Below the pieces are notes generated by a model that saw only the letters and a list, made by a program, of their open reading frames with translations, searched no databases and had not been told where the DNA came from. Of a stretch of DNA of 64,000 nucleotides, positions 1 to 64,000 are shown in pieces. Location: positions 326,040 to 390,039 of IMG/VR virus record IMGVR_UViG_3300036766_002289, one strand, 5' to 3'. The translations under genes were made by a program, and so were the position numbers. The first letter of the stretch is position 1; every line of letters starts with the position of its first letter. The DNA is from a virus.

Positions 1-18
1 TTTGATGAGAACTTGTGG

Positions 19-594
19 TTAACACTTAATCCCAAGATATCCATATTCAATCTTAACTGGTCCCAATAGACTATTAGGAACTTCCATAGGAACAAAAGAA
101 GGCAATTTTTCTATATCTGCATATTTAAGAACTGTCATAATGCCACGATGGAGTTCGCCTTTTTCTTCGGCAGGGCGAGTATAAATTTTGTATAATTCGC
201 CCTTCTTGGCAACGATGTTATCCTTTATAATCTTACTGAGCATGTCTTTAAGGTCTTCTGTATGATACAGACCAAATTGAGCCTTTGTTATGAATTTGGC
301 TTCTTCATAAAGCATAAGTTGAGCAATAAGTTTATTGGCGAATGCCCAACCTGAACTTATTCTGCCATTTGCCCTGGCTAATTCAATCCAAGTAGAATTA
401 GCAGGGATTCTTTTTTTCCTGGCTTTAACATCTAATTTCCTGCCATTTAAATAACCATCTATCCCAGCGCAGTCTTCTTTGAGACTTGCATTAACATACT
501 TTTGTTTGTGAATCTTGCATACTTCCTCGAATAAGTTTTCCGCAAGTCGTCCTTCGAGACTAGAACCACGTCTATCATACTTATGAGCTTCCAT
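19..594 (-). CDS. PD-(D/E)XK nuclease-like protein
   Basis: A 191 aa protein of unknown specificity. Near residue 45 it has an Ile-Asp pair, and about ten residues later Leu-Asp-Val-Lys-Ala, the ID...DVK spacing of the PD-(D/E)XK nuclease core. An upstream Glu in the first helix (GRLAENLFEE) would be the first acidic ligand. The start at 594 is chosen over an in-frame ATG at 615 because AAGGAG lies six bases before it, while the longer form would overlap the preceding gene. It is the last gene of a minus-strand run of three, after an unknown gene and a DNA methyltransferase, so it may be the cutting partner of that enzyme. It could also be an unrelated resolvase-like or recombination nuclease. 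The fold call is moderate; the substrate is not known. Confidence 0.55.
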   Translation of the reverse strand: MEAHKYDRRGSSLEGRLAENLFEEVCKIHKQKYVNASLKEDCAGIDGYLNGRKLDVKARKKRIPANSTWIELARANGRISSGWAFANKLIAQLMLYEEAKFITKAQFGLYHTEDLKDMLSKIIKDNIVAKKGELYKIYTRPAEEKGELHRGIMTVLKYADIEKLPSFVPMEVPNSLLGPVKIEYGYLGIKC

Positions 595-604
595 AATTCT
601 CCTT

Positions 605-1180
605 TTAAGCTGCATTCTTAGTTAATGTATAGCCAAATTTAGCTATGTGTTCGTAGAAAGATTTTTTCCTCCACCCACTAGGCTTAAGTGTGCCGTTATG
701 CACGCATCGCAATAATTCAGCACTCTCTAATATGAACAGGTTCCATTTTCCATATGCTGTGATATCAACAATTACAAAATAAGGATAAGAATCAATTGAA
801 TAAATTAGATCATCTATATCGCATGTTCTGCCTTTGCCCATAAACTCTGACAACTGAAATTTTACACCGCATTTAGTAAGACACCTTACACTAAGGGGAT
901 ATTCAAGCACCGCTGCGCTAATTTTGATTATAGCTAAAGCATCCCTTGATGGGTCAGACTTATCATATATCAGTGATGCTTTATTTCCACCAAAAGTAAC
1001 AGGTGAGGTTATATACTCAACCGCTCTTTCTGCAATTACGGAGGCGTGTCTTCCATCGGAAAAACTTTCGGCTAAGTGTGTAGCAGGCATAGATTTTCCA
1101 TTCATGCTAATTGAGATGCCCATGTCTATAGCATGACATATTTTTTCACAACTATTTAAAATAGGAGCATTTGACCACAT
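605..1180 (-). CDS. Hypothetical protein in methyltransferase cassette
   Basis: A 191 aa protein I do not recognise. It starts one base after the stop codon of the methyltransferase gene, with an AAGAG-type ribosome site, so the two are almost certainly cotranscribed and translationally coupled. The central part alternates hydrophobic strands and acidic residues (DIDDLIYSIDSYPYFVIVDI) and ends in a Lys/Arg-rich helix. That layout would suit a restriction-endonuclease fold, but I cannot assign catalytic residues. Position between a methyltransferase and a PD-(D/E)XK protein suggests a restriction endonuclease subunit or specificity factor. This is inference from context only. Confidence 0.6.
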   Translation of the reverse strand: MWSNAPILNSCEKICHAIDMGISISMNGKSMPATHLAESFSDGRHASVIAERAVEYITSPVTFGGNKASLIYDKSDPSRDALAIIKISAAVLEYPLSVRCLTKCGVKFQLSEFMGKGRTCDIDDLIYSIDSYPYFVIVDITAYGKWNLFILESAELLRCVHNGTLKPSGWRKKSFYEHIAKFGYTLTKNAA

Positions 1181-1181
1181 A

Positions 1182-1994
1182 TTAAATCTCTTTTAATCTT
1201 TCTAAAGTCATTTGACAATAAGTTTCGTCTAATTCAATTCCAATACCATTGACGCTTAGTTTTTCTGTAGCTAGGAGTGTTGTGCCTGCACCTAGAAAGG
1301 GGTCCAACACAACCATGTCATTGCTAACTCCCGCCAACTTAATGCACATTTCTGGCAATTCCGTTGGAAAGCCAGCAGGATGTTCTTTTTTCTTTTGGAC
1401 CGTTTTGTAAGGAATGAACCATGTATTCCCTCTACATCTACGGTCGGGTTTGCCCTCCTTTTCTCCATGATTCCATCGTTCAATATTGCTTTTGTCTTGG
1501 TATGGGACACCCACACCGAGTCTGTCCAATGTCACTAGCCCACTTTTAGTAAAATGGAAAATAGACTCATGTTGGTCATTAAGATACCTTTTACTATTAA
1601 TGGGTTTGAAATGACCACTACTATGTTCGTTGATGGTGATTGACTTAACCCAAACGATGTTGTTTTGTAGTATTAATCCAGTATTCTTTGCTATTTCCAT
1701 ACAGACTTGCATAGCAATATATGGCAATGAAGGTTTATTACCGATATTAAGAAATAGTGAACCATTGTCTTTAAGGACTCTTTTTATTTCCGTTCCTATC
1801 TCACAAAGCCATGCAAGATAGGCTTCATTGGTCATACGATCTTCATAGGTCTTATATTTGATGCCAATGTTATATGGTGGACTAGTAACAACAACGTCCA
1901 CAGACCTATCTGGCATCAGTTTCATTTCCGCCAAACAATCGTAACAGATTACTTTCTGTTTATTAACAATCCATTCTTTTCTAGTGTCATTCAT
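1182..1994 (-). CDS. DNA methyltransferase, beta-class N4/N6 amino type
   Basis: A 270 aa S-adenosylmethionine-dependent DNA methyltransferase. The catalytic motif IV TSPPY is at residues 37-41, and the cofactor-binding motif I, DPFLGAGTT, begins near residue 231. Catalytic motif first and cofactor motif last is the beta-class order, used by N6-adenine and N4-cytosine enzymes. No separate target-recognition domain is evident, but the stretch of about 190 residues between the motifs can hold it. The start at 1994 is preferred to an in-frame ATG at 2036, because a -10 box sits seven bases upstream and would place the transcript start at this ATG. There is no ribosome site, in keeping with a leaderless message. 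It may protect phage DNA from host restriction or act with the two following genes as a restriction-modification unit. Confidence 0.85.
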   Translation of the reverse strand: MNDTRKEWIVNKQKVICYDCLAEMKLMPDRSVDVVVTSPPYNIGIKYKTYEDRMTNEAYLAWLCEIGTEIKRVLKDNGSLFLNIGNKPSLPYIAMQVCMEIAKNTGLILQNNIVWVKSITINEHSSGHFKPINSKRYLNDQHESIFHFTKSGLVTLDRLGVGVPYQDKSNIERWNHGEKEGKPDRRCRGNTWFIPYKTVQKKKEHPAGFPTELPEMCIKLAGVSNDMVVLDPFLGAGTTLLATEKLSVNGIGIELDETYCQMTLERLKEI

Positions 1995-2001
1995 GGAACA
2001 A

Positions 2002-2030
2002 AAGATACAAGAAATGAAAAAATAAATCAA
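2002..2030 (-). promoter_or_regulatory. Sigma70-like promoter of methyltransferase cassette
   Basis: Read on the minus strand: TTGATT (2030-2025), 17 bases, TATCTT (2007-2002), then seven bases to the ATG at 1994. The boxes match TTGACA and TATAAT at four of six positions each. Transcription would begin at or next to the start codon, which fits the lack of a ribosome site. Confidence 0.5.
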
Positions 2031-2049
2031 TATCATCCTAAATACTTTG

Positions 2050-2538
2050 ATGGAAAAGTTTTTTCAATTTATTGACAAAAAAGAAAGAGAAGCCAAACAT
2101 CAGCTAAAGATTATTGAGAAAATCCTTGGTGGGCATGGCTTTACGGTCAAAGACCATATCAATGACGATGACCCATATGTGTTTGTTTACAATCCAGCAA
2201 AGAACACATTTTTTGATGGGATTCGCGTCTACAAGGTGGGGGATCAGTTGTCTTTCCGAGTTCAGAAAGAAGAAAAGACACACCCATTTGGCAGGGCATA
2301 TCCATTAGCAATTGAGGACATGTTTACGGATTTAGTATCAGACCACAAACCTGAAGAAGCTGGCAAAAAGATTATTGAAGCGGTTTTAACAGAAGTGAAG
2401 AAGTTTTTTGAAAAGAGTTCGGAGGCAGAAAAGGATATCAGGGACAAGCAGTTTGACAAAGACCCATTTGGTAAGGTTCAGGTTAGAAGTTCAGATTTTG
2501 GAATGGATTATAGTAACCTCACATATCAAAAAGCATGA
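2050..2538 (+). CDS. Hypothetical protein
   Basis: A 162 aa soluble, charged protein with no family I recognise. It has a Lys-rich N-terminal helix, a beta-rich middle (DDPYVFVYNPAKNTFFDGIRVYKVGDQLSFRV) and a long amphipathic C-terminal helix. A TTG one codon earlier could also serve as start. No ribosome site is evident. It is divergent from the methyltransferase gene, with 55 bases between the two starts. Function unknown. Confidence 0.65.
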   Translation: MEKFFQFIDKKEREAKHQLKIIEKILGGHGFTVKDHINDDDPYVFVYNPAKNTFFDGIRVYKVGDQLSFRVQKEEKTHPFGRAYPLAIEDMFTDLVSDHKPEEAGKKIIEAVLTEVKKFFEKSSEAEKDIRDKQFDKDPFGKVQVRSSDFGMDYSNLTYQKA

Positions 2539-2548
2539 TTTTTTGAAC

Positions 2549-2577
2549 TTGACTCAAATGAAGAAGTAGACTATAAT
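2549..2577 (+). promoter_or_regulatory. Sigma70-like promoter of HNH endonuclease
   Basis: TTGACT (2549-2554), 17 bases, TATAAT (2572-2577): five of six and six of six consensus positions at ideal spacing. The ATG of the endonuclease starts at 2585, seven bases after the -10 box, so the mRNA would be leaderless. Confidence 0.75.
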
Positions 2578-2584
2578 ATGGTCT

Positions 2585-3523
2585 ATGAATAAATACACAA
2601 AAGAATTTGTTGAAAAATTTTACAAACAAAATGGCTGCCAACTCCTAGAAACGTATACTAATGCTCGTGATTCTTTAAGATATATGTGTAAATGCGGTAA
2701 CGTGGCCAGGAACAATTTCTTCAATTTCATGAAATCTCCATATTGCTGGGATTGTGCTGCTAGGAGTCAGTCTCATCCTCAAGAATATGTTGAGAATTGT
2801 TTCCAAGAAAGAGGATGCGAGCTTTTAGACACTTATAAAAACAATGGCACTAGAATGAAATTTAAATGTAAGTGCGGGGAAATTTCAACAATAACATTTG
2901 CATCATTCCATGACAAGGGTTGTTATTGCGAGAACTGCGGTGGTAAGAAGAAATTAAGCATTGAATACATCAAGGACGAGATGAACAAATTCAACTACAT
3001 TTTAATAAGTGATGAATATATTAATGCTCGGTCAAAACTCAAACTCAAGTGTGCCAAAGGGCATGATTGTGAAATAAGTTGGAACAATTTTCAAAAAGGG
3101 AAAAGATGTAGAACCTGCTTCATAGAAACAAAGTGGCATAAGCCAGAACATCGTCCATTTGTTCTGATGTGTAGGTCTTTACTAAGAAATTGCTTAAGAA
3201 ATATTAAGGTAAAGAAAACAGGCAAAACTGAACAGATGCTTGGCTACGATGGTAAACAACTTTACGAGCATGTTACCAATCATATTAATTGGAATGCAGT
3301 TAAAAATGGTGAGTGGCACCTAGACCATATCTTCCCAATCAAGGCTTTTTGTGATTATAATTTGCTAGATACTAAATTGATTAATTGCTTGGAAAACATA
3401 CAGCCATTGACAGGTGAAGATAATCTATTAAAAGACCAACATTCGCCTGTATCGTTAAAACTAGCCAAATATTCTAAGGAAAAATTTGAGAATTGGCTTC
3501 AATCTAAAAACATTAAATTTTAG
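2585..3523 (+). CDS. HNH homing endonuclease with zinc-ribbon repeats
   Basis: A 312 aa free-standing HNH endonuclease. The N-terminal half carries three Cys-pair modules (CKCGN...CWDC, CKCGE...CENC, CAKGH...CRTC), each about 55-60 residues, that look like zinc ribbons for DNA binding. The C-terminal part holds the HNH core: WHLDHIFPIKAF near residue 240, followed by Asn-rich LENIQPLTGEDNLLK. It has its own sigma70-like promoter and no ribosome site. Such genes spread by cutting alleles that lack them and are commonly found between phage genes. Its stop overlaps a small convergent gene by 11 bases. Confidence 0.88.
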   Translation: MNKYTKEFVEKFYKQNGCQLLETYTNARDSLRYMCKCGNVARNNFFNFMKSPYCWDCAARSQSHPQEYVENCFQERGCELLDTYKNNGTRMKFKCKCGEISTITFASFHDKGCYCENCGGKKKLSIEYIKDEMNKFNYILISDEYINARSKLKLKCAKGHDCEISWNNFQKGKRCRTCFIETKWHKPEHRPFVLMCRSLLRNCLRNIKVKKTGKTEQMLGYDGKQLYEHVTNHINWNAVKNGEWHLDHIFPIKAFCDYNLLDTKLINCLENIQPLTGEDNLLKDQHSPVSLKLAKYSKEKFENWLQSKNIKF

Positions 3524-3689
3524 GGTTATTCATTCTGCCAAAAGTCATGTTTTTTTGAAGTCTAATTTCTGGATTTCCAATAAATACTACCCAAATCAAG
3601 TCATGTTCTTGTGAATAGTCAATTATAAAATGTGCAAAGCCTTTTCCTCTTGGTGTTTCGAGTGGAATAGCAGGGTTTAGTTGTAGCAT
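3513..3689 (-). CDS. Small hypothetical protein (58 aa)
   Basis: Found by reading the minus strand between two plus-strand genes. The 58 aa product begins MLQLNPAIPLETPRGKG, continues AHFIIDYSQEHDLIWVVFIG and ends LQKNMTFGRMNNPKI. The mix of hydrophobic strands and charged turns looks like real protein, and short phage proteins of this pattern (PLxTPxGKGxAHFxIDYxxEHDLxW) are familiar to me, though without a known role. Its ATG is doubled (3692 or 3689). It has no ribosome site and sits beside an AT-rich palindrome shared with the divergent gene at 3705. It overlaps the end of the HNH gene tail to tail. Confidence 0.7.
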   Translation of the reverse strand: MLQLNPAIPLETPRGKGFAHFIIDYSQEHDLIWVVFIGNPEIRLQKNMTFGRMNNPKI

Positions 3690-3707
3690 CATATATAGTT
3701 ATATATG
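3690..3707. promoter_or_regulatory. Divergent AT palindrome, possible promoter
   Basis: The divergent ATGs at 3692 (minus) and 3705 (plus) are separated by ATATAGTTATAT, part of the imperfect palindrome ATATATAGTTATATAT. A related AACTATATA or TATATAGT element recurs between other divergent or isolated genes (near 40421, 51208, 51243). No consensus -35 box accompanies it, so it may be a phage-specific promoter. Suggestive only. Confidence 0.35.
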
Positions 3708-4205
3708 GCTGATATCCAATTACCTTCGAATATAAGTAGTCTTTGGCGAGCGACGGACTTTCCACAAAAAGGGACAACAACGGTAGTTCATAAAGGTAGT
3801 GTAATTAATTTTTTTTACATTGGGCAAAGAAGGACGCCAATTCACGATCCTTATCCACTGGTGCTGGTTTCGGATATTTTTACAGATGCGGTGAGGGGAG
3901 TTAACTTAAATTTGTTGGATGCACCTTACGTAACGTCATTGATTAAGACTTACTTAGACACGCCTTTTTCTTATGCTAATATAAAGGCGGATAATTATAT
4001 TATAGATGCGTTTAGGACTTATAAGAGGAGTGGGATTAGTAGTTTAAGGATGATGGATAGTAATTTCTTGAAAGGTTTGGCGCAGGTTGCAAGGTCGTTG
4101 GATGTGAATGAAATTGAGCAGATGCGTGGTCAGATTGAGGCATTAATAAGGCAGGCATCGCAGCAACCAACCGCACAGCCAGGAGAAATGGACTTTAATG
4201 CATAA
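3705..4205 (+). CDS. Conserved phage protein, probably morphogenetic
   Basis: A 166 aa protein. Residues 24-75 (KGSVINFFYIGQ, then DPYPLVLVSDIF, then RGVNLNLL) match a pattern I remember from uncharacterised proteins of T4-like phages (HDPYPLVxVxDxxxDxxRGVNLxxL). A short helical segment ends in a Gln/Ala/Pro-rich tail. It lies directly upstream of the tape-measure-like gene in the same direction, which suggests a structural or assembly role. Precise function unknown. Confidence 0.75.
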   Translation: MADIQLPSNISSLWRATDFPQKGTTTVVHKGSVINFFYIGQRRTPIHDPYPLVLVSDIFTDAVRGVNLNLLDAPYVTSLIKTYLDTPFSYANIKADNYIIDAFRTYKRSGISSLRMMDSNFLKGLAQVARSLDVNEIEQMRGQIEALIRQASQQPTAQPGEMDFNA

Positions 4206-4243
4206 ATAATTTGTCAATTCCATTTCATTTAATAATTTTTAGA

Positions 4244-4251
4244 TATAAATA
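4244..4251 (+). promoter_or_regulatory. T4-late-type promoter TATAAATA
   Basis: An exact copy of the T4 late promoter octamer TATAAATA, seven bases before the ATG of the tape-measure-like gene. In T4 this motif is read by RNA polymerase carrying gp55. A second form, CATAAATA, lies at 4201-4208. Confidence 0.6.
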
Positions 4252-4258
4252 AGGTAAT

Positions 4259-7200
4259 ATGTTGGACTCCCTTGGTAGAGACGTAGGCGATATTAAGAAC
4301 AATGTGCAGGCTATTAAAACTCAAATGTTGCAAGACATTGGGAAATCGGCCAAGGCTAATGGTTCCGACCCAAATAATAAGGAAGTTTTAAATAAAATTG
4401 CCACTCAACTAGAGACTATTGTTGGTTACAAACTAGATGTGCAATTTAAAGCTTTCAATAAGGCGCTGAATGATCTTGCTGAAGCCTGTGAAGACCTCGA
4501 TAAAAAAAAGGAAGATTTTAAAAAAGAAGCCAAAGAAATGGCGAAAGCAATTAACAATGATCCTACTGCAAGGGCTAACCATGCATTATTGCAAAACATA
4601 GCTGCCAACAAAGTAAATATCGGCGGCGGTGGAACAGCAAAACCAATTCCAGGACAACCCCGCGCTATTTCATCTATAAATAGCGGTGTTAACATAATAA
4701 GTAAATTTTTCCAAAATATGGTCGGTTTATTTAAAAAGAATAAAGGTATAGCAAGCGTGGCAGCAGGGACAACAGGTATGGGTGGTGGAGGTGGACCACC
4801 TCCACCAAAACCAGTGGCTGCTGGTGGTGAAGATGATGAGAAGAAGAAGAAAGAAACATGGAAAGAGTTCTTTAAAAGAACAGGGCAAGATCGTGGCAGT
4901 GAAATGACGGGGGTACTAACAGGTGGAAAGCCAATAGAGGCTATTGTAACTGGCTTGGGTAATTTATTAAGTAAAGGTTTAAGTAGTATTCCATTTGTAG
5001 GTGGGTTTTTAGGGGGGTTATTAGATGGTATATTAAAGCCACTATCTGATGAGTTAGAATACATTCGTGACATGTCTCGTGGTATGCTTAACACTTATGG
5101 GACTGGCATAGAAAACCTTAAGGGAAAAGTAGACGAATTTAGAGAGGCGTCACTTAAAACAGTGAGTGTTACAGGTCAAAGTCAATCACTTATATTAAAA
5201 GAACAAGCGAAGTATTACAAGAGGGGTATAACCGACCTCAAAACTCAAAATAGTGTTATGCGTGCTGGTTTACAGACTGCCACATTGATAAATTCTGATG
5301 CCGCTGAGACCTCTAGCATGTTTGCAGATTGGAGTCAACATCTTGGGGCATCAGAACATCAACTTAACATGATGGGTCGTGGTTTAGTTAATATAGGAAG
5401 ACAAAGTGGTTTGACAGGTCAAAATTTACTTCAAGTGGCAAAGGATTCTAAAACCTTCATGGAGAATATGAGATTGGCTGGAACATTCACAGCAAGCGCC
5501 GCCAATAACATCATGGGTATTATGGCTCAGGCACAAAAAACTGGTACGACGGCAGGCACTAGCAGAATTATGGCTGGATTAACTGGTGGTTTAATTGGCC
5601 CAGCTGTAGATGAAGGTACAAAAAGTACAATAATGAAGGCAGGTGGCTTAGGTGGTGCCAACATGATGGACCTTTTGGCTGGTACTGGAACGGAAGACCC
5701 AGAACAAATGAAACGAATCGCTAGTGGAATGGAGAAGTTAATTAGAATCTACAGTGGCGGTAAAAATCTAAATCAAATGACAATGCAGGAACGTGGCCTT
5801 GCGAGTCAGAGGATGGAGATTGGCGAAAGAGGACTTAAACTAAATGAAGCAGTATTAATTGCGCAAAACTTACGTAAAGGAGCCATGTCTTTTGATGAAC
5901 AATTGGCAGAGATTGGAGATAAATTAAACAGAAAGATTTATGCACCAGAAGAAGCACGAGTATTAAAAGAAAACGTTTTATTTGAAAAAGCGGATAAAAC
6001 AATAGAAGGTTTTAGGGACAATATGGAGCAAGCAAATCCAGAATTAAAAGACGCTTTAGACCAACAGGTGGCAATAGTTAATGCTAGGTCAAAGGAAGCG
6101 GGTGGTGCTGGTTTTTCCAGAGATGCTGGAGAAAGTAACGCAACATTATTAGAAAGAATACAAAAAGTTAACCAAGAAGCCGTTATAGCAGCAGAAAAGA
6201 AAAAAGACCCTTCTTTGAAACTTCTAAGTGATATTTATGAGATTGAGGCAATGATAAGGGAATATGTGTATGATGCAGTTTTTAATTTATTGCCGTTGAT
6301 TGCAACAGCTACTGGTGCGGTTCAAGAATGGGTTAGAAAAGCGTCCACTTTTATTAAAGAGACTGTATTCCCATTTTTCACAACTGAGTTATTTCCATTA
6401 TTTGAGAGAATTGGGGATTGGGTTTTTGGTATTTTCAAATTTCTTGACCCAAGAAGTGCTGCCGAAATTGTTGCAAACAGTCCTTTAACTAAGAAAATGA
6501 AACAAGATGTAGAAGATCAGCGTCTTGCTAATGCTGCCAATGCTGCTGGTGGGTTCGCAAACATGTCTCCAGCTGATCTTGCTAAAAAAAAGGCGGCAGT
6601 TGAGCAGGCACTTGCGGATAAGCAGGCAGTAAAGCCAGGGCTTGCGCAGGATATTAAAGATGCAATGGCGGTTAAGAGAGAAAAAGAATTTTTTGGGGCA
6701 GGACTTGTGCCACAAATTGCAGAAATTTTTCTAACCCCTGTTTGGAAAGCAAACGACATAAAAGAAAAACAAGCAAGAGAAGCATGGACAAAATTAGATG
6801 ATTCTACAAGAGTGTTGCAGAAAGACCTACAAGGTATTCAAACTCAAGAAACTTTTAATAAAGCCCTTCAAAATGCACAAACACCAGAACAAAGACAGGA
6901 TGTTCAGACTAAAATGGACAGGTATTATGAGTTGCAAAGAAAATCTGATGAGAATGTCGGGCCACGGGGCATTTTAGATAAACTTAAGGCATTCCCAGAA
7001 ATGCAAAATATCTTAAAAGAAGTAGGTAAAATGGCTTCAAACGCCGATAAGCCTGGTTCTATTTATACCCATGATGAATATCTTGAGGAATTGTTGCAAG
7101 GTGTGCCATCTTTAGTATCCGCAGCTATGCCAGGTGTAAATGTAGATGAAGAAGTTAAGAAAAGACAAATTGCCATTGACAATAGTAATGCAGAAATTGA

Positions 7201-7435
7201 AGCGAACACTAGTGATACAGCAAGCAACACTCGTCAAACGAATGTCTTACTAGGCACGCTTTTGAATGTCATAAGTAGGTCAGCTAGAAGGAGGGGCACA
7301 GATACACCAATTGCTGGGGAGGATGTTGATGATTCAGTATTTTTTGACCAGTTTATAGATGTTGATTGGGTCGATACGATAGCCAGAATGGTTGGTAATA
7401 CATGGGCACAAGGAAACCCAGGTAAGCATAACTAA
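4259..7435 (+). CDS. Putative tail tape measure protein
   Basis: A 1058 aa protein, the second longest in the window. It opens with about 110 residues of coiled-coil-like helix, followed by a Gly/Pro-rich linker (GMGGGGGPPPPKP) and a hydrophobic Gly-rich stretch around residues 225-265 (IPFVGGFLGGLLDGILKPLS) typical of the membrane-active part of tape measures. Long helical regions and a second hydrophobic patch near residues 660-700 follow. Length, composition and position immediately before the baseplate genes support tail length control and genome-injection roles in the tail lumen. A large internal virion protein is the alternative. It ends eight bases before the next gene. Confidence 0.65.
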   Translation: MLDSLGRDVGDIKNNVQAIKTQMLQDIGKSAKANGSDPNNKEVLNKIATQLETIVGYKLDVQFKAFNKALNDLAEACEDLDKKKEDFKKEAKEMAKAINNDPTARANHALLQNIAANKVNIGGGGTAKPIPGQPRAISSINSGVNIISKFFQNMVGLFKKNKGIASVAAGTTGMGGGGGPPPPKPVAAGGEDDEKKKKETWKEFFKRTGQDRGSEMTGVLTGGKPIEAIVTGLGNLLSKGLSSIPFVGGFLGGLLDGILKPLSDELEYIRDMSRGMLNTYGTGIENLKGKVDEFREASLKTVSVTGQSQSLILKEQAKYYKRGITDLKTQNSVMRAGLQTATLINSDAAETSSMFADWSQHLGASEHQLNMMGRGLVNIGRQSGLTGQNLLQVAKDSKTFMENMRLAGTFTASAANNIMGIMAQAQKTGTTAGTSRIMAGLTGGLIGPAVDEGTKSTIMKAGGLGGANMMDLLAGTGTEDPEQMKRIASGMEKLIRIYSGGKNLNQMTMQERGLASQRMEIGERGLKLNEAVLIAQNLRKGAMSFDEQLAEIGDKLNRKIYAPEEARVLKENVLFEKADKTIEGFRDNMEQANPELKDALDQQVAIVNARSKEAGGAGFSRDAGESNATLLERIQKVNQEAVIAAEKKKDPSLKLLSDIYEIEAMIREYVYDAVFNLLPLIATATGAVQEWVRKASTFIKETVFPFFTTELFPLFERIGDWVFGIFKFLDPRSAAEIVANSPLTKKMKQDVEDQRLANAANAAGGFANMSPADLAKKKAAVEQALADKQAVKPGLAQDIKDAMAVKREKEFFGAGLVPQIAEIFLTPVWKANDIKEKQAREAWTKLDDSTRVLQKDLQGIQTQETFNKALQNAQTPEQRQDVQTKMDRYYELQRKSDENVGPRGILDKLKAFPEMQNILKEVGKMASNADKPGSIYTHDEYLEELLQGVPSLVSAAMPGVNVDEEVKKRQIAIDNSNAEIEANTSDTASNTRQTNVLLGTLLNVISRSARRRGTDTPIAGEDVDDSVFFDQFIDVDWVDTIARMVGNTWAQGNPGKHN

Positions 7436-7443
7436 GGAGATTA

Positions 7444-8043
7444 ATGCCAAGGGGAACTGAAAGAAGTGGTCGTTTAGCAGTATTGAGCAAGTGTAAGATC
7501 ATTACACCTTGCGGTACTATCTGTCTAAGAATTCTACCAGATATTTCTGACAGCAAAGGCGCAAACTATGCCCAAGAAAATGCCATAGGTAGAAGTAATC
7601 CTATGATTACTTTCGCTTATTCTGAGCCAAGAATGATTAATACAGAACTCCGCTTCATGACAACTACCACGGATGACATAAATGATAACTGGCGCTCAGT
7701 AAGTATAATAAAAAGTTTAGTTTATCCTGGCACAGCGACTGTTGATGGTGGGGCACCTTTTACGCCGCCACCTGTAGTAAAGTTTGTTTGCGGTGATTTA
7801 ATGGATGGTCCTAATGGACTTTGCCTGATACTTAAAAACTATAACTTAAGATGGCCTACTAATGTAGCATGGGATGAAGAAACTTATCTGCCATATCAGT
7901 TTTCAATAAGTTGCAGTTGGGAAGTTGTATATGCCTGTAAGAACTTGCCATCTAATAATTGTAGTACATGCGCTCCTGATAGTCAAGTAGATTGCGAACC
8001 AATTACTGGTGTTGGCATACCTTATGTTGCTGGAGGGGGGTAA
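7444..8043 (+). CDS. Baseplate/tail tube-associated protein
   Basis: A 199 aa protein starting after a good AAGGAG site. The core (residues 50-165: FAYSEPRMINTELRFMTTT, SIIKSLVYPGTA, RWPTNVAWDEETYLPYQFSIS) is the pattern I associate with tail-tube-terminal or hub-proximal baseplate proteins in T4-like and injection-system clusters. The C-terminal 35 residues are Cys-rich (CKNLPSNNCSTCAPDSQVDC), a feature shared with the hub and spike proteins downstream. Its place between tape measure and gp53-like gene supports a baseplate role; the exact T4 counterpart is uncertain. Confidence 0.6.
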   Translation: MPRGTERSGRLAVLSKCKIITPCGTICLRILPDISDSKGANYAQENAIGRSNPMITFAYSEPRMINTELRFMTTTTDDINDNWRSVSIIKSLVYPGTATVDGGAPFTPPPVVKFVCGDLMDGPNGLCLILKNYNLRWPTNVAWDEETYLPYQFSISCSWEVVYACKNLPSNNCSTCAPDSQVDCEPITGVGIPYVAGGG

Positions 8044-8068
8044 TCCAAAACCGATTACGGGGTAAAAT

Positions 8069-8395
8069 ATGGCCAATGAAATGAGTTATACGAATTATGG
8101 AACTAAAAACTTAGTCACGGCAACTAGTCGTTATGCATATAGGTCCGTAGTACATTACGGTAGTTTAAATAAGGTCACATTTGCCATTTATAAAACACCT
8201 GCAATCGGCCCATCTTCAGATGATAAGTTTTATGAGATAACTAAAGAGGTAGAGTTTAGACCAGATTTAGTATCTTTCAGGTTCTATGGATTGCCAGATT
8301 TTTGGTGGCGTATTATGGAAGTAAATAAGATGAAGGATATCATGGAGTTCAGAGCGGGCAGAAATATAAGATTGCCTGGTGGTTCATTGATGTAA
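8069..8395 (+). CDS. Baseplate wedge protein, gp53-like
   Basis: A 108 aa protein whose second half (EFRPDLVSFRFYGLPDFWWR, then IMEVNKMKDIMEFRAGRNIRLP) fits the gp53 or LysM-like wedge pattern, in which a folded strand-helix unit recognises the baseplate rather than peptidoglycan. T4 gp53 joins the wedges around the hub. Shorter than T4 gp53 (about 196 aa), it keeps only the core domain. Eight bases separate it from the hub gene. Confidence 0.75.
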   Translation: MANEMSYTNYGTKNLVTATSRYAYRSVVHYGSLNKVTFAIYKTPAIGPSSDDKFYEITKEVEFRPDLVSFRFYGLPDFWWRIMEVNKMKDIMEFRAGRNIRLPGGSLM

Positions 8396-8403
8396 GGAGG
8401 AAT

Positions 8404-10599
8404 ATGGGACGATGTGATCCTGTAGCAGGCCCTGTAGATGTATTTACATTATGTTCAAGCATTCAAGACAGTTTTAACGACATATATTGTTGTTCTGGAA
8501 CTGAAAACAAATTCATAGGCTTTGACCCATTAGAGCCTGACATACTTTTCGTAGCCAATGGTACATGCTTGAATTTTAATTTTCCATTAAAAAACGATGA
8601 CGGTGCGCCAATGTTGAAGTCTGTTCTAAATGCAACAGCACAGTCACCGTGGGTAAGAATAGCATTTCAAGAATATTGTGCAGATGGAAGCCGTTCGGTA
8701 TCTGCAACCAACCAAAGCATTATAACTACAGGAAACATATCACAGTCTGGTGGCGGTGGAGCAGAAACTTGCAATGCCGCAATTAAATCGTTCCAATATG
8801 GCTGGGGGACCGTAGATGGGGGAAATAGATGCAGAGTAACAATTATTGACGAAAAAGGTGGGAGTTTTGAAACTTGGGCCAAAAGAATGGCGACTAACAC
8901 AGAAGCAGCATCTACCCCTGTTAGAGGCTCTTATAAGATGAAGGTACAGTTTGGCTGGTATATTACAGGTGGTGGACCTGATGACCAATGTGGCCAACCT
9001 GCTGCACAACCAGGAGTTGCACCTGACCCAGGCCAAAACACATCATTCAACGTTTGTAGTCCTACTATGTGGTTCCTCCCAGACGCAATTACTGTTAATT
9101 GGGAAAATGGTAAGTTCATATACACTCTTGAAGGTGTTGATTTGTTGGTTAGAGGGCAGGAACAATCAATCAACAAAGCAATCGGGCAAGATGGTGGAGA
9201 TGGTAATCCATTTAACAAAAAGATGTTCTTCACAGATGCTGTTCAGCTTTTAGGTTCTTATTCAATGCCCCCTTTCCGAGTAAGGTTTTTATCATACAAT
9301 TCTGACCGTAAATTAGTGAGCATGAAGTTCATTAAAAGAGAAAATAACGCAATGGACGATGAATGCAAAGGTCCGTTTTCTCTTTATCAAACCAAGGAAA
9401 TGAAGCCTTTAGACATTATAAGATTCTGGCTTAAGGGAGTTCCAGTATTGGCAGTAGATCAAACTGGTAATATATCAACTCCAGGTAAAGAAATAGGTGT
9501 AACTATAAATTATGATTCAATACAAGATATGACAAATAGACCACTTACTAGTTTTCCAGTTGATGATTGTGAGGCATTTGTTCAGCTTGGTAATGAAATA
9601 TGCGTTGATAACTTGCCAGACGTTGGGACATTAATACTGTGGGCAGCAAATGGTGTTCCACATTGTCAAACGAACTTATCCGAGGCTCAAATCAATGCCA
9701 GCATGAACGCTGTTTATATTGTTAATGGTGGTAATTGCTCACCTGTTTTAGCCTTTAATCCAGTAGTGAGATGGCATTTCCTATTAGGCTTGAAAGCTGG
9801 TGGATATGTATTGCCTACAAAAGGCACAAATAGCAAGACTGCCGAAGCTTTAAATGCTACTGGATGTGCTGTATCTGGTGGTAGGTCAATGGTTGAGCAA
9901 CCTAAAGCTAATCAACCAGCAATGGGGGAACAAAACGATGCTGCGGCAGCGACCCAGCGCGCGGCAATATTGCATACAGCAGGTAATTTGGGTATCACAG
10001 CTATTGAAGCGGAATTGAGAGTGCAGGGTGATCCTAGTCCTTGGTTATGTTCTCCAATATTCGGAATGGCTAGGTGCGTGGGTATCATTTTCATCAATCC
10101 ATTCTTTTTACAAGAAGACCCAGAAGGAGATTGTCCACAATTTATGCAGACGACTTCCAGTCTATGTAATAATTTCTTGACTAACAAGGCTTGGTGGATT
10201 AAAGGTGTGGAGCATCAGATTAAAGAAGGTAGTTATATTACTACTATAAAGTTATCACTGCCTGCTCCTGGTGCCGAATTAAAGTTTGGTGCTGGGCCTG
10301 GGTCTGCTGGACCAGCAACTGGTTTGGGCGGATGCGCTGGTGGTGCTAAAATGCAATTTGGTGGGTTGAACGCCAACACGATTGAATATCCATTAGGAAA
10401 TACGGCGGGTGAATGGCTTGTGGTAACTGGCGGTGCTGTAGATTCAGGTTGTCCGCCAGTATGTTTCATTGGTGGTGGTAGTGCATGTTCAAGTGGTGAT
10501 ATATGTGATTTTATCGGGCCTGATGGTAAAGGAAGATGTAATGATGGGAGTTTTTGTGACGGGACTCAGGTAGGCGTGCCATGTCCTGGTGGAGATTAA
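8404..10599 (+). CDS. Cys-rich baseplate hub protein
   Basis: A 731 aa protein after an AAGGAGG site. Residues 180-270 (SYKMKVQFGWYITGGG, then PTMWFLPDAITVNWENGKFIYTLEGVDLL) resemble the tube-like domains of gp27/gpD-type hubs. It lies between the gp53-like and gp5-like genes, as hub genes do. It is rich in Cys from end to end, and the last 50 residues are very Cys/Gly-rich (CPPVCFIGGGSACSSGDICD), which is odd for a cytoplasmically assembled virion part and may indicate metal binding or disulfide stabilisation. Its stop overlaps the next start as TAATG. Confidence 0.6.
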   Translation: MGRCDPVAGPVDVFTLCSSIQDSFNDIYCCSGTENKFIGFDPLEPDILFVANGTCLNFNFPLKNDDGAPMLKSVLNATAQSPWVRIAFQEYCADGSRSVSATNQSIITTGNISQSGGGGAETCNAAIKSFQYGWGTVDGGNRCRVTIIDEKGGSFETWAKRMATNTEAASTPVRGSYKMKVQFGWYITGGGPDDQCGQPAAQPGVAPDPGQNTSFNVCSPTMWFLPDAITVNWENGKFIYTLEGVDLLVRGQEQSINKAIGQDGGDGNPFNKKMFFTDAVQLLGSYSMPPFRVRFLSYNSDRKLVSMKFIKRENNAMDDECKGPFSLYQTKEMKPLDIIRFWLKGVPVLAVDQTGNISTPGKEIGVTINYDSIQDMTNRPLTSFPVDDCEAFVQLGNEICVDNLPDVGTLILWAANGVPHCQTNLSEAQINASMNAVYIVNGGNCSPVLAFNPVVRWHFLLGLKAGGYVLPTKGTNSKTAEALNATGCAVSGGRSMVEQPKANQPAMGEQNDAAAATQRAAILHTAGNLGITAIEAELRVQGDPSPWLCSPIFGMARCVGIIFINPFFLQEDPEGDCPQFMQTTSSLCNNFLTNKAWWIKGVEHQIKEGSYITTIKLSLPAPGAELKFGAGPGSAGPATGLGGCAGGAKMQFGGLNANTIEYPLGNTAGEWLVVTGGAVDSGCPPVCFIGGGSACSSGDICDFIGPDGKGRCNDGSFCDGTQVGVPCPGGD

Positions 10600-12830
10600 T
10601 GGCTAATAGAAGAGAAACTTTAGAAAAAATATGGAAAATGCTTAATCGCCATGAAAAGCGATTAAAAGAAATGAATTTTCAAGAACTGTTCAATAGACTT
10701 TTCAACAAAAAATTCAATCTAATCCAGCAAGCAAATACTTATTTGGGCGTGCATCTTGCCCTTTGCGTAGATACCCGCGATCCATTCAAACAAAATAGAG
10801 TCAAATATTTTAGTCCTGTAATTGATACGCCTCTTATAGGCAGTGGTTTAGGTGTAGCTAATGCCCCGACTGGTGCTAGTCAAGTAACTAAAATTTCACA
10901 GTTAGATTGGGCGTGGCCAATTTCTTCTATGGGTGGTTTTGATGACTGTGGCTTGAATTGGGTTCCACCAGCAGGCTCAATGCTAGCCATTATATTCCTT
11001 AATGGTGATCCTGGACAAGCCTTCTATATTGGTAGCACTTGGTATAGAGATAAAGGCCCAATTCAGCACGATAACTGGAACTATCAAATACCAGAATATT
11101 ATAAAGTATCTGAAGGTCATCGTGGCGGTTATATGGTCGGCAAGAACGACGAATCACAAGTTTTACCACCACAAAATACCAATAATTATCAAGGCTTTGA
11201 TGTAGAAGGCAATATAGACGTAGAAGTAAATCCTGATCCTACTACATTAACAACTTACCCACATCTTTACAGCATTAATACCCCAGAAAAACACCGTGTT
11301 ATAATGGATGACGGTGATCCTAAATGTAATCGTAGATGGAAAAGGTTCGAGATCATTTCTAGTATGGGAAATTTGTTCTTGATGAAGGATGACCCATATC
11401 ATCATTGTGGGGAGTGGCTCAACCCAAAATGTTTCATACCAGCAGTAGAAGTAGTTCCAGATATATGTCAGATATCAATTACAAATTATGTTCTTCTGGA
11501 CGCGAGGGGAAAACCTGTTGATGGTAAAATCTCTAACATAATTACTTTCTACCCAGATGGAAATCAATACCCATGTGCGCAAGGAGAACAGTATTGTTCC
11601 TTTATAACTGGCCCTAATGGGGATGAACCACCAAGTTTAACTACAGACCAAGCATATTTAGGACAGGAGTTCCTATGTCCTTCTAAAACACCATTTCCAA
11701 ACGTGGTGCTGCCGCAGATTCCAGAAGATTGTTTGAATGGTGTTATTAATGGCATGACTGATTTTTGTTTTATCTTTAATAATATGGGTAAGAACAAATA
11801 TCAGAAACATAGACAGGAATGTTTTCCATATTACTGCCAGGATTGCGGGTTATTGCAATCTGGCATTCAGATACGTTCACGTTCTGGTGCTACGTTAGTT
11901 ATGGATGACTCGGTTGAAGAACCAAGAGAAAGAACAGAATGGGAAAGAACGCTCAAAGAATTTGATATGGATGGTTGTACTGGTAATTTCAGAGGTAGGA
12001 CTTACTGGAAGTCAGCAACGGGTCATTATATTGAGATGTGTGACATAGAAATTCAGCCTTCACTTAGAAGTGAAAGAAACGGAATTAACATCGTAACTGC
12101 TTGTGGCAACAAGATTTGCATGAATGACCAAACATTGCCTGGTTGTATAGCGGGGCCAGCGAGGGGTATTCACATAAGGAGTACGGCGGACCACACGATT
12201 GATTTATGTGACAGTACGAATAAGCAATGTAGTGATGTTAGAAGGGGATGTGAAAAGGGTGGTCCTTATGCTAAGAAGGCATTTGTCAGGATTAGAAGTG
12301 GTTATGGACTAACGATGACTTTTGCGGATGCGGATGACCAGATTAAAACAGATCAGCAATACATTCAGATCATGTCGCCACAAAAGGACAATTTGATTAG
12401 AGGTCCGCATGTTTTGCATATGCAGGAGAAGGCTGATGGGCCAGGTCAGGTATTCTTAAGGGCTGGTGGTGATTACATAGTGTATTCTTATGACCAGTTT
12501 GTTGAGGTGGTTGGAGAAGAAAAAGATAATCCAGCAGATAAAATGGAGTTTATCTCTAGGAACAAATTAGTTAGTGTAAGAAATGTTTATTACAACAAAG
12601 CGGAGACTCATGTATTTTGGGCAGACGACTATATATTTCTACTAGCAGGCAGAGATATTGGTAAGGGGCCAGTAGGTCAGGGTGATCCTACAATATATCC
12701 TGTTTGTGTTGCTTATGAGCAAATCCCTGAGTATGTTTCACAGGTTACTGGAATTAAGGCTAGTGAGCATGTATTTGCTTCTGCTTTGCCAGAACCTGAA
12801 GGCTGTGAAGGGGTTGCGAGCGATTTATAA
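10599..12830 (+). CDS. Baseplate central spike, gp5-like
   Basis: A 743 aa protein. Start 10599 is preferred to 10581 because GGTGGAG lies just upstream and the stop of the hub gene overlaps it. Residues about 75-150 (WAWPISSMGGFDDCGLNWVP, PAGSMLAIIFLNGDPGQAFYIGSTW) are the OB-fold of gp5/gpV spike proteins. Further on, RS-x-G-x-T-x-x-x-D motifs recur (IQIRSRSGATLVMDD, IHIRSTADHTIDLCD, RIRSGYGLTMTFAD), a pattern seen where spikes pass into a trimeric beta-helix. No lysozyme domain like that of T4 gp5 was found. Cys-rich like its partner hub. It would form the membrane-piercing tip. Confidence 0.75.
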   Translation: MANRRETLEKIWKMLNRHEKRLKEMNFQELFNRLFNKKFNLIQQANTYLGVHLALCVDTRDPFKQNRVKYFSPVIDTPLIGSGLGVANAPTGASQVTKISQLDWAWPISSMGGFDDCGLNWVPPAGSMLAIIFLNGDPGQAFYIGSTWYRDKGPIQHDNWNYQIPEYYKVSEGHRGGYMVGKNDESQVLPPQNTNNYQGFDVEGNIDVEVNPDPTTLTTYPHLYSINTPEKHRVIMDDGDPKCNRRWKRFEIISSMGNLFLMKDDPYHHCGEWLNPKCFIPAVEVVPDICQISITNYVLLDARGKPVDGKISNIITFYPDGNQYPCAQGEQYCSFITGPNGDEPPSLTTDQAYLGQEFLCPSKTPFPNVVLPQIPEDCLNGVINGMTDFCFIFNNMGKNKYQKHRQECFPYYCQDCGLLQSGIQIRSRSGATLVMDDSVEEPRERTEWERTLKEFDMDGCTGNFRGRTYWKSATGHYIEMCDIEIQPSLRSERNGINIVTACGNKICMNDQTLPGCIAGPARGIHIRSTADHTIDLCDSTNKQCSDVRRGCEKGGPYAKKAFVRIRSGYGLTMTFADADDQIKTDQQYIQIMSPQKDNLIRGPHVLHMQEKADGPGQVFLRAGGDYIVYSYDQFVEVVGEEKDNPADKMEFISRNKLVSVRNVYYNKAETHVFWADDYIFLLAGRDIGKGPVGQGDPTIYPVCVAYEQIPEYVSQVTGIKASEHVFASALPEPEGCEGVASDL

Positions 12831-12838
12831 GGAAGGCT

Positions 12839-13252
12839 ATGCCGAAATACAGAGGAATAGTATACCCGCTAAGCAAGCATCATCAAGGGTTCTTGCATAA
12901 CGCTGACACGGATTTAGAGCAATTAAAATCCAATATGGCGACTATTATCTTGACAGAGCCTGGAGAACGGGTTTGCGAGCCTTATTACGGCACAATGATA
13001 CTTGGAGTCAACTTAAACAACCCTGAGCAAGTGGTGAAAGATACTTTTAGGCAGAATGTTGCAAAGGCTTTAAAAAGGTGGGAGAAAAGAATACAGGTTA
13101 ATGACGTTCAAATTAACCTCAACGTATACGAAGGTAATCTAATATTAATGATAAGTGTGTTCTTTATAGACCCTTTTAATTTAAAAAACAAAGAAGAATT
13201 GCACGTTCAAAAATCTCTTGGAGGAATTGATGGCAGACCTATGCCCTTTTGA
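12839..13252 (+). CDS. Baseplate wedge protein, gp25/GPW family
   Basis: A 137 aa protein matching the gp25 family in length and in its signature (residues 38-55: IILTEPGERVCEPYYGTMIL), where the conserved Glu-Pro-Gly-Glu-Arg leads into a glycine turn. The rest is the usual helix and paired strands. gp25 proteins nucleate sheath assembly at the baseplate. It follows the spike gene by eight bases and its end overlaps the gp6-like start by 23 bases. Confidence 0.92.
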   Translation: MPKYRGIVYPLSKHHQGFLHNADTDLEQLKSNMATIILTEPGERVCEPYYGTMILGVNLNNPEQVVKDTFRQNVAKALKRWEKRIQVNDVQINLNVYEGNLILMISVFFIDPFNLKNKEELHVQKSLGGIDGRPMPF

Positions 13253-14807
13253 TGTAACACCTTTGGCAACTGCCAAAGTTATTAATAATACTCCTGTTTA
13301 TAATCTAAACTACACGAGTCAAGATTATAGCTCGATGAAGACAAGGTTATTAGAACTCATACATGCTAATTTCAATGATGAGTTCAATGATTTCACCGAA
13401 TCTAGTTTAGCGATGATGTTAATTGAATGCTGGGCTTGGTTAGCTGACCTGTTGTCGTTCAAGATCGACCAAATTGCTAATGAGTTATTCATTGATACTG
13501 TAACGGAGCCAGAGAATGCGTTCAGAATATCTAAATTAGTGGGTTTCAAACCTCAACCACCATTACCATCGAGAGCAATGTTTATAGCCTCTAAGAATAG
13601 CCCACATTCCTTAGACGTGTCAATGAAAACACCTGTTGTGGTACAACTAGAAACAGGGGTGAGTGAGATCAGGTATGAATTGTTTGCGGCGGACGTTAAT
13701 AACAATCCTATTTTTGGCCAGGATATAGTGATACCTGCTGGTAGTACCTTCAACAAGTCAGTAATAGGTTTAGAAGGTTCAAGTCATTCTGCAAATTACA
13801 AGAGTACTGGTAAGGCTAACCAAACTTATACATTGCCTTATCCTTCAGTATTTTATAACTCTATTCAAGTTAGGTCTGATGATTTGGTATGGGAGCAGGT
13901 AGAAAATTTCACGGAAGCAAAGGTTAGACCAGAATACATTGTTGAATACGATGCGGATTACAGGGCAAAAATTACTTTTGGCAATGGTAAGGCAGGACTG
14001 ATTCCACCCCAAAACTCAGAGATTAAGATTCTATTTAGAATAGCTAACAGAAATACAACTGAAATTATAACTGGAGCCTTTGAAAACAAAGTTCACGTTT
14101 CAGTGCCTGGTATACCACATGGAATTACAGTGGACTTTAAGAACTTCACGAAGAGTGATTATGGCTATCCAGGTGACTCTATCAATGAGATTAGGAAAAA
14201 ACTACCAAGTTTCCTAAGAACCCAAGATAGGGCTGTTACTGGTGCAGATTATAAATATCTAGCAAATAGATTTATGTCAGCACACAATGGTTCTATAGGA
14301 AAAGCTACAGCCGCGTTAAGAAATCATGGATGTGCTGGTAATATAATTGATATAATCGTTTTAGCTCAAACTGGAAATTGGAAATTAGTCAAGGCAAACG
14401 ATAATTTAAAGAGTGAATTATTAGAAGATTTAAATGGCAAGAAAATATTCACTGATTACCTTTGCATTAAAGATGGAGAAATAATCTTAACGGATATTCA
14501 TGTAGATATTGTGCTAGACAAAATCAATAAAAAGAATGAAGAAGCGGTTAAAAGAAAGATTGTAGAAATTTTAGATTGGTTTTTTGATCTACCAAATTGG
14601 GAATTTGGTCAATCGTTAAAAGAGTCAGATATAGTGAAAACGTTGGCTAGAGTTTCAGAAGTTAGAAGTTTTGAAATTGCTTTCGTGACTGCTAAAAATG
14701 TAAATACGGGGTCTACGGAGAATGTTTTAACTCCTAATTACAATGAGATCATAAGACCAGATAATATAATAATAAACTTTGTTTACAAATCTGCTGGGGA
14801 GTTATAA
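13230..14807 (+). CDS. Baseplate wedge protein, gp6/gpJ-like
   Basis: A 525 aa protein. The ATG at 13230 has GGAGG five bases upstream; a TTG at 13218 is less likely. Residues 30-110 (NDFTESSLAMMLIECWAWLA, DLLSFKIDQIANELFIDTVT, then GFKPQPPLPSRA) and the later RTQDRAVTGADYKYLANRF are hallmarks of the gp6/Baseplate_J family, whose trimers or dimers make the inner ring of the baseplate wedge. It sits between gp25 and a P2 I-like gene, the standard order. Confidence 0.9.
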   Translation: MADLCPFDVTPLATAKVINNTPVYNLNYTSQDYSSMKTRLLELIHANFNDEFNDFTESSLAMMLIECWAWLADLLSFKIDQIANELFIDTVTEPENAFRISKLVGFKPQPPLPSRAMFIASKNSPHSLDVSMKTPVVVQLETGVSEIRYELFAADVNNNPIFGQDIVIPAGSTFNKSVIGLEGSSHSANYKSTGKANQTYTLPYPSVFYNSIQVRSDDLVWEQVENFTEAKVRPEYIVEYDADYRAKITFGNGKAGLIPPQNSEIKILFRIANRNTTEIITGAFENKVHVSVPGIPHGITVDFKNFTKSDYGYPGDSINEIRKKLPSFLRTQDRAVTGADYKYLANRFMSAHNGSIGKATAALRNHGCAGNIIDIIVLAQTGNWKLVKANDNLKSELLEDLNGKKIFTDYLCIKDGEIILTDIHVDIVLDKINKKNEEAVKRKIVEILDWFFDLPNWEFGQSLKESDIVKTLARVSEVRSFEIAFVTAKNVNTGSTENVLTPNYNEIIRPDNIIINFVYKSAGEL

Positions 14808-16637
14808 ATGGGCCGCAAGAAGTATACAGACAATCCTTCTGTCAACGATATTATTGTTTTCGACCTTAACACAGAAAACGATGACGGTCTGATTGCCGAC
14901 CCATTTTCCGTAGAAAAGATAACTATATTCTACCTAGAAAGAGGTTCGGGAAAAAATAACTTAAAATTAGAAAAAAAATTCAATAACCCAAGTTTACAAG
15001 AGCGGTATGATAGGCACAGAGAGATAGCTACAAGTGATCCTTCCCTAGATAACATCAAAATATTAAAGGACTTAAAAAACAGTCTAGACGCGACTGCTTT
15101 CACCACTCACATTTATTATAAAGAAGCTCAATTTGCCATGTCTACGCCAAGTCCCATATGGACAGCAGATGGTAAAGTAAGAAAGCTAGTTAATTTCGTT
15201 AATGAAAAAAAGCAAGTTTTGCCAGGAAGATTTTATTTTGCATGGCAACCGAAAGGTATGAGAGAAGGAACCTACATTATTAGATGGGAGTGGAAACTCG
15301 AAGAAAGTGGTACTATAAGAGCCGCAGAAAAAACTTTCACTATAAGTGCAGACCCCGAAGAGATTAAAAGCAACAACCTTAATCTAGCCCCAGAGGAGAA
15401 GTATGATTTTCTTTTGAGAAAGTACATGCCAACGATGTATCAAGTAAAGACTAAGCCCAATGATTTAACACCATATGTTTTAGAAAAACTAAATAAGTCT
15501 GTAGGTAAAGGATTTCAAGAAATAGAGAACATAGCAATCCAGCTTTCTACTTTACTCGACCCAGATACAATCAAAACTGATTTTCTACCTTTGCTTGCGA
15601 ACACTTTTGGTTTGACTTTAAGATCAGAGGACTCTGACGCATGGCGAAATCAAATAAGATATGCCCTCAATTTGTATAAAAAGAAAGGCACTTATGAAGG
15701 TTTAAGACAAGCCTTGGATAAGGCTAAGATTACTCTATTAAAACTAACTAATCTCTGGCAGGTTGTCTCCCGCAACATGTGGACAGATGGATTTTTGATT
15801 GACAGGGACATAAATCTTGAGACATTGATATTGGGTTATTTAACCAAAAAGCCAATTAATGATTTAGAAATAGAAATTCGTTCATCGGAAGATTTAAATT
15901 ATATAAAACTACCAAAAGAGATCATTAGTTTGCAGGAAGTGCAAGCCCCAGAAACGAAGACTGCTATTATCTGGCAAGGCGGCAATATTACGCCACAGAT
16001 ACCTTTACTAAAAGGGGATGTTATCAAGATAAGGTATGCATACAAAGATATACCAGATAGCGATTTAGCTATAGAAAAATATATAGACTCTTTGCCATTA
16101 GCGGATCAACGGGATGAAGCAGAGATAAAATACCCGCTCAAGAACTGGAACATAAAACTAATAGAAGAGGATGATCCTTTATTTAGTTTACTCATTACAG
16201 ATAGAAATCCTTTTCAGAGTCCAGTTGTGTTCGGCAAAATCAGGACAACATTCCTTTACAGTGAAAAGGTGTTCAACATGGATACCTACAATGGTAGTTT
16301 ATTCAACTCGAACAATCCATGTGATTTAGATAAAGATTTTATTGATACTTGTCATGGTGGTAGAAGCAGTAAGTTTAACGTTCATTTGGAATTTGATAAT
16401 GTTACTAATGATAAAATAAAAGAAGCTAAAGAAATAATCATAGATTATTCACCATTTCATGCTATGTTACATAACATAATCATAAGCAGTAAGACAACGG
16501 ACTATATCTTGCCCCCTATCGAGTCAATCAATAGCAGCATAAAAGAAAATAATAACAAGGACAAGGTTGGTGTAGGCGAGAATATAAACTGCAAAATCAA
16601 GTATAAAGACGGGAAAACAATAGAAGGGAGATTATGA
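14808..16637 (+). CDS. Baseplate wedge protein, gp7/P2 gpI-like
   Basis: A 609 aa protein starting directly after the gp6-like stop. Residues about 200-320 (YDFLLRKYMPTMYQ, IAIQLSTLLDPDTIKTDFLP, LLANTFGLTL, RYALNLYKKKGTYEGLRQAL) are the tail protein I domain (P2 gpI, T4 gp7 core), which pairs with gp6/gpJ in the wedge. The first 200 residues add an Ig-like beta domain, and the C-terminal 250 residues are another beta-rich region, probably linking to a fibre. It overlaps the following gene as ATGA. Confidence 0.85.
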   Translation: MGRKKYTDNPSVNDIIVFDLNTENDDGLIADPFSVEKITIFYLERGSGKNNLKLEKKFNNPSLQERYDRHREIATSDPSLDNIKILKDLKNSLDATAFTTHIYYKEAQFAMSTPSPIWTADGKVRKLVNFVNEKKQVLPGRFYFAWQPKGMREGTYIIRWEWKLEESGTIRAAEKTFTISADPEEIKSNNLNLAPEEKYDFLLRKYMPTMYQVKTKPNDLTPYVLEKLNKSVGKGFQEIENIAIQLSTLLDPDTIKTDFLPLLANTFGLTLRSEDSDAWRNQIRYALNLYKKKGTYEGLRQALDKAKITLLKLTNLWQVVSRNMWTDGFLIDRDINLETLILGYLTKKPINDLEIEIRSSEDLNYIKLPKEIISLQEVQAPETKTAIIWQGGNITPQIPLLKGDVIKIRYAYKDIPDSDLAIEKYIDSLPLADQRDEAEIKYPLKNWNIKLIEEDDPLFSLLITDRNPFQSPVVFGKIRTTFLYSEKVFNMDTYNGSLFNSNNPCDLDKDFIDTCHGGRSSKFNVHLEFDNVTNDKIKEAKEIIIDYSPFHAMLHNIIISSKTTDYILPPIESINSSIKENNNKDKVGVGENINCKIKYKDGKTIEGRL

Positions 16638-17098
16638 TAGACCATATAGTGCCAAAAGGCTATATCCAAGCTAGGATAAAACATAAAAATAAGGGTATTG
16701 AAACTCTAACATTTAAAAACCAAGTATTAAATACAGGAAAGATTTTCCTAGCGAAATGCTTACTTGAAGAATATAAAGATACAGTTCATATAGCAAATAT
16801 GTTGTTTGGTGATGGCGGAACGCAGAATGGCACACCAAAGGAAGTCTCCCCGAGTGCCCAGAATTTAAATGGTGTCACTAGAATCAAAAAACCAGTAGTA
16901 GCACAAATTAATCCTGATTCCCCGATGGAAGCTATTTTCGTGGTAATCATCAGTGAAGATGAAGGTAATGATTTCATCACTAACGAGATGGGTCTTGAGC
17001 TTAGTGATGGAAGTCTCTTTAGCTTATCAACTTTCGCAGATTTGAATAAGACAGACCAAATGGAAATTACCTGGAGTTGGAATATTAGTTTCCTTTAA
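16634..17098 (+). CDS. Putative baseplate or fibre-attachment protein
   Basis: A 154 aa beta-rich protein coupled to the gp7-like gene by an ATGA overlap. The pattern LANMLFGDGGTQ, then a variable loop, then EMGLELSDGSLFSLSTF with a final WSWNISFL strand is one I have seen in small phage tail proteins near fibre genes. I cannot name it. Its position, ending the baseplate operon, suggests it caps the wedge or joins it to fibres. Confidence 0.6.
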   Translation: MIDHIVPKGYIQARIKHKNKGIETLTFKNQVLNTGKIFLAKCLLEEYKDTVHIANMLFGDGGTQNGTPKEVSPSAQNLNGVTRIKKPVVAQINPDSPMEAIFVVIISEDEGNDFITNEMGLELSDGSLFSLSTFADLNKTDQMEITWSWNISFL

Positions 17099-17105
17099 AA
17101 TGTCA

Positions 17106-17134
17106 TTGTCTTCCAAGCGATATGCATATATAAT
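17106..17134 (+). promoter_or_regulatory. Sigma70-like promoter of LAGLIDADG endonuclease
   Basis: TTGTCT (17106-17111), 17 bases, TATAAT (17129-17134), then six bases to the ATG at 17141. The predicted transcript would start on or next to the start codon, as at the HNH gene at 2585. Confidence 0.65.
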
Positions 17135-17140
17135 TATGTT

Positions 17141-18184
17141 ATGAAAAAACATATAGCATTCCCACCGTTGACGCCTATTCAATTAGAAGTAATAAATGGA
17201 GCATTACTTGGGGATGGTTCATTGCACCATATTAAAAACACTAATGCAAATTGGAAATTTGTAACAAGTCAGAGTGCGTATGACAATAAAGGAATTGATA
17301 AATCAACTTATATGCAATATATCTTCGATGCATTGCAGCCATATAGCAGTAAATTAGCAAAATATGATAACAACAACACGATTTTAAACATAAATGGCAG
17401 GATGATAAATTTACATAAGGAAGATGACAAAAAATATCATTCGCTTACAACTCATTGTCATCCTGTCTGGACAAATATGGCAAAAGATTGGTACTTATGG
17501 AAAAATGGAAATCTAGTTTTAAAAGATAATAAAATAATTAAAATAGTTCCAGAAGAATTAAAATTGACGCCTCTTACATTGTGTATTTGGTTCATGGACG
17601 ATGGATCATTGGATAGCAAAAGAGGAAATGCTACTATACACACTGAAGGTTTTACTGTGAACGAATGCAATTTATTAATAGAAAAGTTAAAAGATGTTGG
17701 CATATTTGCCAAATTAAAATTCAAAAAAACATATCCTATAATTTTTATTGGGATTAAATCATATTACAAGTTATTGAGTTTAATTACGCCCCATGTGCAT
17801 TGGTCATGCTTCCAATATAAAATAGACAAATCATACTCTAAAAAACATCAACAAGGCGAACATCATTCACAAAGCAAACTGACGGAAATAAAAGTTAAAA
17901 AAATCATTGCATTATACAACGAAGGAATATATCAAAAAGATATTGCAAAACAATTCAATATATCACAAGCTACTATTTCGGAAATAGTAACTGGTAAAAA
18001 TTGGAGTCATTTAAATTTGGGTACTCCTGGAAGAAGGTTTTCTAAACTTTCTATGGACCAAAACCAATTAATCATAAAGGAAGTTAGAACAGGTGCAAAA
18101 CAAAAAGATATTGCTCAAAAATTCAATATAGATCAGTCAACTGTTTCTAAAATACTCAAAAATGTACAAATTATATCAATATAA
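17141..18184 (+). CDS. LAGLIDADG homing endonuclease with HTH tail
   Basis: A 347 aa protein. Two catalytic LAGLIDADG-type helices are seen: INGALLGDGS at 18-27 and CIWFMDDGS at 147-155, each ending in the metal-binding acidic residue. The family cuts a long site at intron-less or gene-less alleles. The last 100 residues hold two helix-turn-helix repeats (IYQKDIAKQFNISQATIS; AKQKDIAQKFNIDQSTVS) that would add DNA contacts. It is free-standing between the baseplate operon and a glycosyltransferase-like gene, has its own promoter and lacks a ribosome site. Its last 23 bases contain the start of the next ORF. Confidence 0.9.
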   Translation: MKKHIAFPPLTPIQLEVINGALLGDGSLHHIKNTNANWKFVTSQSAYDNKGIDKSTYMQYIFDALQPYSSKLAKYDNNNTILNINGRMINLHKEDDKKYHSLTTHCHPVWTNMAKDWYLWKNGNLVLKDNKIIKIVPEELKLTPLTLCIWFMDDGSLDSKRGNATIHTEGFTVNECNLLIEKLKDVGIFAKLKFKKTYPIIFIGIKSYYKLLSLITPHVHWSCFQYKIDKSYSKKHQQGEHHSQSKLTEIKVKKIIALYNEGIYQKDIAKQFNISQATISEIVTGKNWSHLNLGTPGRRFSKLSMDQNQLIIKEVRTGAKQKDIAQKFNIDQSTVSKILKNVQIISI

Positions 18185-18689
18185 GTCCATAAAATTTGGA
18201 TTTATAATTTTGTGTCCAAATTGTAATTTTGGACACCTTAAGAACACATTAAATTCTATAAACGCTTTTTATCCCAATAGTAAAATAACAATAGTAGTCC
18301 CTGATAACTGTAAAACAGATGAATGTCCTAAAGCCGTAAAAGGCGGTACTACTTTGGCATCTATGATAAACAGAGGTTTAAAGGAAAGTGTCGAATGGAG
18401 TTTTGTTGCTTGCACAGAAGGTTGGATTAAAAATCGCATTGATATCAAATATTCTTATTTCATAGAATCTAAAAAAGACATTCTTTTCCCGATTTTGAAA
18501 ACAAAGAGTTTAAATTATAGTTTCACAAATCAAGATATCAATGGACTACTTATGCATAAAGATGCATATACGGATATAGGGGATTTCCCCAATTTCGAGT
18601 CTGTTGAGAGTAGTAAGCTCATATGGACCACGAAAGCCTTAGAGAAAGGCTACAAATTTAAAGGTGTGGTTGGCGGGAGATTATTTTAG
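18162..18689 (+). CDS. Glycosyltransferase-like hypothetical protein
   Basis: A 175 aa protein. The N-terminus (KFGFIILCPNCNFGHLKNTL, then SINAFYPNSKITIVVPDN) resembles the first strand-helix-strand of GT-A glycosyltransferase folds as found in short phage proteins, but no DxD motif is clear. The start is uncertain: the ATG at 18162 lies inside the end of the homing endonuclease and lacks a ribosome site, so insertion of that element may have replaced the original start. Its end overlaps the convergent gene by four bases. Confidence 0.5.
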   Translation: MYKLYQYKSIKFGFIILCPNCNFGHLKNTLNSINAFYPNSKITIVVPDNCKTDECPKAVKGGTTLASMINRGLKESVEWSFVACTEGWIKNRIDIKYSYFIESKKDILFPILKTKSLNYSFTNQDINGLLMHKDAYTDIGDFPNFESVESSKLIWTTKALEKGYKFKGVVGGRLF

Positions 18690-19198
18690 ATTAAACCGTA
18701 AACATACGCCCAGCGATTATTGTCCATATGTTTTCCAGCATTAACTTCTCTTAAATAGGCATACAAGTGATTCCAGCTATCGAACATAAATTCATGCGGA
18801 ATGAATCCATAGTACCATAATGGGATAAACTGTTTGCCTTGTTCACAAACCAAAAGAGTGGGTTTTTTGGCGTTGTTGCTATTAATGATTTCATGATGAG
18901 ACCCACAAGTGGGCACCTGATAAGGCAGGCATGAAAAAACTATATCTGCACGGTCAACGATTGATAAGTCTTTTCTTACAAACCCTTTAGCGATTTTGGT
19001 GATTGTGTCAAAGTCTCTGTCATTTCTTGCTTGTATCAAGGCAGGTGCATGAACTTGCTTAGGGTCTTCATATGGGTCAAAAAGGTTGATGCCAAATTCT
19101 TGTGTAAGAATTTTCTTGGGTTCGGTACGCCAGTTGTGGCTAGTGGACCCATGCTCTATTGGTCCAGATAAATAACCACGCTTATCTTTAGTATACAT
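18686..19198 (-). CDS. Nucleoside 2-deoxyribosyltransferase-like protein
   Basis: A 170 aa Rossmann-like protein. GYLSGPIEH at residues 8-16, a later FDPY, then DRADIVFSCLPYQVPTCGSHHEI at about 93-115, is the family layout in which the Asp and the Gly-Ser/Thr-x-x-Glu segment hold the sugar. Such enzymes move deoxyribose between bases or cleave nucleotides; phages use relatives in base salvage or modification. The catalytic role is inferred from pattern only. It is a lone minus-strand gene between plus-strand operons, with GAGG eight bases before the start. Confidence 0.6.
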   Translation of the reverse strand: MYTKDKRGYLSGPIEHGSTSHNWRTEPKKILTQEFGINLFDPYEDPKQVHAPALIQARNDRDFDTITKIAKGFVRKDLSIVDRADIVFSCLPYQVPTCGSHHEIINSNNAKKPTLLVCEQGKQFIPLWYYGFIPHEFMFDSWNHLYAYLREVNAGKHMDNNRWAYVYGLI

Positions 19199-19215
19199 TA
19201 TTAAAGCCTCACTAT

Positions 19216-19223
19216 GATAAATA
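19216..19223 (+). promoter_or_regulatory. T4-late-like motif GATAAATA
   Basis: GATAAATA precedes the AAGGAG site and the ATG at 19238, at the head of the fibre operon. It differs from the T4 late octamer only at the first base. Confidence 0.45.
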
Positions 19224-19237
19224 ACAAGGAGAATGAA

Positions 19238-19882
19238 ATGTCAAATAATTTAGAACTTTTCGAGAAAATCAATGTTTTAGTAGAAAAAGCACCTGAAAAT
19301 AGGCACAGTTACTACCAGTTGAAACACTTCATAATCGGTAAACAGCCTACCACACAATCACAATTATGGCAATGCCTAACGGAATTACAATCCAGAAAAG
19401 AAACAATTGATAATTTAACCATGCAAGTAGAAGACTTACGTGATGATTTGCTACTTTTACAAATTAAGGAGTCTAAGGTCAAAGTCGTTTATAGCGAAGA
19501 TGAGCAAGAAAAAGAAATTAAGCAGAGAAAAAGAGAAAGAAAAAGAGAATCAATTGTCAAAACTATAAATAAACTAGAAAAACAACTTGAGTTCGTTGTG
19601 CAGGAAGCAAGATTTTTCGTACAGGCTTTTGAAGCTATAGAGGAAGTGGAAAAATTAAAGGATTTTGATGATTACGATGCCCAAAAGGAACTTTGGGAAG
19701 CCAAGGTTTCAGAAGAAATCAATCTAAGGTTGCTATTCCATCAGCCTTTAAGTCCAGATACTTTAAAAACTGCATTATCGCTTCACGATGAGTCTAGGGT
19801 TAAGAAAGAAGTTTTAAAAATGATAGAAGTTGTAGAAAAAGCGAATATTAAAATGTTAGGAACTAAGAAAAAAGGGGAATAA
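19238..19882 (+). CDS. Coiled-coil protein upstream of fibre genes
   Basis: A 214 aa protein starting at 19238 after AAGGAG (an ATG at 19214 lacks one). It is dominated by heptad-like Leu/Ile spacing with dense Glu/Lys/Arg, including KQRKRERKRES near residue 105. No enzyme motif is visible. Its stop overlaps the next start by one base, so it is translated with the fibre genes. It may be a chaperone or a structural connector; function is not known. Confidence 0.65.
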   Translation: MSNNLELFEKINVLVEKAPENRHSYYQLKHFIIGKQPTTQSQLWQCLTELQSRKETIDNLTMQVEDLRDDLLLLQIKESKVKVVYSEDEQEKEIKQRKRERKRESIVKTINKLEKQLEFVVQEARFFVQAFEAIEEVEKLKDFDDYDAQKELWEAKVSEEINLRLLFHQPLSPDTLKTALSLHDESRVKKEVLKMIEVVEKANIKMLGTKKKGE

Positions 19883-20874
19883 TGAAGAATAAGCTTTCTT
19901 CGGGTGTAGACTATAAAAGTGGAACATTATCAGTATTTCCTAAAGGTAAAGATTCTAAACTAAACCTACATGAAGCCAAAAATAATGCCGAAGACGTACT
20001 TCGACAAACATTAGCCATCAATGGCAAAACCATGTTGTTGAATGACGCTAGTAAGTTCCCAAATAGTGGCATCATTAAAATAACCCCTGCCAGTTCAACA
20101 AATCTCCTAGATTCTTTCGAAGTCATCTTTTATGCCAAAAAGACTGGCAATCATTTATTGATGCTGCATAGAGGCTATGGTGGTTCACCAATAAACACAT
20201 GGCCTGCTGGCAGTAAGGTTTCTTGCCCATTAATGGCTGAGCATCACAACGTACTAAAAGACGCTGTAATGCAAATTCAAAAGAAGATCGGGGAAAAAAC
20301 TAATCCTTCTTCAGATTCAATCAATGGCATTTTGAATTATTTGGAAAATAAGTGGTTAGCCCCTAAGCCAGTTTTTAGGGCTTATCCGAGAATGGGACCA
20401 GCCCCTTTGCCTGTAACCTTTCACAACTTTTCTACTGGATTTGGTGGTAGATTCTTATGGGATTTTGGAGATGGTACGAGTAGCACAGAGAAAAATCCCA
20501 CACACATTTACCATGACGAAGGTAAATACAAAGTCAGGCTTACAGTCATTTCTGTCAATGGTTCACAAGGATTAACAGAAAAAGGCGATTACGTTGAAGT
20601 TAACAATGAGCAACTTCCTTCATTTTTTTATGTTACACCTTTACAAGGTTCTATAACAACAGAATTTGAATTAGTAGATCAAAGTGACGGTGACATAGCA
20701 GAGCGTCATTGGTTTTTTGGTGATGGTACAGACGTTACCGTTAGCAATCCTAATATCCACTCTGTTATACATCGTTATGAAAAAGAAGGTAATTACATTC
20801 CTTCACTGATGATAAGACTAGCGAACAACAAAACAAAGAGAGTACATTTGCCAGAAGGAATTATAGTAATATGA
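19882..20874 (+). CDS. PKD-domain virion fibre protein
   Basis: A 330 aa protein. Residues 1-160 form a module shared with the next two genes, with strands ending in a long helix (HHNVLKDAVMQIQKKIGEKT). Residues about 172-250 are a PKD domain (FRAYPRMGPAPLPVTFHNFS, WDFGDGTSSTEKNPTHIYHD, GKYKVRLTV), and a second, more divergent one follows (FYVTPLQGSITTEFELVDQS, WFFGDGTDVTVS, HRYEKEGNYIPSLMIRL). PKD folds are Ig-like spacers in surface adhesins. No signal peptide, as expected for a virion protein. It probably forms a short tail fibre or its base. The end overlaps the next gene as ATGA. Confidence 0.75.
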   Translation: MKNKLSSGVDYKSGTLSVFPKGKDSKLNLHEAKNNAEDVLRQTLAINGKTMLLNDASKFPNSGIIKITPASSTNLLDSFEVIFYAKKTGNHLLMLHRGYGGSPINTWPAGSKVSCPLMAEHHNVLKDAVMQIQKKIGEKTNPSSDSINGILNYLENKWLAPKPVFRAYPRMGPAPLPVTFHNFSTGFGGRFLWDFGDGTSSTEKNPTHIYHDEGKYKVRLTVISVNGSQGLTEKGDYVEVNNEQLPSFFYVTPLQGSITTEFELVDQSDGDIAERHWFFGDGTDVTVSNPNIHSVIHRYEKEGNYIPSLMIRLANNKTKRVHLPEGIIVI

Positions 20875-22976
20875 GTTATCCGTTTAAGTTTGATACAGAT
20901 TCTGAACTATACTTGGTAAAAGACGCTTTAATAGTGCCATTAAGTGTGGACCATCATCCTGGGCAAAACATGATTATTGCGGATGGAGACATAAGTAAAT
21001 TCCCACTAAAAGGCATTATAACTCTCGTTGACCAAGACAGTCCAGCACATGAAAGAGCAGTGTCTTTTCATTATGGTCGTAGAACAAGTAGAGAATTTTT
21101 GGACTTGGAATTAACAGATAACTCTGTTGATTGTTTCAAACCTAGAAAATTCACCGTGATTACTATGCAGGTAATGCGAGAACACCGTGAAGCAATCAAA
21201 AATGCCATTTTTGAAATAGAAAAATTCTTAGGCCCAAAACATAAAGTAGATACTGAACCTAACGGAGATACTATATTCGGAAGGATTAACTTTTTAAGAA
21301 AAATACTATTTGCCCCTAAAGCATGGTTTGAAGCTGACAAGGTAACTGGAGCAGCACCTTTTACTGTAAATTTTACATTCACTGGTACTGGCAATACGGG
21401 ACCAGTGGGAGATGTATTATATATATGGAATTTTGGTGGTGATGATGAAACACAAACCACTGAACCTAAAATAGAAAAACTGTTCTTAGACGCTGGCAAT
21501 AAAACAATATCACTGACTATTAAAAATGAGTATGGTGAAGATTCAGTATCTTTCCCAGATATGATTAAGGTCAAAGGTCAAGCACCAGAACAAGCCCTTA
21601 TTAGATTTTCGCCACAACAGCAGCAGCTTAATTTCATGCAAAATGATGTTATGCCTAAGATCAGAACACAGATTCGCCAGCCAGTGACAATCGAAATACC
21701 ACAAAAAATGGTAAGTGATAAAAGAACTTTTGCTGGGGAAATGATCGACCCCAATACTTCAAGGGTGGCAGATGCGATTACAAATTATACATGGAATTTA
21801 GGTGACGACTTACCACATGCAAATTCGCCAAAGACTAAAGCACTATACAGTGTGGGTGGATTGTATGATTTAGTGGTCAGGACTGATACTGCGTCTGGAA
21901 CTCACAGAACTACTGTTTATCCTAACGCAATAGATGTTGTAGAATCTGTCAATTTATGGTTATGGACTATCAACAATACTGCAATTAGGTCACATGAATT
22001 TGGACTTTTAAGCGAAGTGTTTAAAACTTCCAGCAACACTTCAGAGATCGAAATAAATGATTCTTTTATCGACATGCCCCACACCAGAGAAAAATTTGAG
22101 TTCTGGCGTAATAATGGCTCGGCAAAAAAGAATGAAATGAAATCTGGACAGGGTGGTGATTTACTAATGTATTGGGCAAGTGGTAGGGACAAAGGATACG
22201 ACCCAATTGCAGAAAAGATCAATTTCACCCAATATAATGGATTCGCAGACACTTATACTACCAAAGATTCCATCCCAGGCAAGCCTTGGAATTGGGTGTC
22301 TTTAGCTAGCAACAGTAAAATATACTTTATTCTTGGTGGCAGTCTTAATGGGCCTATGCCCACTTTATCAATGACTAGTCAAACAAAAAGTACTTATGAC
22401 ATGGATTCTTCAACAATCATCAATGAAGAAATTGAATATAGGAACTACAAAAATGGTGCGCACGATCTAATGAAACATCCTGATGTTTTTGATTCAAATT
22501 TTGACGCCGCACATGGTTATTTTGCTGCTTACAGGACAGCCTGGAAAAACAATACAGGATACATAATCAGGAATTCATCTTTAGGCGAATACTTCTCTTT
22601 CCATGATTTTTACAGAACAGAAGGCACAATCGGTTTACCTTGTCAAAACATAGTGAAGCTGCCAAATTTACCTGGCGATAACCATAAAGACGGCGATTTA
22701 GTAGCATTGAATAAAGGCATATACTTCTTTAACAATTCTGGAATGACTTACTGTTTTGACGGGTCCGCTGGTACTTGGGAGCTAGTGACACCGCATAATA
22801 AGGTGGCTATCAATGACTTGGATGGTTTGATGGCAACCTCCGACTTGGATTCTAAGGCTTATATGGTTTTGGAAGGTGTTAATAACGGATTTATTAAATT
22901 CAACGAACTAGATATGTCTTATACAACATTGAATCAAAAACCACTAGATAAACAGTGGCACATCACACTTTTTTAA
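20871..22976 (+). CDS. PKD-domain tail fibre/adhesin
   Basis: A 701 aa paralogue of the preceding protein over the first 150 residues, including the helix EHREAIKNAIFEIEKFLG. PKD-like domains follow at about 155-235 (WFEADKVTGAAPFTVNFTFT, IWNFGGDDETQTTEP) and 295-355 (YTWNLGDDLPHANSP). The last 350 residues are a separate domain, rich in Asn, Gly and aromatic residues, without family resemblance, and would be the receptor-binding tip or a trimerisation region. Starts by ATGA overlap. Confidence 0.72.
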   Translation: MSYPFKFDTDSELYLVKDALIVPLSVDHHPGQNMIIADGDISKFPLKGIITLVDQDSPAHERAVSFHYGRRTSREFLDLELTDNSVDCFKPRKFTVITMQVMREHREAIKNAIFEIEKFLGPKHKVDTEPNGDTIFGRINFLRKILFAPKAWFEADKVTGAAPFTVNFTFTGTGNTGPVGDVLYIWNFGGDDETQTTEPKIEKLFLDAGNKTISLTIKNEYGEDSVSFPDMIKVKGQAPEQALIRFSPQQQQLNFMQNDVMPKIRTQIRQPVTIEIPQKMVSDKRTFAGEMIDPNTSRVADAITNYTWNLGDDLPHANSPKTKALYSVGGLYDLVVRTDTASGTHRTTVYPNAIDVVESVNLWLWTINNTAIRSHEFGLLSEVFKTSSNTSEIEINDSFIDMPHTREKFEFWRNNGSAKKNEMKSGQGGDLLMYWASGRDKGYDPIAEKINFTQYNGFADTYTTKDSIPGKPWNWVSLASNSKIYFILGGSLNGPMPTLSMTSQTKSTYDMDSSTIINEEIEYRNYKNGAHDLMKHPDVFDSNFDAAHGYFAAYRTAWKNNTGYIIRNSSLGEYFSFHDFYRTEGTIGLPCQNIVKLPNLPGDNHKDGDLVALNKGIYFFNNSGMTYCFDGSAGTWELVTPHNKVAINDLDGLMATSDLDSKAYMVLEGVNNGFIKFNELDMSYTTLNQKPLDKQWHITLF

Positions 22977-23004
22977 GTCGGATATATAATACATAAAGGA
23001 GAAG

Positions 23005-26000
23005 ATGCCAAAGGCAATCCCAAAACCAGTATACCCAATTGCTTTAGATTCAAATTACACTCTATTTAGCACACATAATAGTGCGCAAACTCTCCTTGCC
23101 AAAGATTTAAGCATTACCAGTGATGTAATAGAAATCTATCCTAAGAGTGCTAATGATGCCGATGTTTGGGCCGAAAATGGTTTTGTCACGATTGAGAAAG
23201 AAATTATCTACTATGACAGTGTTACCAAAGATAAAAACAGCAAAATAACCCAATTAAAAGACTGCATAAGGGGAGTAGAAGGAGAAGTTAAAGCGTATGT
23301 CTCTGGCACTGCTATTTACGCAAACGTCGTTGCCCAATTACATAACCAATTAGTGGATGCAATCGTAGCCATAGAAAGCACAATTGGTGATATTTCTGAC
23401 ATGCTGAAGGTTGGAAATGACCTCAAAACACAGCAAAAAGTCAGAAAAAACCTTGTGCCTAAAAACATGGCAATGACTCAAATGGACACAGCCTTTACTG
23501 CGTCATTGCATCAGAATTTAACCGCGATGCTAGGTTGCGCTCCAGTTCCAGATGATGCTTGCCCAGATGTGGAATTTGAATTCAACATTCTAGGTTCTAC
23601 TGCTGAGTATTGTGTAAGAATTTTTGGAGATTATACAGCATTTGAAGTCGATTTTGGTGATGGTAATTCAACTACAACTCAATTGTCTGGCACCATAACA
23701 TTCAATGGAGGTAATCCCACAGTAACAGTCACAACCCCAACATGCACCCTTGTACAAATGCCGACAACTCCAGATGGTTGCGAAGCACCAGTATTGCCTA
23801 ATCCTTCAATTCCTTTTGTAATTGCGGTACCGTTTATACCAGATTGGCCTGGCTTTACTCCAAACAAGAATATATGTCCAGGTCCATTGTTCAGTTTGCC
23901 ACCAATTCAGTTTCCTAAATCTGAACTATGTTCTGTAATACCTAGTACATGCATCCCAAGTGTAATTATTTCTGTTATAGAATCCTGCAAGACCCCACAG
24001 ATCATCAGAATTGTCAGTCCTTGTAGAATCAGCATTATATCCTTAGTAGGATGTGAATTGCCTAGCATTATATCCCTAGTAGGGTGCTGTCCGCCTAGTA
24101 TAATCAGTGTAATTGCACCTAGTTTTAATTGCATAAGTTTCTGTCAGGTTCCAAGTTTTGAATGCATAAGTTTTTGCCAAGTCCCAAGCTTTGACTGCAT
24201 AAGTTTTTGTATGCCGCCGAGCATGGCCCCTGTTAGTTTTGCACCATTCCCAAGCATTGGTACTGTGTCTTTTGATGTTGCTATAAGCCTAAGCCCATTA
24301 TGCTTCTGCGAACCACCGAGTTTTGCACCTATTAGCTTTACTCCGTTCCCAAATATTAGCGCTGTATCGTTTGATGTTAATGTCGCATTGAGCTTAAGCC
24401 CAATATGCTTCTGTGAACCGCCAATTATTAGTTTTGCTCCATTCCCAAGCATAGGCGCTGTATCTTTTGATGTTGCTATAAGCTTAAGTCCATTATGCTT
24501 CTGCGAACCACCGAGTTTTGAGAAGATAAGTTTTGCTGAATTCCCGAGCGTTGGGAAAATATCATTCGATATCGCTGTTGAATTGAGTTTGAGTCCAATA
24601 TGTTTTTGTGACCCACCTAGTTTTGTGTGTATTGATTTTTGCACTCCACCAAGTTTTGGGATTGTTAGCTTTGCTCCGTTTCCAAGTATAGGGGCTGTAT
24701 CATTTGATGTTAATGTCGCACTGAGCCTAAGTCCAGTATGTTTCTGTGAACCACCTAGTTTTGCAGCTATTAGCTTTAATCCGTTCCCAAGCATAGGTGC
24801 GGTATCGTTTGATGTAATGCTTAGTTTGACTCCGTTGTGTTTCTGTGAACCACCTAGTTTTGCAGCTATTAGCTTTGCGCCGTTCCCAATCATAGGCCAA
24901 GTGTCATTTGATGTTGCTATAAGTCTAAGCCCATTATGTTTCTGTGAGCCACCAAGTTTTCAGTGCATTAGTTTTTGTCCACCACCTAATTTCGACCAAG
25001 TAAGTTTCGCACCTATAAGTTTTACTTCTTTCCCGAGCATTGGGACTGTATCGTTTGACGTTGCTATAAGTCTAAGCCCATTATGTTTCTGTGAGCCACC
25101 GAGTTTTTCTCAAATTAGTTTTGCACCATTCCCAAGTATAGGGATGGTGTCTTTTGACGTTCTCCTAAACGCAAGTTTGACTCCAATATGTTTCTGTGAG
25201 CCGCCAAGTTTCCAATGTATTAGTTTCTGCCATGTGCCTAGTTTTGATGTTGTTAGTTTTACTACACCACCAAGCTTCCACTGTGTAAGTTTCTGTGAAC
25301 CACCAAGCTTTAGCTTGATAAATTTTGCTACACCACCGAGCATTGTACCGATTAGCTTTGCACCATTCCCGAGCATTGGGACTGTATCCTTTGATGTTGC
25401 TTTGAACGCAAGTATAAGTCCTATATGTTTTTGCGAACCACCGAGTTTTTCACTTATTAGTTTTGCACCATTCCCAAGCTTGGGGGTAGTATCTTTCGAT
25501 GTGCTTTTAAATTTGAGCCTAAGTCCAATATGTTTCTGTGAAGTGCCAAGCTTTGCATGTATTAGTTTTTGTGAATTCCCAAGCATTGGCAAAGTATCTT
25601 TTGATGTTTTATTAAGTTTAAGTCCAGTTAGTTTTACTACGCCACCAAGCTTCCATTGTGTAAGTTTCTGTGAGCCACCAAGCTTCCATTGTGTAAGTTT
25701 CTGTGAGCCACCAAGCTTCCATTGTGTAAGTTTCTGTGAGCCACCAAGCTTTAGTTTAGTAAATTTTAATGCACCGCCAAGTTTTGCACTTGTTAGCTTT
25801 GCTCCATTTCCAGAAATTGGCAAGGTTTCATTCGACGTTATGTTGAATGCTAGTTTAAGTCCAGTATGTTTCTGTGAACCACCAAGCTTTGAATGCATAA
25901 GTTTCTGTCCTACTCCAAACTTTAACTTAGTGAGTTTTACTACTCCACCAAGTTTTCAATGTATAAGTTTTTGTGAGCCGCCAAGCTTTGGATGTGTGAG

Positions 26001-27339
26001 TTTTTGCGCACCACCAAGTTTTAGCTTAGTAGGATTTACTGCTCCACCAAGTATTGCACCTATTAGTTTTGCTCCGTTCCCAACAGTATCAACAGTGTCA
26101 TTTGACGTTATTGTAGACTTAAGTTTGAGTCCAATATGTTTCTGCGAACGACCGAGCTTTGATGCCATAAGCTTTGCCCCATTCCCAAGTATTGGTGCTG
26201 TATCTTTCGATGTTGCATTAAACTTAAGTTTAACTCCAATATGTTTTTGTGAGCCACCGAGCTTTAGTTGTGTAAGTTTCTGTACCCCAAGCTTTAACTT
26301 GGTGAGTTTCGCCACTTTGAGTTTTGATAAAGTATCATTTACAGTACCAAGCTTCGCTTGTGTAAGTTTTTGCAGCCCACCAAGCTTTGAGAAAATAAGT
26401 TTTACTGAATTCCCAAGTGTTGGTAAAGTATCGTTCGATATTGCAGTAGACTTAAGTTTAAGTTCTATATGTTTCTGTGACCCACCAGTTTTTCAGTGTG
26501 TCAGTTTCTGTCCACCACCATCATTTAATGATGTAAAGTTTGACGTTGCACTAAATTTAAGCTTAACTCCAGTATGTTTTTGTGAGCCACCGAGCTTTGA
26601 TTGCATAAGTTTTTGTGAGCCACCAGATTTTGATTGCGTAAGTTTTTGTCCTGTGCCGAGCTTCGATTGTATAAGTTTCTGCACACCACCAACTTTTGCA
26701 CCTATAAGTTTTACAACCCCAAGTTTTGGGCTTATTAGTTTTGATAAGCCACCGACTATAAGTGTTGTATGGGGAACACCGCCGCCATTATCGTGTACTG
26801 TGACTGTGGCGTGCCCATCGTCTTCAGGGTTTAGTAGTCCTAATCCATTTGGAAGTGCTGCACCTCAAACAGATTCTGATTTTAGTGAAGATTTTGACAT
26901 GAATGTACCTCTCACTTATAAAGACTTAGGTATACCAGAAGAAATTAGGCTTATAGGCCCTGACTTGCCTAGAGAAATATTTATTAGGGGTATAATTCCT
27001 GATGAAATTACAATCAAGGGAGATATACCAAGAAGCATTGAAGTTCATTCTGATATACCGCATAAGATCATGTTGGATGCAACGGATGTACCTAGAAAGA
27101 TCATGGTAGAGATGGCCCCTAATTTCCCATCCACATTAAGAATGGATGTTACGCACACTCTACAGGTCACAGGGATACCAAAATCTATAGAAATAATTGA
27201 AAATATTCCTAGAACTATTCAATTATTGATGCCAGAGAATCCAGTAGTTGAATTGAAATTCAATCAGGTGGATATAGAACTGAAACCAAGTGCGGACCTA
27301 GAAAAAATGTTTTCTAATTTAATGATCCCGCTTAAATAA
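23005..27339 (+). CDS. Giant 11-residue-repeat fibre protein
   Basis: A 1444 aa protein after an AAAGGAG site. Residues 1-150 are the N-terminal module shared with the two preceding fibre proteins, ending in the helix LHNQLVDAIVAIESTIGDIS. Residues 190-250 hold a PKD-like remnant (FEVDFGDGNSTTT). From about residue 308 to 1255 the chain is an almost unbroken series of 11-residue units of the form P-P-S-F-x-x-I/V-S-F-x-x, in three flavours: Cys-rich (PPSFHCVSFCE), FPSIGxVSFDV, and LSLSPICFCE. The three often follow one another as a 33-35-residue super-repeat, about 17 times. Residues 1300-1420 use a second short repeat (IPREIFIRG, IPDEITIKG, IPRSIEVHS). The protein has very few charged residues in the repeat. 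A long Cys-containing beta-structured fibre is the likeliest form. I know of no named family. Confidence 0.8.
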   Translation: MPKAIPKPVYPIALDSNYTLFSTHNSAQTLLAKDLSITSDVIEIYPKSANDADVWAENGFVTIEKEIIYYDSVTKDKNSKITQLKDCIRGVEGEVKAYVSGTAIYANVVAQLHNQLVDAIVAIESTIGDISDMLKVGNDLKTQQKVRKNLVPKNMAMTQMDTAFTASLHQNLTAMLGCAPVPDDACPDVEFEFNILGSTAEYCVRIFGDYTAFEVDFGDGNSTTTQLSGTITFNGGNPTVTVTTPTCTLVQMPTTPDGCEAPVLPNPSIPFVIAVPFIPDWPGFTPNKNICPGPLFSLPPIQFPKSELCSVIPSTCIPSVIISVIESCKTPQIIRIVSPCRISIISLVGCELPSIISLVGCCPPSIISVIAPSFNCISFCQVPSFECISFCQVPSFDCISFCMPPSMAPVSFAPFPSIGTVSFDVAISLSPLCFCEPPSFAPISFTPFPNISAVSFDVNVALSLSPICFCEPPIISFAPFPSIGAVSFDVAISLSPLCFCEPPSFEKISFAEFPSVGKISFDIAVELSLSPICFCDPPSFVCIDFCTPPSFGIVSFAPFPSIGAVSFDVNVALSLSPVCFCEPPSFAAISFNPFPSIGAVSFDVMLSLTPLCFCEPPSFAAISFAPFPIIGQVSFDVAISLSPLCFCEPPSFQCISFCPPPNFDQVSFAPISFTSFPSIGTVSFDVAISLSPLCFCEPPSFSQISFAPFPSIGMVSFDVLLNASLTPICFCEPPSFQCISFCHVPSFDVVSFTTPPSFHCVSFCEPPSFSLINFATPPSIVPISFAPFPSIGTVSFDVALNASISPICFCEPPSFSLISFAPFPSLGVVSFDVLLNLSLSPICFCEVPSFACISFCEFPSIGKVSFDVLLSLSPVSFTTPPSFHCVSFCEPPSFHCVSFCEPPSFHCVSFCEPPSFSLVNFNAPPSFALVSFAPFPEIGKVSFDVMLNASLSPVCFCEPPSFECISFCPTPNFNLVSFTTPPSFQCISFCEPPSFGCVSFCAPPSFSLVGFTAPPSIAPISFAPFPTVSTVSFDVIVDLSLSPICFCERPSFDAISFAPFPSIGAVSFDVALNLSLTPICFCEPPSFSCVSFCTPSFNLVSFATLSFDKVSFTVPSFACVSFCSPPSFEKISFTEFPSVGKVSFDIAVDLSLSSICFCDPPVFQCVSFCPPPSFNDVKFDVALNLSLTPVCFCEPPSFDCISFCEPPDFDCVSFCPVPSFDCISFCTPPTFAPISFTTPSFGLISFDKPPTISVVWGTPPPLSCTVTVACPSSSGFSSPNPFGSAAPQTDSDFSEDFDMNVPLTYKDLGIPEEIRLIGPDLPREIFIRGIIPDEITIKGDIPRSIEVHSDIPHKIMLDATDVPRKIMVEMAPNFPSTLRMDVTHTLQVTGIPKSIEIIENIPRTIQLLMPENPVVELKFNQVDIELKPSADLEKMFSNLMIPLK
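23926..26770 (+). repeat. Protein-level 33-nt repeat array
   Basis: About 2.8 kb made of roughly 85 in-frame units of 33 bases (some 39) encoding P-P-S-F-x-x-I/V-S-F-x-x and variants. Most units differ at synonymous sites while keeping the protein pattern, so the array is old and under selection at protein level. The minus strand is also open in long stretches because of the biased codons. Confidence 0.9.
25642..25740 (+). repeat. Three identical 33-bp tandem copies
   Basis: Three base-for-base identical 33-bp units (25642-25674, 25675-25707, 25708-25740), each encoding PPSFHCVSFCE. Identity here, against divergence elsewhere in the array, indicates a recent duplication. Confidence 0.95.
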
Positions 27340-27341
27340 TT

Positions 27342-28172
27342 ATGAAAATAAAAAAGCATAGAAATAAAAACGATTACGCGCTTGCTAATAGTGGCGTTTG
27401 GGTAAGAGATTTTACTAAACCTTTAATCAGAAGTTTAGATATAAACAATCTAATTTCAATTCCAGACATGCAAATCATGTTAGAAAATGAAATTAAGAAT
27501 CATGATAAACTATATCAAAAAATAGAGACGGAAGATTTCAATCATGATAAAATTGTAATTATTGGAGATGGTTATAAACAAAAAGAAAAACAAAAACTAC
27601 TAGAAAGCTTGCCTGCCGATGTTCTGGTCATAGGTGTGAATAAGGCATTTGCCATGTGGGAATGTAATCACCGTTTAAATTACTATGTAGTTAACAACCC
27701 TTACGATGAATGTTTATTCTATTACCCGCCTTCTGTAAAATATTGGCCAAAATGTATTGCCTCCACGAGGACAAATCCAGACTTTTTAAGGAATTATCGT
27801 GGGACGACTTACTTATACAATCCAGTGCCTGATGAAATTTATAGTGGTATTAGGACTGAGAGTAATTATTTTGTGGACGATTATAGAAATCCAGTTTGTG
27901 CAGCACTATGCTTGGCTTATAAGTTTAAAGTTAAGAAACTCTTACTACTATCATTGCTGGACTTATATGAAGAAGAACGGCCAGGGACAGAACAGCATAA
28001 AGGTTTATGGATTTATCCACAACAAAAAACTGCGCAGTCTATAATTGATGCTAATTTATATTGGTTACAAAAAGCAAAAATTAGCGTAACTTACAATGAT
28101 AGCGGCCCAGATTATGAGTTTGCTTCATATATAACCGATAGCGAGGTCAAAGGATATTTCAATGTCAAATAA
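27342..28172 (+). CDS. DUF115-like glycosyltransferase-like protein
   Basis: A 276 aa protein. Residues 70-130 (KIVIIGDGYKQ, VLVIGVNKAFAMWE, LNYYVVNNPYDEC) follow the Rossmann pattern of DUF115/MptE-like proteins, which include motility-associated glycosyltransferases. Later, VKKLLLLSLLDLYEEERPG supplies another strand and acidic loop. A role in sugar transfer to virion or host surface would suit its position after the fibre genes and before a GT9-like gene. No ribosome site; CTTAAATA at 27331 may be a late promoter. Moderate confidence on fold, low on substrate. Confidence 0.5.
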   Translation: MKIKKHRNKNDYALANSGVWVRDFTKPLIRSLDINNLISIPDMQIMLENEIKNHDKLYQKIETEDFNHDKIVIIGDGYKQKEKQKLLESLPADVLVIGVNKAFAMWECNHRLNYYVVNNPYDECLFYYPPSVKYWPKCIASTRTNPDFLRNYRGTTYLYNPVPDEIYSGIRTESNYFVDDYRNPVCAALCLAYKFKVKKLLLLSLLDLYEEERPGTEQHKGLWIYPQQKTAQSIIDANLYWLQKAKISVTYNDSGPDYEFASYITDSEVKGYFNVK

Positions 28173-28485
28173 AGATGAGGGGAAGGAACCTAACTTTTCA
28201 TTGAACGATTTTAGGAAATGGGTTGGGAAGCAAAAGCGTGAATCCAGGTCTATAAAGTCAAAGTATAAGGGTTCCATTATTGAGTCCAGATTGAGTCTTA
28301 AAAGGCTTGTAACTAAAATGGACGTAGATCAAGGTGAACTCTTTGAAATGGCGAAGGATTTCAAGCGTAGAGGTGGTACGATTCTGGAATGTGACGGCGA
28401 TAATATCTTATTGGTAGAAGTACGGTCAGGCACTTTTAGAATCCCAAAATTGTTCGTTACTATTTTGTCTAGTTTTGGGGAGTGA
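28162..28485 (+). CDS. Small basic hypothetical protein
   Basis: A 107 aa protein overlapping the previous stop by 11 bases, with AAAGGA eight bases before its ATG. The first half is Lys/Arg-rich (FRKWVGKQKRESRSIKSKYK) and the second half strand-like. No family recognised. Confidence 0.6.
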   Translation: MSNKDEGKEPNFSLNDFRKWVGKQKRESRSIKSKYKGSIIESRLSLKRLVTKMDVDQGELFEMAKDFKRRGGTILECDGDNILLVEVRSGTFRIPKLFVTILSSFGE

Positions 28486-28611
28486 GCGATCCATCAACAC
28501 TTTAAAAAGAATCTCTATTACCATTTTACTATGATAATCCAGTGGCTGTAATTCTTCAAAAAAACTACAGAAACTTTCGTGTATAGACTTACGATTATCG
28601 GGGATATTCAT
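28426..28611 (-). CDS. Candidate small gene on opposite strand
   Basis: A 61 aa reading frame starting at 28611 with AAAGG seven bases upstream. The text (SIHESFCSFFEELQPLDYHS, then KMVIEILFKVLMD) looks protein-like and it fills an otherwise empty 124-base gap. It overlaps the 3' end of the preceding plus-strand gene by 60 bases and the start of the next by two. It may be spurious. Confidence 0.25.
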   Translation of the reverse strand: MNIPDNRKSIHESFCSFFEELQPLDYHSKMVIEILFKVLMDRSLPKTRQNSNEQFWDSKSA

Positions 28612-28918
28612 GGCAGTACCTTTATTTGAATATATATCTATAAAAAACAAGTATTGTATTGGTTATTTTGGCAGTGACAAATCTTTGATCTCTGACCTAT
28701 TAAAAGCAAGAAAGGTTATAGAAAAAGATTTCCCTGGTTTACAGGTATACATCGCTTGCAAAGACGAGATGCTTGATTTAGTCAAGGGAGTTAAAAACAT
28801 AATTTTGGAATCAGTAATGTCTAGTTTTACTGGCAAAGTTGCATATTTACGTATTTTGGAAGAAAAAGGTGACTTAATTAAGATTTTAGAAGAGTCAAAT
28901 ATTAAAGTAGATGCATAG
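28610..28918 (+). CDS. Hypothetical protein, glycosyltransferase-like start
   Basis: A 102 aa protein. IGYFGSDKSLISDLLKARKV, followed by PGLQVYIACKDEMLDLV, resembles the first strand-helix-strand of the GT9-like gene at 29645 (KAFKDMMPEVYLVFACFKEYKSLV). It may be a truncated copy of, or a small domain related to, that fold. A GGGG run lies six to nine bases upstream of the ATG. Role unknown. Confidence 0.55.
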   Translation: MAVPLFEYISIKNKYCIGYFGSDKSLISDLLKARKVIEKDFPGLQVYIACKDEMLDLVKGVKNIILESVMSSFTGKVAYLRILEEKGDLIKILEESNIKVDA

Positions 28919-28964
28919 ATACACTCTAGACAGATAGACCCACATAACAAGGAGTCAGTTTAAA

Positions 28965-29570
28965 ATGAGTGTATTTAAAGTAAAATTACAGAACCCACCA
29001 TGCCAGGGTAACTTGGACCTTGATCCAACGGGTGCTAATTCACAAACAAACTTTTTGGGCAATCCGTTCGTTGTAAGTAAGCAGCGTACAATGTTTTGCA
29101 CAGGCCCAAATTTAATTTACCGTGAACTAAATGACGGAGACGTTTTCACAGATTGTAACTATTGGCTAAGATTTAACGTAGCAGACGACCCATGCCACGG
29201 TTTTATCGAAGTATTGTTCAATGACGGTAGCATCTTCTCAGATGTTGCTTCGGAAAATACTTTCCCAACTATTTACTCACCTTACAACGTCCTTACAACA
29301 GATACGTTCGCTACTAACTCCATCGACATTCTTGGTGGACTTGGCGGTGCAGCCATCTTCGTAGAAATGACGAACAATGGTACCATTGCAAATCAGGACA
29401 TTAAGGTACAGCTAAACGGTTCTTCAAGCGCAGTAATGACTCTAGCACATGGAGCCACCCAGATATTCAATGCTGGCGACCTCTCCATTACTAAGCTCGC
29501 CTTCTTAGGCGGTGTAGCAAATACTACTCTACAGATCATCTTGTCTGTAAACGTTGTATGCAACAGCTAA
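28965..29570 (+). CDS. Probable abundant virion protein
   Basis: A 201 aa beta-rich protein, low in Lys and Glu and rich in Asn, Thr, Gly and Leu, with the feel of a head-decoration or fibre subunit. It stands alone between a strong AAGGAG site (11 bases upstream) and a rho-independent terminator. Its codon use (CTA, AAC, GAC, TTC, CGT) is like that of the capsid gene and unlike its neighbours, suggesting high expression. Five Cys residues, two in the first third. No family recognised. Confidence 0.6.
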   Translation: MSVFKVKLQNPPCQGNLDLDPTGANSQTNFLGNPFVVSKQRTMFCTGPNLIYRELNDGDVFTDCNYWLRFNVADDPCHGFIEVLFNDGSIFSDVASENTFPTIYSPYNVLTTDTFATNSIDILGGLGGAAIFVEMTNNGTIANQDIKVQLNGSSSAVMTLAHGATQIFNAGDLSITKLAFLGGVANTTLQIILSVNVVCNS

Positions 29571-29589
29571 TATAAAACGCAATTACAGC

Positions 29590-29627
29590 AAACCCAAGCT
29601 ATGAAAAATAGCTTGGGTTTTATTTTT
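29590..29627 (+). terminator. Rho-independent terminator
   Basis: A perfect 12-bp stem (AAACCCAAGCTA/TAGCTTGGGTTT) with a seven-base loop, followed by TATTTTTT. It closes the probable virion-protein unit. Confidence 0.92.
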
Positions 29628-29644
29628 TGACACTCATTTAAATC

Positions 29645-30643
29645 ATGTTCAAAATAAAAAAGCCACCTAAAAACGATGGCAAAATGTCTATAAAAGAATT
29701 CTACGGGAAAAGAAATAAAGTCTTGTTGATTAGAAATGCAAGAGGTATAGGAGATATTCTCAACTGTAGAATGCTATTCAAAGCTTTCAAAGACATGATG
29801 CCAGAAGTATATCTGGTATTCGCGTGCTTCAAAGAGTATAAAAGCCTAGTACAGGATCATCCTTATATAGATGAAGTTGTTGATGTAAGAACTGTAGTAA
29901 AAGAAGACTACCTAATATCTTATGACATAAGCACTTGCTGCATATATCATGAGTCTCTGAAAGCAACCAAAAACGAGACACATAGAGCAGATATTTGGGC
30001 TGAACACTGTGGTTTAACTATTGAAGAACATGACATGTTTTTACCATATATAGACCCAGAAATACTCTCATGTGGACATATCAGAATACAACAACTTAAA
30101 AAAACTAGTTTATCAAGCAATAGGCATGGCCCTACTGTGCTGCTATGTACTAAGGCACATGACGTGCAAAGGTCGCTTACGCAAAGCCAAACTGTAGCTT
30201 TAGTAGAAATATTGAGACGAAAAGGTTTATTTGTATATTCGACTCACATCTCAGATTTACCATTACTCGAAAGCTTGGGAGTACCAGTTTTAAAAGATGC
30301 ATCTCTTGAAGAATGGATGAGTTACATTCATGCTGCGGACTATGTTGTTACGGTTGATACGGGGACTTTTCATTATGCGGGCGGAATTAAGAAACCATTA
30401 ATGGGTATTTTTACTCACGTAGACGGCAAATTAAGAGGTAAATATTATGATTTTGTCCTAGTACAAAAGCATAGAGATAATGGTAATTGGCCATGTGGTC
30501 CATGCTATACTTTCATCAATTGCACCAATCCAAGGTGTAAAGACCCCAACTCTCTACATGAGTTAAAACCCTGCTTGACTGAGATAACTGTGGAAGAAAT
30601 GGAAAAAGGAGTAGATAAAATGTTGCAAGTATGGCCTATATAA
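29645..30643 (+). CDS. Glycosyltransferase family 9-like (heptosyltransferase-like)
   Basis: A 332 aa GT-B-type protein. The start KVLLIRNARGIGDILNCRML is the typical opening of ADP-heptose:LPS heptosyltransferase relatives, with Gly-Ile-Gly-Asp in the first loop. The second domain has the family's ASLEEWMSYIHAADYVVTVD followed by TGTFHYAGGIKKPLMGIF, where the Asp-Thr-Gly loop meets the sugar nucleotide. A Cys cluster near the end (WPCGPCYTFINCTNPRC) may bind metal. Probably modifies virion or host glycans. No ribosome site. Confidence 0.8.
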   Translation: MFKIKKPPKNDGKMSIKEFYGKRNKVLLIRNARGIGDILNCRMLFKAFKDMMPEVYLVFACFKEYKSLVQDHPYIDEVVDVRTVVKEDYLISYDISTCCIYHESLKATKNETHRADIWAEHCGLTIEEHDMFLPYIDPEILSCGHIRIQQLKKTSLSSNRHGPTVLLCTKAHDVQRSLTQSQTVALVEILRRKGLFVYSTHISDLPLLESLGVPVLKDASLEEWMSYIHAADYVVTVDTGTFHYAGGIKKPLMGIFTHVDGKLRGKYYDFVLVQKHRDNGNWPCGPCYTFINCTNPRCKDPNSLHELKPCLTEITVEEMEKGVDKMLQVWPI

Positions 30644-30647
30644 GGAG

Positions 30648-30866
30648 ATGGGAAGTTTAATAACACCAACAAAGATAAATGTAATCACCAAAGAAGGTGA
30701 GTGTAAATTACATATTGTTATAGATTTAAACATAAATCTAAACACGACCAATGTTAGTATCAATTCAAGGCAAGCTGCTACTCCAGAGGTTCAGGAAGAA
30801 AAAACAACATGGGAAATTCCATCATTTAAATCTGTGGAAAAGGTGAAATTCGGAAATAAGGAGTAA
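30648..30866 (+). CDS. Small hypothetical protein
   Basis: A 72 aa protein after TAAGGAG, four bases downstream of the glycosyltransferase stop and two bases upstream of the actin-like gene. Alternating strand (ECKLHIVIDLNINLNTTNVS) with a charged tail. No family recognised; its tight linkage suggests coexpression with the actin-like protein. Confidence 0.6.
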   Translation: MGSLITPTKINVITKEGECKLHIVIDLNINLNTTNVSINSRQAATPEVQEEKTTWEIPSFKSVEKVKFGNKE

Positions 30867-30868
30867 TT

Positions 30869-31885
30869 ATGCCAATCGGTGCAGATATAGGTACCTACAA
30901 TCTTGTAATGTGTACTAGAAATAAAGACGGCGGTTATATTTATGACCGAGAAGTAAACGCATTCCTTGAAATAGCACTAGAAGACCGCATGGTTCTAGAA
31001 ATGATGCGCACTTGCGACGACCCCGTACCCGTTATAGAAAGAGCAACCAAAGCTTACGCTCTTGGAGAAAAAGCGGTTCGTATGGCTTATACGTTATCAC
31101 AACTTGAACTTAAAAGACCTATGAAAGATGGTTGTGTCAATCCAAAAGAAAAAGATGCCTATGAAGTCATGAATATGATGTTACACAGTCTTCTTGAAGG
31201 TAATGTCAAAACCGATAAAGATGTTATTTACTATAGTGTTCCTGCAAATGCTTTGAATGAAGAAACAGACGCTGATTATCATTCTAAAATGTTGGCATCT
31301 ATGTTGGAAGCATATAAGTCAGATGAAGGATTTACAGTAACACCATTTCCTATTAATGAAGGATTAGCCCTTGTTTACGCAGAACTTAAATCTAACAACT
31401 ATACTGGTATCGGGATAAGTTTCGGTGCTGGAATGGTCAATTTATGCTTTGCAATGTTCGGTGTTCCTGTATTTCAGTTTGCACTAGTAAATTCAGGAGA
31501 CTGGATAGATAAAATGGCCGCGAAAGCAACTGGAGAAGGTATAACTTTTATTAACCAAGAAAAAACCAAGATGAATTTGTCAAAAGAACCAAAAGACTTG
31601 GTAGAACGTGCAATACAAACTCAATACAAAATAATGATAGAAAAAACAGTAAATGGAATCAAAAAGGGGTTAGGAGAAAGTGGCAAAAAGGCGCGCTCAG
31701 ACAAGCCTATTGACATAGTGATTGCAGGCGGCACATCAATTCCTATTGGATTCGATGTACTTTTCAGAGATGTAGTCCAGCAAGCAAACTTGCCTATTAG
31801 TGTTGGGTCTATAGTAAGGCCCAATGACCCGCTATACAGTGTGAGTCGTGGCTGTTTAATAGCAGCTGAAAACTCATTGAAATAA
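30869..31885 (+). CDS. Actin-like ATPase (ParM/MreB/Hsp70 fold)
   Basis: A 338 aa protein after AAGGAG. The three nucleotide-binding elements of the actin fold are present: phosphate-1 GADIGTYNLV at 3-12, phosphate-2 GIGISFGAGMVNL at about 182-194, and the adenosine motif IVIAGGTSIPIGF at about 286-298. The length suits ParM-like or MreB-like filament proteins. Phage relatives form filaments that position DNA or replication sites. Context: directly followed by an unknown acidic protein that might be an adaptor; no parC-like repeat array was seen. Polymer formation is inferred. Confidence 0.8.
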   Translation: MPIGADIGTYNLVMCTRNKDGGYIYDREVNAFLEIALEDRMVLEMMRTCDDPVPVIERATKAYALGEKAVRMAYTLSQLELKRPMKDGCVNPKEKDAYEVMNMMLHSLLEGNVKTDKDVIYYSVPANALNEETDADYHSKMLASMLEAYKSDEGFTVTPFPINEGLALVYAELKSNNYTGIGISFGAGMVNLCFAMFGVPVFQFALVNSGDWIDKMAAKATGEGITFINQEKTKMNLSKEPKDLVERAIQTQYKIMIEKTVNGIKKGLGESGKKARSDKPIDIVIAGGTSIPIGFDVLFRDVVQQANLPISVGSIVRPNDPLYSVSRGCLIAAENSLK

Positions 31886-31912
31886 GTATTTTGTTAATTA
31901 GAAAGGACAAAA

Positions 31913-32665
31913 ATGTTTAATGATGGATTGGAACAGGAAGCCCCTGAAGTAGTTGTTTTATACGGACAAAGTGTTGAAGAAGTAAAAGAACTTCTTAAAG
32001 ATGATAGGTTGTATGCTAATAAGAAAAAAGATGATTTGAAATACATTAAATCCTTCATAAAAGAAGAAGAGACTAAGAAGGCTTATAAGCCTTGTGAATC
32101 CTTTGTGGAAGATATGTCTCCCTCAATTCGGCCAGATAAAACTCGATCAGATGATAAAATTGACCCAATTCGGCCAGATTACATAAGTGAATCTTTTATG
32201 CAAAAAGAGGTAAATCAAGCTAAGGAATGCATCGCCAAAGCGGCTAAGGCTAAATTAATGTTTGAGGACGCACCGAACGTAGACGAAAGCTTTGTGAACC
32301 TTGAGAGATTAAGAAAGACAGAGATTAAAAAGGATTTTACTCTTTTCAATACCTGGCGAAGATTAGCCAGCGTCGGAGAAACCTGCATTGACGAACATAA
32401 TTGTTTGCCAGATGATTTAAGCCCAACTCAGGAACTCATGGATTATATGATCCACAAAATCAATAAAGAGTTTCCTGATCTGAAGGCAGTTTGGGAAGAA
32501 GGCAGATGGAACCCATGCTTGTTAATTAATGGATGTATGACTCATATATCCATGTCTAAATTAACTTTTGCCTATAATGGTTTAAAAAACGTTGTAGACG
32601 ATTTAAACGCACAAAAGATAATCTGCGATATTATTTTGAAAAAGCTTGAAGTGTTATTCGTTTAA
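31913..32665 (+). CDS. Hypothetical protein, possible partner of actin-like ATPase
   Basis: A 250 aa soluble protein after AAAGGAC, 28 bases after the actin-like gene. Charged, mostly helical N-terminal half containing two I-R-P-D segments about 15 residues apart, each from a 14-base direct repeat CAATTCGGCCAGAT. The C-terminal half is more hydrophobic with several Cys. Not recognised. Filament-forming ATPases often have an adaptor encoded next door, so this is a candidate, by context only. Confidence 0.6.
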   Translation: MFNDGLEQEAPEVVVLYGQSVEEVKELLKDDRLYANKKKDDLKYIKSFIKEEETKKAYKPCESFVEDMSPSIRPDKTRSDDKIDPIRPDYISESFMQKEVNQAKECIAKAAKAKLMFEDAPNVDESFVNLERLRKTEIKKDFTLFNTWRRLASVGETCIDEHNCLPDDLSPTQELMDYMIHKINKEFPDLKAVWEEGRWNPCLLINGCMTHISMSKLTFAYNGLKNVVDDLNAQKIICDIILKKLEVLFV

Positions 32666-32679
32666 TATAAGTTATTTAA

Positions 32680-32709
32680 GCACTTAGGGTTAGCAATAGC
32701 CCTAAGTGC
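32680..32709 (+). other. Intergenic hairpin without U-tract
   Basis: A perfect 10-bp stem, GCACTTAGGG/CCCTAAGTGC, with a 10-base loop between two genes. It is not followed by a T run, so it is unlikely to be a simple terminator; it may stabilise an mRNA end or mark a processing site. Confidence 0.6.
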
Positions 32710-32730
32710 GTATCGAATGAAAGGAATAGA

Positions 32731-32961
32731 ATGATAAAATATGTGAATGACCTTGGTGCCGCTGCTTACATTATGATGCATAAGTATAAAGTATTAGGCA
32801 AGAAAGGGAAGGCTGTTTGTTTTGAAATAGAAGATAAACAGGAAGAAATGGAAGAATTCGAAAAGCTTTACAGGGATTACCTGAATAGTGAGTTCCATCG
32901 TTTTGATTCATGCTTAATGTCTTTGAAGAAAATTAATGAAATAGCGCAGGATTACAACTAA
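32731..32961 (+). CDS. Small hypothetical protein
   Basis: A 76 aa protein after GAAAGGAA. Mostly helical and acidic, with KHKYKVLGKKGKAVCFEIED-like alternation at the start giving way to a Glu-rich helix. Unknown function. Confidence 0.6.
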   Translation: MIKYVNDLGAAAYIMMHKYKVLGKKGKAVCFEIEDKQEEMEEFEKLYRDYLNSEFHRFDSCLMSLKKINEIAQDYN

Positions 32962-32969
32962 ATAGTTGT

Positions 32970-34691
32970 ATGGATATCTGGACAAAGATAAAGCAAAACA
33001 TATACGCAGAGAAGTTGAATGAGGTAGACAACTTGTTTGACTCTTTGAAGTCTCGTTCCTCTTGGAGTGCCAACCTACAATCTTGGGCTTATAAGCAAAG
33101 AACTGACAAATACGAATCTCTAGGTTTAAGTCTATCAGAATATAATGAAGTAAAGACCAATTTCAAAGAACTTAATGAAGGCAGAGAAGAGTTCAAAAGA
33201 TACTACAAAATTCTATTAGACCAAAAAGAAGAAAATTTAAAACTAGAAGTAGTTGCAGAATTAGTGGAAGATAAAAAGGTTCCACTAGACATATTTACGG
33301 AATGGTACCTAGAAAATAAGCATTTGGACCCACAACAATTCCAGGAAACTCTTGGGGAATTCTGGGGTGATGTTTGGAAAGGTGCCAAACGTGGTGCAGC
33401 GGCAGGCGCTTTAGGTGGTGCAGCAGCTGGCACTTTAGGCGGCGCAGCTGGAACCTTTGCTGGTGCTGGTATAGGTGGCTTGGCGGGTGGTATAGGTGGC
33501 GGAATTTATGGCGCAGGAAAGCATATTTTTGGCTCAAAAGATAACTCAGACGGAAATTATGATGGGGGTGGTAGTTGGAGGGGTGCAGGTAAACATCTTT
33601 TAAATAAAGTTTGGGATTGGCGTAAGAATCATGTTGAATTTGAAAAGACTAAAAAAGAAGCATATGAAATACTTAAAAAGTTGAAATTACATGCGGACAA
33701 ATTTGAATTAGACCCTAACTTTGTTCAATTATTAGACACCATGCTTCAAAAACTTGGTGGAGTTAAAGCATATAAACTTAAGCAGCCTGAGCAACCTGCC
33801 CAACAAGTTCAACAGTCTACACAAGCTCAGCCTACTGCTCAGGAACCGCAAACCACGGGCAATAGTTTCCAAGTGTCAGCACCAACTGGCGGAACTCAAT
33901 CGGTAGCTTCGCCACCTACTAATATAATGCATCAAGGTAATACAGGAACCATTCCAGGCTCTCATATAGCAGATGTTGGCACAGGAGTAGGAATGCATGA
34001 TCTGCCTGGTGGTGGTAAGCCAGAAAGAAAAAAAAGAAATAAGAAACCTTTAGAGACCGAACCACAACCAACTGCTGTTGATATAGAGGAAGAAAAGCCA
34101 ATAAATTCCAAAGAAGACGTAATTGCTTACCTCCATAAGCCTGGTCTAGATGAGAAGGAACTAAATAATAGACTAGTTAAGCTTGGCTTAGCTTTAAACA
34201 TAATTGGCGATCCTGATGACTACAAAGATATAGATTTTGAATTATTAAGACACGGATTGATGCATGATGTTTCTAACATACCGAATGAAGAAAAAGAGCA
34301 TTATCGAGAAAAAGCGTTGGCCTATCAGAATTATTTGGCGAAGAGTAGTGCAGTTCCAGCTGAGCCTGAAAATAAACCTATACCAAATCAGCCTGCAAAA
34401 CAATATGTTGCGGAAGAAGACCCTGCAAGTATGCCTAAGCCAAAATTTAAAGAATATCTAAAAAGCAAAGGTATGTGGCAGGATGACATGCTTAGTCATA
34501 TAGGTGGAAGTGGAAGTGATAAGAGATTACAATTTATTGCTGACAACGGGGTTACGGAGTCCTTGGTAAACAAATACAAAGCTCTCCTTAAACAGGATGC
34601 TAGACCAGTATTTGTAGAACATAAAATTGGTTCTTTAACTTTCCAGGATAGAATCCATTTTTATAAGGAAGCATTAAGGGGTAGGCTTTAA
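32970..34691 (+). CDS. Glycine-zipper, Gln/Pro-rich protein
   Basis: A 573 aa multi-part protein. Residues 1-120 are helical and charged. Residues 130-190 form a Gly/Ala zipper (GAAAGALGGAAAGTLGGAAG, then GGLAGGIGGGIYGAGKHIFG) able to insert in or span a membrane. A Gln/Pro-rich linker (about 270-315) leads to a helical C-terminal half. Composition resembles virion proteins ejected with DNA or phage membrane-associated proteins. No enzyme motif. ACTAAATA at 32957 lies just before the start, and there is no ribosome site. Confidence 0.6.
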   Translation: MDIWTKIKQNIYAEKLNEVDNLFDSLKSRSSWSANLQSWAYKQRTDKYESLGLSLSEYNEVKTNFKELNEGREEFKRYYKILLDQKEENLKLEVVAELVEDKKVPLDIFTEWYLENKHLDPQQFQETLGEFWGDVWKGAKRGAAAGALGGAAAGTLGGAAGTFAGAGIGGLAGGIGGGIYGAGKHIFGSKDNSDGNYDGGGSWRGAGKHLLNKVWDWRKNHVEFEKTKKEAYEILKKLKLHADKFELDPNFVQLLDTMLQKLGGVKAYKLKQPEQPAQQVQQSTQAQPTAQEPQTTGNSFQVSAPTGGTQSVASPPTNIMHQGNTGTIPGSHIADVGTGVGMHDLPGGGKPERKKRNKKPLETEPQPTAVDIEEEKPINSKEDVIAYLHKPGLDEKELNNRLVKLGLALNIIGDPDDYKDIDFELLRHGLMHDVSNIPNEEKEHYREKALAYQNYLAKSSAVPAEPENKPIPNQPAKQYVAEEDPASMPKPKFKEYLKSKGMWQDDMLSHIGGSGSDKRLQFIADNGVTESLVNKYKALLKQDARPVFVEHKIGSLTFQDRIHFYKEALRGRL

Positions 34692-35057
34692 CATAGCTTC
34701 TTTAGCTTGTTTGGCTATTTCAGCCAGCGCCGTTGGGTTAATGAAAGTTGCCCCAGGTGAAAGTGTTCTTTTAGCAGATGTAATCGGCTTTTCTTTACGA
34801 TATTCATCTATAATTTTTTTCTGCTCAGGATTATCTTCAAAAAGAACTTGTTCTTCTGAAATAGAAACTACGTATGGGAAAAGAATGTAATTTTTACATT
34901 TGGTAAGTGGATGGTGCATTAGAATACCGTGGTCATCAATTTCTTCTATGATGCCCGAGAAATAATCCAACATTTGTTCCACATTGTATCTAAAATTAAT
35001 CTGAATAGTGGTAATAGTGCAGACTTTGCCAACAAAATACTTCAAATATTCTTTCAT
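34674..35057 (-). CDS. Hypothetical protein, possible Sm/SH3-like barrel
   Basis: A 127 aa protein. Residues 30-70 (MLDYFSGIIEEIDDHGILMH, KCKNYILFPYVVSISEEQ) follow the strand order of Hfq/Sm-like or SH3-like small barrels, and an Ala-rich helix ends the chain. The barrel idea is pattern-based and weak. Its 3' end overlaps the preceding gene by 18 bases; it is divergent from the gene at 35088. Confidence 0.5.
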   Translation of the reverse strand: MKEYLKYFVGKVCTITTIQINFRYNVEQMLDYFSGIIEEIDDHGILMHHPLTKCKNYILFPYVVSISEEQVLFEDNPEQKKIIDEYRKEKPITSAKRTLSPGATFINPTALAEIAKQAKEAMLKPTP

Positions 35058-35073
35058 ATTTTAATGATAGTAA

Positions 35074-35081
35074 GATAAATA
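35074..35081 (+). promoter_or_regulatory. T4-late-like motif GATAAATA
   Basis: GATAAATA six bases before the ATG at 35088, which has no ribosome site. Same form as at 19216. Confidence 0.4.
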
Positions 35082-35087
35082 ATTATT

Positions 35088-35414
35088 ATGCCAGGAAAAG
35101 ATAATAAAGCCTATAAAGGATGGAGAGGAACAATTAAAGCTGCTTTGGATCATCATCCAGACAAATTTAGTAAAGAGGCTTGTAAGAAAAAAGGCACAGG
35201 CAAATTGTGTCCGTATGCAGTTTTCACAAAAAAGAAAGAAGAAGGCGACACACCCCATTACAAAGAACAGCCCCACACTACGAGTGGAACTCCACATAAG
35301 AAGAAAGAATTTGCCGAATACGTCTCACAAAGAGATGCAGAAATGTTAGAAGAAGGTAAAAAGAAGAAAAAAATGTCAGTTTCTTCCTTGAATGCAACCT
35401 TTGATATACCTTAA
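35088..35414 (+). CDS. Small Lys-rich hypothetical protein
   Basis: A 108 aa strongly basic protein. The N-terminus (AYKGWRGTIKAALDHHPDKF, then GKLCPYAVFTKKKEEGDTPH) has conserved-looking aromatic and His residues, and Lys blocks follow. It may bind DNA or RNA. Overlaps the end of the convergent primase gene by four bases. Confidence 0.55.
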   Translation: MPGKDNKAYKGWRGTIKAALDHHPDKFSKEACKKKGTGKLCPYAVFTKKKEEGDTPHYKEQPHTTSGTPHKKKEFAEYVSQRDAEMLEEGKKKKKMSVSSLNATFDIP

Positions 35415-36412
35415 AGAAAAATATTAGTAAAATCATCAAACTGTTTTTCATTGGCAGTAATATAAGCCCTTATTATTTCTGATTTGAACATAACCAGCAT
35501 TTTATTCCAATCCTTAATTCCTTGTGGTGGACGAACATAGGTTATATCTGATACTTGATTTGCCATTAAGTTATCTGCCATTGCTTTTACACCCTGTAAA
35601 CCTGATGGGTCTTCATCTAATGCAAGACACACTTTATAGTCTCTAATTAGTTGTATCTGATTTTCAGAAAGATATTTGCCGCCACACGCCATACCATTAT
35701 AGCCACAAAAACATAGTGTTATTGCATCAAATTCACCTTCAGTAAGGTATATTTTAGAACTTTTAATTGGCCATTTTGGTGCAAAAATTACATCACCTTT
35801 ACCAACACCAATAGTCTTATCTGGACCAAGATATCTCAATCCTTTGTTTGCGAGACTTCTACCATTGAAATAAATGAGGTTCCCTTTTGGGTCATAATAA
35901 GGAATTATAATCCTATTTTTATAATCGCCTTCTGTGCAAATGTATAAACCAGTAGTAGACAATTTTCTTGTTGCTAAATATCTTTCTGCTTCTAGTCGCG
36001 TAGCATTCCCTTTTGGCAAAAAGTCTATCATAAAACTTCCTATTGGAAGTCTCATTTTACTTAGGTCTAAACCATCAGACTCCACTATAAATTCTTTTTC
36101 TTTGAAAAACTCTTCTAACTTCTGCTCTAAATCACCTATCAGAGTTTGACCAGATAGAATTTCTTTAGCTTCATCATGTGAGCAATTGTCCACTATCATT
36201 ACAAGACCAATAAGGGTTCCTTTCTTATCGGTCTTAAAGCAACGATAGCATCCATCCTGTCTATAATGTTTGCCACCTCTAGGTGAACACCAAAGATGTT
36301 GTCCTTCATCTTCCGTGAATACCGAATTGATCCTTACTTCATGACCTTTGACGATAACTTTGTCAAATTTGTCTTCACACCATCGCACAAAGCTTTCAAA
36401 ATCAATAGCCAT
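35411..36412 (-). CDS. DNA primase (zinc-binding and TOPRIM)
   Basis: A 333 aa DnaG-type primase that makes RNA primers at the fork. The N-terminus has a CHC2-like zinc site (LWCSPRGGKHYRQDGCYRCF at about 40-59). The TOPRIM core is at about 215-270: YLTEGEFDAITLCFCG supplies the catalytic Glu and CLALDEDPSGLQG the DxD metal site. Length is close to T4 gp61. It starts one base after the stop of the upstream methyltransferase-like gene, with TAGGAA as ribosome site. Confidence 0.88.
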   Translation of the reverse strand: MAIDFESFVRWCEDKFDKVIVKGHEVRINSVFTEDEGQHLWCSPRGGKHYRQDGCYRCFKTDKKGTLIGLVMIVDNCSHDEAKEILSGQTLIGDLEQKLEEFFKEKEFIVESDGLDLSKMRLPIGSFMIDFLPKGNATRLEAERYLATRKLSTTGLYICTEGDYKNRIIIPYYDPKGNLIYFNGRSLANKGLRYLGPDKTIGVGKGDVIFAPKWPIKSSKIYLTEGEFDAITLCFCGYNGMACGGKYLSENQIQLIRDYKVCLALDEDPSGLQGVKAMADNLMANQVSDITYVRPPQGIKDWNKMLVMFKSEIIRAYITANEKQFDDFTNIFL

Positions 36413-36413
36413 G

Positions 36414-37019
36414 CTATTTCCTAATAAAGAACTTCCAAACTTCTACCACATCTGGTCCAAATAGTCCAGAAGGAACATCTACATAAGTTCTTAATTCCAT
36501 GTAATTTGACCGACGATAGGACTTCATGTTTTCAATAGACTGAAAACTAATCAACCCGCCAACCTCTTCTACTTGGTCTTGGTATTCTTTGCCATTGTAG
36601 TAAAATCCTGATACTAGACCGTTATTAATGTTATTGCACTCAAACATTTTGTCGTACAATTTGTATTTGTCATCAGTGTGAAGACAACATTCTGTAGAGA
36701 ATAAACTCACAAAAGTATTTGGATAAAATCCATACTCATCTTTTATTTTATCACAGAGCAATTTTCCATTCAGAATTTTATAATCTGCTGTAAATGTGGC
36801 TACATCATCGTAGCCTTGGGGTTCAACATCCATACCAACATATTTAAATTTAACCCCATAATCAGAATATTCACACGTCCCACAGCCTAAATCAACCACG
36901 TACATGCGGCCTGACACAATGCTGCTAAATAGGTGAAACATCCTATTGTGGGCACTTCTTACAATAGGTTCTTTAAGATACTTCAAGTATTTTTCGAAAA
37001 ACTCTTGATTATAACTCAT
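36414..37019 (-). CDS. Class I SAM-dependent methyltransferase-like protein
   Basis: A 201 aa protein. VVDLGCGTCEYSDYG at about 41-55 is SAM motif I and YVGMDVEPQGYDD at 60-72 gives the acidic residue that holds the ribose. No DNA methyltransferase catalytic motif is seen, so the substrate may be a protein, a small molecule or RNA. Preceded by AGAGGAAAAA. It is the upstream member of a pair with the primase. Confidence 0.7.
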   Translation of the reverse strand: MSYNQEFFEKYLKYLKEPIVRSAHNRMFHLFSSIVSGRMYVVDLGCGTCEYSDYGVKFKYVGMDVEPQGYDDVATFTADYKILNGKLLCDKIKDEYGFYPNTFVSLFSTECCLHTDDKYKLYDKMFECNNINNGLVSGFYYNGKEYQDQVEEVGGLISFQSIENMKSYRRSNYMELRTYVDVPSGLFGPDVVEVWKFFIRK

Positions 37020-37074
37020 TTTTTCCTCTATCTTTTTCTTTTAGTTTCAGGATAATATCACAAAAGGACTGATT

Positions 37075-37836
37075 ATGAAAATTAATTACATTAGTGTATC
37101 AAGGTTACAAACCTACCAAACTTGTCCGCAACAATATAAGTACAAATACCACTTGGAGTTAGCTCCATTAGGAGAAGAACCTCTTTACTTTGCTTATGGT
37201 TCAATTATACACAAAATTGCAGAAGAATACATAGTGAATAAGGGGGAAATGCCAATCAATGAAATCGCAAATGATGTATTAAGCGGTAAAATTGACCTTG
37301 GAAAAGATAAGAAAGTTCCAAAGTTAACTACAGAATACAAAAACAAAATGCCAGAGCATCTCAGAGCAATCAAGAAAATCAGCGATCAAATCGGCTATGA
37401 AGGTTTCACTGAATACGAATTTTTAGTTGATTTAGACCCACCAAATCAGAAGATGGCTAAAGGATTTATTGACCGCCTTATCCAAAAGGATGATAAATTC
37501 TGGATTTTAGATTACAAAACTACAAAAAAAGGTATGTGGCGTAAAAATGCCAAAACCATATCCAATGATCTCCAATTAAGAACATATGCCAGAATAGTTC
37601 AAAGAGAATTTGGTGCTGAAGCACATAATATCAAAACTGGACTCTATTATCTAGAGGGCGCAGAGTTATTAGGTGCTTGTTTTACCGAACAATCATTGGA
37701 AAACGTAGAAATAGAGTTGATTAAGTACCACGATGAAATCAGTAATGCTGATCCTAATAACGTTTTCGGTAATGTTGGTCCACATTGCTCAAGATGCGAT
37801 TACAAGAAAGTTTGTCCATTTTACTCGGTGACGTAA
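37075..37836 (+). CDS. Cas4/RecB-like exonuclease (PD-(D/E)XK, Fe-S)
   Basis: A 253 aa nuclease after AAAGGA. It has the family's YAYG-type His motif (FAYGSIIHKIAEE near 40-52), the catalytic D-x(n)-DYK set (GFIDRLIQKDDKFWILDYKT at about 129-148) and the QLRTYA helix. Cys17, Cys238, Cys241 and Cys247 are placed as the four ligands of the iron-sulfur cluster seen in Cas4 and AddB. Phage relatives act in recombination or end processing. It is divergent from the primase pair and coupled to the next gene by TAATG. Confidence 0.88.
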   Translation: MKINYISVSRLQTYQTCPQQYKYKYHLELAPLGEEPLYFAYGSIIHKIAEEYIVNKGEMPINEIANDVLSGKIDLGKDKKVPKLTTEYKNKMPEHLRAIKKISDQIGYEGFTEYEFLVDLDPPNQKMAKGFIDRLIQKDDKFWILDYKTTKKGMWRKNAKTISNDLQLRTYARIVQREFGAEAHNIKTGLYYLEGAELLGACFTEQSLENVEIELIKYHDEISNADPNNVFGNVGPHCSRCDYKKVCPFYSVT

Positions 37837-38258
37837 TGAATTTAACACTAACAATATCCCATAACATCTATTTGAATTCGGAGCAAAGATATGCACTACA
37901 CATAGGTAAAGAAATTGAAGTCGTAGGCGTTAGCACACCAGTCTGGGTTTATAAAAAAACTTCCGAACCTGCTAATGAAATATTCTGTAAATATAAGATA
38001 ACGCCTACAGATCACCAGTTATTTATAAAACACAATGCAAGAGGTTATGATATTTTTTTACCAAAACATCAGCATAACCCCGATGAAAAAAGAAATAATC
38101 CTACGGTGATTAGCAATATTCTAGATTTCAAAGATGGTGGAGTGGAGTGGCTCGCATTCAGGCAATACAATGAAGTTAGAAAAAATAAGAGAGATATTAT
38201 GATCGCTCAATTCATAGCAATAAAAGATATGGAAGAATTAATTCAAACCCTGTCATAA
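37836..38258 (+). CDS. Hypothetical protein
   Basis: A 140 aa protein whose ATG at 37836 overlaps the stop of the Cas4-like gene. Beta-rich, with NEIFCKYKITPTDHQLFIKH in the middle and a charged C-terminal helix. No family recognised; coupling suggests a role with the nuclease. Confidence 0.6.
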   Translation: MNLTLTISHNIYLNSEQRYALHIGKEIEVVGVSTPVWVYKKTSEPANEIFCKYKITPTDHQLFIKHNARGYDIFLPKHQHNPDEKRNNPTVISNILDFKDGGVEWLAFRQYNEVRKNKRDIMIAQFIAIKDMEELIQTLS

Positions 38259-38261
38259 ATA
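38254..38261 (+). promoter_or_regulatory. T4-late-like motif CATAAATA
   Basis: CATAAATA overlaps the stop of the preceding gene and lies four bases before the GTG start at 38266. Same form as the motif ahead of the prohead protease gene. Confidence 0.4.
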
Positions 38262-38265
38262 AAAT

Positions 38266-38432
38266 GTGGAATTAAATTTCAAAAAATGGCTGGAATCTAT
38301 ATTTGGCCAACCAGTTGATGAGCCAGAACCTGCGTCGGAAACGCCCAGAAAACTAAATAACGGGGCGTTTCCGACGTATGATCTTACGCCGTTGCCAGGC
38401 AATAAAAAAGCTATGAAGAAGCAAAAGAAATC

Positions 38433-38436
<4 letters not shown>
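38266..38436 (+). CDS. Small protein (56 aa), GTG start
   Basis: Read directly: a GTG-initiated frame of 56 codons. The product begins MELNFKKWLESIFGQPVDEP, has NGAFPTYDLTPLPGN in the middle, and ends in a Lys-rich tail. No ATG is available in frame and no ribosome site is seen, but a late-type motif is just upstream. Its stop overlaps the convergent poly-Asp gene's stop by three bases, the tight packing typical of real genes here. A 14-bp perfect inverted repeat lies within it. Function unknown. Confidence 0.5.
38333..38376. repeat. 14-bp perfect inverted repeat
   Basis: CGTCGGAAACGCCC (38333-38346) and its exact complement GGGCGTTTCCGACG (38363-38376) flank a 16-base loop. It is much more GC-rich than its surroundings and has no T-tract, and it lies inside the small gene at 38266. 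Confidence 0.9.
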
Positions 38437-38744
<308 letters not shown>

Positions 38745-38791
38745 GGTAATGCTCCTAAATCAAGCTTACTCTAGTAAAAAAATTGGAAAAT

Positions 38792-40414
38792 TTAGCAAAC
38801 TGGTTGACTTTTCGTCCTAGTATTAAACCCGAATTTAACAGTTTGTCCAGAACTAATCGAGGAAATTCCGCAACCATTTACCTTAATTGTTGCATCTGGA
38901 GTGGGGCTGGTGGTTTGACCTGTGGGACTACAAGTCGGTTTTTTGTTTTTGTTTCCACAACCGCAACCCGCATTATTTTCGGATTTCCAACATCTATTGA
39001 ATTCTGGTTGACCAGGATTTAGGCAATTATTAATAAAACAACTACAGAAATACCTTCTTGTCAAATGTCCTTGGTCAACTTCAAATGGTTTATTTATCAA
39101 ATGTCCTTGGTCATCGACTTCAATGGACGCTGATTTATCGTGCCTAATCATATCTTTTTCTTTTAGAAAATCAACACAACTATTTGCATGATCCATCAAT
39201 TCCATTTTAGAAAAACTTATTATTTCGATACATTCACCATTTGCATCAAACTCATAATAAGTATCATTGGGTGCATGGACTGTGAAATTCGACATTGTTA
39301 GAACTTCAACATTCTTATTAACTACTACGGAAACATCTGGGTGTTCAGTTATCTCATCAGTCGCGGCACACATTGCCTTGAAAGTAGTTAAATCCATACT
39401 GGTTGCTGGACGAATAGACTGACGGAGTACGCCTCTTTTGATAAATACATCATTCATTAGTTGATTATACCTAGAACTATTCATCTTATCCTGCACCAGC
39501 ATTGCTTTTGCAAAACTGTCATAAAAACGAATCGTCGCTGGAGCATTAGGAACAGCGTTGAAGGTGTAGTTCGTCATTACATCTCTTGCTTTCAAAAGTG
39601 CTGTTTTAGGGTCCGAAGTTTTTTTTTCTTCCTCGTAAATTGCCACAAGGGTATCATACCACATGCCAGAAAATACACGAGAAAAACTGTGTGGTTCAGA
39701 AGTTAACTGATTATCCTTGCCATTACGTGGCAATTTTTCTGGTTCAACATAAGTAAAACTATTATATGCGTCTCTCAAAGCAGCAGCGGAATTGCCATTA
39801 GAACCGCCCGTAAGATTATAAATAGCTCGACCTATTTCCTCTCCAAGTCTAGACATAACACAACTTTGTGATAAATTACCACCTGTCTCTTTTAAAATAT
39901 AGTCAACGGCTAAGTCGTTTTGAAGTAGGTTTAAAATCGCATGAGCGTCGGCAAAACCTTCGTGAAATCCCCAGATTTCAAAAGATTGAACATTGAACAA
40001 ATCAGGACGGATAGCATCCAATAAAGCATGGCCAGTTTCATGTAAAACTATATCACTGGAATTCGATGCATAAACCATCTGACGTAAAACAGGGTCCATC
40101 CCAAAAAAGAACCTTAAAGCAACTCTATCATAGTAAGCGTTGAATTGCTTACCTGCTCTAGGTATAACATACAAAGTGCTGGTAGATGACCATTTACTTA
40201 CAGGATTTTTTAAAAATTTGGTCATCAAATTAATGGCTTGAATTACGTTATAGTAGCACTGTGCTGCCTGGTGTTCAGGAGTGTACATAGTGGTAGTGGC
40301 CCCTATATACCCTTCAACTCTAAAGTCAAATATATTAGGCTTTACTGGTAAATCTACAGGGATTATTAGATCAGGTGTAGTCGGATCATTTATAACGTAC
40401 TGAATATCTGCCAT
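38792..40414 (-). CDS. HExxH zinc metalloprotease (gluzincin-like)
   Basis: A 540 aa protein; start 40414 (MADIQYV) is preferred to 40450. HETGH at 125-129 is the zinc-binding HExxH, and HEGFADAHA at 151-159 supplies the likely third ligand Glu152 in an E-x-F-A-D setting like that of gluzincins. The last 70 residues are Cys-rich (FCSCFINNCLNPG, then AGCGCGNKNKKPTC) and probably a separate attachment module. A 36-bp duplication (39061-39113) repeats the QGHL segment at about residues 450-465. No signal peptide. It might degrade host surface protein as a virion part or process phage proteins. Confidence 0.78.
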   Translation of the reverse strand: MADIQYVINDPTTPDLIIPVDLPVKPNIFDFRVEGYIGATTTMYTPEHQAAQCYYNVIQAINLMTKFLKNPVSKWSSTSTLYVIPRAGKQFNAYYDRVALRFFFGMDPVLRQMVYASNSSDIVLHETGHALLDAIRPDLFNVQSFEIWGFHEGFADAHAILNLLQNDLAVDYILKETGGNLSQSCVMSRLGEEIGRAIYNLTGGSNGNSAAALRDAYNSFTYVEPEKLPRNGKDNQLTSEPHSFSRVFSGMWYDTLVAIYEEEKKTSDPKTALLKARDVMTNYTFNAVPNAPATIRFYDSFAKAMLVQDKMNSSRYNQLMNDVFIKRGVLRQSIRPATSMDLTTFKAMCAATDEITEHPDVSVVVNKNVEVLTMSNFTVHAPNDTYYEFDANGECIEIISFSKMELMDHANSCVDFLKEKDMIRHDKSASIEVDDQGHLINKPFEVDQGHLTRRYFCSCFINNCLNPGQPEFNRCWKSENNAGCGCGNKNKKPTCSPTGQTTSPTPDATIKVNGCGISSISSGQTVKFGFNTRTKSQPVC

Positions 40415-40439
40415 AATGAAGATATATAGTATTATTACC

Positions 40440-41021
40440 ATGCATGACAAAGAAAATATAATCAGGACCGATAGATTAATCGAAGCTACTCGTAAAAATC
40501 TTACTGGTCTAGAAGGTAAAATTGGTCAAATATTAAAATACATGGGTGAATCAGTTATCACTCAGGCTAGTGATTTTTACGAATCTTCAGATGCTGTTGG
40601 AACCCATATTTATGACCAACCTGAGAATGAAGATGATTTGCCAACCCAAGATATGGATACCTTGTCTAGGGAACTTGGTAGAATTTTATCTACTTTGCAA
40701 TGGGGTATAAATATGGAATTAAGCTATTTGAAAGAATGCCAGATACCAATTAAACGCAGTGAATTATACACTCAATGGGTAGAAGCTGAAAAAGTCCTAA
40801 CTGTTACATATAAAGGGTATGTAGTTTATAGAGAGATAGAAGGGGAATTAGAGAGTTATTTGCCAGACCCAGAATGGGAATCAGCAATTGATAGGATTTA
40901 TGAATCCTGCAAAAAAATTAAGAAAGACTCTAAACCAGAAAGAGATGCGGAAAAAACTGAGCGGACCCAACAAGAAAGATTAGGTTTTATAGCTAAATTG
41001 AGGGAAAAATGGGGGATTTAG
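40440..41021 (+). CDS. Hypothetical helical protein
   Basis: A 193 aa protein. Two in-frame ATGs (40416 and 40440) are possible; the second is used here because the first nearly touches the divergent protease start. Helical and acidic, with PENEDDLPTQDMDTLSRELG and WGINMELSYLKECQIPIKR segments and a charged C-terminus. No family recognised. It shares a TATATAGT-containing divergent region with the protease. Confidence 0.6.
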   Translation: MHDKENIIRTDRLIEATRKNLTGLEGKIGQILKYMGESVITQASDFYESSDAVGTHIYDQPENEDDLPTQDMDTLSRELGRILSTLQWGINMELSYLKECQIPIKRSELYTQWVEAEKVLTVTYKGYVVYREIEGELESYLPDPEWESAIDRIYESCKKIKKDSKPERDAEKTERTQQERLGFIAKLREKWGI

Positions 41022-41167
41022 AAGATCATAAGATTACACTGGACTTAGTATTAGATATTAAAGATGAAAAATATACCACCAAGCTGGTAATTTTAAATAC
41101 CTTTAGCTTGGTGGTCGTGGCTGTAATCAATATTTTGACGTTATGGATTCTTTTTAAGGGCCAGTAA
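41009..41167 (+). CDS. Small membrane protein (52 aa)
   Basis: Read directly: an ATG after TTGAGGG, overlapping the end of the previous gene by 13 bases. The product starts MGDLEDHKITLDLVLDIKD and then has one strongly hydrophobic segment (LVILNTFSLVVVAVINILTL, then WILF) before a short KGQ end, so a single-span membrane protein with its acidic head in the cytoplasm. Size and layout would allow a holin-like or superinfection-exclusion role, but nothing proves either. Its stop overlaps a convergent gene. Confidence 0.6.
   Translation: MGDLEDHKITLDLVLDIKDEKYTTKLVILNTFSLVVVAVINILTLWILFKGQ
41075..41115. repeat. 11-bp inverted repeat with nested stem
   Basis: ACCACCAAGCT (41075-41085) pairs with AGCTTGGTGGT (41105-41115), with a nested GGTA/TACC inside the 19-base loop. 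No T-tract. It lies in the small membrane-protein gene. Confidence 0.85.
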
Positions 41168-41471
41168 ACAAGTAGTCATAAAGTCTACTTCTCTTAAGAG
41201 TAGACACCTTTGGTCCCTTACTAATAATCAAGTAATCCTTTTTCATAGAAGTTCTTAATTGCTCACATCGAGCGATCTTCCTACGTAAATAAGACTTAAT
41301 CGGAGCCGCATTAGGTGCCCTAATAACCTTACCTACACGGACTTCGTATCCAATAATATAAGTATCATTAGATTCTGTAATCAACACTGTTCTTTGCACT
41401 GGATGGCTATGTCCACCTTTATAATAGAATTTAGCTACAGGATAAGTATTTACTAGTTTGTAATTTTTCAT
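41154..41471 (-). CDS. Hypothetical basic protein
   Basis: A 105 aa protein, basic and beta-rich (RTVLITESNDTYIIGYEVRV), followed by a Lys/Arg helix. It begins inside the end of the CYTH gene (41-base overlap) after a GAAAGGAAC-type site. No family recognised. Confidence 0.6.
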   Translation of the reverse strand: MKNYKLVNTYPVAKFYYKGGHSHPVQRTVLITESNDTYIIGYEVRVGKVIRAPNAAPIKSYLRRKIARCEQLRTSMKKDYLIISKGPKVSTLKRSRLYDYLFTGP

Positions 41472-41997
41472 TTTTCGTTCCTTTCAGGTCTGTGTAAATG
41501 TCGGAGGCATATCTAATATCTGCCAACATCTTACTTGAAAATCTACAATCTGACAAGTCCACTTCGTAAAGTAAATGATCTTTGATGAAACTAGGTACGA
41601 ATTCGGGCCGTAACATCCCTTCTTCCATTTCAAACTCAGCTAAGCAAAAATAATTTTCTCGATTATGATCTTTGAAAAAATCAATTTCCCAAAGATTTTC
41701 TTTATCATAAACGTAATATCTGACTTTTTCAAGTTTATTCATACAACGTGTCCACAGGTCATTAAAATCACGTTCGTCCATAGGATTTTCTATTTCTACG
41801 CAGCGACCCGCTACTGTTGATTTTAAAGTTAGAAAAAAACTAGTTTTCTTGTTTTCTACTTTCCTACATCTTAATGACATGCCTTTGGTCGTGAATAAGT
41901 AACCCTGGTATATCTTGGCTTTATGATTGGCGAGCTTTTTGAATTTTTCCTCAGTTCCCAAAGTTAACACATACTTTTTTTCATTTTCAGTTGGAAT
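41431..41997 (-). CDS. CYTH-domain protein, apparent AUU start
   Basis: A 188 aa CYTH (triphosphate tunnel) protein. The ExExK signature appears as TENEKKYVL at residues 3-11, but only if translation begins upstream of the first conventional start (GTG at 41970). An AUU codon at 41997 lies six bases after AAGGAGG (42010-42004), with no other in-frame start there. Later family strands are clear: YQGYLFTTKGMSLRCRKV, FFLTLKS, CVEIENPM, LWEIDFFKDHN, FCLAEFEMEEG and YEVDLSDCRFSSKMLAD. CYTH enzymes hydrolyse or cyclise triphosphate substrates such as thiamine triphosphate, ATP, tripolyphosphate or RNA 5' ends. The substrate is not predictable here. Confidence 0.75.
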   Translation of the reverse strand: MPTENEKKYVLTLGTEEKFKKLANHKAKIYQGYLFTTKGMSLRCRKVENKKTSFFLTLKSTVAGRCVEIENPMDERDFNDLWTRCMNKLEKVRYYVYDKENLWEIDFFKDHNRENYFCLAEFEMEEGMLRPEFVPSFIKDHLLYEVDLSDCRFSSKMLADIRYASDIYTDLKGTKNEKLQTSKYLSCS

Positions 41998-42199
41998 AAT
42001 ACACCTCCTTAAATCTCTCTATCCTCCATACCCTGTACATTTTCTCTTCTACCTAAACAGATTCGTGGCGAACAAATCCAAAAACATTTCTTTCAAGATG
42101 GTCTTGGGCTTCAATTCTCCATTGAAACATTTATTAACGACATTGTAACACATTTTAAGTAGTTGCATATATATTTTAATTAGAAAGGAAACAAAAATT

Positions 42200-44044
42200 A
42201 TGGCAAGAAAAAATGATGAAGAATCTGTTTGGCAAGGTAAGTACAAGGATTTAAAGGCATATTACAAAGCATCCTACAACGAAGAATACTACTATTTGAC
42301 GCAATATGAGTATGAAATTGATCCAGATGAAACTATGGATGAAATTAATTCTTATGATGAGAACCGTCAACGCTTGGAATATGCGAAGTGTGCTTTAGAC
42401 TTTTTCTATTTCGCGCACAAATACATCAAGATTCTTCATCCTAAAAGGGGTTTAGTTCCTTTTATATGCTACAAATATCAACATAAAGTGATTGGGGATT
42501 ATGAAAAATACCGTTTCACGATGCTTTCTAAATTCCGACAGGCTGGTTTAACAACCTTGACCGAATTATGGGGCATGTGGCGATGTATGTTTAAACTAGA
42601 TCAGCAAATAGTGTTAATTTCTAAAACAGATGCTGAAGCAGTTAAAGCTGGTGAAATTATTGACCGAGCGAAGGAGCATTTGCCTAAATGGATGCAACCT
42701 TCTCCATTAGGAAAATGGAACGACCATAAAAAAGAATTCCACGAAACTGGTGGCTGCGTTAGTTTTTATTCCCCTGAACGTGCCCGTGGTCTTGCTATTA
42801 CATATTTAATTGTTGATGAAGCAGCGTTTATTCCAGAAATGGATAAACATTGGAAAGCCATATACCCCACTCTTTCTGCTGGTGGTAATTGTATCATAGT
42901 CTCAACAGTGAATGGTTTAGGTAATTGGTATGAAAAAGCCTACCACCGAAGCCAAAGATCAGGAAAACCATTCCATTTAATTGATTTAGATTATGTACAA
43001 CACCCAGAATATAATGATCCTAAATGGGTTGCTGACCAAAAGTCTCAATTGGGGCAAAAAGGCTGGATGCAAGAAGTTCTAAGAAGCTTCTTAGGGTCTG
43101 GTGAGACTTATATCCCTACTGAGGTTATGTCTGAATTGGTTTTAAGTACTCGTAATAACATTCCAAAAAGGAAATTATTTAAAAATTGGGTCAATACAAA
43201 AATCGAAGAAGAGGACCAGCTTTTAGGGGCTGAAGATGAAGAAGTGGTTGATGTTAGCTGGCAAAATGAAGGCGCAATGTGGATTTGGCAGGAACGTAAA
43301 GAAGGTCATGAATATACAGTAGGTGTGGATACGGCGGAAGGTGTAGGCGAAGACGGTGATAATAGTTGTATCCAGATATTTGATAATGGTAATTTGGAGC
43401 AGGTTGCAGAGTTTTATAGTAATTCTATCCCACCCTATCAACTTGCTCAGATCGTGAACGAAATTGCCATTTATTACAATCATGCTTTGGTTGTAGTAGA
43501 GAGCAATGGTTCAGGTGGTGCGGTGATAAGTAACTTGCAACATCAACTATTTTATGATAACCTGTATTACGATGGAGCTTCAAAAAATAAAAATCCAAAG
43601 GCTGGAATTAAAGTAGGAGTGGCCAATCGTCTTACTATTTTAGAATCATTACAACAGAAATGCATTAATAGAACGATTAAATTGAATAGCATGAGACTTG
43701 TGAAAGAATTAACTACGTTGGTCCACCATCCACAAACACAGAAAATAGCGGCGGTAAAAGGCGAACATGATGATTCAATAATGGCGGCTTGTATGGCATT
43801 ATTTATACACGATACTACGACAAGAGAGATGCCAATAGGTCCATCAATCACAAACCATAAGGTCGAGCCAATGAAGGCCGTAGATTATGAAAAAATAAAG
43901 AAAGAAATCATGGAGGGGGTATCAGAAGACGACGACATACTTGAACTCAGAAGTTCTGCATTCTCTCTCGATGAAGAAAATGCTGGAGTTGCCTTCGATT
44001 TTAGGAGAAAAAATGAAACTTTAATTAAGGAATTCGGGTGGTAA
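42200..44044 (+). CDS. Terminase large subunit (gp17-like)
   Basis: A 614 aa DNA-packaging motor and nuclease. The ATPase domain has the variant Walker A SKFRQAGLTT at 110-119, as in T4-like cyanophages, and Walker B LIVDEAAF at 203-210, followed by the coupling motif IVSTVNG. The RNase H-like nuclease domain has Asp377 (GVDTAEGVGEDGD), Glu434 (VVVESNGSG) and Asp524/525 (GEHDDSIMA). It starts after AAAGGAAAC. T4 gp17 is 610 aa. The head genes follow downstream, spaced by accessory genes. Confidence 0.95.
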   Translation: MARKNDEESVWQGKYKDLKAYYKASYNEEYYYLTQYEYEIDPDETMDEINSYDENRQRLEYAKCALDFFYFAHKYIKILHPKRGLVPFICYKYQHKVIGDYEKYRFTMLSKFRQAGLTTLTELWGMWRCMFKLDQQIVLISKTDAEAVKAGEIIDRAKEHLPKWMQPSPLGKWNDHKKEFHETGGCVSFYSPERARGLAITYLIVDEAAFIPEMDKHWKAIYPTLSAGGNCIIVSTVNGLGNWYEKAYHRSQRSGKPFHLIDLDYVQHPEYNDPKWVADQKSQLGQKGWMQEVLRSFLGSGETYIPTEVMSELVLSTRNNIPKRKLFKNWVNTKIEEEDQLLGAEDEEVVDVSWQNEGAMWIWQERKEGHEYTVGVDTAEGVGEDGDNSCIQIFDNGNLEQVAEFYSNSIPPYQLAQIVNEIAIYYNHALVVVESNGSGGAVISNLQHQLFYDNLYYDGASKNKNPKAGIKVGVANRLTILESLQQKCINRTIKLNSMRLVKELTTLVHHPQTQKIAAVKGEHDDSIMAACMALFIHDTTTREMPIGPSITNHKVEPMKAVDYEKIKKEIMEGVSEDDDILELRSSAFSLDEENAGVAFDFRRKNETLIKEFGW

Positions 44045-44045
44045 A

Positions 44046-44411
44046 ATGAAAGAGAAACAAATATCAGATACTAAAGAGCTTTTAAAAAAAGCATATTCAG
44101 TACTCCCAAATGATTTTAGCCTAAGAGAAGTTAGATTGTCCATATATCAGGCTTTACAAAAAATTGAATTATTTGAAAGCAAGAGTGCTAAAAAACAAGA
44201 AGAACAAAGAAAACAACAAGAACAAGCAGAACTAAAACGTAGAACAGAAATGGGCATTGCCTTACCTTGGCAAACTCAGGATGTAAAACAGGCTATTAGT
44301 TTAATAGACAAAATGATAGAAGAGGAAAAAAGCAAAATAAATGTTTACAAACAAAAGCAGTCAGCTAGCCAGGAAGATAACGGCCAAGATACACAGACCT
44401 TTTACGGATAG
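44046..44411 (+). CDS. Hypothetical coiled-coil protein
   Basis: A 121 aa protein one base after the terminase stop. Helical, Lys/Glu/Gln-rich (KKQEEQRKQQEQAELKRRTE), with ALPWQTQDVKQAISLIDKMI resembling a helical hairpin. No family recognised. It could assist packaging by position. Confidence 0.6.
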   Translation: MKEKQISDTKELLKKAYSVLPNDFSLREVRLSIYQALQKIELFESKSAKKQEEQRKQQEQAELKRRTEMGIALPWQTQDVKQAISLIDKMIEEEKSKINVYKQKQSASQEDNGQDTQTFYG

Positions 44412-44931
44412 AAAAGGAGTATATGATTATTCGTCGGTGCAGGTGAATTTACCAGAAGTTATAGCGGACGAAGTTATAACTTGGGGGCGTAAAAACATAA
44501 AGGAGTCCGACCTTTTTATGCCCCCTGATGATTATTCTCACGGACGCGAAGAAGAACCCCACGTCACCGTACTCTACGGCATACATTCATTATTACCAAC
44601 TGAATCAATGAAAATTCTTGAAGGTAAGCCTTCATTCAACATAAAGCTTAAAAATGTATCAATATTTACTGAGAATACAGTATTCGACGTTATTAAAATA
44701 GATGTAGTAAGCTTTAGCTTGGCCTATATGAACAACTTGTTGAAAGCAAGCATAGATAATACTCAGTCTTTCAATAATTATCATCCACACGTCACCATAG
44801 CATACGTCAAAAAAGATAAATGCTCTAGTTTAGCTGAAAATAAAACTTTTAATGGCATTGGCTGGGAAGTAAATTCATTAGTATTTTCTTCTAAAGGTGG
44901 GACTAAATCACCAATTAGATTAAGTTGTTAG
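44341..44931 (+). CDS. 2H phosphoesterase (LigT/Acb1-type fold)
   Basis: A 196 aa protein with the two catalytic H-x-T motifs of the 2H phosphoesterase superfamily: HVT at 74-76 (EEPHVTVLYGIHS) and HVT at 150-152 (NYHPHVTIAYV). Their spacing of about 75 residues and flanking strands suit the family, which opens 2',3'-cyclic phosphates or cleaves 2'-5' linkages. T4 Acb1, which degrades the cyclic nucleotides of CBASS defence, has this fold. The start is uncertain: 44341 overlaps the previous gene by 71 bases, and an AAAAGGAG at 44412 leads only to a seven-codon out-of-frame ATG. Function in defence evasion is inference. Confidence 0.82.
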   Translation: MFTNKSSQLARKITAKIHRPFTDRKGVYDYSSVQVNLPEVIADEVITWGRKNIKESDLFMPPDDYSHGREEEPHVTVLYGIHSLLPTESMKILEGKPSFNIKLKNVSIFTENTVFDVIKIDVVSFSLAYMNNLLKASIDNTQSFNNYHPHVTIAYVKKDKCSSLAENKTFNGIGWEVNSLVFSSKGGTKSPIRLSC

Positions 44932-45478
44932 TCCTGTAAATGCACAATTCATAAGCCCGCTCAGCTTTCCTAAGTAAGTCACTAGGGAGACTGAGCATTT
45001 TTTTATTATAAGGCACTTCTTCAAACACTAAATCCTCGGATATTTCGAACTTATCTTTAAGTAATCTAGCACCTTTTTGACTTGTTAAATCCTGCCAAGT
45101 TAAAAATAAACCACCCATTTCTTTGACCATCTCGTAAATTCTTCTTAATCTGAAGATATAGTAATCTACTATGTAAGAAGCATTTTTTTCATCTACAAGA
45201 ACGCCTAAGCATCTCGGTTCTCTGACCAAGTAAATGAAATCACAAGTTTGGCGTACCTCTTTGTGACAAATTTGGTAATTATAAAAAACTTCGTTTATAT
45301 AAATGCCGACGAAGTTGTTGAATTTATGCTCAGTAGAGGTGATATCAGTGGTCTTGGTAGGATGATCGTAGATTATTCCTGTTTGTGACCACTGAATCTT
45401 TTTATTTTTATCCAACATTTGACACAAACTGGAACTGTTTGCGCCTAAGTGCGTTGCTACAATTACGACTCTTTTCAT
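44915..45478 (-). CDS. Sulfotransferase-like P-loop protein
   Basis: A 187 aa protein. The start (VVIVATHLGANSSSLCQMLD) resembles the 5'-phosphosulfate loop of sulfotransferases, and DFIYLVREPRCLGVLV near 83-98 resembles their 3'-phosphate motif (Y-x-x-R-x-P). Shorter than typical sulfotransferases (about 250-300 aa), so possibly a compact or altered form. It could modify sugars along with the phage's glycosyltransferases. Coupled to the upstream homing endonuclease gene by ATGA. Confidence 0.5.
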   Translation of the reverse strand: MKRVVIVATHLGANSSSLCQMLDKNKKIQWSQTGIIYDHPTKTTDITSTEHKFNNFVGIYINEVFYNYQICHKEVRQTCDFIYLVREPRCLGVLVDEKNASYIVDYYIFRLRRIYEMVKEMGGLFLTWQDLTSQKGARLLKDKFEISEDLVFEEVPYNKKMLSLPSDLLRKAERAYELCIYRTNNLI

Positions 45479-46272
45479 CTATTATTCTTCCTAATATTCT
45501 CAATCTTTTCCAAAGGTCTTAAATTAGATAATGCCCAACATTCTTGAAATAGAATATCATCAAATGATTTATAAGGGAATTTTGAATGTGGGATTATATG
45601 GTCAATCTGCCAAGACTTATTCTTACTATTGTTCGCTCCACCATAGTTATCCCAATTCATCCAAGATTCCCACAGACTTTCTATATGAAATTTAAGTTCT
45701 TCCACTGTATACGGCAAATGGTCAAAAGTCTTACCACTTTTCCTACCATCCCTTTCCCGAATAGCGTCTCTGACAGAGGTGCTAACATTATGTTGTAATC
45801 GTATTACAGGATTGGACATACGAAGTTTTCTGTATTCAGGAGTGCCCCATAAACCGTGTATAAAATTACCGAATTTCTGCGCGCATCCGCATGAGTTGGT
45901 TTTGTTTTCTCTCAAACTAACCCCAGCTACAGATTTTTCATTACCACACTCGCATTTACATGTCCAATAAGGTTGCCCTGATTTAATCCAATCTAATTTA
46001 ATTACTATTAATTTACCATAGGTATTACCAGTTAAATCAATAAGTCTACTGCGCATGATTTCTTTTTGCTGACATCCACATGAAGTTGTCTGTCCTTTCT
46101 TCAAAGAACCACCTAAAATTATTTTCTCATTCCCACATTGGCATTTGCACAACCATTGATGCCCCTTAGTTTTTGCAGTTGGATATTTGGGGCTTGCATA
46201 TTCCTTGACAGTCAGTCTCCCAAACTGTTTACCTATAAGATTTTCGAATAATTTGTTATTTGGAATTTCCAT
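45475..46272 (-). CDS. HNH homing endonuclease
   Basis: A 265 aa free-standing HNH endonuclease; start 46272 fits the promoter better than 46290. The first half has two zinc-ribbon-like units with the common GKQFGRLTVKEY lead (CKCQCGNEKIILGGSLKKGQ, then TSCGC; and CKCECGNEKSVAG, then NSCGC). The HNH core is SWQIDHIIPHSKFPYKS near 225-241, ending SNLRPLEKIENIRKNN. It sits immediately upstream of, and opposite to, the portal gene. Confidence 0.88.
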   Translation of the reverse strand: MEIPNNKLFENLIGKQFGRLTVKEYASPKYPTAKTKGHQWLCKCQCGNEKIILGGSLKKGQTTSCGCQQKEIMRSRLIDLTGNTYGKLIVIKLDWIKSGQPYWTCKCECGNEKSVAGVSLRENKTNSCGCAQKFGNFIHGLWGTPEYRKLRMSNPVIRLQHNVSTSVRDAIRERDGRKSGKTFDHLPYTVEELKFHIESLWESWMNWDNYGGANNSKNKSWQIDHIIPHSKFPYKSFDDILFQECWALSNLRPLEKIENIRKNNR

Positions 46273-46281
46273 AATTACACC

Positions 46282-46310
46282 AGTATACACTAACTATAAT
46301 AAGTTATCAA
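46282..46310 (-). promoter_or_regulatory. Sigma70-like promoter of second HNH gene
   Basis: On the minus strand TTGATA (46310-46305), 17 bases, TATACT (46287-46282), then nine bases to the ATG at 46272. The transcript would have almost no leader. Confidence 0.65.
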
Positions 46311-46332
46311 GATGAAGTAAAGAGGTGCAAAA

Positions 46333-48888
46333 ATCGCATGGTATGATTTATTTAAGTTGTTCAGTTATGCTTTCACGCAAGACCCATTAGGCAAAAAGAA
46401 AGACGTTAGGGACTTTCCATCTGCGGGTGTAGGTAGTCCAGATGCAGTCCTAGACTTAAGGAATTTAGAAACTTTATCTTCGGGTGGAGCATTTGTAAGA
46501 GTTCAAAATGAACTGGTCGATATGACCAGTGCAACTAATCGTCTTAACAGATTAAAAGAATATGACCGCTTGGTGCTTAGTGTGCCAGAAATCGACCAAG
46601 CAATGACAGTCTTCGCAGATGAGGCTTGTGTAATTGGCAACACCCTTATTTCTACAGTTTATCATGGTCTAAAAAGCATAGAGTGGCTTGCTAATAACAA
46701 GAAAGAAGAGAGATTTCCTGTATATTGTTACAATTTTGAAAAAGAGGACTACACCATTGGTTGGGCATATGCGCCAAGGTTTGTAAAGATAGATCAAACA
46801 GTTCAAATCGTTTTAGACAATGGAACGGTAGAAATCGTAACCCCAGACCACCAAATACTTAAAAGAGACGGAACCTGGATATGCGCTGGTGATATGAAGT
46901 TTGGAGATGAGTTAATGCCTTTTTATAGGGTAAAACCAAATCAAAATATCACTCAACAAAAAACAAATCAATTCCCAAGAATTTATACACACCGAGACGG
47001 GTGGATTCACGAACGTCAGTTTATCGAAGAATGGAGACTAGGGAAGAACCTGGAAGAATATGACCGTGCTAATTACGCTGCAAAACTGATTGCAGGTGGT
47101 CTAAATTGGCCCAAAGTAGAAAAAATACTTGGTCATGAAATGCACATTATTCAAGCTTGGTTGCAGAAACAAGGCACTTCCTATAAAGAAATTAAACACC
47201 TTGCTAAGAATCCAGACAAAAGGCGTGTAATAGGTATTAGACCATACAAACAGTTAGCAGTATATGACCTATCAGTAGAAGATCATAAGAATTTCTGCAC
47301 TAGTTCATTAGTCATGCACAACTGCCAGAAAGACGAAAATGGGCATACGTTTAAAATCTCCTGTGCTAATAAAGAGGTTGTTGATGATTTAGAGACTTTG
47401 TTTTTTAATCGTGGTTATTTAAATTTAGATCAACAAACCATGTGGGACAAAGCAAAGAGATTATTCATTAAGGGTGATAGTTTTTGGGAACTTGTTATCA
47501 ACCCTGACAATCCTAAAGAAGGTATTTATAAGATTGCTGACTTGCCTTGTGAAACCATGTATCGTATTGAGACAATTAAGGGTAAGGTCTTAGAATTCCA
47601 GCAGTCCAAGGAAGCCCCAGATTATCAAGCTTTGGTCAAAGCACCAATTGATACAGCAACAGAATCTGAACTACAGCAATCAACAGCAATTCGTTTCTCG
47701 CCTGAACAAATTGTTCATGTCAGAATTGGCGATTATAGAAGAACTTTTTACCCATATGGCGTGTCATTAATTGAGCCTGCCAGAGGACCAGCCCATCAGT
47801 TAAGAATGATGGAAGATGCGATGGTTATTTATAGATTAACCCGTGCGCCAGAGCGTAGAGTTTTCTATATCGACGTTGGACAATTGCCTGGATATAAAGC
47901 AGAAGCTTTTATGGATCGCATTAAGGATCAATTCCGAAAGAAAAAAGTCCCAAGACAGCAATTTGCCCAAGGTGGTGCTTCGGTGGTTGAAGAACGTTGG
48001 CACGCACCTGCACAGGATGAAGACTTTTGGATTCCAACAAGGCCAAATTCTAATACAAGAATTGATACTTTGCCTGGCGCACAAAATCTAGGCGAGATTG
48101 ATGATGCAGTATATTTCAGAAATAAGTTATACACTGCCCTTAATTTCCCAAAGGGTTATTTCTCAATGGAAGACCCGAATGCAACAAGAATTACATTGTC
48201 TGCACAGGACGTTAAATTTGCTCGTATGATCGAGCGATTACAGTCACACATTGAAGAAGGGTTGTACCAGATTGCAGAGAGACATTTAAAGCTTAAGGGC
48301 TACCCAGAAGAAAGTTTCGAAGATTTAGCTATAAAAATGACTCCCCCATCAGATTGGAGGGAACTTAGCAAAGCAGAAATTGTAACAAATAGAATCAATA
48401 ACGCTAATAGTCTTAAAGGCTCGCAGCTAATGTCTGACTTCGATATTTTGACAAAGTGGATGAAATATACTGAAGACGAAGCAAAAGAAATGTTGGCAAG
48501 ACTAAAAGTTCAAAAGCTAGAAGACTTGAAGTTGCAAATATTGGCTCAGAACCCACAGCTATTAGGCGTGGGGGTTCCAAGTCAAGGCGAACAAGAAGTG
48601 GGTACTGAGCCAGGCGGACCAGGACCAAATCTTGGCCCAGAAGCAGGTGCCTTACCAGGGGGCGCTCCACCAGGAGGACAGCCAGGCGCACCCCCACCTG
48701 GACAGCCACCAGCACCAGGCGCACCGCCATTACCTCCACCACCTGGAATGATACCACCAGCGGGACAAGCTCAACCTCTACCTACACCATCGGAAGATGA
48801 TATAGTTAAGTATGATATGGAAATAGAAGACTATGAAAGTGAGCAAGACTTTGAGGACCAAGACCCTACAGAAACGGAGGAAATGTGA
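46333..48888 (+). CDS. Portal protein gp20-like, with intein, AUC start
   Basis: The dodecameric portal vertex protein, through which DNA enters the head. The reading frame opens at 46321 and has no ATG, GTG or TTG before 46357. AUC at 46333 lies seven bases after AGAGG and gives IAWYDLFKLFSYAF, the expected portal N-terminus, so I place the start there (851 codons). Portal features include QAMTVFADEA, then QKDENGHTFKI after intein removal, FIKGDSFWELVI, FPKGYFSMEDPNATRITLSA and the C-terminal helices. An intein of 232 residues splits the ADEA/C...QKDENG junction. A Pro/Gly-rich segment (EPGGPGPNLGPEAG onwards) and an acidic tail end the protein. Confidence 0.9.
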   Translation: MAWYDLFKLFSYAFTQDPLGKKKDVRDFPSAGVGSPDAVLDLRNLETLSSGGAFVRVQNELVDMTSATNRLNRLKEYDRLVLSVPEIDQAMTVFADEACVIGNTLISTVYHGLKSIEWLANNKKEERFPVYCYNFEKEDYTIGWAYAPRFVKIDQTVQIVLDNGTVEIVTPDHQILKRDGTWICAGDMKFGDELMPFYRVKPNQNITQQKTNQFPRIYTHRDGWIHERQFIEEWRLGKNLEEYDRANYAAKLIAGGLNWPKVEKILGHEMHIIQAWLQKQGTSYKEIKHLAKNPDKRRVIGIRPYKQLAVYDLSVEDHKNFCTSSLVMHNCQKDENGHTFKISCANKEVVDDLETLFFNRGYLNLDQQTMWDKAKRLFIKGDSFWELVINPDNPKEGIYKIADLPCETMYRIETIKGKVLEFQQSKEAPDYQALVKAPIDTATESELQQSTAIRFSPEQIVHVRIGDYRRTFYPYGVSLIEPARGPAHQLRMMEDAMVIYRLTRAPERRVFYIDVGQLPGYKAEAFMDRIKDQFRKKKVPRQQFAQGGASVVEERWHAPAQDEDFWIPTRPNSNTRIDTLPGAQNLGEIDDAVYFRNKLYTALNFPKGYFSMEDPNATRITLSAQDVKFARMIERLQSHIEEGLYQIAERHLKLKGYPEESFEDLAIKMTPPSDWRELSKAEIVTNRINNANSLKGSQLMSDFDILTKWMKYTEDEAKEMLARLKVQKLEDLKLQILAQNPQLLGVGVPSQGEQEVGTEPGGPGPNLGPEAGALPGGAPPGGQPGAPPPGQPPAPGAPPLPPPPGMIPPAGQAQPLPTPSEDDIVKYDMEIEDYESEQDFEDQDPTETEEM
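46627..47322 (+). mobile_element. Intein (232 aa) in portal protein
   Basis: The intein begins at Cys (CVIGNTLIST, block A) and ends in HN before a +1 Cys. Block B is VEIVTPDHQIL with the Thr-x-x-His. Block F is AVYDLSVEDHKNF, and block G VMHN/C. All splicing residues (Cys1, His of block B, penultimate His, terminal Asn, Cys+1) are present, so it should splice. The insert between blocks B and F (about 100 residues, including GWIHERQFIEEWRLGKN and a helix-turn-helix-like segment) has no LAGLIDADG or HNH nuclease core, so homing activity is probably lost. Confidence 0.93.
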
Positions 48889-49163
48889 TAAATTGCCAGA
48901 CAGCGCCGTATACTGCAATGCACAATAAAACTCAATTAGGGTTGGTTACGGAGTGCGCATGTTATGCATGTGTTAAAGTGTTTCTTGTTAGTGAAATAAA
49001 AGAATGGACTGATGATTGGGATTTTAGATTGAAAACAGAAAGTCCACAGAATGAGCATACAGCAATATGTCCCCACTGCGGAATTGATGCGGTACTCCCT
49101 ATACATTTAGAAGATGATAAAGATTTGATGAATTTAAAGAAGATTCACGATTATTGGGCATAG
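48885..49163 (+). CDS. Small zinc-ribbon-like protein
   Basis: A 92 aa protein starting at GTG (48885) after GGAGG, overlapping the portal stop. Paired Cys (ECACYACVKVF; AICPHCGIDAVLP) form a likely zinc ribbon, and the ICPHCGIDAVLP segment is one I have seen in small phage and bacterial proteins of unknown role. It may regulate or bind nucleic acid. Confidence 0.65.
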   Translation: MINCQTAPYTAMHNKTQLGLVTECACYACVKVFLVSEIKEWTDDWDFRLKTESPQNEHTAICPHCGIDAVLPIHLEDDKDLMNLKKIHDYWA

Positions 49164-49187
49164 ATATAGTGAATAAATAGGAGGGAT

Positions 49188-49526
49188 ATGTTTAAGTGGT
49201 TAAGGGATTTATTTGTTACGTGCCCAGAAGAACGAATAATCGTTAAGGACTTAAAATGTGTTTGCGAGGAAAAGGAGGAAGATACTATGAACAGGACTAC
49301 TAGTGGTGATATTTTACTTGGGTTTGGTCTACATGAAATCACAATTTCGTTAGATCATAAGCCTTGTACAGTATTTTTGTCAGTGCAAGACCCAGCTGAT
49401 AGTATGGCCGTATGTCACGGCGGTATTAACAAGATCGGGTTCACTATACTTGATGATGGATTTATTTTGTACGCGGATATACAATCTAACACATCTTTCA
49501 TAAAATGGACTTGTGAGTTAGTTTAA
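49188..49526 (+). CDS. Hypothetical protein
   Basis: A 112 aa protein after AGGAGGG. A second in-frame ATG at 49287, after GGAGGAAG, would give an 80 aa form. Beta-rich (ITISLDHKPCTVFLSVQDPA, then GFTILDDGFILYADI). AATAAATA at 49172 could be a late-promoter variant. No family recognised. Confidence 0.55.
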   Translation: MFKWLRDLFVTCPEERIIVKDLKCVCEEKEEDTMNRTTSGDILLGFGLHEITISLDHKPCTVFLSVQDPADSMAVCHGGINKIGFTILDDGFILYADIQSNTSFIKWTCELV

Positions 49527-49551
49527 AGTTACTATTTTAATGGATATATGG

Positions 49552-49610
49552 AGATATGTGGATGAAGTTTAATCGCTAAGCGGCTGGGCGGATAATCCAT
49601 CCACATGTCT
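49552..49610 (+). ncRNA. Structured leader or small RNA candidate
   Basis: AGATATGTGGATG (49552-49564) pairs with CATCCACATGTCT (49598-49610) as a 13-bp stem with one G-U pair, enclosing a 33-base loop containing CGCTAAGCGGCTGGGCGG. It directly precedes the glycosyltransferase gene and occupies most of the 109-base gap. It may control that gene's translation or be an independent RNA. No tRNA features. Confidence 0.4.
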
Positions 49611-49635
49611 AATGTTGCATCTAAAGGCGGCAAAT

Positions 49636-50883
49636 ATGTGGGTGGCTGTAAATAAAAAAAACATAGTAATAGCAATTTCTGAAAAACCTTTCGCTATTAC
49701 TGGCTACGAAGTAAAAGAAAGACCTAATGAACCAAAAACAGATTGGCATAAATTAATAGGCACCAGACTAAAACAAGACCTTAAAAAAGTGAAAGACTTG
49801 AGAGTAGCTTTCATTTGTAACTGGAACGATTGCTGTGGTATTAGTACGTATAGTAAATATCTAATAGATTCAATAACACCAAAAGTCAAAGAAATCCATG
49901 TTTTCTCAGAAATGGTAAAAGACGTAAAAGACGACCCGAGCTTTGTTACTCGTTGTTGGGAACGTGGACAAAGCTTAAAACCACTTATTGACAAATTACA
50001 AGCGTGGAAACCCGATCTAATCATAATGCAACATGAGTTTGGCATTTTTCCAAAAGCAACCTATTTCTTACAGTTACTCCAAGGTATTGATGATATTCCT
50101 TATGTCGTGACGATGCATTCAATATACGAACACCTTGACAAATCTGTTTGCACCGCTGCTGTCAAAAACATTGTAGTCCATACTAACGAAGGCAAAGATG
50201 TTCTGAAAAAGTTAGGCAACGCTAATAACATTTACGTGATCCCGCATGGCTGCGTTAAGTATGATGAATCCCAAAAAGGTGAGCTTTGGAACATTTTCCA
50301 AACTCCGTATACAATAGTTCAGTTTGGTTTTGGGTTTTTCTACAAAGGCGTGGATAGAATGCTAGACGCTTTGCATTATCTGAAAAAGCACGATAAGAAG
50401 TTCCAGAACATATTCTATTGCTATCTATGCAGTGATAATACGCACACAAGTCTAGTACATCAACAGTATTACGACTTTTTGATGAAAAAGGTTGATGAGC
50501 TTTCATTACATGACAACGTTGTGATTATAAGGAAGTTTCAGACGGATCAGATGATAAACAGTTATCTTAGAACTTGTAAGATAGCTACTTTTCATTACAT
50601 AAGTGACCCTAAGAACATGGTTTACGGTGCAAGTGGTGCAATACGTATAGCAATGGCCTGTGGCACTCCAGTAGTAGCAAGTAACTGCCATCAGTTCGAC
50701 GATTTGCAAGGAGTAGTCCCAAGACCTAGAGATTACATAGAATTAGCCAAAGAAATTGACGAAATATTTAGTAACGAGAAGCACAAGCAGGCCCTTATTA
50801 AGAAAGCTAACGACTATATTGATGATAATAATTGGGATGTAACTGCGGATAGGTATATTAATCTTTATTATTCAATAAGTTAA
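49636..50883 (+). CDS. Glycosyltransferase family 4-like
   Basis: A GT-B glycosyltransferase of 415 aa from the ATG at 49636 (423 aa from 49612). The N-terminal domain starts at DLRVAFICNWNDCCGISTYS near residue 55, the usual glycine-rich donor loop. The C-terminal domain has IVQFGFGFFYKGVDRMLDAL and ASGAIRIAMACGTPVVASNC, the GT4 nucleotide-sugar site. It probably transfers sugar to virion proteins, DNA bases or host glycans. A hairpin lies just upstream. Its end overlaps the next, convergent gene by four bases. Confidence 0.82.
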   Translation: MWVAVNKKNIVIAISEKPFAITGYEVKERPNEPKTDWHKLIGTRLKQDLKKVKDLRVAFICNWNDCCGISTYSKYLIDSITPKVKEIHVFSEMVKDVKDDPSFVTRCWERGQSLKPLIDKLQAWKPDLIIMQHEFGIFPKATYFLQLLQGIDDIPYVVTMHSIYEHLDKSVCTAAVKNIVVHTNEGKDVLKKLGNANNIYVIPHGCVKYDESQKGELWNIFQTPYTIVQFGFGFFYKGVDRMLDALHYLKKHDKKFQNIFYCYLCSDNTHTSLVHQQYYDFLMKKVDELSLHDNVVIIRKFQTDQMINSYLRTCKIATFHYISDPKNMVYGASGAIRIAMACGTPVVASNCHQFDDLQGVVPRPRDYIELAKEIDEIFSNEKHKQALIKKANDYIDDNNWDVTADRYINLYYSIS

Positions 50884-51197
50884 ACTGGTCCCTGCATGTC
50901 CGCACTATTTGGTGCAACAACGTCTTTGTCTTTTGGTGCAATTCTGAATGCGGTACTATTGCTATTTCTGGAGTCCGAATACTTATCTAAAATTCTTTTG
51001 ATGTTTTCGTCATTCCTGGCAAGGGCATGAAAAAAGTCCATTACACTCTCTTTGTGATTGCTAATAGCAATTTTTGCTACTTTTAATAAGAGTTCAGACT
51101 CATCACCTGAGCCGCCTATGTCCCCCAGACCTTCTTCATCATCCTCGCGCAACCTATAATATTGAGAAAAAGTTTTCATTTTTAACGTCTTTTGCAT
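50880..51197 (-). CDS. Small acidic hypothetical protein
   Basis: A 105 aa protein with AAGG upstream of its first ATG; an ATG six codons later (MKTFSQYYRLRED) is also possible. That short N-terminal pattern (MKTFxxYxxLxE) recurs at the start of many small T4-like virion and scaffold proteins. Mainly helical. Lone minus-strand gene among head genes. Confidence 0.55.
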   Translation of the reverse strand: MQKTLKMKTFSQYYRLREDDEEGLGDIGGSGDESELLLKVAKIAISNHKESVMDFFHALARNDENIKRILDKYSDSRNSNSTAFRIAPKDKDVVAPNSADMQGPV

Positions 51198-51287
51198 AAC
51201 TACCTTATATAGTTAATAGGACCATTTAAATTTTTGTCCACAACTATATATATCAGAATAAGTAATATATCCTTAATGGGAGATGAT

Positions 51288-53141
51288 ATGAGAAGAAAAC
51301 TAGTTAATTATGAAGTTTTCCAGAAGATTAATGAAAATTCAATCACGAAGTCAGAAAAGGAATTGGTCCTAGCCGAAGAGGTCTTGGCCAAGGCTTTAGG
51401 CGAAATTCAATTGAATCTTCATTGCTTCGACGAGTCTAGTGTCACTTATGAGACTTTGGATAAGTCTTATATTCACGCTGGCTACCGTCTAGATGGAAGC
51501 CACATCATTTTTGAGAACATCGAACAATTGATTATTGATGAATCCTCGGCAAGAGAAACTGCACATAACAGTCTACGAAAGATGTTTGACAGCGTTCTAG
51601 AGAAGAACGAAGCAGCAGCTGACGAAGCTTTTAAGGAATACATTTCCTATCCCTTCGTCCGTCGTGGATTTATGGAGCAGGGTATTGTCCAGACCTGGGC
51701 AGAACCAAAAAGCAAGCTTACAAAGGGCAAAAAGCAAAGTGCTGACACCATCATGAAGAGAGTCATGGGCAAGAAGCGTAGTCAGGCTAATAAGAGTCCA
51801 TTCGATAAGGAAAAGGCAAAAGAGAAGAGAGACCAGATCAAGAAGGTCACAGGAGCTAAGTACGTTCATCTAAGATTTAAGCCACAGGGCAAACGTAAGA
51901 TGAAGGAATGGTACAGCTTAGTTGAAAACGTCTTCAATTATTTGGACTATCAAGAATTTGGTCCAGTTGCTAATCAATCCGAAATTAAGAAGGATGAAAA
52001 GGGCAATGTTGTCGCAATTAGAATCCCAGACTCAAAGTCTAGGAACGAAGGTAAGATTCTAAGCTTCAACTGGAAGACTCTAACAGCAGATAATACAGTA
52101 CTAAGAGCTAAGATGAAGAATCTAGCTGAAGATAATAACTTCTGCAAAGCAATGCGGGATTTAAAGCAGTGCAATGCACTTTCAGACAATGATAAGTTAC
52201 AGAACGTATTGGAAGCGGTTGTTGCAAGATGGCCAAATATTATTTACTTAACTCAGACCGAACTTGCAGAAGCTATCTCAACAGCTTTGGAAACAATCGG
52301 CGCAACCAATTACGACGATAGAATGTGCGTATTTATGGCAGAAGGTATCTTAAGAACAGCTGCTGATGCATATCCTGAAAAAGTCGAAAAAATCGTTAAA
52401 ATGTCTGGCATTAAAGTAGAAGCGACAGACGATAAGTATGTTGATTTCCAGAATGTAGTTCACAAGTTCTATACTTTCCTTGATGAAAATCTACAGTTGG
52501 AAATGCAGGTCTTTGTTGACCTTTATAACGCATTAGTTGAAGTTCACAAGTTGGCAAATGAAGAAGGTAATAGTGCTATTGTAAATGACGTTCATAGTTA
52601 CCTAAAAGAACTAAAAGCCGTCATCGAACATGAGAGCGAACCAACTTTGGATTTGGCAGGGGAAGTAGCAGCGTGGCTATCCAACTTGGTTGAGACCAAT
52701 TTGGAGGGTGGAGATTGGGATGTATCCAACACACCATATATGACAGTAAACGGTAGCCATCCACAGATGGCTAAGGATGCTGCAAAGCCATACGCTCCAT
52801 CAGCAGATTTCTCTGGCGATTGGGGAGACCCAGCACCAGTTAGCGACGGCAAGAACTACAAGGGTGGTTTAGCTGACGAAATGAGAGGCGATGCTTGGGG
52901 CAATTGGGCTAACGATGACACTTGGCCAGGTCTACAAAACCCATATGTCAAGGGTGCAACAGCAGCTTGGCTAATGAAGGGTCCAGATAGCGCAGCTACA
53001 ACTGGCGATAGTGATTGGAGCCGTTACCAGAGTGGCGACACTTGGCCAGCACTTCAGAACCCATACGTTCCGAAGGAAGCAGGCGGTGTAGGTGGTTCTG
53101 GTTATAAGGCAAAAACAGATAACTTAGTTGTTGATAAGTAA
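51288..53141 (+). CDS. Large putative head-associated protein
   Basis: A 617 aa protein starting at 51288 after GGGAG (earlier in-frame ATGs at 51276 and 51234 are less well placed). Helical for most of its length with a Lys-rich part around 140-190 (KLTKGKKQSADTIMKRVMGK). The last 120 residues carry two copies of DTWP-G/A-LQNPYV and nearby aromatic-rich segments. Codon use resembles that of the capsid gene, suggesting abundance. Placed between portal and prohead protease and followed by a terminator, it is probably an internal head protein. No family recognised. Confidence 0.6.
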   Translation: MRRKLVNYEVFQKINENSITKSEKELVLAEEVLAKALGEIQLNLHCFDESSVTYETLDKSYIHAGYRLDGSHIIFENIEQLIIDESSARETAHNSLRKMFDSVLEKNEAAADEAFKEYISYPFVRRGFMEQGIVQTWAEPKSKLTKGKKQSADTIMKRVMGKKRSQANKSPFDKEKAKEKRDQIKKVTGAKYVHLRFKPQGKRKMKEWYSLVENVFNYLDYQEFGPVANQSEIKKDEKGNVVAIRIPDSKSRNEGKILSFNWKTLTADNTVLRAKMKNLAEDNNFCKAMRDLKQCNALSDNDKLQNVLEAVVARWPNIIYLTQTELAEAISTALETIGATNYDDRMCVFMAEGILRTAADAYPEKVEKIVKMSGIKVEATDDKYVDFQNVVHKFYTFLDENLQLEMQVFVDLYNALVEVHKLANEEGNSAIVNDVHSYLKELKAVIEHESEPTLDLAGEVAAWLSNLVETNLEGGDWDVSNTPYMTVNGSHPQMAKDAAKPYAPSADFSGDWGDPAPVSDGKNYKGGLADEMRGDAWGNWANDDTWPGLQNPYVKGATAAWLMKGPDSAATTGDSDWSRYQSGDTWPALQNPYVPKEAGGVGGSGYKAKTDNLVVDK

Positions 53142-53160
53142 ACAATTAAAAGAAAACAAA

Positions 53161-53190
53161 AAAGGTCGCTATTATTAGCGACCTTTTTTT
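53161..53190 (+). terminator. Rho-independent terminator
   Basis: A perfect 10-bp stem AAAGGTCGCT/AGCGACCTTT with a six-base loop and a run of seven T. It separates the large head-associated gene from the protease-core-capsid unit. Confidence 0.95.
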
Positions 53191-53200
53191 ATACCTATTG

Positions 53201-53208
53201 CATAAATA
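53201..53208 (+). promoter_or_regulatory. T4-late-like motif CATAAATA
   Basis: CATAAATA, just after the terminator and 17 bases before the prohead protease ATG, which has its own AGAGGA site. It would serve the protease, core and capsid genes. Confidence 0.55.
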
Positions 53209-53225
53209 ATTATCAGAGGAACATT

Positions 53226-53885
53226 ATGAAAGACCAAATGTTATTGCTTGAAGGATTCGTATCTAATCTTGAAATTGATCTTAAAGAATCAAACCTAGAC
53301 AAAGGTTTGCTTAGATTTAAGGGCAAGTTACAAGAAGCGGAAATTGTAAATAAGAATAAGAGAAGGTATCCATATTCTGTACTTGATGAAAATGTTCGTA
53401 GACTACAAGAAGTTGTTAAATCTCGTGGTTTAATTGGCGAGCTAGATCATCCATCAGATTCAATAATTCACTTTAAAGAAGCATCACACGTTATTACTAA
53501 ACTTTGGTGGGATGGTCAAGTCCTAATGGGCGAAGGTGAGATATTAACTACGGCACACGGAAGACAAATGAAGGCATTGCTAGAATGTGGTATCAGACTA
53601 GGAATGAGTAGTAGAGGTGTTGGCAACGGCGAAATGGATGATAGTGGTATATTAGTTATTGGCGAAGGCTATAAATTAATTACATTCGATGCAGTTGCTG
53701 ATCCATCTACACCAGCAGCATATCAAGAAGAAATTAAGAGTGCAAAGCGTGAATATTTTATTCCACAAAATATTTCTATTAAAAATGATGAGCCACGCAT
53801 ATATACTCTTAATAAAGAAGCGATTATTGCTGCTTTAGGTGGAGTGATTAAGGAAACAACTAATAAATTTTTAGCGAGGAAGTAA
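53226..53885 (+). CDS. Prohead core protease, gp21-like
   Basis: A 219 aa herpes-assemblin-type serine protease. The catalytic triad is placed as His75 (IGELDHPSDSIIHFKE), Ser128 or Ser129 (LGMSSRGVG) and Asp155 (LITFDAVADPSTPAA). It cleaves the scaffold and capsid proteins during head maturation. Length is close to T4 gp21 (212 aa). First of three tightly linked genes; it ends at the base before the core gene. Confidence 0.93.
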   Translation: MKDQMLLLEGFVSNLEIDLKESNLDKGLLRFKGKLQEAEIVNKNKRRYPYSVLDENVRRLQEVVKSRGLIGELDHPSDSIIHFKEASHVITKLWWDGQVLMGEGEILTTAHGRQMKALLECGIRLGMSSRGVGNGEMDDSGILVIGEGYKLITFDAVADPSTPAAYQEEIKSAKREYFIPQNISIKNDEPRIYTLNKEAIIAALGGVIKETTNKFLARK

Positions 53886-54821
53886 ATGAGCAAAATACTA
53901 GAATCTTTAAAGAAACTTCTCCCAGAGGAAAATCTTAAGGAAGTCGCTGCTGCGGTTGACGAAATGTTAGCGGAAGCCGTTGCAGAAGTTACTAAGGAAA
54001 AAGAAGCTCTAATGAATAAGGAGCTAGAAAAAGCCTATAACGAACTTTCTGCGGAATTAGCTGCTGCTGAGAAGATTGGCGAACAGGGTTATGAGGAAGC
54101 TTTTGCTGTAATCACCGACCTACGCCAGAGATTAAATATCCAGAAGGAAGAGTTCGAAACAACTCTTGAAGAAGGATTTGAAGAGGCTTACCAGATGCTA
54201 TTGGCAGAACGTGCTAAGAATAGCAGCTTGGAAGTCGATCTATACGAAGAATACGAAAAGAAGTATGGCGAGATGAAGGAACACTTCATCGAAATGCTCG
54301 ATAAGTTCCTCCAGACTAAGGGTAAGGAAATGCACGAGCAAATCAGACGTGACCAGGCTAACGACCCACGTTTTGCAGAACAAAGAGTCGCTTTGGATCG
54401 CATCGTAGATATCGTTGCAGATCAACTAAGTGACGAAGACCGTGTACTAGCCACAAGCAGTAAGCTTGAGGATGCACATAAGAAACTTGAAGAGATGAGT
54501 GGTCAGATCAAGATGATGGAAGCTCGAAACATCCGTCTCTCAATTGAGAAGACTAAGATGGAAGAAGCTCTACGTCAGTCAACTGAGAAGATCACTGAGT
54601 CTGTTAGAGTTGAAAATAAGAATGAAAGAAAAGATAAAGCAAAGACTGTATCGGGGAGAGGGCGAATTGTTGCCGAAGAGGATACCAAGGTTATTGCGGA
54701 ACATAACCAGGAACCAGCAACCGCCAAAGATACCAATAAGAACGCTTCTTTCAAATTGTTAGAGAGTCAGGGCTTAACCAGAGAAATGGCAGCTACTCTA
54801 GCAGGAACAAAGAAGAATTAA
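53886..54821 (+). CDS. Prohead core scaffold, gp22-like
   Basis: A 311 aa protein after GAGGAAG. Nearly all helix, Glu-rich, with long coiled-coil segments from residue 25 to 250 and a Lys-rich tail, as in gp22-type scaffolds that fill the prohead and are degraded by the neighbouring protease. Assigned mainly by position between protease and capsid genes and by composition. High-expression codon use. Confidence 0.85.
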   Translation: MSKILESLKKLLPEENLKEVAAAVDEMLAEAVAEVTKEKEALMNKELEKAYNELSAELAAAEKIGEQGYEEAFAVITDLRQRLNIQKEEFETTLEEGFEEAYQMLLAERAKNSSLEVDLYEEYEKKYGEMKEHFIEMLDKFLQTKGKEMHEQIRRDQANDPRFAEQRVALDRIVDIVADQLSDEDRVLATSSKLEDAHKKLEEMSGQIKMMEARNIRLSIEKTKMEEALRQSTEKITESVRVENKNERKDKAKTVSGRGRIVAEEDTKVIAEHNQEPATAKDTNKNASFKLLESQGLTREMAATLAGTKKN

Positions 54822-54851
54822 GTAAACTTTTTTAAGATCATAAGAGGATAA

Positions 54852-56288
54852 ATGAGCGCAAATGCTAGATTTTTAAATGAGGCCAAAGAGATTGATAGTA
54901 AATGGGCCGAAACAGGTTTACTAGAAGGTATCGACAACCGATATGAGAGATCATGTGCAGCTGTCCTTCTAGAAAATCAGTATCTTTTCAACGAAATTTC
55001 TACTGACACTGGCGATATTGCTCAGTTCAAGAGAATTAGTATTCCTTTGATTCGTAGAATCTACCCACAGTTGATCGCTAACAAGATCGTTAGCGTACAG
55101 CCACTACTTGGCCCAACTGGTTTGGTGTACTACCTACGTTTCCGTTATTCGTCCAACAAGGGTGCCCGTCGTGGTGCAAGCAACGATAGTGGTTATCCAG
55201 CAGACGATATTAACTCCCTCCAGCAGTTGGCGGACGGAACTGCAAACTTGGATATATTCTATTCAAGCCAGTTCGTTCAGAACGAGTCAACTAACGTTGA
55301 CCCAGGTGCCATCGTAGTAACAGCCTACGCACCTCTAGAACACACGCCAATTCTAGCTGGAACAATGACAGGCACAGTATTCGTTGGTGCAACGGCAGTC
55401 CAGACATTCAATGTCTCTTCTGCGAACGTATTCACGTTCACTCCAATTGGCGCTCCAGCAGCGTTTGTTGTAGCTGCAACCATCAACCTAACTACTGGTG
55501 AAATGGTATTCACATGGAACATCGCCGCAGGTGCTAACACCAGCGTTGTATCCTATGAGTACAATATGGAATGTAACCAAGACCTTCCAGAAGTAAACTT
55601 GGTTGTAGAATCCGAAGAAATTGCTGCTAAGACCCGTAAGTTGAAGGCAGTATGGAGCTACGAAGCTCAGCAGGATTTGCGTTCCCAGCATAACCTAGAC
55701 GCAGAAGCAGAATTGACTGCCGTTCTAGCACAAGAAATCAACCTAGAAATTGACCGTGAAGTTCTAACTGACCTTCTATTAAACGCAGGTACAGTTGGAG
55801 CATGGGACTTCTCAACTGCCCTTGGTGACACCATCAAGGAACGTTACGAATCTCTATACGTCAAGATCGTAGAAATGTCTAACGTTATCCATCGTAAGAC
55901 ATTGCGTGGTGGTGCTAACTGGATCGTAACTTCTCCTGAAGTTGCAAGTATTTTTGAAACCGCAACAGCAGGTTTCGCACCAGCCCCAAGTGAGACTTTC
56001 ACTAGCTCATTAGGTATTCAGTACGTTGGCACTATTAACAACCGTTGGAGACTATATAAAGACCCACTCTTTAGAACTAATCAGCTTCTAATGGGTTACA
56101 AGGGCGACTCTTATATGGACTCGGGTTATTTCTACTGCCCATACGTACCCCTAACTCAGACTCCAGTAGTTCTTGATCCAGAATCATTCTGTCCAAAAAA
56201 AGGCATCCTAACACGTTATGGCAAGAAGTTGCTTCGTGAAGGTGCTAAGTTCTACGCACGTTTGACAATCCACAACTTTGTTATCTAA
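54852..56288 (+). CDS. Major capsid protein, gp23-like
   Basis: A 478 aa HK97-fold capsid protein after AGAGGA. The N-terminal helix and the run FKRISIPLIRRIYPQLIANK, IVSVQPLLGPTGLVYYLRF are classic gp23. The middle (about 155-240: AGTMTGTVFVGATAVQTFNV, then NLTTGEMVFTWNIAAGANTS) reads as an inserted Ig-like or insertion domain. The A-domain strands return at AKTRKLKAVWSYEAQQDLRS and GGANWIVTSPEVASIFE. It is followed by a strong terminator. Codon use is strongly shifted to AAG, CTA, AAC and CGT. Confidence 0.95.
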   Translation: MSANARFLNEAKEIDSKWAETGLLEGIDNRYERSCAAVLLENQYLFNEISTDTGDIAQFKRISIPLIRRIYPQLIANKIVSVQPLLGPTGLVYYLRFRYSSNKGARRGASNDSGYPADDINSLQQLADGTANLDIFYSSQFVQNESTNVDPGAIVVTAYAPLEHTPILAGTMTGTVFVGATAVQTFNVSSANVFTFTPIGAPAAFVVAATINLTTGEMVFTWNIAAGANTSVVSYEYNMECNQDLPEVNLVVESEEIAAKTRKLKAVWSYEAQQDLRSQHNLDAEAELTAVLAQEINLEIDREVLTDLLLNAGTVGAWDFSTALGDTIKERYESLYVKIVEMSNVIHRKTLRGGANWIVTSPEVASIFETATAGFAPAPSETFTSSLGIQYVGTINNRWRLYKDPLFRTNQLLMGYKGDSYMDSGYFYCPYVPLTQTPVVLDPESFCPKKGILTRYGKKLLREGAKFYARLTIHNFVI

Positions 56289-56309
56289 TAACAAGTAGTA
56301 ATAAAACAA

Positions 56310-56339
56310 AAACCCAGGTTGAAAGACCTGGGTTTTTTT
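56310..56339 (+). terminator. Rho-independent terminator
   Basis: A perfect 10-bp stem AAACCCAGGT/ACCTGGGTTT with a six-base loop and a T7 run. Ends the capsid unit. Confidence 0.95.
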
Positions 56340-56405
56340 ATTTGAAATTTTCTGGGGTTTATTGTAAACTAAGTTTTAAAGCTTTATTTTATAAAAGGAT
56401 TAGGT

Positions 56406-56926
56406 ATGATAATAACACTTACAGATAAAGAACTTTATTTTTGCGTGAATTAGCTTTAAAAAGAAATAGAAAAGAAAAAAAGTTTGGTGCCTGCACTTAC
56501 GGTGGCAAGCAAGGCAGTAGCATGGCACATTTTATCGGACTCGTAGGAGAATATGCCGTTGCGAAAAGCGTAGGAACACAAGTTGATGAGCGAATTTTTG
56601 AAGATCATGGAGATGATGGAATTGATATAGAAGACGGTAAGTGGGGCGTTAAAACTACAACCTATATTCATGATCCATATTTAAGAGTTGAAGTGCATCA
56701 TTTCAGTGAAGATATTTATGGCTATATTCTGTGCGCGTATAAACCAAATGTAAATATAAGAAAGTTAAATGTAGTAGGAAGAAAAGTAAACATAGTAGGA
56801 TGGGCTTCTAGGGAAGAAGTAAGATCGGCTAATAAGAGAGTTTTGAGAAGCGGCGGGCCGCTTAATTACATTTTGAAAGACCATCAACTTAAAGATTGGA
56901 TTACTGCACAAATTGAAAGTAAATAA
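56406..56926 (+). CDS. PD-(D/E)XK-like protein with -1 frameshift
   Basis: The ATG at 56406 (AAAGGA six bases upstream) opens MIITLTDKELYFCVN and then stops at 56451. The -1 frame from the run of five T at 56438-56442 continues as LRELALKRNRKEKKFGAC to 56926. Joined, TDKELYF/LRELALKRN reads as one normal helix, so the gene either lost one T or uses slippage. Around residue 60 the protein has DDGIDIEDGKWGVKTTTY, the ID...xVK pattern of PD-(D/E)XK folds with Gly in place of the second acid. It may be inactive or not a nuclease. A terminator follows. Confidence 0.55.
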
Positions 56927-56930
56927 ACAA

Positions 56931-56959
56931 AAAAGCCTAATCAAAATGATTAGGCTTTT
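56931..56959 (+). terminator. Hairpin terminator
   Basis: A perfect 13-bp stem AAAAGCCTAATCA/TGATTAGGCTTTT with a three-base loop; its A and T flanks make it usable in both directions. Confidence 0.88.
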
Positions 56960-56983
56960 ATCATTTCCACACTATTTTAAAAT

Positions 56984-57150
56984 ATGGATAAATTAGAAGA
57001 AAAATGGATTGATAGTTCTGCCAACTGCAAACTCTGTGGCAAAGCTAGGAATGGTGAGCGGTGGTAGCACCAAGGTTTGCTCTTGGGGAACTTACAGACT
57101 ATGAAAAACACCTTAATGATTTTGTACAGAATTACGACTATACTAAGTAA
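56984..57150 (+). pseudogene. Possible decayed small zinc protein
   Basis: ATG at 56984 opens 27 codons with NCKLCGKARNGERW and then a stop at 57065. The -1 frame from 57061 continues as VVAPRFALGELTDYEKHLND and on to a stop at 57148. The two pieces read like one protein of about 55 residues broken by a frameshift. No ribosome site is evident. Weak call. The rest of the 56960-57158 gap shows nothing else. Confidence 0.25.
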
Positions 57151-57158
57151 AGTGAATT

Positions 57159-57377
57159 ATGAAAAATTATTGGTTAAACAAAAAGACCGATGGTATTGAG
57201 ATTAAAAAGGCTTTAGGACGAGAAAAATGGTATATAGTAAGCATCGTTAACGGTGATTATCACTATTTACATAAAGATGGGGAATGGCGGCTTTCTGTGT
57301 ATTTGAATCAAGGATTAACGGGCTTATATGATACAAAGGAAGAGGCTGAAATAGTATTAGCTAAGGTGAAAGTATGA
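57159..57377 (+). CDS. Tandem paralogue 1, small aromatic protein
   Basis: A 72 aa protein, the first of three tandem relatives. All start MKNYWL, have a WY(I/V) strand, a YLHKDGEWR-like hairpin and a YDTKEEAE helix near the end. Two or three beta-hairpins and a final helix are likely. Its last codons (GCTAAGGTGAAA) supply the ribosome site for the next copy. No family recognised. Confidence 0.7.
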   Translation: MKNYWLNKKTDGIEIKKALGREKWYIVSIVNGDYHYLHKDGEWRLSVYLNQGLTGLYDTKEEAEIVLAKVKV

Positions 57378-57613
57378 AAAACTATTGGTTAGATAGGGTA
57401 AACGAAGTAGTTTGGATGGCTCACATGGAAAATGTTAATAAATGGTATGTGATTAAAAAAACTATCGGACACAATTTACTTTATCTTCACAGGGACGGAG
57501 TATGGCGATTTTTTGTGCTTTCGAGGTATAATAAGAATTTCTTATATGACACAAGAGAAGAAGCTGAAGCAATATTGGCTAAGGTTAAATATGAAAAATT
57601 ATTGGTTAGATAG
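57374..57613 (+). CDS. Tandem paralogue 2
   Basis: A 79 aa relative of the preceding protein (MKNYWLDR; YLHRDGVWR; YDTREEAEAILAKVK). It overlaps gene 1 as ATGA. Where gene 1 stops after AKVKV, this copy reads seven residues into the start of copy 3, overlapping it by 23 bases. Its AAGGTTAAAT carries the ribosome site for copy 3. Confidence 0.7.
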   Translation: MKNYWLDRVNEVVWMAHMENVNKWYVIKKTIGHNLLYLHRDGVWRFFVLSRYNKNFLYDTREEAEAILAKVKYEKLLVR

Positions 57614-57893
57614 GTGGACTGAACCAACTATAAAGCAGGTTAATGACGCACACTTGCGATGTAATGGTCAATGGTATGTTAGCAGGCAATTAAAGTCTGA
57701 AATTGAAGAATATGAACTTCTCTGGGATTATTGTTGGCAAGGACAACAAATGGCATCTGGAAATTATCCTGATACTTACTTTCTACACAGTGATGGAACT
57801 TGGTATAGAAATTCAACTTTAAAAAATGGTAAGTGGACAGGCTACTATGACACAAGGGCAGAAGCAGAAAAAGCAGTTACCAATCTATGCTAA
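57591..57893 (+). CDS. Tandem paralogue 3, expanded
   Basis: A 100 aa relative (MKNYWLDRW; FLHSDGTWYRN; YDTRAEAEKAV) with an insertion of about 25 residues before the hairpin (ELLWDYCWQGQQMASGNYPD). It ends opposite a convergent minus-strand gene, overlapping it by 17 bases. Confidence 0.68.
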   Translation: MKNYWLDRWTEPTIKQVNDAHLRCNGQWYVSRQLKSEIEEYELLWDYCWQGQQMASGNYPDTYFLHSDGTWYRNSTLKNGKWTGYYDTRAEAEKAVTNLC

Positions 57894-58158
57894 TACATTC
57901 TTCAATTATATCAACCCAGGTATTGTCATATTCATGAGTGGTCCAAGCACCTTGAGTTAGGTCACGGAGTTTATTACGTATTTGCATACCTTCTCTGAAG
58001 TGGACGGAATGGGGTATTCCATCTTCCATCCAAACGGCGTTCAATGTGCCGTGTTCTTTCTTAATTTTCCTAAAGAAGGCTAGGCCATCTTGTCCTAGCC
58101 ATGCCCGCATGTCTGGGATTAAATTGAAGTAATCTTCTTTAGATTTCTTATCGTACAT
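57877..58158 (-). CDS. Hypothetical protein
   Basis: A 93 aa protein (MRAWLGQDGLAFFRKIKKEH, then GTLNAVWMEDGIPHSVHFRE, then GMQIRNKLRD). The text HSVHFREGMQIRNxLR is a pattern I have seen in small phage proteins, function unknown. It follows the small gene at 58164 by five bases on the minus strand. Confidence 0.62.
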   Translation of the reverse strand: MYDKKSKEDYFNLIPDMRAWLGQDGLAFFRKIKKEHGTLNAVWMEDGIPHSVHFREGMQIRNKLRDLTQGAWTTHEYDNTWVDIIEECISIDW

Positions 58159-58163
58159 AAATT

Positions 58164-58328
58164 CTATCCTTCATGACCACCTTCTGTTTCTTGGTCTGGC
58201 CGTGCCCAATTTGGAAATTGGGTCCAATCAACCATATTACGGTAGGGCATATCATAGAGCTTTTTCAGTTCCTGACTGAATTTACCGTTTTTACATTGTT
58301 CCAGGGCGATTTTTACATCAGGTTCCAT
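58164..58328 (-). CDS. Small protein (54 aa)
   Basis: Read directly on the minus strand: ATG at 58328 after AAAGGAG at eight-base spacing, stop at 58164. The product starts MEPDVKIALEQCKNGKFSQE, has LYDMPYRNMVDWTQFPNW and ends EGGHEG. The strong ribosome site and fit in the gap make it a confident gene. Function unknown. Confidence 0.75.
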   Translation of the reverse strand: MEPDVKIALEQCKNGKFSQELKKLYDMPYRNMVDWTQFPNWARPDQETEGGHEG

Positions 58329-58339
58329 AGTAATCTCCT

Positions 58340-58768
58340 TTATGTAGTTCTAAGTTGTTTAACAATTTCTGCCACTAAGGTTCCATCTACATCCCTCTTA
58401 TTAGCTTTGAAGTGTTTCATAGCAATACCAGTTGCTTGACCATCTGCTTTCGCCCCTTTTAGTTCTTCAAGTTTAGGGGTCAATTCGGCAATGATATCTT
58501 CGCGGCTTAGTTGCGTAGGGACTAAAGCGGTTAGAATTGCTTTTTCTCCCAGCAAAACGGCATTGCCAGGTTTGTAAGTTAGCATTTCTTCAATACCTTG
58601 AAGGGTTTTTCTTACAATGGTGTATATTTGTTCATCGGTAAGGTCTTTACCGCGACCTTCTTGGGTATCAATTTCGCCAAGAACTACTTTAAGTATGTTT
58701 TTGGCTACATCGTCTTTGGCTTTGACGGCGGTAAGGATACTTGCTTTGATACGGTCTTTAAGAGTCAT
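58340..58768 (-). CDS. YqeY/GatB-like domain protein
   Basis: A 142 aa protein starting at 58768 after AAGGAAG (58837 has no ribosome site). MTLKDRIKASILTAVKAKDD, then LKVVLGEIDTQEGRGKDLTD, EEMLTYKPGNAVLLGEKAIL and the C-terminal GQATGIAMKHFKANKRDVDG follow the YqeY family, which shares the tRNA-binding tail domain of the amidotransferase subunit GatB. The family size (about 150 aa) fits. Phage role unknown; it may act on tRNA. Confidence 0.8.
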   Translation of the reverse strand: MTLKDRIKASILTAVKAKDDVAKNILKVVLGEIDTQEGRGKDLTDEQIYTIVRKTLQGIEEMLTYKPGNAVLLGEKAILTALVPTQLSREDIIAELTPKLEELKGAKADGQATGIAMKHFKANKRDVDGTLVAEIVKQLRTT

Positions 58769-58837
58769 GGTTTTCTTCCTTAGTATCATGTTGCCCCATT
58801 CAAAAAAGGCATCATGGTCATTGATATTAATATACAT

Positions 58838-59299
58838 TTAGATAGTGCCCACTAAGCATTTATGTTTCACTTTTCGGTCAGCAAAGTTCTTCAGGTATTT
58901 GACTGCTGGCATCATTTGGCCTTGGGCAAACACGGGGACTTTGCCTGTGCTTAGGTAGATTCTTTGGGCAATTTCTGCCATTGAACCAAACACGTTTTGG
59001 TTTCTGGTTGTCTTACAGATAAGGGCAATGACTGCACCAGTATTAAAATCATCTGTATTGATGAAAATAGGCTCACACTCTGCTATTACTGGAGAGTAAG
59101 AGAATTTATCTAATTCTCTTACAGTTGATTGTGGTAGTTCTTCGGCATTTAATATGAGGAAGTTACCACTAACTTCGTCGATACTTTTGAAGTTTGGATA
59201 ATCCACAATATGGATAAACTTATGGAAGTAGGACTTTAGTTTTTGGTAGGATTCATAAGTTCCGATGCAGATACCGTCGCCTAGATCAATAGATTTCAT
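58838..59299 (-). CDS. Hypothetical protein, weakly phosphatase-like
   Basis: A 153 aa alpha/beta protein. The opening (LGDGICIGTYESYQKLKSYF, then HKFIHIVDYPN) and VIALICKTTRNQNVFGSMAE near residue 95 have the rhythm of dual-specificity phosphatases, where C-x(5)-R forms the catalytic loop. Here CKTTRN places Arg only four residues after Cys, so the active site would be broken. The resemblance may be chance. Confidence 0.55.
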   Translation of the reverse strand: MKSIDLGDGICIGTYESYQKLKSYFHKFIHIVDYPNFKSIDEVSGNFLILNAEELPQSTVRELDKFSYSPVIAECEPIFINTDDFNTGAVIALICKTTRNQNVFGSMAEIAQRIYLSTGKVPVFAQGQMMPAVKYLKNFADRKVKHKCLVGTI

Positions 59300-59312
59300 G
59301 GCAATTGGCCTT

Positions 59313-59606
59313 TCATCTAATGACTTTTACCTTAATGTTTTTTCCATTACATATAAGGTAAAAGCTATCTTGTAAGGTTTCGTCAACGTACACAGCAAAC
59401 TTGAATTGGTCATACCAGCCATACAGGTAGAAGTCTGTATTTTGTGGTTTTTCTTCAACCAGCATGTCGGACATTAGGTCTATGAAGGTTGGTGGGATGA
59501 TTAGGTACATAATCAGTCCACCAAGACTATCTCTGGCATCTACCAGAAAGTTGCTCAGGGCAACTACTTTACCCGCTTGATTGGTTAGGTCTAGTGTTTG
59601 TATCAT
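59313..59606 (-). CDS. Hypothetical protein
   Basis: A 97 aa protein; start 59606 overlaps the previous stop as ATGA, while 59630 is an alternative start. Beta-rich, acidic (VVALSNFLVDARDSLGGLIM, then YLYGWYDQFKFAVYVDETLQ). No family recognised. Confidence 0.58.
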   Translation of the reverse strand: MIQTLDLTNQAGKVVALSNFLVDARDSLGGLIMYLIIPPTFIDLMSDMLVEEKPQNTDFYLYGWYDQFKFAVYVDETLQDSFYLICNGKNIKVKVIR

Positions 59607-59944
59607 GGCATCACCCAATGGTATTTCCATTCTTTTTCTATTGTAACTTTTTTGGTTTTCAGGATTTCTTGCATTTCTTCTTCAAGAATATCGAAAATTT
59701 TCTTACTTGTCTCTTTTTCCATTCTCATTTTCAGGGCAAGGACTTGACAATGCCAATCTTCTTCAGAAAAAGGACAAGCAAAAGAATCATGTAGGTGTTT
59801 GCCACCGCACATAGCTTCGATGGAGCCAGTAGGGCCGTTTATATCGCGGGTTGCTGTCATTGATGCACAGCAAACTCTGCAATACATTTCATCCTTAGTT
59901 CCTGGTTTTGGTGAGAAATGATCCCATCCAGCAGTATAGGTCAT
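59603..59944 (-). CDS. Hypothetical zinc-binding protein
   Basis: A 113 aa protein; ATG at 59944 has GGAGG nine bases upstream and overlaps the previous stop as ATGA. It has CRVCCASM near 22-29, CGGKHLHDSFACPF and WHCQVLALKMRM, giving Cys and His for one or two zinc sites, then a Lys/Glu-rich helix. Function unknown. Confidence 0.6.
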   Translation of the reverse strand: MTYTAGWDHFSPKPGTKDEMYCRVCCASMTATRDINGPTGSIEAMCGGKHLHDSFACPFSEEDWHCQVLALKMRMEKETSKKIFDILEEEMQEILKTKKVTIEKEWKYHWVMP

Positions 59945-60291
59945 TTGAAGCAACCTCCATTACAGGTTAGTTTACCGCATAGACCACAATGACCTTGTGT
60001 AGTGTCATAGATTGTAAAGCCTGAATGAATCTCTGTTTTAGTAGTTTGGAGTGGTGGCAGATGATTGCCAGCTTCATCCAGTACATATTCATTGCCAAAT
60101 TCATCAAAATGAATTATTTGGTCATTTCTAATTTCTTTACCAATGCCATTGAAGTCTATTGAATATGCCAGTTTTAGCATATTGGTGATTTCTTTCTTGG
60201 TGCAGGGTTTCGAGATATCTCCATATAAAAGATCACCATATGGGAGGCTATCATAGACGGCATCAATAGCTTTTTGACTAGGATTTTTCAT
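59941..60291 (-). CDS. Hypothetical protein with Cys-rich end
   Basis: A 116 aa protein starting just after the lipase stop. Helical first half, beta middle, and a terminal GHCGLCGKLTCNGGCF that could hold a zinc ion. First of several ATGA-coupled genes transcribed leftwards. Confidence 0.58.
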   Translation of the reverse strand: MKNPSQKAIDAVYDSLPYGDLLYGDISKPCTKKEITNMLKLAYSIDFNGIGKEIRNDQIIHFDEFGNEYVLDEAGNHLPPLQTTKTEIHSGFTIYDTTQGHCGLCGKLTCNGGCFK

Positions 60292-60294
60292 AGC

Positions 60295-61191
60295 TCACCA
60301 ATTATTATCAAGCCAAGTCAGGGTGTCCTGTATATTATAGCTCATTCCGATGGATTTTATTGAAGAAATTAGGTCCAAATCATCCATACTAGCATTTATT
60401 ACAGGTTGCATTCGATGATACTTATGACCTATCAAAGTATTACATTGATAGTTTGTTATTAGAATATCCTTTTCTGTAAACATTTCTAACAATGGCTTGA
60501 TCCAGCTAAAATAGCCCCATTGTTCATTTCGTTCTTCAATAAACTTATTCTTAATACTGCCAATTGACAATACGGATAAATCACTAAATTTTGGTCTAGG
60601 ATTGATATACGCTCTTTCATCTTGCGTTTGGCACATAGCGATTAAAGATGGGTTAACATTAGCAAAAGCACCATCAATATATTTGTCATATATTGGGAAG
60701 AAAGCAGGAACGGCGGCAGTTGCCATAGCTGCATCTAAAACCTTGAAGTCACCATCTGAGTCTGGTCCTTCAAAGTTATGGAGCATTTTTGCTTTCCATC
60801 TACGTTCAGTCGCATGTTCATTATCTATGCAAAAAGTCGTTATCAGTGTTTTTTTCTTAAGATCACTGAGAGTATTTTCTCCAAAAATATTGCCTAGATA
60901 GTCCTTAAATGTGGAGTTATCATATTTAGGGCACATGCCAGCGAAGAACTTAGCTTGTCTGAATACATTAGTTGTAAAGGCATGTGGCATACCTAGTAGG
61001 AAGTTACTTTCGACTTCGCTAATATGGTGCCCACTTGCTATGCCTAATGCTAGAATTCCGCCAATTGATGTTCCAGTTACTAGGTCTATTTTATCAAGTA
61101 GGTCTGGCCTTTTCTCCATTAATCTTCTGATTAAAATAACGGAAGAATAGCCGTGTAGTCCACCGCCATCAATTGACAGAATTCTATACAT
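60295..61191 (-). CDS. Patatin-like phospholipase
   Basis: A 298 aa lipid acyl hydrolase. The oxyanion hole is DGGGLHG at 8-14, the nucleophile Ser42 in GTSIGG, and the second catalytic residue Asp173 in the DGA motif (YIDGAFANVNP). The set is complete, so it should be active on membrane lipids or related esters. No signal peptide or membrane segment. In phage it could help lysis, reshape host membranes or be delivered to the cell; bacterial immune systems such as CBASS use relatives as effectors, an interesting parallel. Followed by small genes and preceded by a vWA gene. Confidence 0.9.
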   Translation of the reverse strand: MYRILSIDGGGLHGYSSVILIRRLMEKRPDLLDKIDLVTGTSIGGILALGIASGHHISEVESNFLLGMPHAFTTNVFRQAKFFAGMCPKYDNSTFKDYLGNIFGENTLSDLKKKTLITTFCIDNEHATERRWKAKMLHNFEGPDSDGDFKVLDAAMATAAVPAFFPIYDKYIDGAFANVNPSLIAMCQTQDERAYINPRPKFSDLSVLSIGSIKNKFIEERNEQWGYFSWIKPLLEMFTEKDILITNYQCNTLIGHKYHRMQPVINASMDDLDLISSIKSIGMSYNIQDTLTWLDNNW

Positions 61192-61214
61192 TATTTACTC
61201 CGTTTCTGGATGCT

Positions 61215-61976
61215 TTAATCCTTGCTCTCAATTTCATTGATGAAATCGTACTTGGCTGCTTCTTTTTCTAGAGCAGTATTCATTACTGAAAGCTCAGTAG
61301 GAATTGGGGTTCCAGTAGCAGCTAGTTTACGGGTATATCCTCTGAAGGCTGCGGTGCCTGAAGAGGCAGCAGCAACGCCAGTAATTGCAGAAGCGGCATT
61401 ACTAAAATCTTGTAATTTCAGTAATGGTGTGCCACAAGTTTCGGCAATTGTGGCCCAGAACGTATTGGATTCTTTGTCATAATCCTTATAAAGGCACTGC
61501 AAAGGATAGACATTGATCCCTGCCGCCTTTAGTTCATTCAACTCATTACGCCAATTCAACTTATCTTTATTTAGTGGGTAGTGCGGTTCATGGGGTGCTG
61601 CATCACCAATCATGACCAAAATCTTGCCACCTTCCATCTTTGACCAGCCCATGCTCTTGGCTAGGCTCATTACAAGTTCATAGCATTCAGGGGCATCACC
61701 GCCACCAGTATTAGGTGCAGTGCGAATAAACTTATAGACGGCAGATTTGTCGTTGGTTAGTGGGAGTAGGTTGTAGCAATTCTTGCCATCGCAATAATCA
61801 CCGTGGGAAATAAGGCCAACTCTTAGGTCTGGGATGAGTTGGAACATTTCTTCGACTGTTTTCTCCATATGACTGCGGACATTGGCAATAGCCGCTGCCA
61901 TAGAGCCAGTTGTATCGAAGCTAAAAACTACTTCTGTGGCTTTATTGATATTCTCTGTAATATTAACGCTGTCCAT
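61215..61976 (-). CDS. von Willebrand factor A domain protein
   Basis: A 253 aa protein with a complete-looking MIDAS metal site: DTTGS at 21-25, Thr of APNTGGGDAPE near 87-97, and Asp of MIGDAAPH near 123. The rest is a vWA Rossmann fold followed by a helical Ala-rich tail. vWA domains bind partner proteins through a metal ion. It lies 23 bases upstream of the patatin-like gene on the same strand; the two may work together. Confidence 0.88.
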   Translation of the reverse strand: MDSVNITENINKATEVVFSFDTTGSMAAAIANVRSHMEKTVEEMFQLIPDLRVGLISHGDYCDGKNCYNLLPLTNDKSAVYKFIRTAPNTGGGDAPECYELVMSLAKSMGWSKMEGGKILVMIGDAAPHEPHYPLNKDKLNWRNELNELKAAGINVYPLQCLYKDYDKESNTFWATIAETCGTPLLKLQDFSNAASAITGVAAASSGTAAFRGYTRKLAATGTPIPTELSVMNTALEKEAAKYDFINEIESKD

Positions 61977-62043
61977 GATTAAATCTCCAAAACGTAATAT
62001 GATAGCACAACTAGGGTTTTATTGCAAGGCTTACTCTAACTTA

Positions 62044-62460
62044 CTACAAATTGCTTCTTTGTAAAGGGGTTTCTGTGCGAAAATCTTTGTAGTTTACACC
62101 ATCAAAGATCAGTTCCATTTCTATGGATTTATCTGTATCTTCAATTTTGCAATGTAGAATTTTCAAATTTTGTAGAGTCCATTGTTCTTCGTCTGAACTC
62201 ATTTTACCCCAACCTGCACTTCTTGTAGTACAGCCAGTTTGGGGATTTCTTTTGCCTTCTTCTGCGTAGAAGCTGCTTATTTTAATTTTAGCATCTTCAA
62301 AAGCTTCATTAAACTTTTTGATTTTAAGAGATTGCCAAGTAGCGTGCCAAGGTTGCCAGTCGCCATTAATCTCTAGGCCACCGACATATAGTTTTGGCCT
62401 AACTGCTTCTACTTCTAATATAAGAACATCATTTTTCATCGAGTGAATTTCTAATTTCAT
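62044..62460 (-). CDS. Hypothetical beta-rich protein
   Basis: A 138 aa protein; AGGG lies ahead of the ATG at 62460, which overlaps the previous gene by 32 bases. Strand-rich with KLYVGGLEINGDWQPWHATW. Function unknown. Confidence 0.58.
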   Translation of the reverse strand: MKLEIHSMKNDVLILEVEAVRPKLYVGGLEINGDWQPWHATWQSLKIKKFNEAFEDAKIKISSFYAEEGKRNPQTGCTTRSAGWGKMSSDEEQWTLQNLKILHCKIEDTDKSIEMELIFDGVNYKDFRTETPLQRSNL

Positions 62461-62728
62461 TTTCTACCCTATTTTGCAATCGAATAAATTCCTTACTAGC
62501 GTAAACGTCACTAGTTAGGTTGTTTTGCAATACGTCATAACAATAAATCTGTACTAATTTAAGCAGAAGTTTCTCGCCCTTATTAGCTTTTTGCGGTAAA
62601 GATATTTTAAGTCCTTCAACCAAAAGTGCATAGTTTTGTAATTTCAAATTTGCATTAATTGTAAATTGGTATTCTGGATGTTTGACTTTTAGTTTCTTAC
62701 CTTTTTTCAATTGTTCTAGCAATTTCAT
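62429..62728 (-). CDS. Hypothetical protein
   Basis: A 99 aa Lys/Leu-rich helical protein coupled to its upstream neighbour by ATGA. No motif recognised. Confidence 0.55.
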   Translation of the reverse strand: MKLLEQLKKGKKLKVKHPEYQFTINANLKLQNYALLVEGLKISLPQKANKGEKLLLKLVQIYCYDVLQNNLTSDVYASKEFIRLQNRVENEIRNSLDEK

Positions 62729-63141
62729 AAGTCCGCTCCTTCTAAGTTCATTTCTTTGATTTTTTGTTGCACAATGTTTAATTGTTTTTCTATATTTTTC
62801 TTTTGCATATGTAGGACTGGTTCTTTTTTCTCTATTAATGCAATTACTTCCACAAGATTGTTTCTGAGTGTCTTTTCTTCTTGGATTGCAGAAATTTCAT
62901 GTTCAGATAACCTTCTAATAGCCAAGTCAATATTGGAATGAATATGATGCATCCCAATAATAACGCCTTCAGCAGCGGTGTCAAGACGGTATTTCAACAC
63001 TTCTGAAATTGGTAATTTATTCAAATCTTCCAGTGTATGGATATATTTAAATCCAATTATCTTTTTCCAGTCTTCTTTATGTGGACCTTGTACAGCTGTT
63101 ACGCGGGTATTAACTCTTTCACACCATATGAATTTTTTCAT
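62725..63141 (-). CDS. Hypothetical helical protein
   Basis: A 138 aa protein. After a short basic start (MKKFIWCERVNTRVTAVQGP) it is mainly amphipathic helix with Glu/Lys pairs in the last 60 residues. AACTATAATAATAT directly precedes the ATG and there is no ribosome site. Function unknown. Confidence 0.57.
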   Translation of the reverse strand: MKKFIWCERVNTRVTAVQGPHKEDWKKIIGFKYIHTLEDLNKLPISEVLKYRLDTAAEGVIIGMHHIHSNIDLAIRRLSEHEISAIQEEKTLRNNLVEVIALIEKKEPVLHMQKKNIEKQLNIVQQKIKEMNLEGADL

Positions 63142-63153
63142 ATATTATTATAG

Positions 63154-63483
63154 TTACGCTGACATGTTCTTCATAATTCTCTTCATCCTTGCCGCCCATG
63201 CTTGCATTCTTTTCAAGTCTTTATATATCGTGAATACGCTACCACAGAAAGGATGCTTTAATTTAAATTTAAACAAATTAAAAATGAGTGTTTTTGGTTT
63301 AACTTTCTTTAGGATATCATAACCATAGAAATTCCAGCCAACTGCGCAATCGGTACATATGGGCACAATCTCCGTGTCTACTGTTCTAAGAACAGATGTG
63401 GCTTTATGATTGCCACATGCTAGACAAGGTTTATTGCCAAAAAAATTGGCTTGCCAAAGAGGATCAGGGAATTCAAAATTCAT
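63154..63483 (-). CDS. Hypothetical zinc-binding protein
   Basis: A 109 aa protein with CLACGNHK at about 19-26 and CTDCAVGW at about 43-50, two Cys pairs that would hold one zinc ion, followed by a hydrophobic and basic C-terminal half. Overlaps the neighbouring gene by 11 bases. Confidence 0.58.
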   Translation of the reverse strand: MNFEFPDPLWQANFFGNKPCLACGNHKATSVLRTVDTEIVPICTDCAVGWNFYGYDILKKVKPKTLIFNLFKFKLKHPFCGSVFTIYKDLKRMQAWAARMKRIMKNMSA

Positions 63484-64000
63484 CGTTCAATCCTTCATAA
63501 AGGTCAAACCAATCTTTATCTTCTTCTACATTTGTGTCATAAAGGCAATACTCCGTTGTAAAATGTGGTGGTGCCCGCCACATGCAACAGTATTTTATGG
63601 CCAAAGCACCATATGACTTTTTATCATATTCTCTATCGGTGCAAAGGAAATAATCCTTTCCATGATTTCGGCTCATAGGAAGGCGACAATTATCTTTAGC
63701 CTGGAAGTGAATCTCAAAATACAAACTTTGATCTGCATATTGTGGGTAACGGGGGCATTCAATCTTTACTCGGATGATATTGACCCCAGCATCTTTTAAC
63801 TTGGATACAATCCCATCAACCCATTGCTTGCATTCATCGTAGTCTTTGCATCTATAGGTATGGGAGGTCATATATTCTGTTCGAAAATATGATCTATCAG
63901 GCTTGACTAAATCTATAACTATCGTATTGACATTTAAAGATTTAGCAGCTTCTATGATTTTTTTATCACCAGTGATATGGATTTCAAATACTTGCAGCAA
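63473..64000 (-). CDS. Hypothetical protein, N-terminus beyond window
   Basis: At least 175 codons; the frame runs off the right edge (the first codon in view is TTG), so the true start is probably outside. Alternating strands and helices (VFEIHITGDKKIIEAAKSLN, VNTIVIDLVKPD, NIIRVKIECPRYPQ) suggest a ferredoxin-like alpha/beta fold. I have no family for it. Confidence 0.55.
   Translation of the reverse strand: MLQVFEIHITGDKKIIEAAKSLNVNTIVIDLVKPDRSYFRTEYMTSHTYRCKDYDECKQWVDGIVSKLKDAGVNIIRVKIECPRYPQYADQSLYFEIHFQAKDNCRLPMSRNHGKDYFLCTDREYDKKSYGALAIKYCCMWRAPPHFTTEYCLYDTNVEEDKDWFDLYEGLNDEF

Follow-up and report, generated by a model that had tools for sequence, protein, structure and literature searches.

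The window analyzed here, a 64,000-nucleotide stretch covering positions 326040–390039 of a 390,039-base IMG/VR virus record, encodes a protein of 1444 residues whose long central array of eleven-residue repeats obeys a strict rule: every array cysteine is one of a pair held within a single unit. The protein belongs to a family whose members keep the two ends and swap the middle. The reading that we favor, with somewhat better than even confidence, takes it as a virion protein of the tail-fibre type from a T4-like jumbo phage, with a baseplate-docked N-terminus that would be followed by a PKD spacer and a trimeric beta shaft with Cys-stapled chains. It is thus a fibre of a known general kind, unnamed in the libraries searched, with an unusual cysteine design.

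The gene occupies positions 23005..27339, and its ATG is immediately preceded by a ribosome-binding site, AAAGGAGAAG; the fibre gene, its parts, and the baseplate, PKD and MptE-like genes described below all lie on the plus strand. Relatives were found in L002, L009, L021, L024, L028 and many others. Residues 1–150 (23005..23454) form an attachment-like region with an HNQLVDAI..IE..IGD motif that is kept in relatives. This region is homologous to the N-terminus of an upstream PKD protein (neighbour 1, 19882..20874; hhalign E 7e-12), which is in turn homologous to a second one (neighbour 2, 20871..22976; BLASTP 1e-17), and the suggestion in an earlier note, made from the letters alone, that the three share an N-terminus is therefore upheld. 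A PKD-like domain with a DFGDG motif follows at approximately residues 186–250 (23560..23754). It was recognized from profile and fold matches, namely a profile hit on the PKD domains of collagenases (E 0.006) and a match of the model of one relative, L010, to PKD1 of PrtV (TM 0.68 by target). The likeness to the PKD families PF18911/PF00801 is confined to this motif and the predicted fold, in one small part of the protein that scores under the Pfam cut-off: the window protein had no match at that threshold, and the best of the fibre relatives scored 20.1 bits, where the cut-off demands 27. A transition stretch of P-S-x-I-I-S repeats (23896..24114), evident in the unit listing, runs into the array (residues 371–1248, 24115..26748); comparable PSVIS-type repeats make up the middle of the relative L023. 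The conserved C-terminal region (residues 1249–1444, 26749..27339) consists of a WGTPP segment and then I-P-x-x-I-x-V repeats, with 57% identity to L002 and identities down to 32% among viral-contig relatives. The earlier note had placed the feature at 23926–26770; the repeat there is real, but that span is only the middle of the open reading frame, and the note mentioned neither the C-terminal region nor the MptE-like partner gene, nor the broad family in which the middle can be exchanged. Antisense open reading frames across the array were set aside as a by-product of repeat composition.

The array comprises 80 core units over 878 residues, mostly 11 residues apart, and its self-identity at lags of 11 and 33 residues is 0.33 and 0.29, respectively, compared with 0.104 ± 0.010 in shuffles. 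The repetition first described as about 85 units over some 950 residues is thus genuine, although the count was too high. Four unit types can be told apart, a (PPSFxxISFAP), b (FPSIGxVSFDV), c (xLSLSPxCFCE) and d (PPSFxCISFCx), usually in the order d(0–n)-a-b-c, and they give 16 CFC-bearing super-repeats of 33–35 residues plus extra single units. A super-repeat of this length, put at about 17 copies beforehand, is therefore present, but the structure need not follow it as a period: from one b unit to the next the distance is 2, 3, 5, 7 or 8 units in the window and as much as 14 in relatives, so that a fixed three-unit rung is not required. The array contains 72 Cys, 179 Ser+Thr and 5 His, and neither Tyr nor Trp; with 10 Lys+Arg it is indeed nearly devoid of positive charge, but its 62 Asp+Glu do not fit the former description of almost no charged residues. 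Units with identical residues use different synonymous codons, including TGT and TGC for Cys, which argues that the array is maintained at the protein level and did not arise as a DNA artefact, while three perfect copies of one 33-bp unit (25641..25751; Tandem Repeats Finder, 100% match) show that duplication has also been recent.

Within the units, positions 4, 7 and 9 are hydrophobic and nearly invariant and positions 6, 8 and 10 are Ser, Cys or variable, which produces an alternation of hydrophobic and polar residues around the F9 core. In triple beta-spiral and triple-stranded beta-helix fibres, such as the adenovirus shaft and the C-terminus of T4 gp5, short repeats in which hydrophobic residues alternate and turns contain Pro or Gly likewise form long trimeric shafts; the window array resembles them in its short alternating-hydrophobic repeats and differs in repeat length (11 here) and sequence, a likeness without a confirmed fold. 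In our reading, each unit would make a proline turn and then one short beta strand with the I-S-F core, the side chains at 7 and 9 pointing toward the core and those at 6, 8 and 10 toward the other face, and three chains would probably be wound together into a shaft. The N-terminal region common to the two PKD neighbours would dock at the baseplate, the PKD domain would serve as a spacer, the 80 units would make up the long shaft, and the distal or chain-registering end would be the conserved C-terminal region of the P-x-x-I-x-I type.

A different architecture, which we regard as fairly unlikely, is a single-chain beta-solenoid in which the a-b-c super-repeat of 33–35 residues forms one rung, as in parallel beta helices, with the cysteines along one face. 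An AlphaFold2 monomer model of residues 437–754, built from 17 aligned segments, does show regular repeated strands, with one long strand per b-c junction, usually at intervals of 32–35 residues (pTM 0.46). However, its mean pLDDT is 51, and Foldseek searches with the array model against the PDB and viral folds gave no match at E ≤ 0.001, with PDB match probabilities of 0.02 or less; in addition, the variable spacing of b units and the freely inserted d units would break the register of such rungs. On the unit spacing, a solenoid with strictly three units per rung is unlikely. The full-length model of L010, a Cys-poor relative, has a pLDDT of 43 overall and a low pTM, with regular strands in its C-terminal region and a PKD domain that is mostly at pLDDT 73–82 and matches solved PKD domains. 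The Foldseek matches obtained with these predicted models, none of them at E ≤ 0.001, are meaningful for the PKD part only, and the monomer models are too weak for fold assignment and cannot test a trimer.

The cysteines are regularly placed, as had been claimed from the translation, and the regularity is stricter than claimed. All 72 array cysteines of the window lie in units with exactly two, of which 20 have C6 and C10 (CISFC) and 16 have C8 and C10 (CFC); the remaining units have none, and single-Cys units do not occur. Among 72 deduplicated proteins of the family there are 291 paired units against 10 single-Cys units, 7 of which are in L028, where C8 is changed to Arg. This strict pairing of all array cysteines of the window, as CISFC or CFC and never singly, is new here. 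In 64 of these 291 units the 15 residues to either side are free of further Cys, and for these 64 the partner must be in the same unit or another chain, or be a metal; the next unit will not do. Residues 6 and 10 of an extended strand are separated by about 13 Å, a distance too great for a direct bond, so that the partner of a CISFC cysteine would be in another chain or another unit, or would be a metal. The near-invariant hydrophobics at 4, 7 and 9, with Ser, Cys or variable residues at 6, 8 and 10, indicate that the cysteines face away from the core. We prefer a scheme in which both cysteines of a unit, placed on the 6/8/10 face, are linked to the equivalent unit in an adjacent chain, through a disulfide or a shared metal; such bonds would explain why each unit needs both cysteines or neither. 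Up to 36 levels of the shaft would be stapled in this manner, presumably making a long fibre stiff and stable.

The nearest working analogy is provided by fibres in which an HxH motif, present in three symmetry-related copies, binds iron, as described for T4 gp37, P2 gpV and R-pyocins (PMC6116203, PMC11705849). In these trimeric shafts each chain gives a short metal-binding motif, whereas the window fibre has Cys instead of His and 36 motifs per chain; with five His in all, the window array has no repeated HxH motif, and neither the window protein nor its profiles matched gp37 or related solved fibres in the PDB. The analogy suggests that the cysteine pairs could be metal or iron-sulfur ligands, the CxC and CxxxC motifs of three chains binding ions at many levels. 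The i, i+2 spacing of CxC is that of HxH, and the pairs are strict even in isolated units. Yet the HxH sites are buried in the shaft, whereas here the core-facing residues look like the hydrophobics at 7 and 9 and not the Cys positions, and the window pairs are mostly CxxxC and not CxC, so that a ligand role of this kind seems rather doubtful.

Relatives were sought with the N- and C-terminal parts of the protein, as the full-length sequence recovered none, probably because of low-complexity masking. A search of 50,697 phage records gave a single significant relative, from the uncultured 595-kb phage LR756511; accessions neighbouring this one are handled as uncultured megaphages (PMC9723777). 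Its unannotated orthologue (L002, 12001–14025) has the same domain order and synteny as the window fibre, 56–57% identity in the N- and C-terminal parts, and PPSFDCISFC units with paired cysteines, but at 674 residues it carries only about ten units, nearly all of the Cys type d, and no a-b-c super-repeats. N-terminal profiles retrieved 159 related stretches from IMG/VR viral contigs, 80 of which were kept for analysis, and genome contigs yielded two N-terminal relatives, one of which lies on a short contig that had been binned with a Neisseriaceae MAG. The expectation that no named family has this repeat was borne out by searches of Pfam, PHROGs, NCBIfam and PDB sequences, and the window protein as a whole likewise matched no Pfam, PHROGs or NCBIfam family. 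Matches of its relatives in these three libraries are weak or to unknown-function families, for example a weak one to phrog_7808 in L028. Weak hits to phiKZ-like virion proteins, at E of about 3, were also obtained. Literature searches found no description of a Cys-rich or repeat jumbo-phage fibre.

Across the family the ends are conserved and the middle varies from none in L036 (488 aa) to that of L066 (1711 aa). It may consist of Cys-free PxxIxI repeats (L010–L017, L025), of Cys arrays (the window clade; L043, L066, L091) or of proline-rich or Kelch-like stretches (L027/L079, L059, L099, L101). The fibre loci of L079, L059, L099 and L101 have proline-rich tandem repeats with YFAGG/Kelch-like or other Cys-rich stretches, and their proteins reach 2947 residues. 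Arrays of an NFGP type, in L064, L073, L074 and L080, show another pattern, in which cysteines of consecutive units recur at a distance of 10 residues (VCSLINFGPxxCPT), together with single NFCST cysteines. When the Cys-array label is placed on a tree of 67 N-termini, two changes are needed, both forced by well-supported branches; judging from the tree, the Cys arrays may have had two origins or may have been transferred. Arrays differ even among phages that are about 80% identical in the N-terminus, and they would lengthen and shorten through duplication and loss of units. Taken together, these sequences define a large family of fibre proteins from uncultivated T4-like jumbo phages, one that has no name and in which the shaft repeat varies by lineage.

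Such turnover invites the question of whether the cysteines are cross-linked at all, as they could be small residues tolerated at the surface and copied with whole units while the array evolves by neutral slippage. The perfect triple duplication, the divergence of arrays between otherwise similar phages and the existence of Cys-free relatives would fit this account, and the strict pairing could partly stem from the copying of whole units and not from selection on each pair. It is also important to stress that the Fisher p-values for pairing assume independence, which copied units violate, so that they overstate the case. Against slippage, the d units have clearly diverged, with 17 distinct peptides among the 20 in the window and TGT and TGC mixed, without the loss of one Cys. 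The same CISFC rule is also found in a second, separate clade, and this recurrence is a better argument than the p-values. On balance, we consider this account unlikely, and cross-linked or metal-bearing cysteines remain our preferred reading.

The neighbourhood of the gene bears on where the protein acts. Genes for a gp25-like wedge protein, a gp6-like wedge protein and Tail_P2_I lie upstream (12839..16637), and a block of g19214, both PKD genes and the fibre gene is conserved in 76–80 of 81 related loci, with a homologue of PKD neighbour 2 upstream of the fibre in 80 of the 81. As is generally expected of a tail fibre of a contractile-tailed phage, the protein is thus encoded with baseplate genes and has an N-terminus in common with adjacent fibre-like proteins, which supports the earlier proposal of a probable virion fibre. 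Genes for a T4-type terminase, portal and major capsid protein (gp23) occur further along the same genome. PKD domains are also found in secreted enzymes and surface proteins, but a head or whisker fibre or a lysis-released adhesin is very unlikely given that the gene follows baseplate genes and Tail_P2_I and shares its N-terminus with two PKD neighbours in a conserved block.

Directly downstream of the fibre gene is one for an MptE-like, PF01973-related protein of 276 residues (27342..28172), and of the 52 complete loci, 50 have such a gene after that of the fibre, mostly within 120 bp. Of the 23 members of this protein family, 13 match PF01973 (best E 2.6e-6). PF01973-related proteins include the flagellin-modifying Maf proteins, which makes the neighbour a possible Maf-type glycosyltransferase and makes it a reasonable idea that it may glycosylate the Ser-rich shaft. 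The fullest version of our proposal, which we offer as possible though somewhat doubtful, is a new architecture: a trimeric beta shaft stapled covalently or loaded with metal at up to 36 levels, reached in two jumbo-phage clades of a repeat-swapping family, and possibly modified by the adjacent enzyme.

These observations define a large fibre family of uncultivated jumbo phages that is essentially absent from the annotated phage records searched, and whose shafts would be assembled from interchangeable short beta repeats. The strict pairing rule suggests a specific design, open to experiment, by which a biological fibre could be cross-linked or carry metal, and the conserved neighbourhood provides markers with which to find such phages and possibly their receptor machinery.

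Several other features of the window deserve mention. A LAGLIDADG homing endonuclease with HTH domains (17141–18184) lies between Tail_P2_I and the fibre genes, and the T4-like portal gp20 (46357–48888) contains an intein. An actin-like protein (30869–31885) matches Pfam Volactin (PF25216, named after a haloarchaeal actin) at E 1e-65, and in 36 of the 52 complete loci it is conserved at a distance of 2.5–7 kb downstream of the fibre. Two more glycosyltransferases are encoded at 29645–30643 (GT9-like) and 49612–50883 (group 1), and a TCATCG hexamer is repeated in 12.8 perfect copies at 38514–38669, adjoining a 39-bp repeat.
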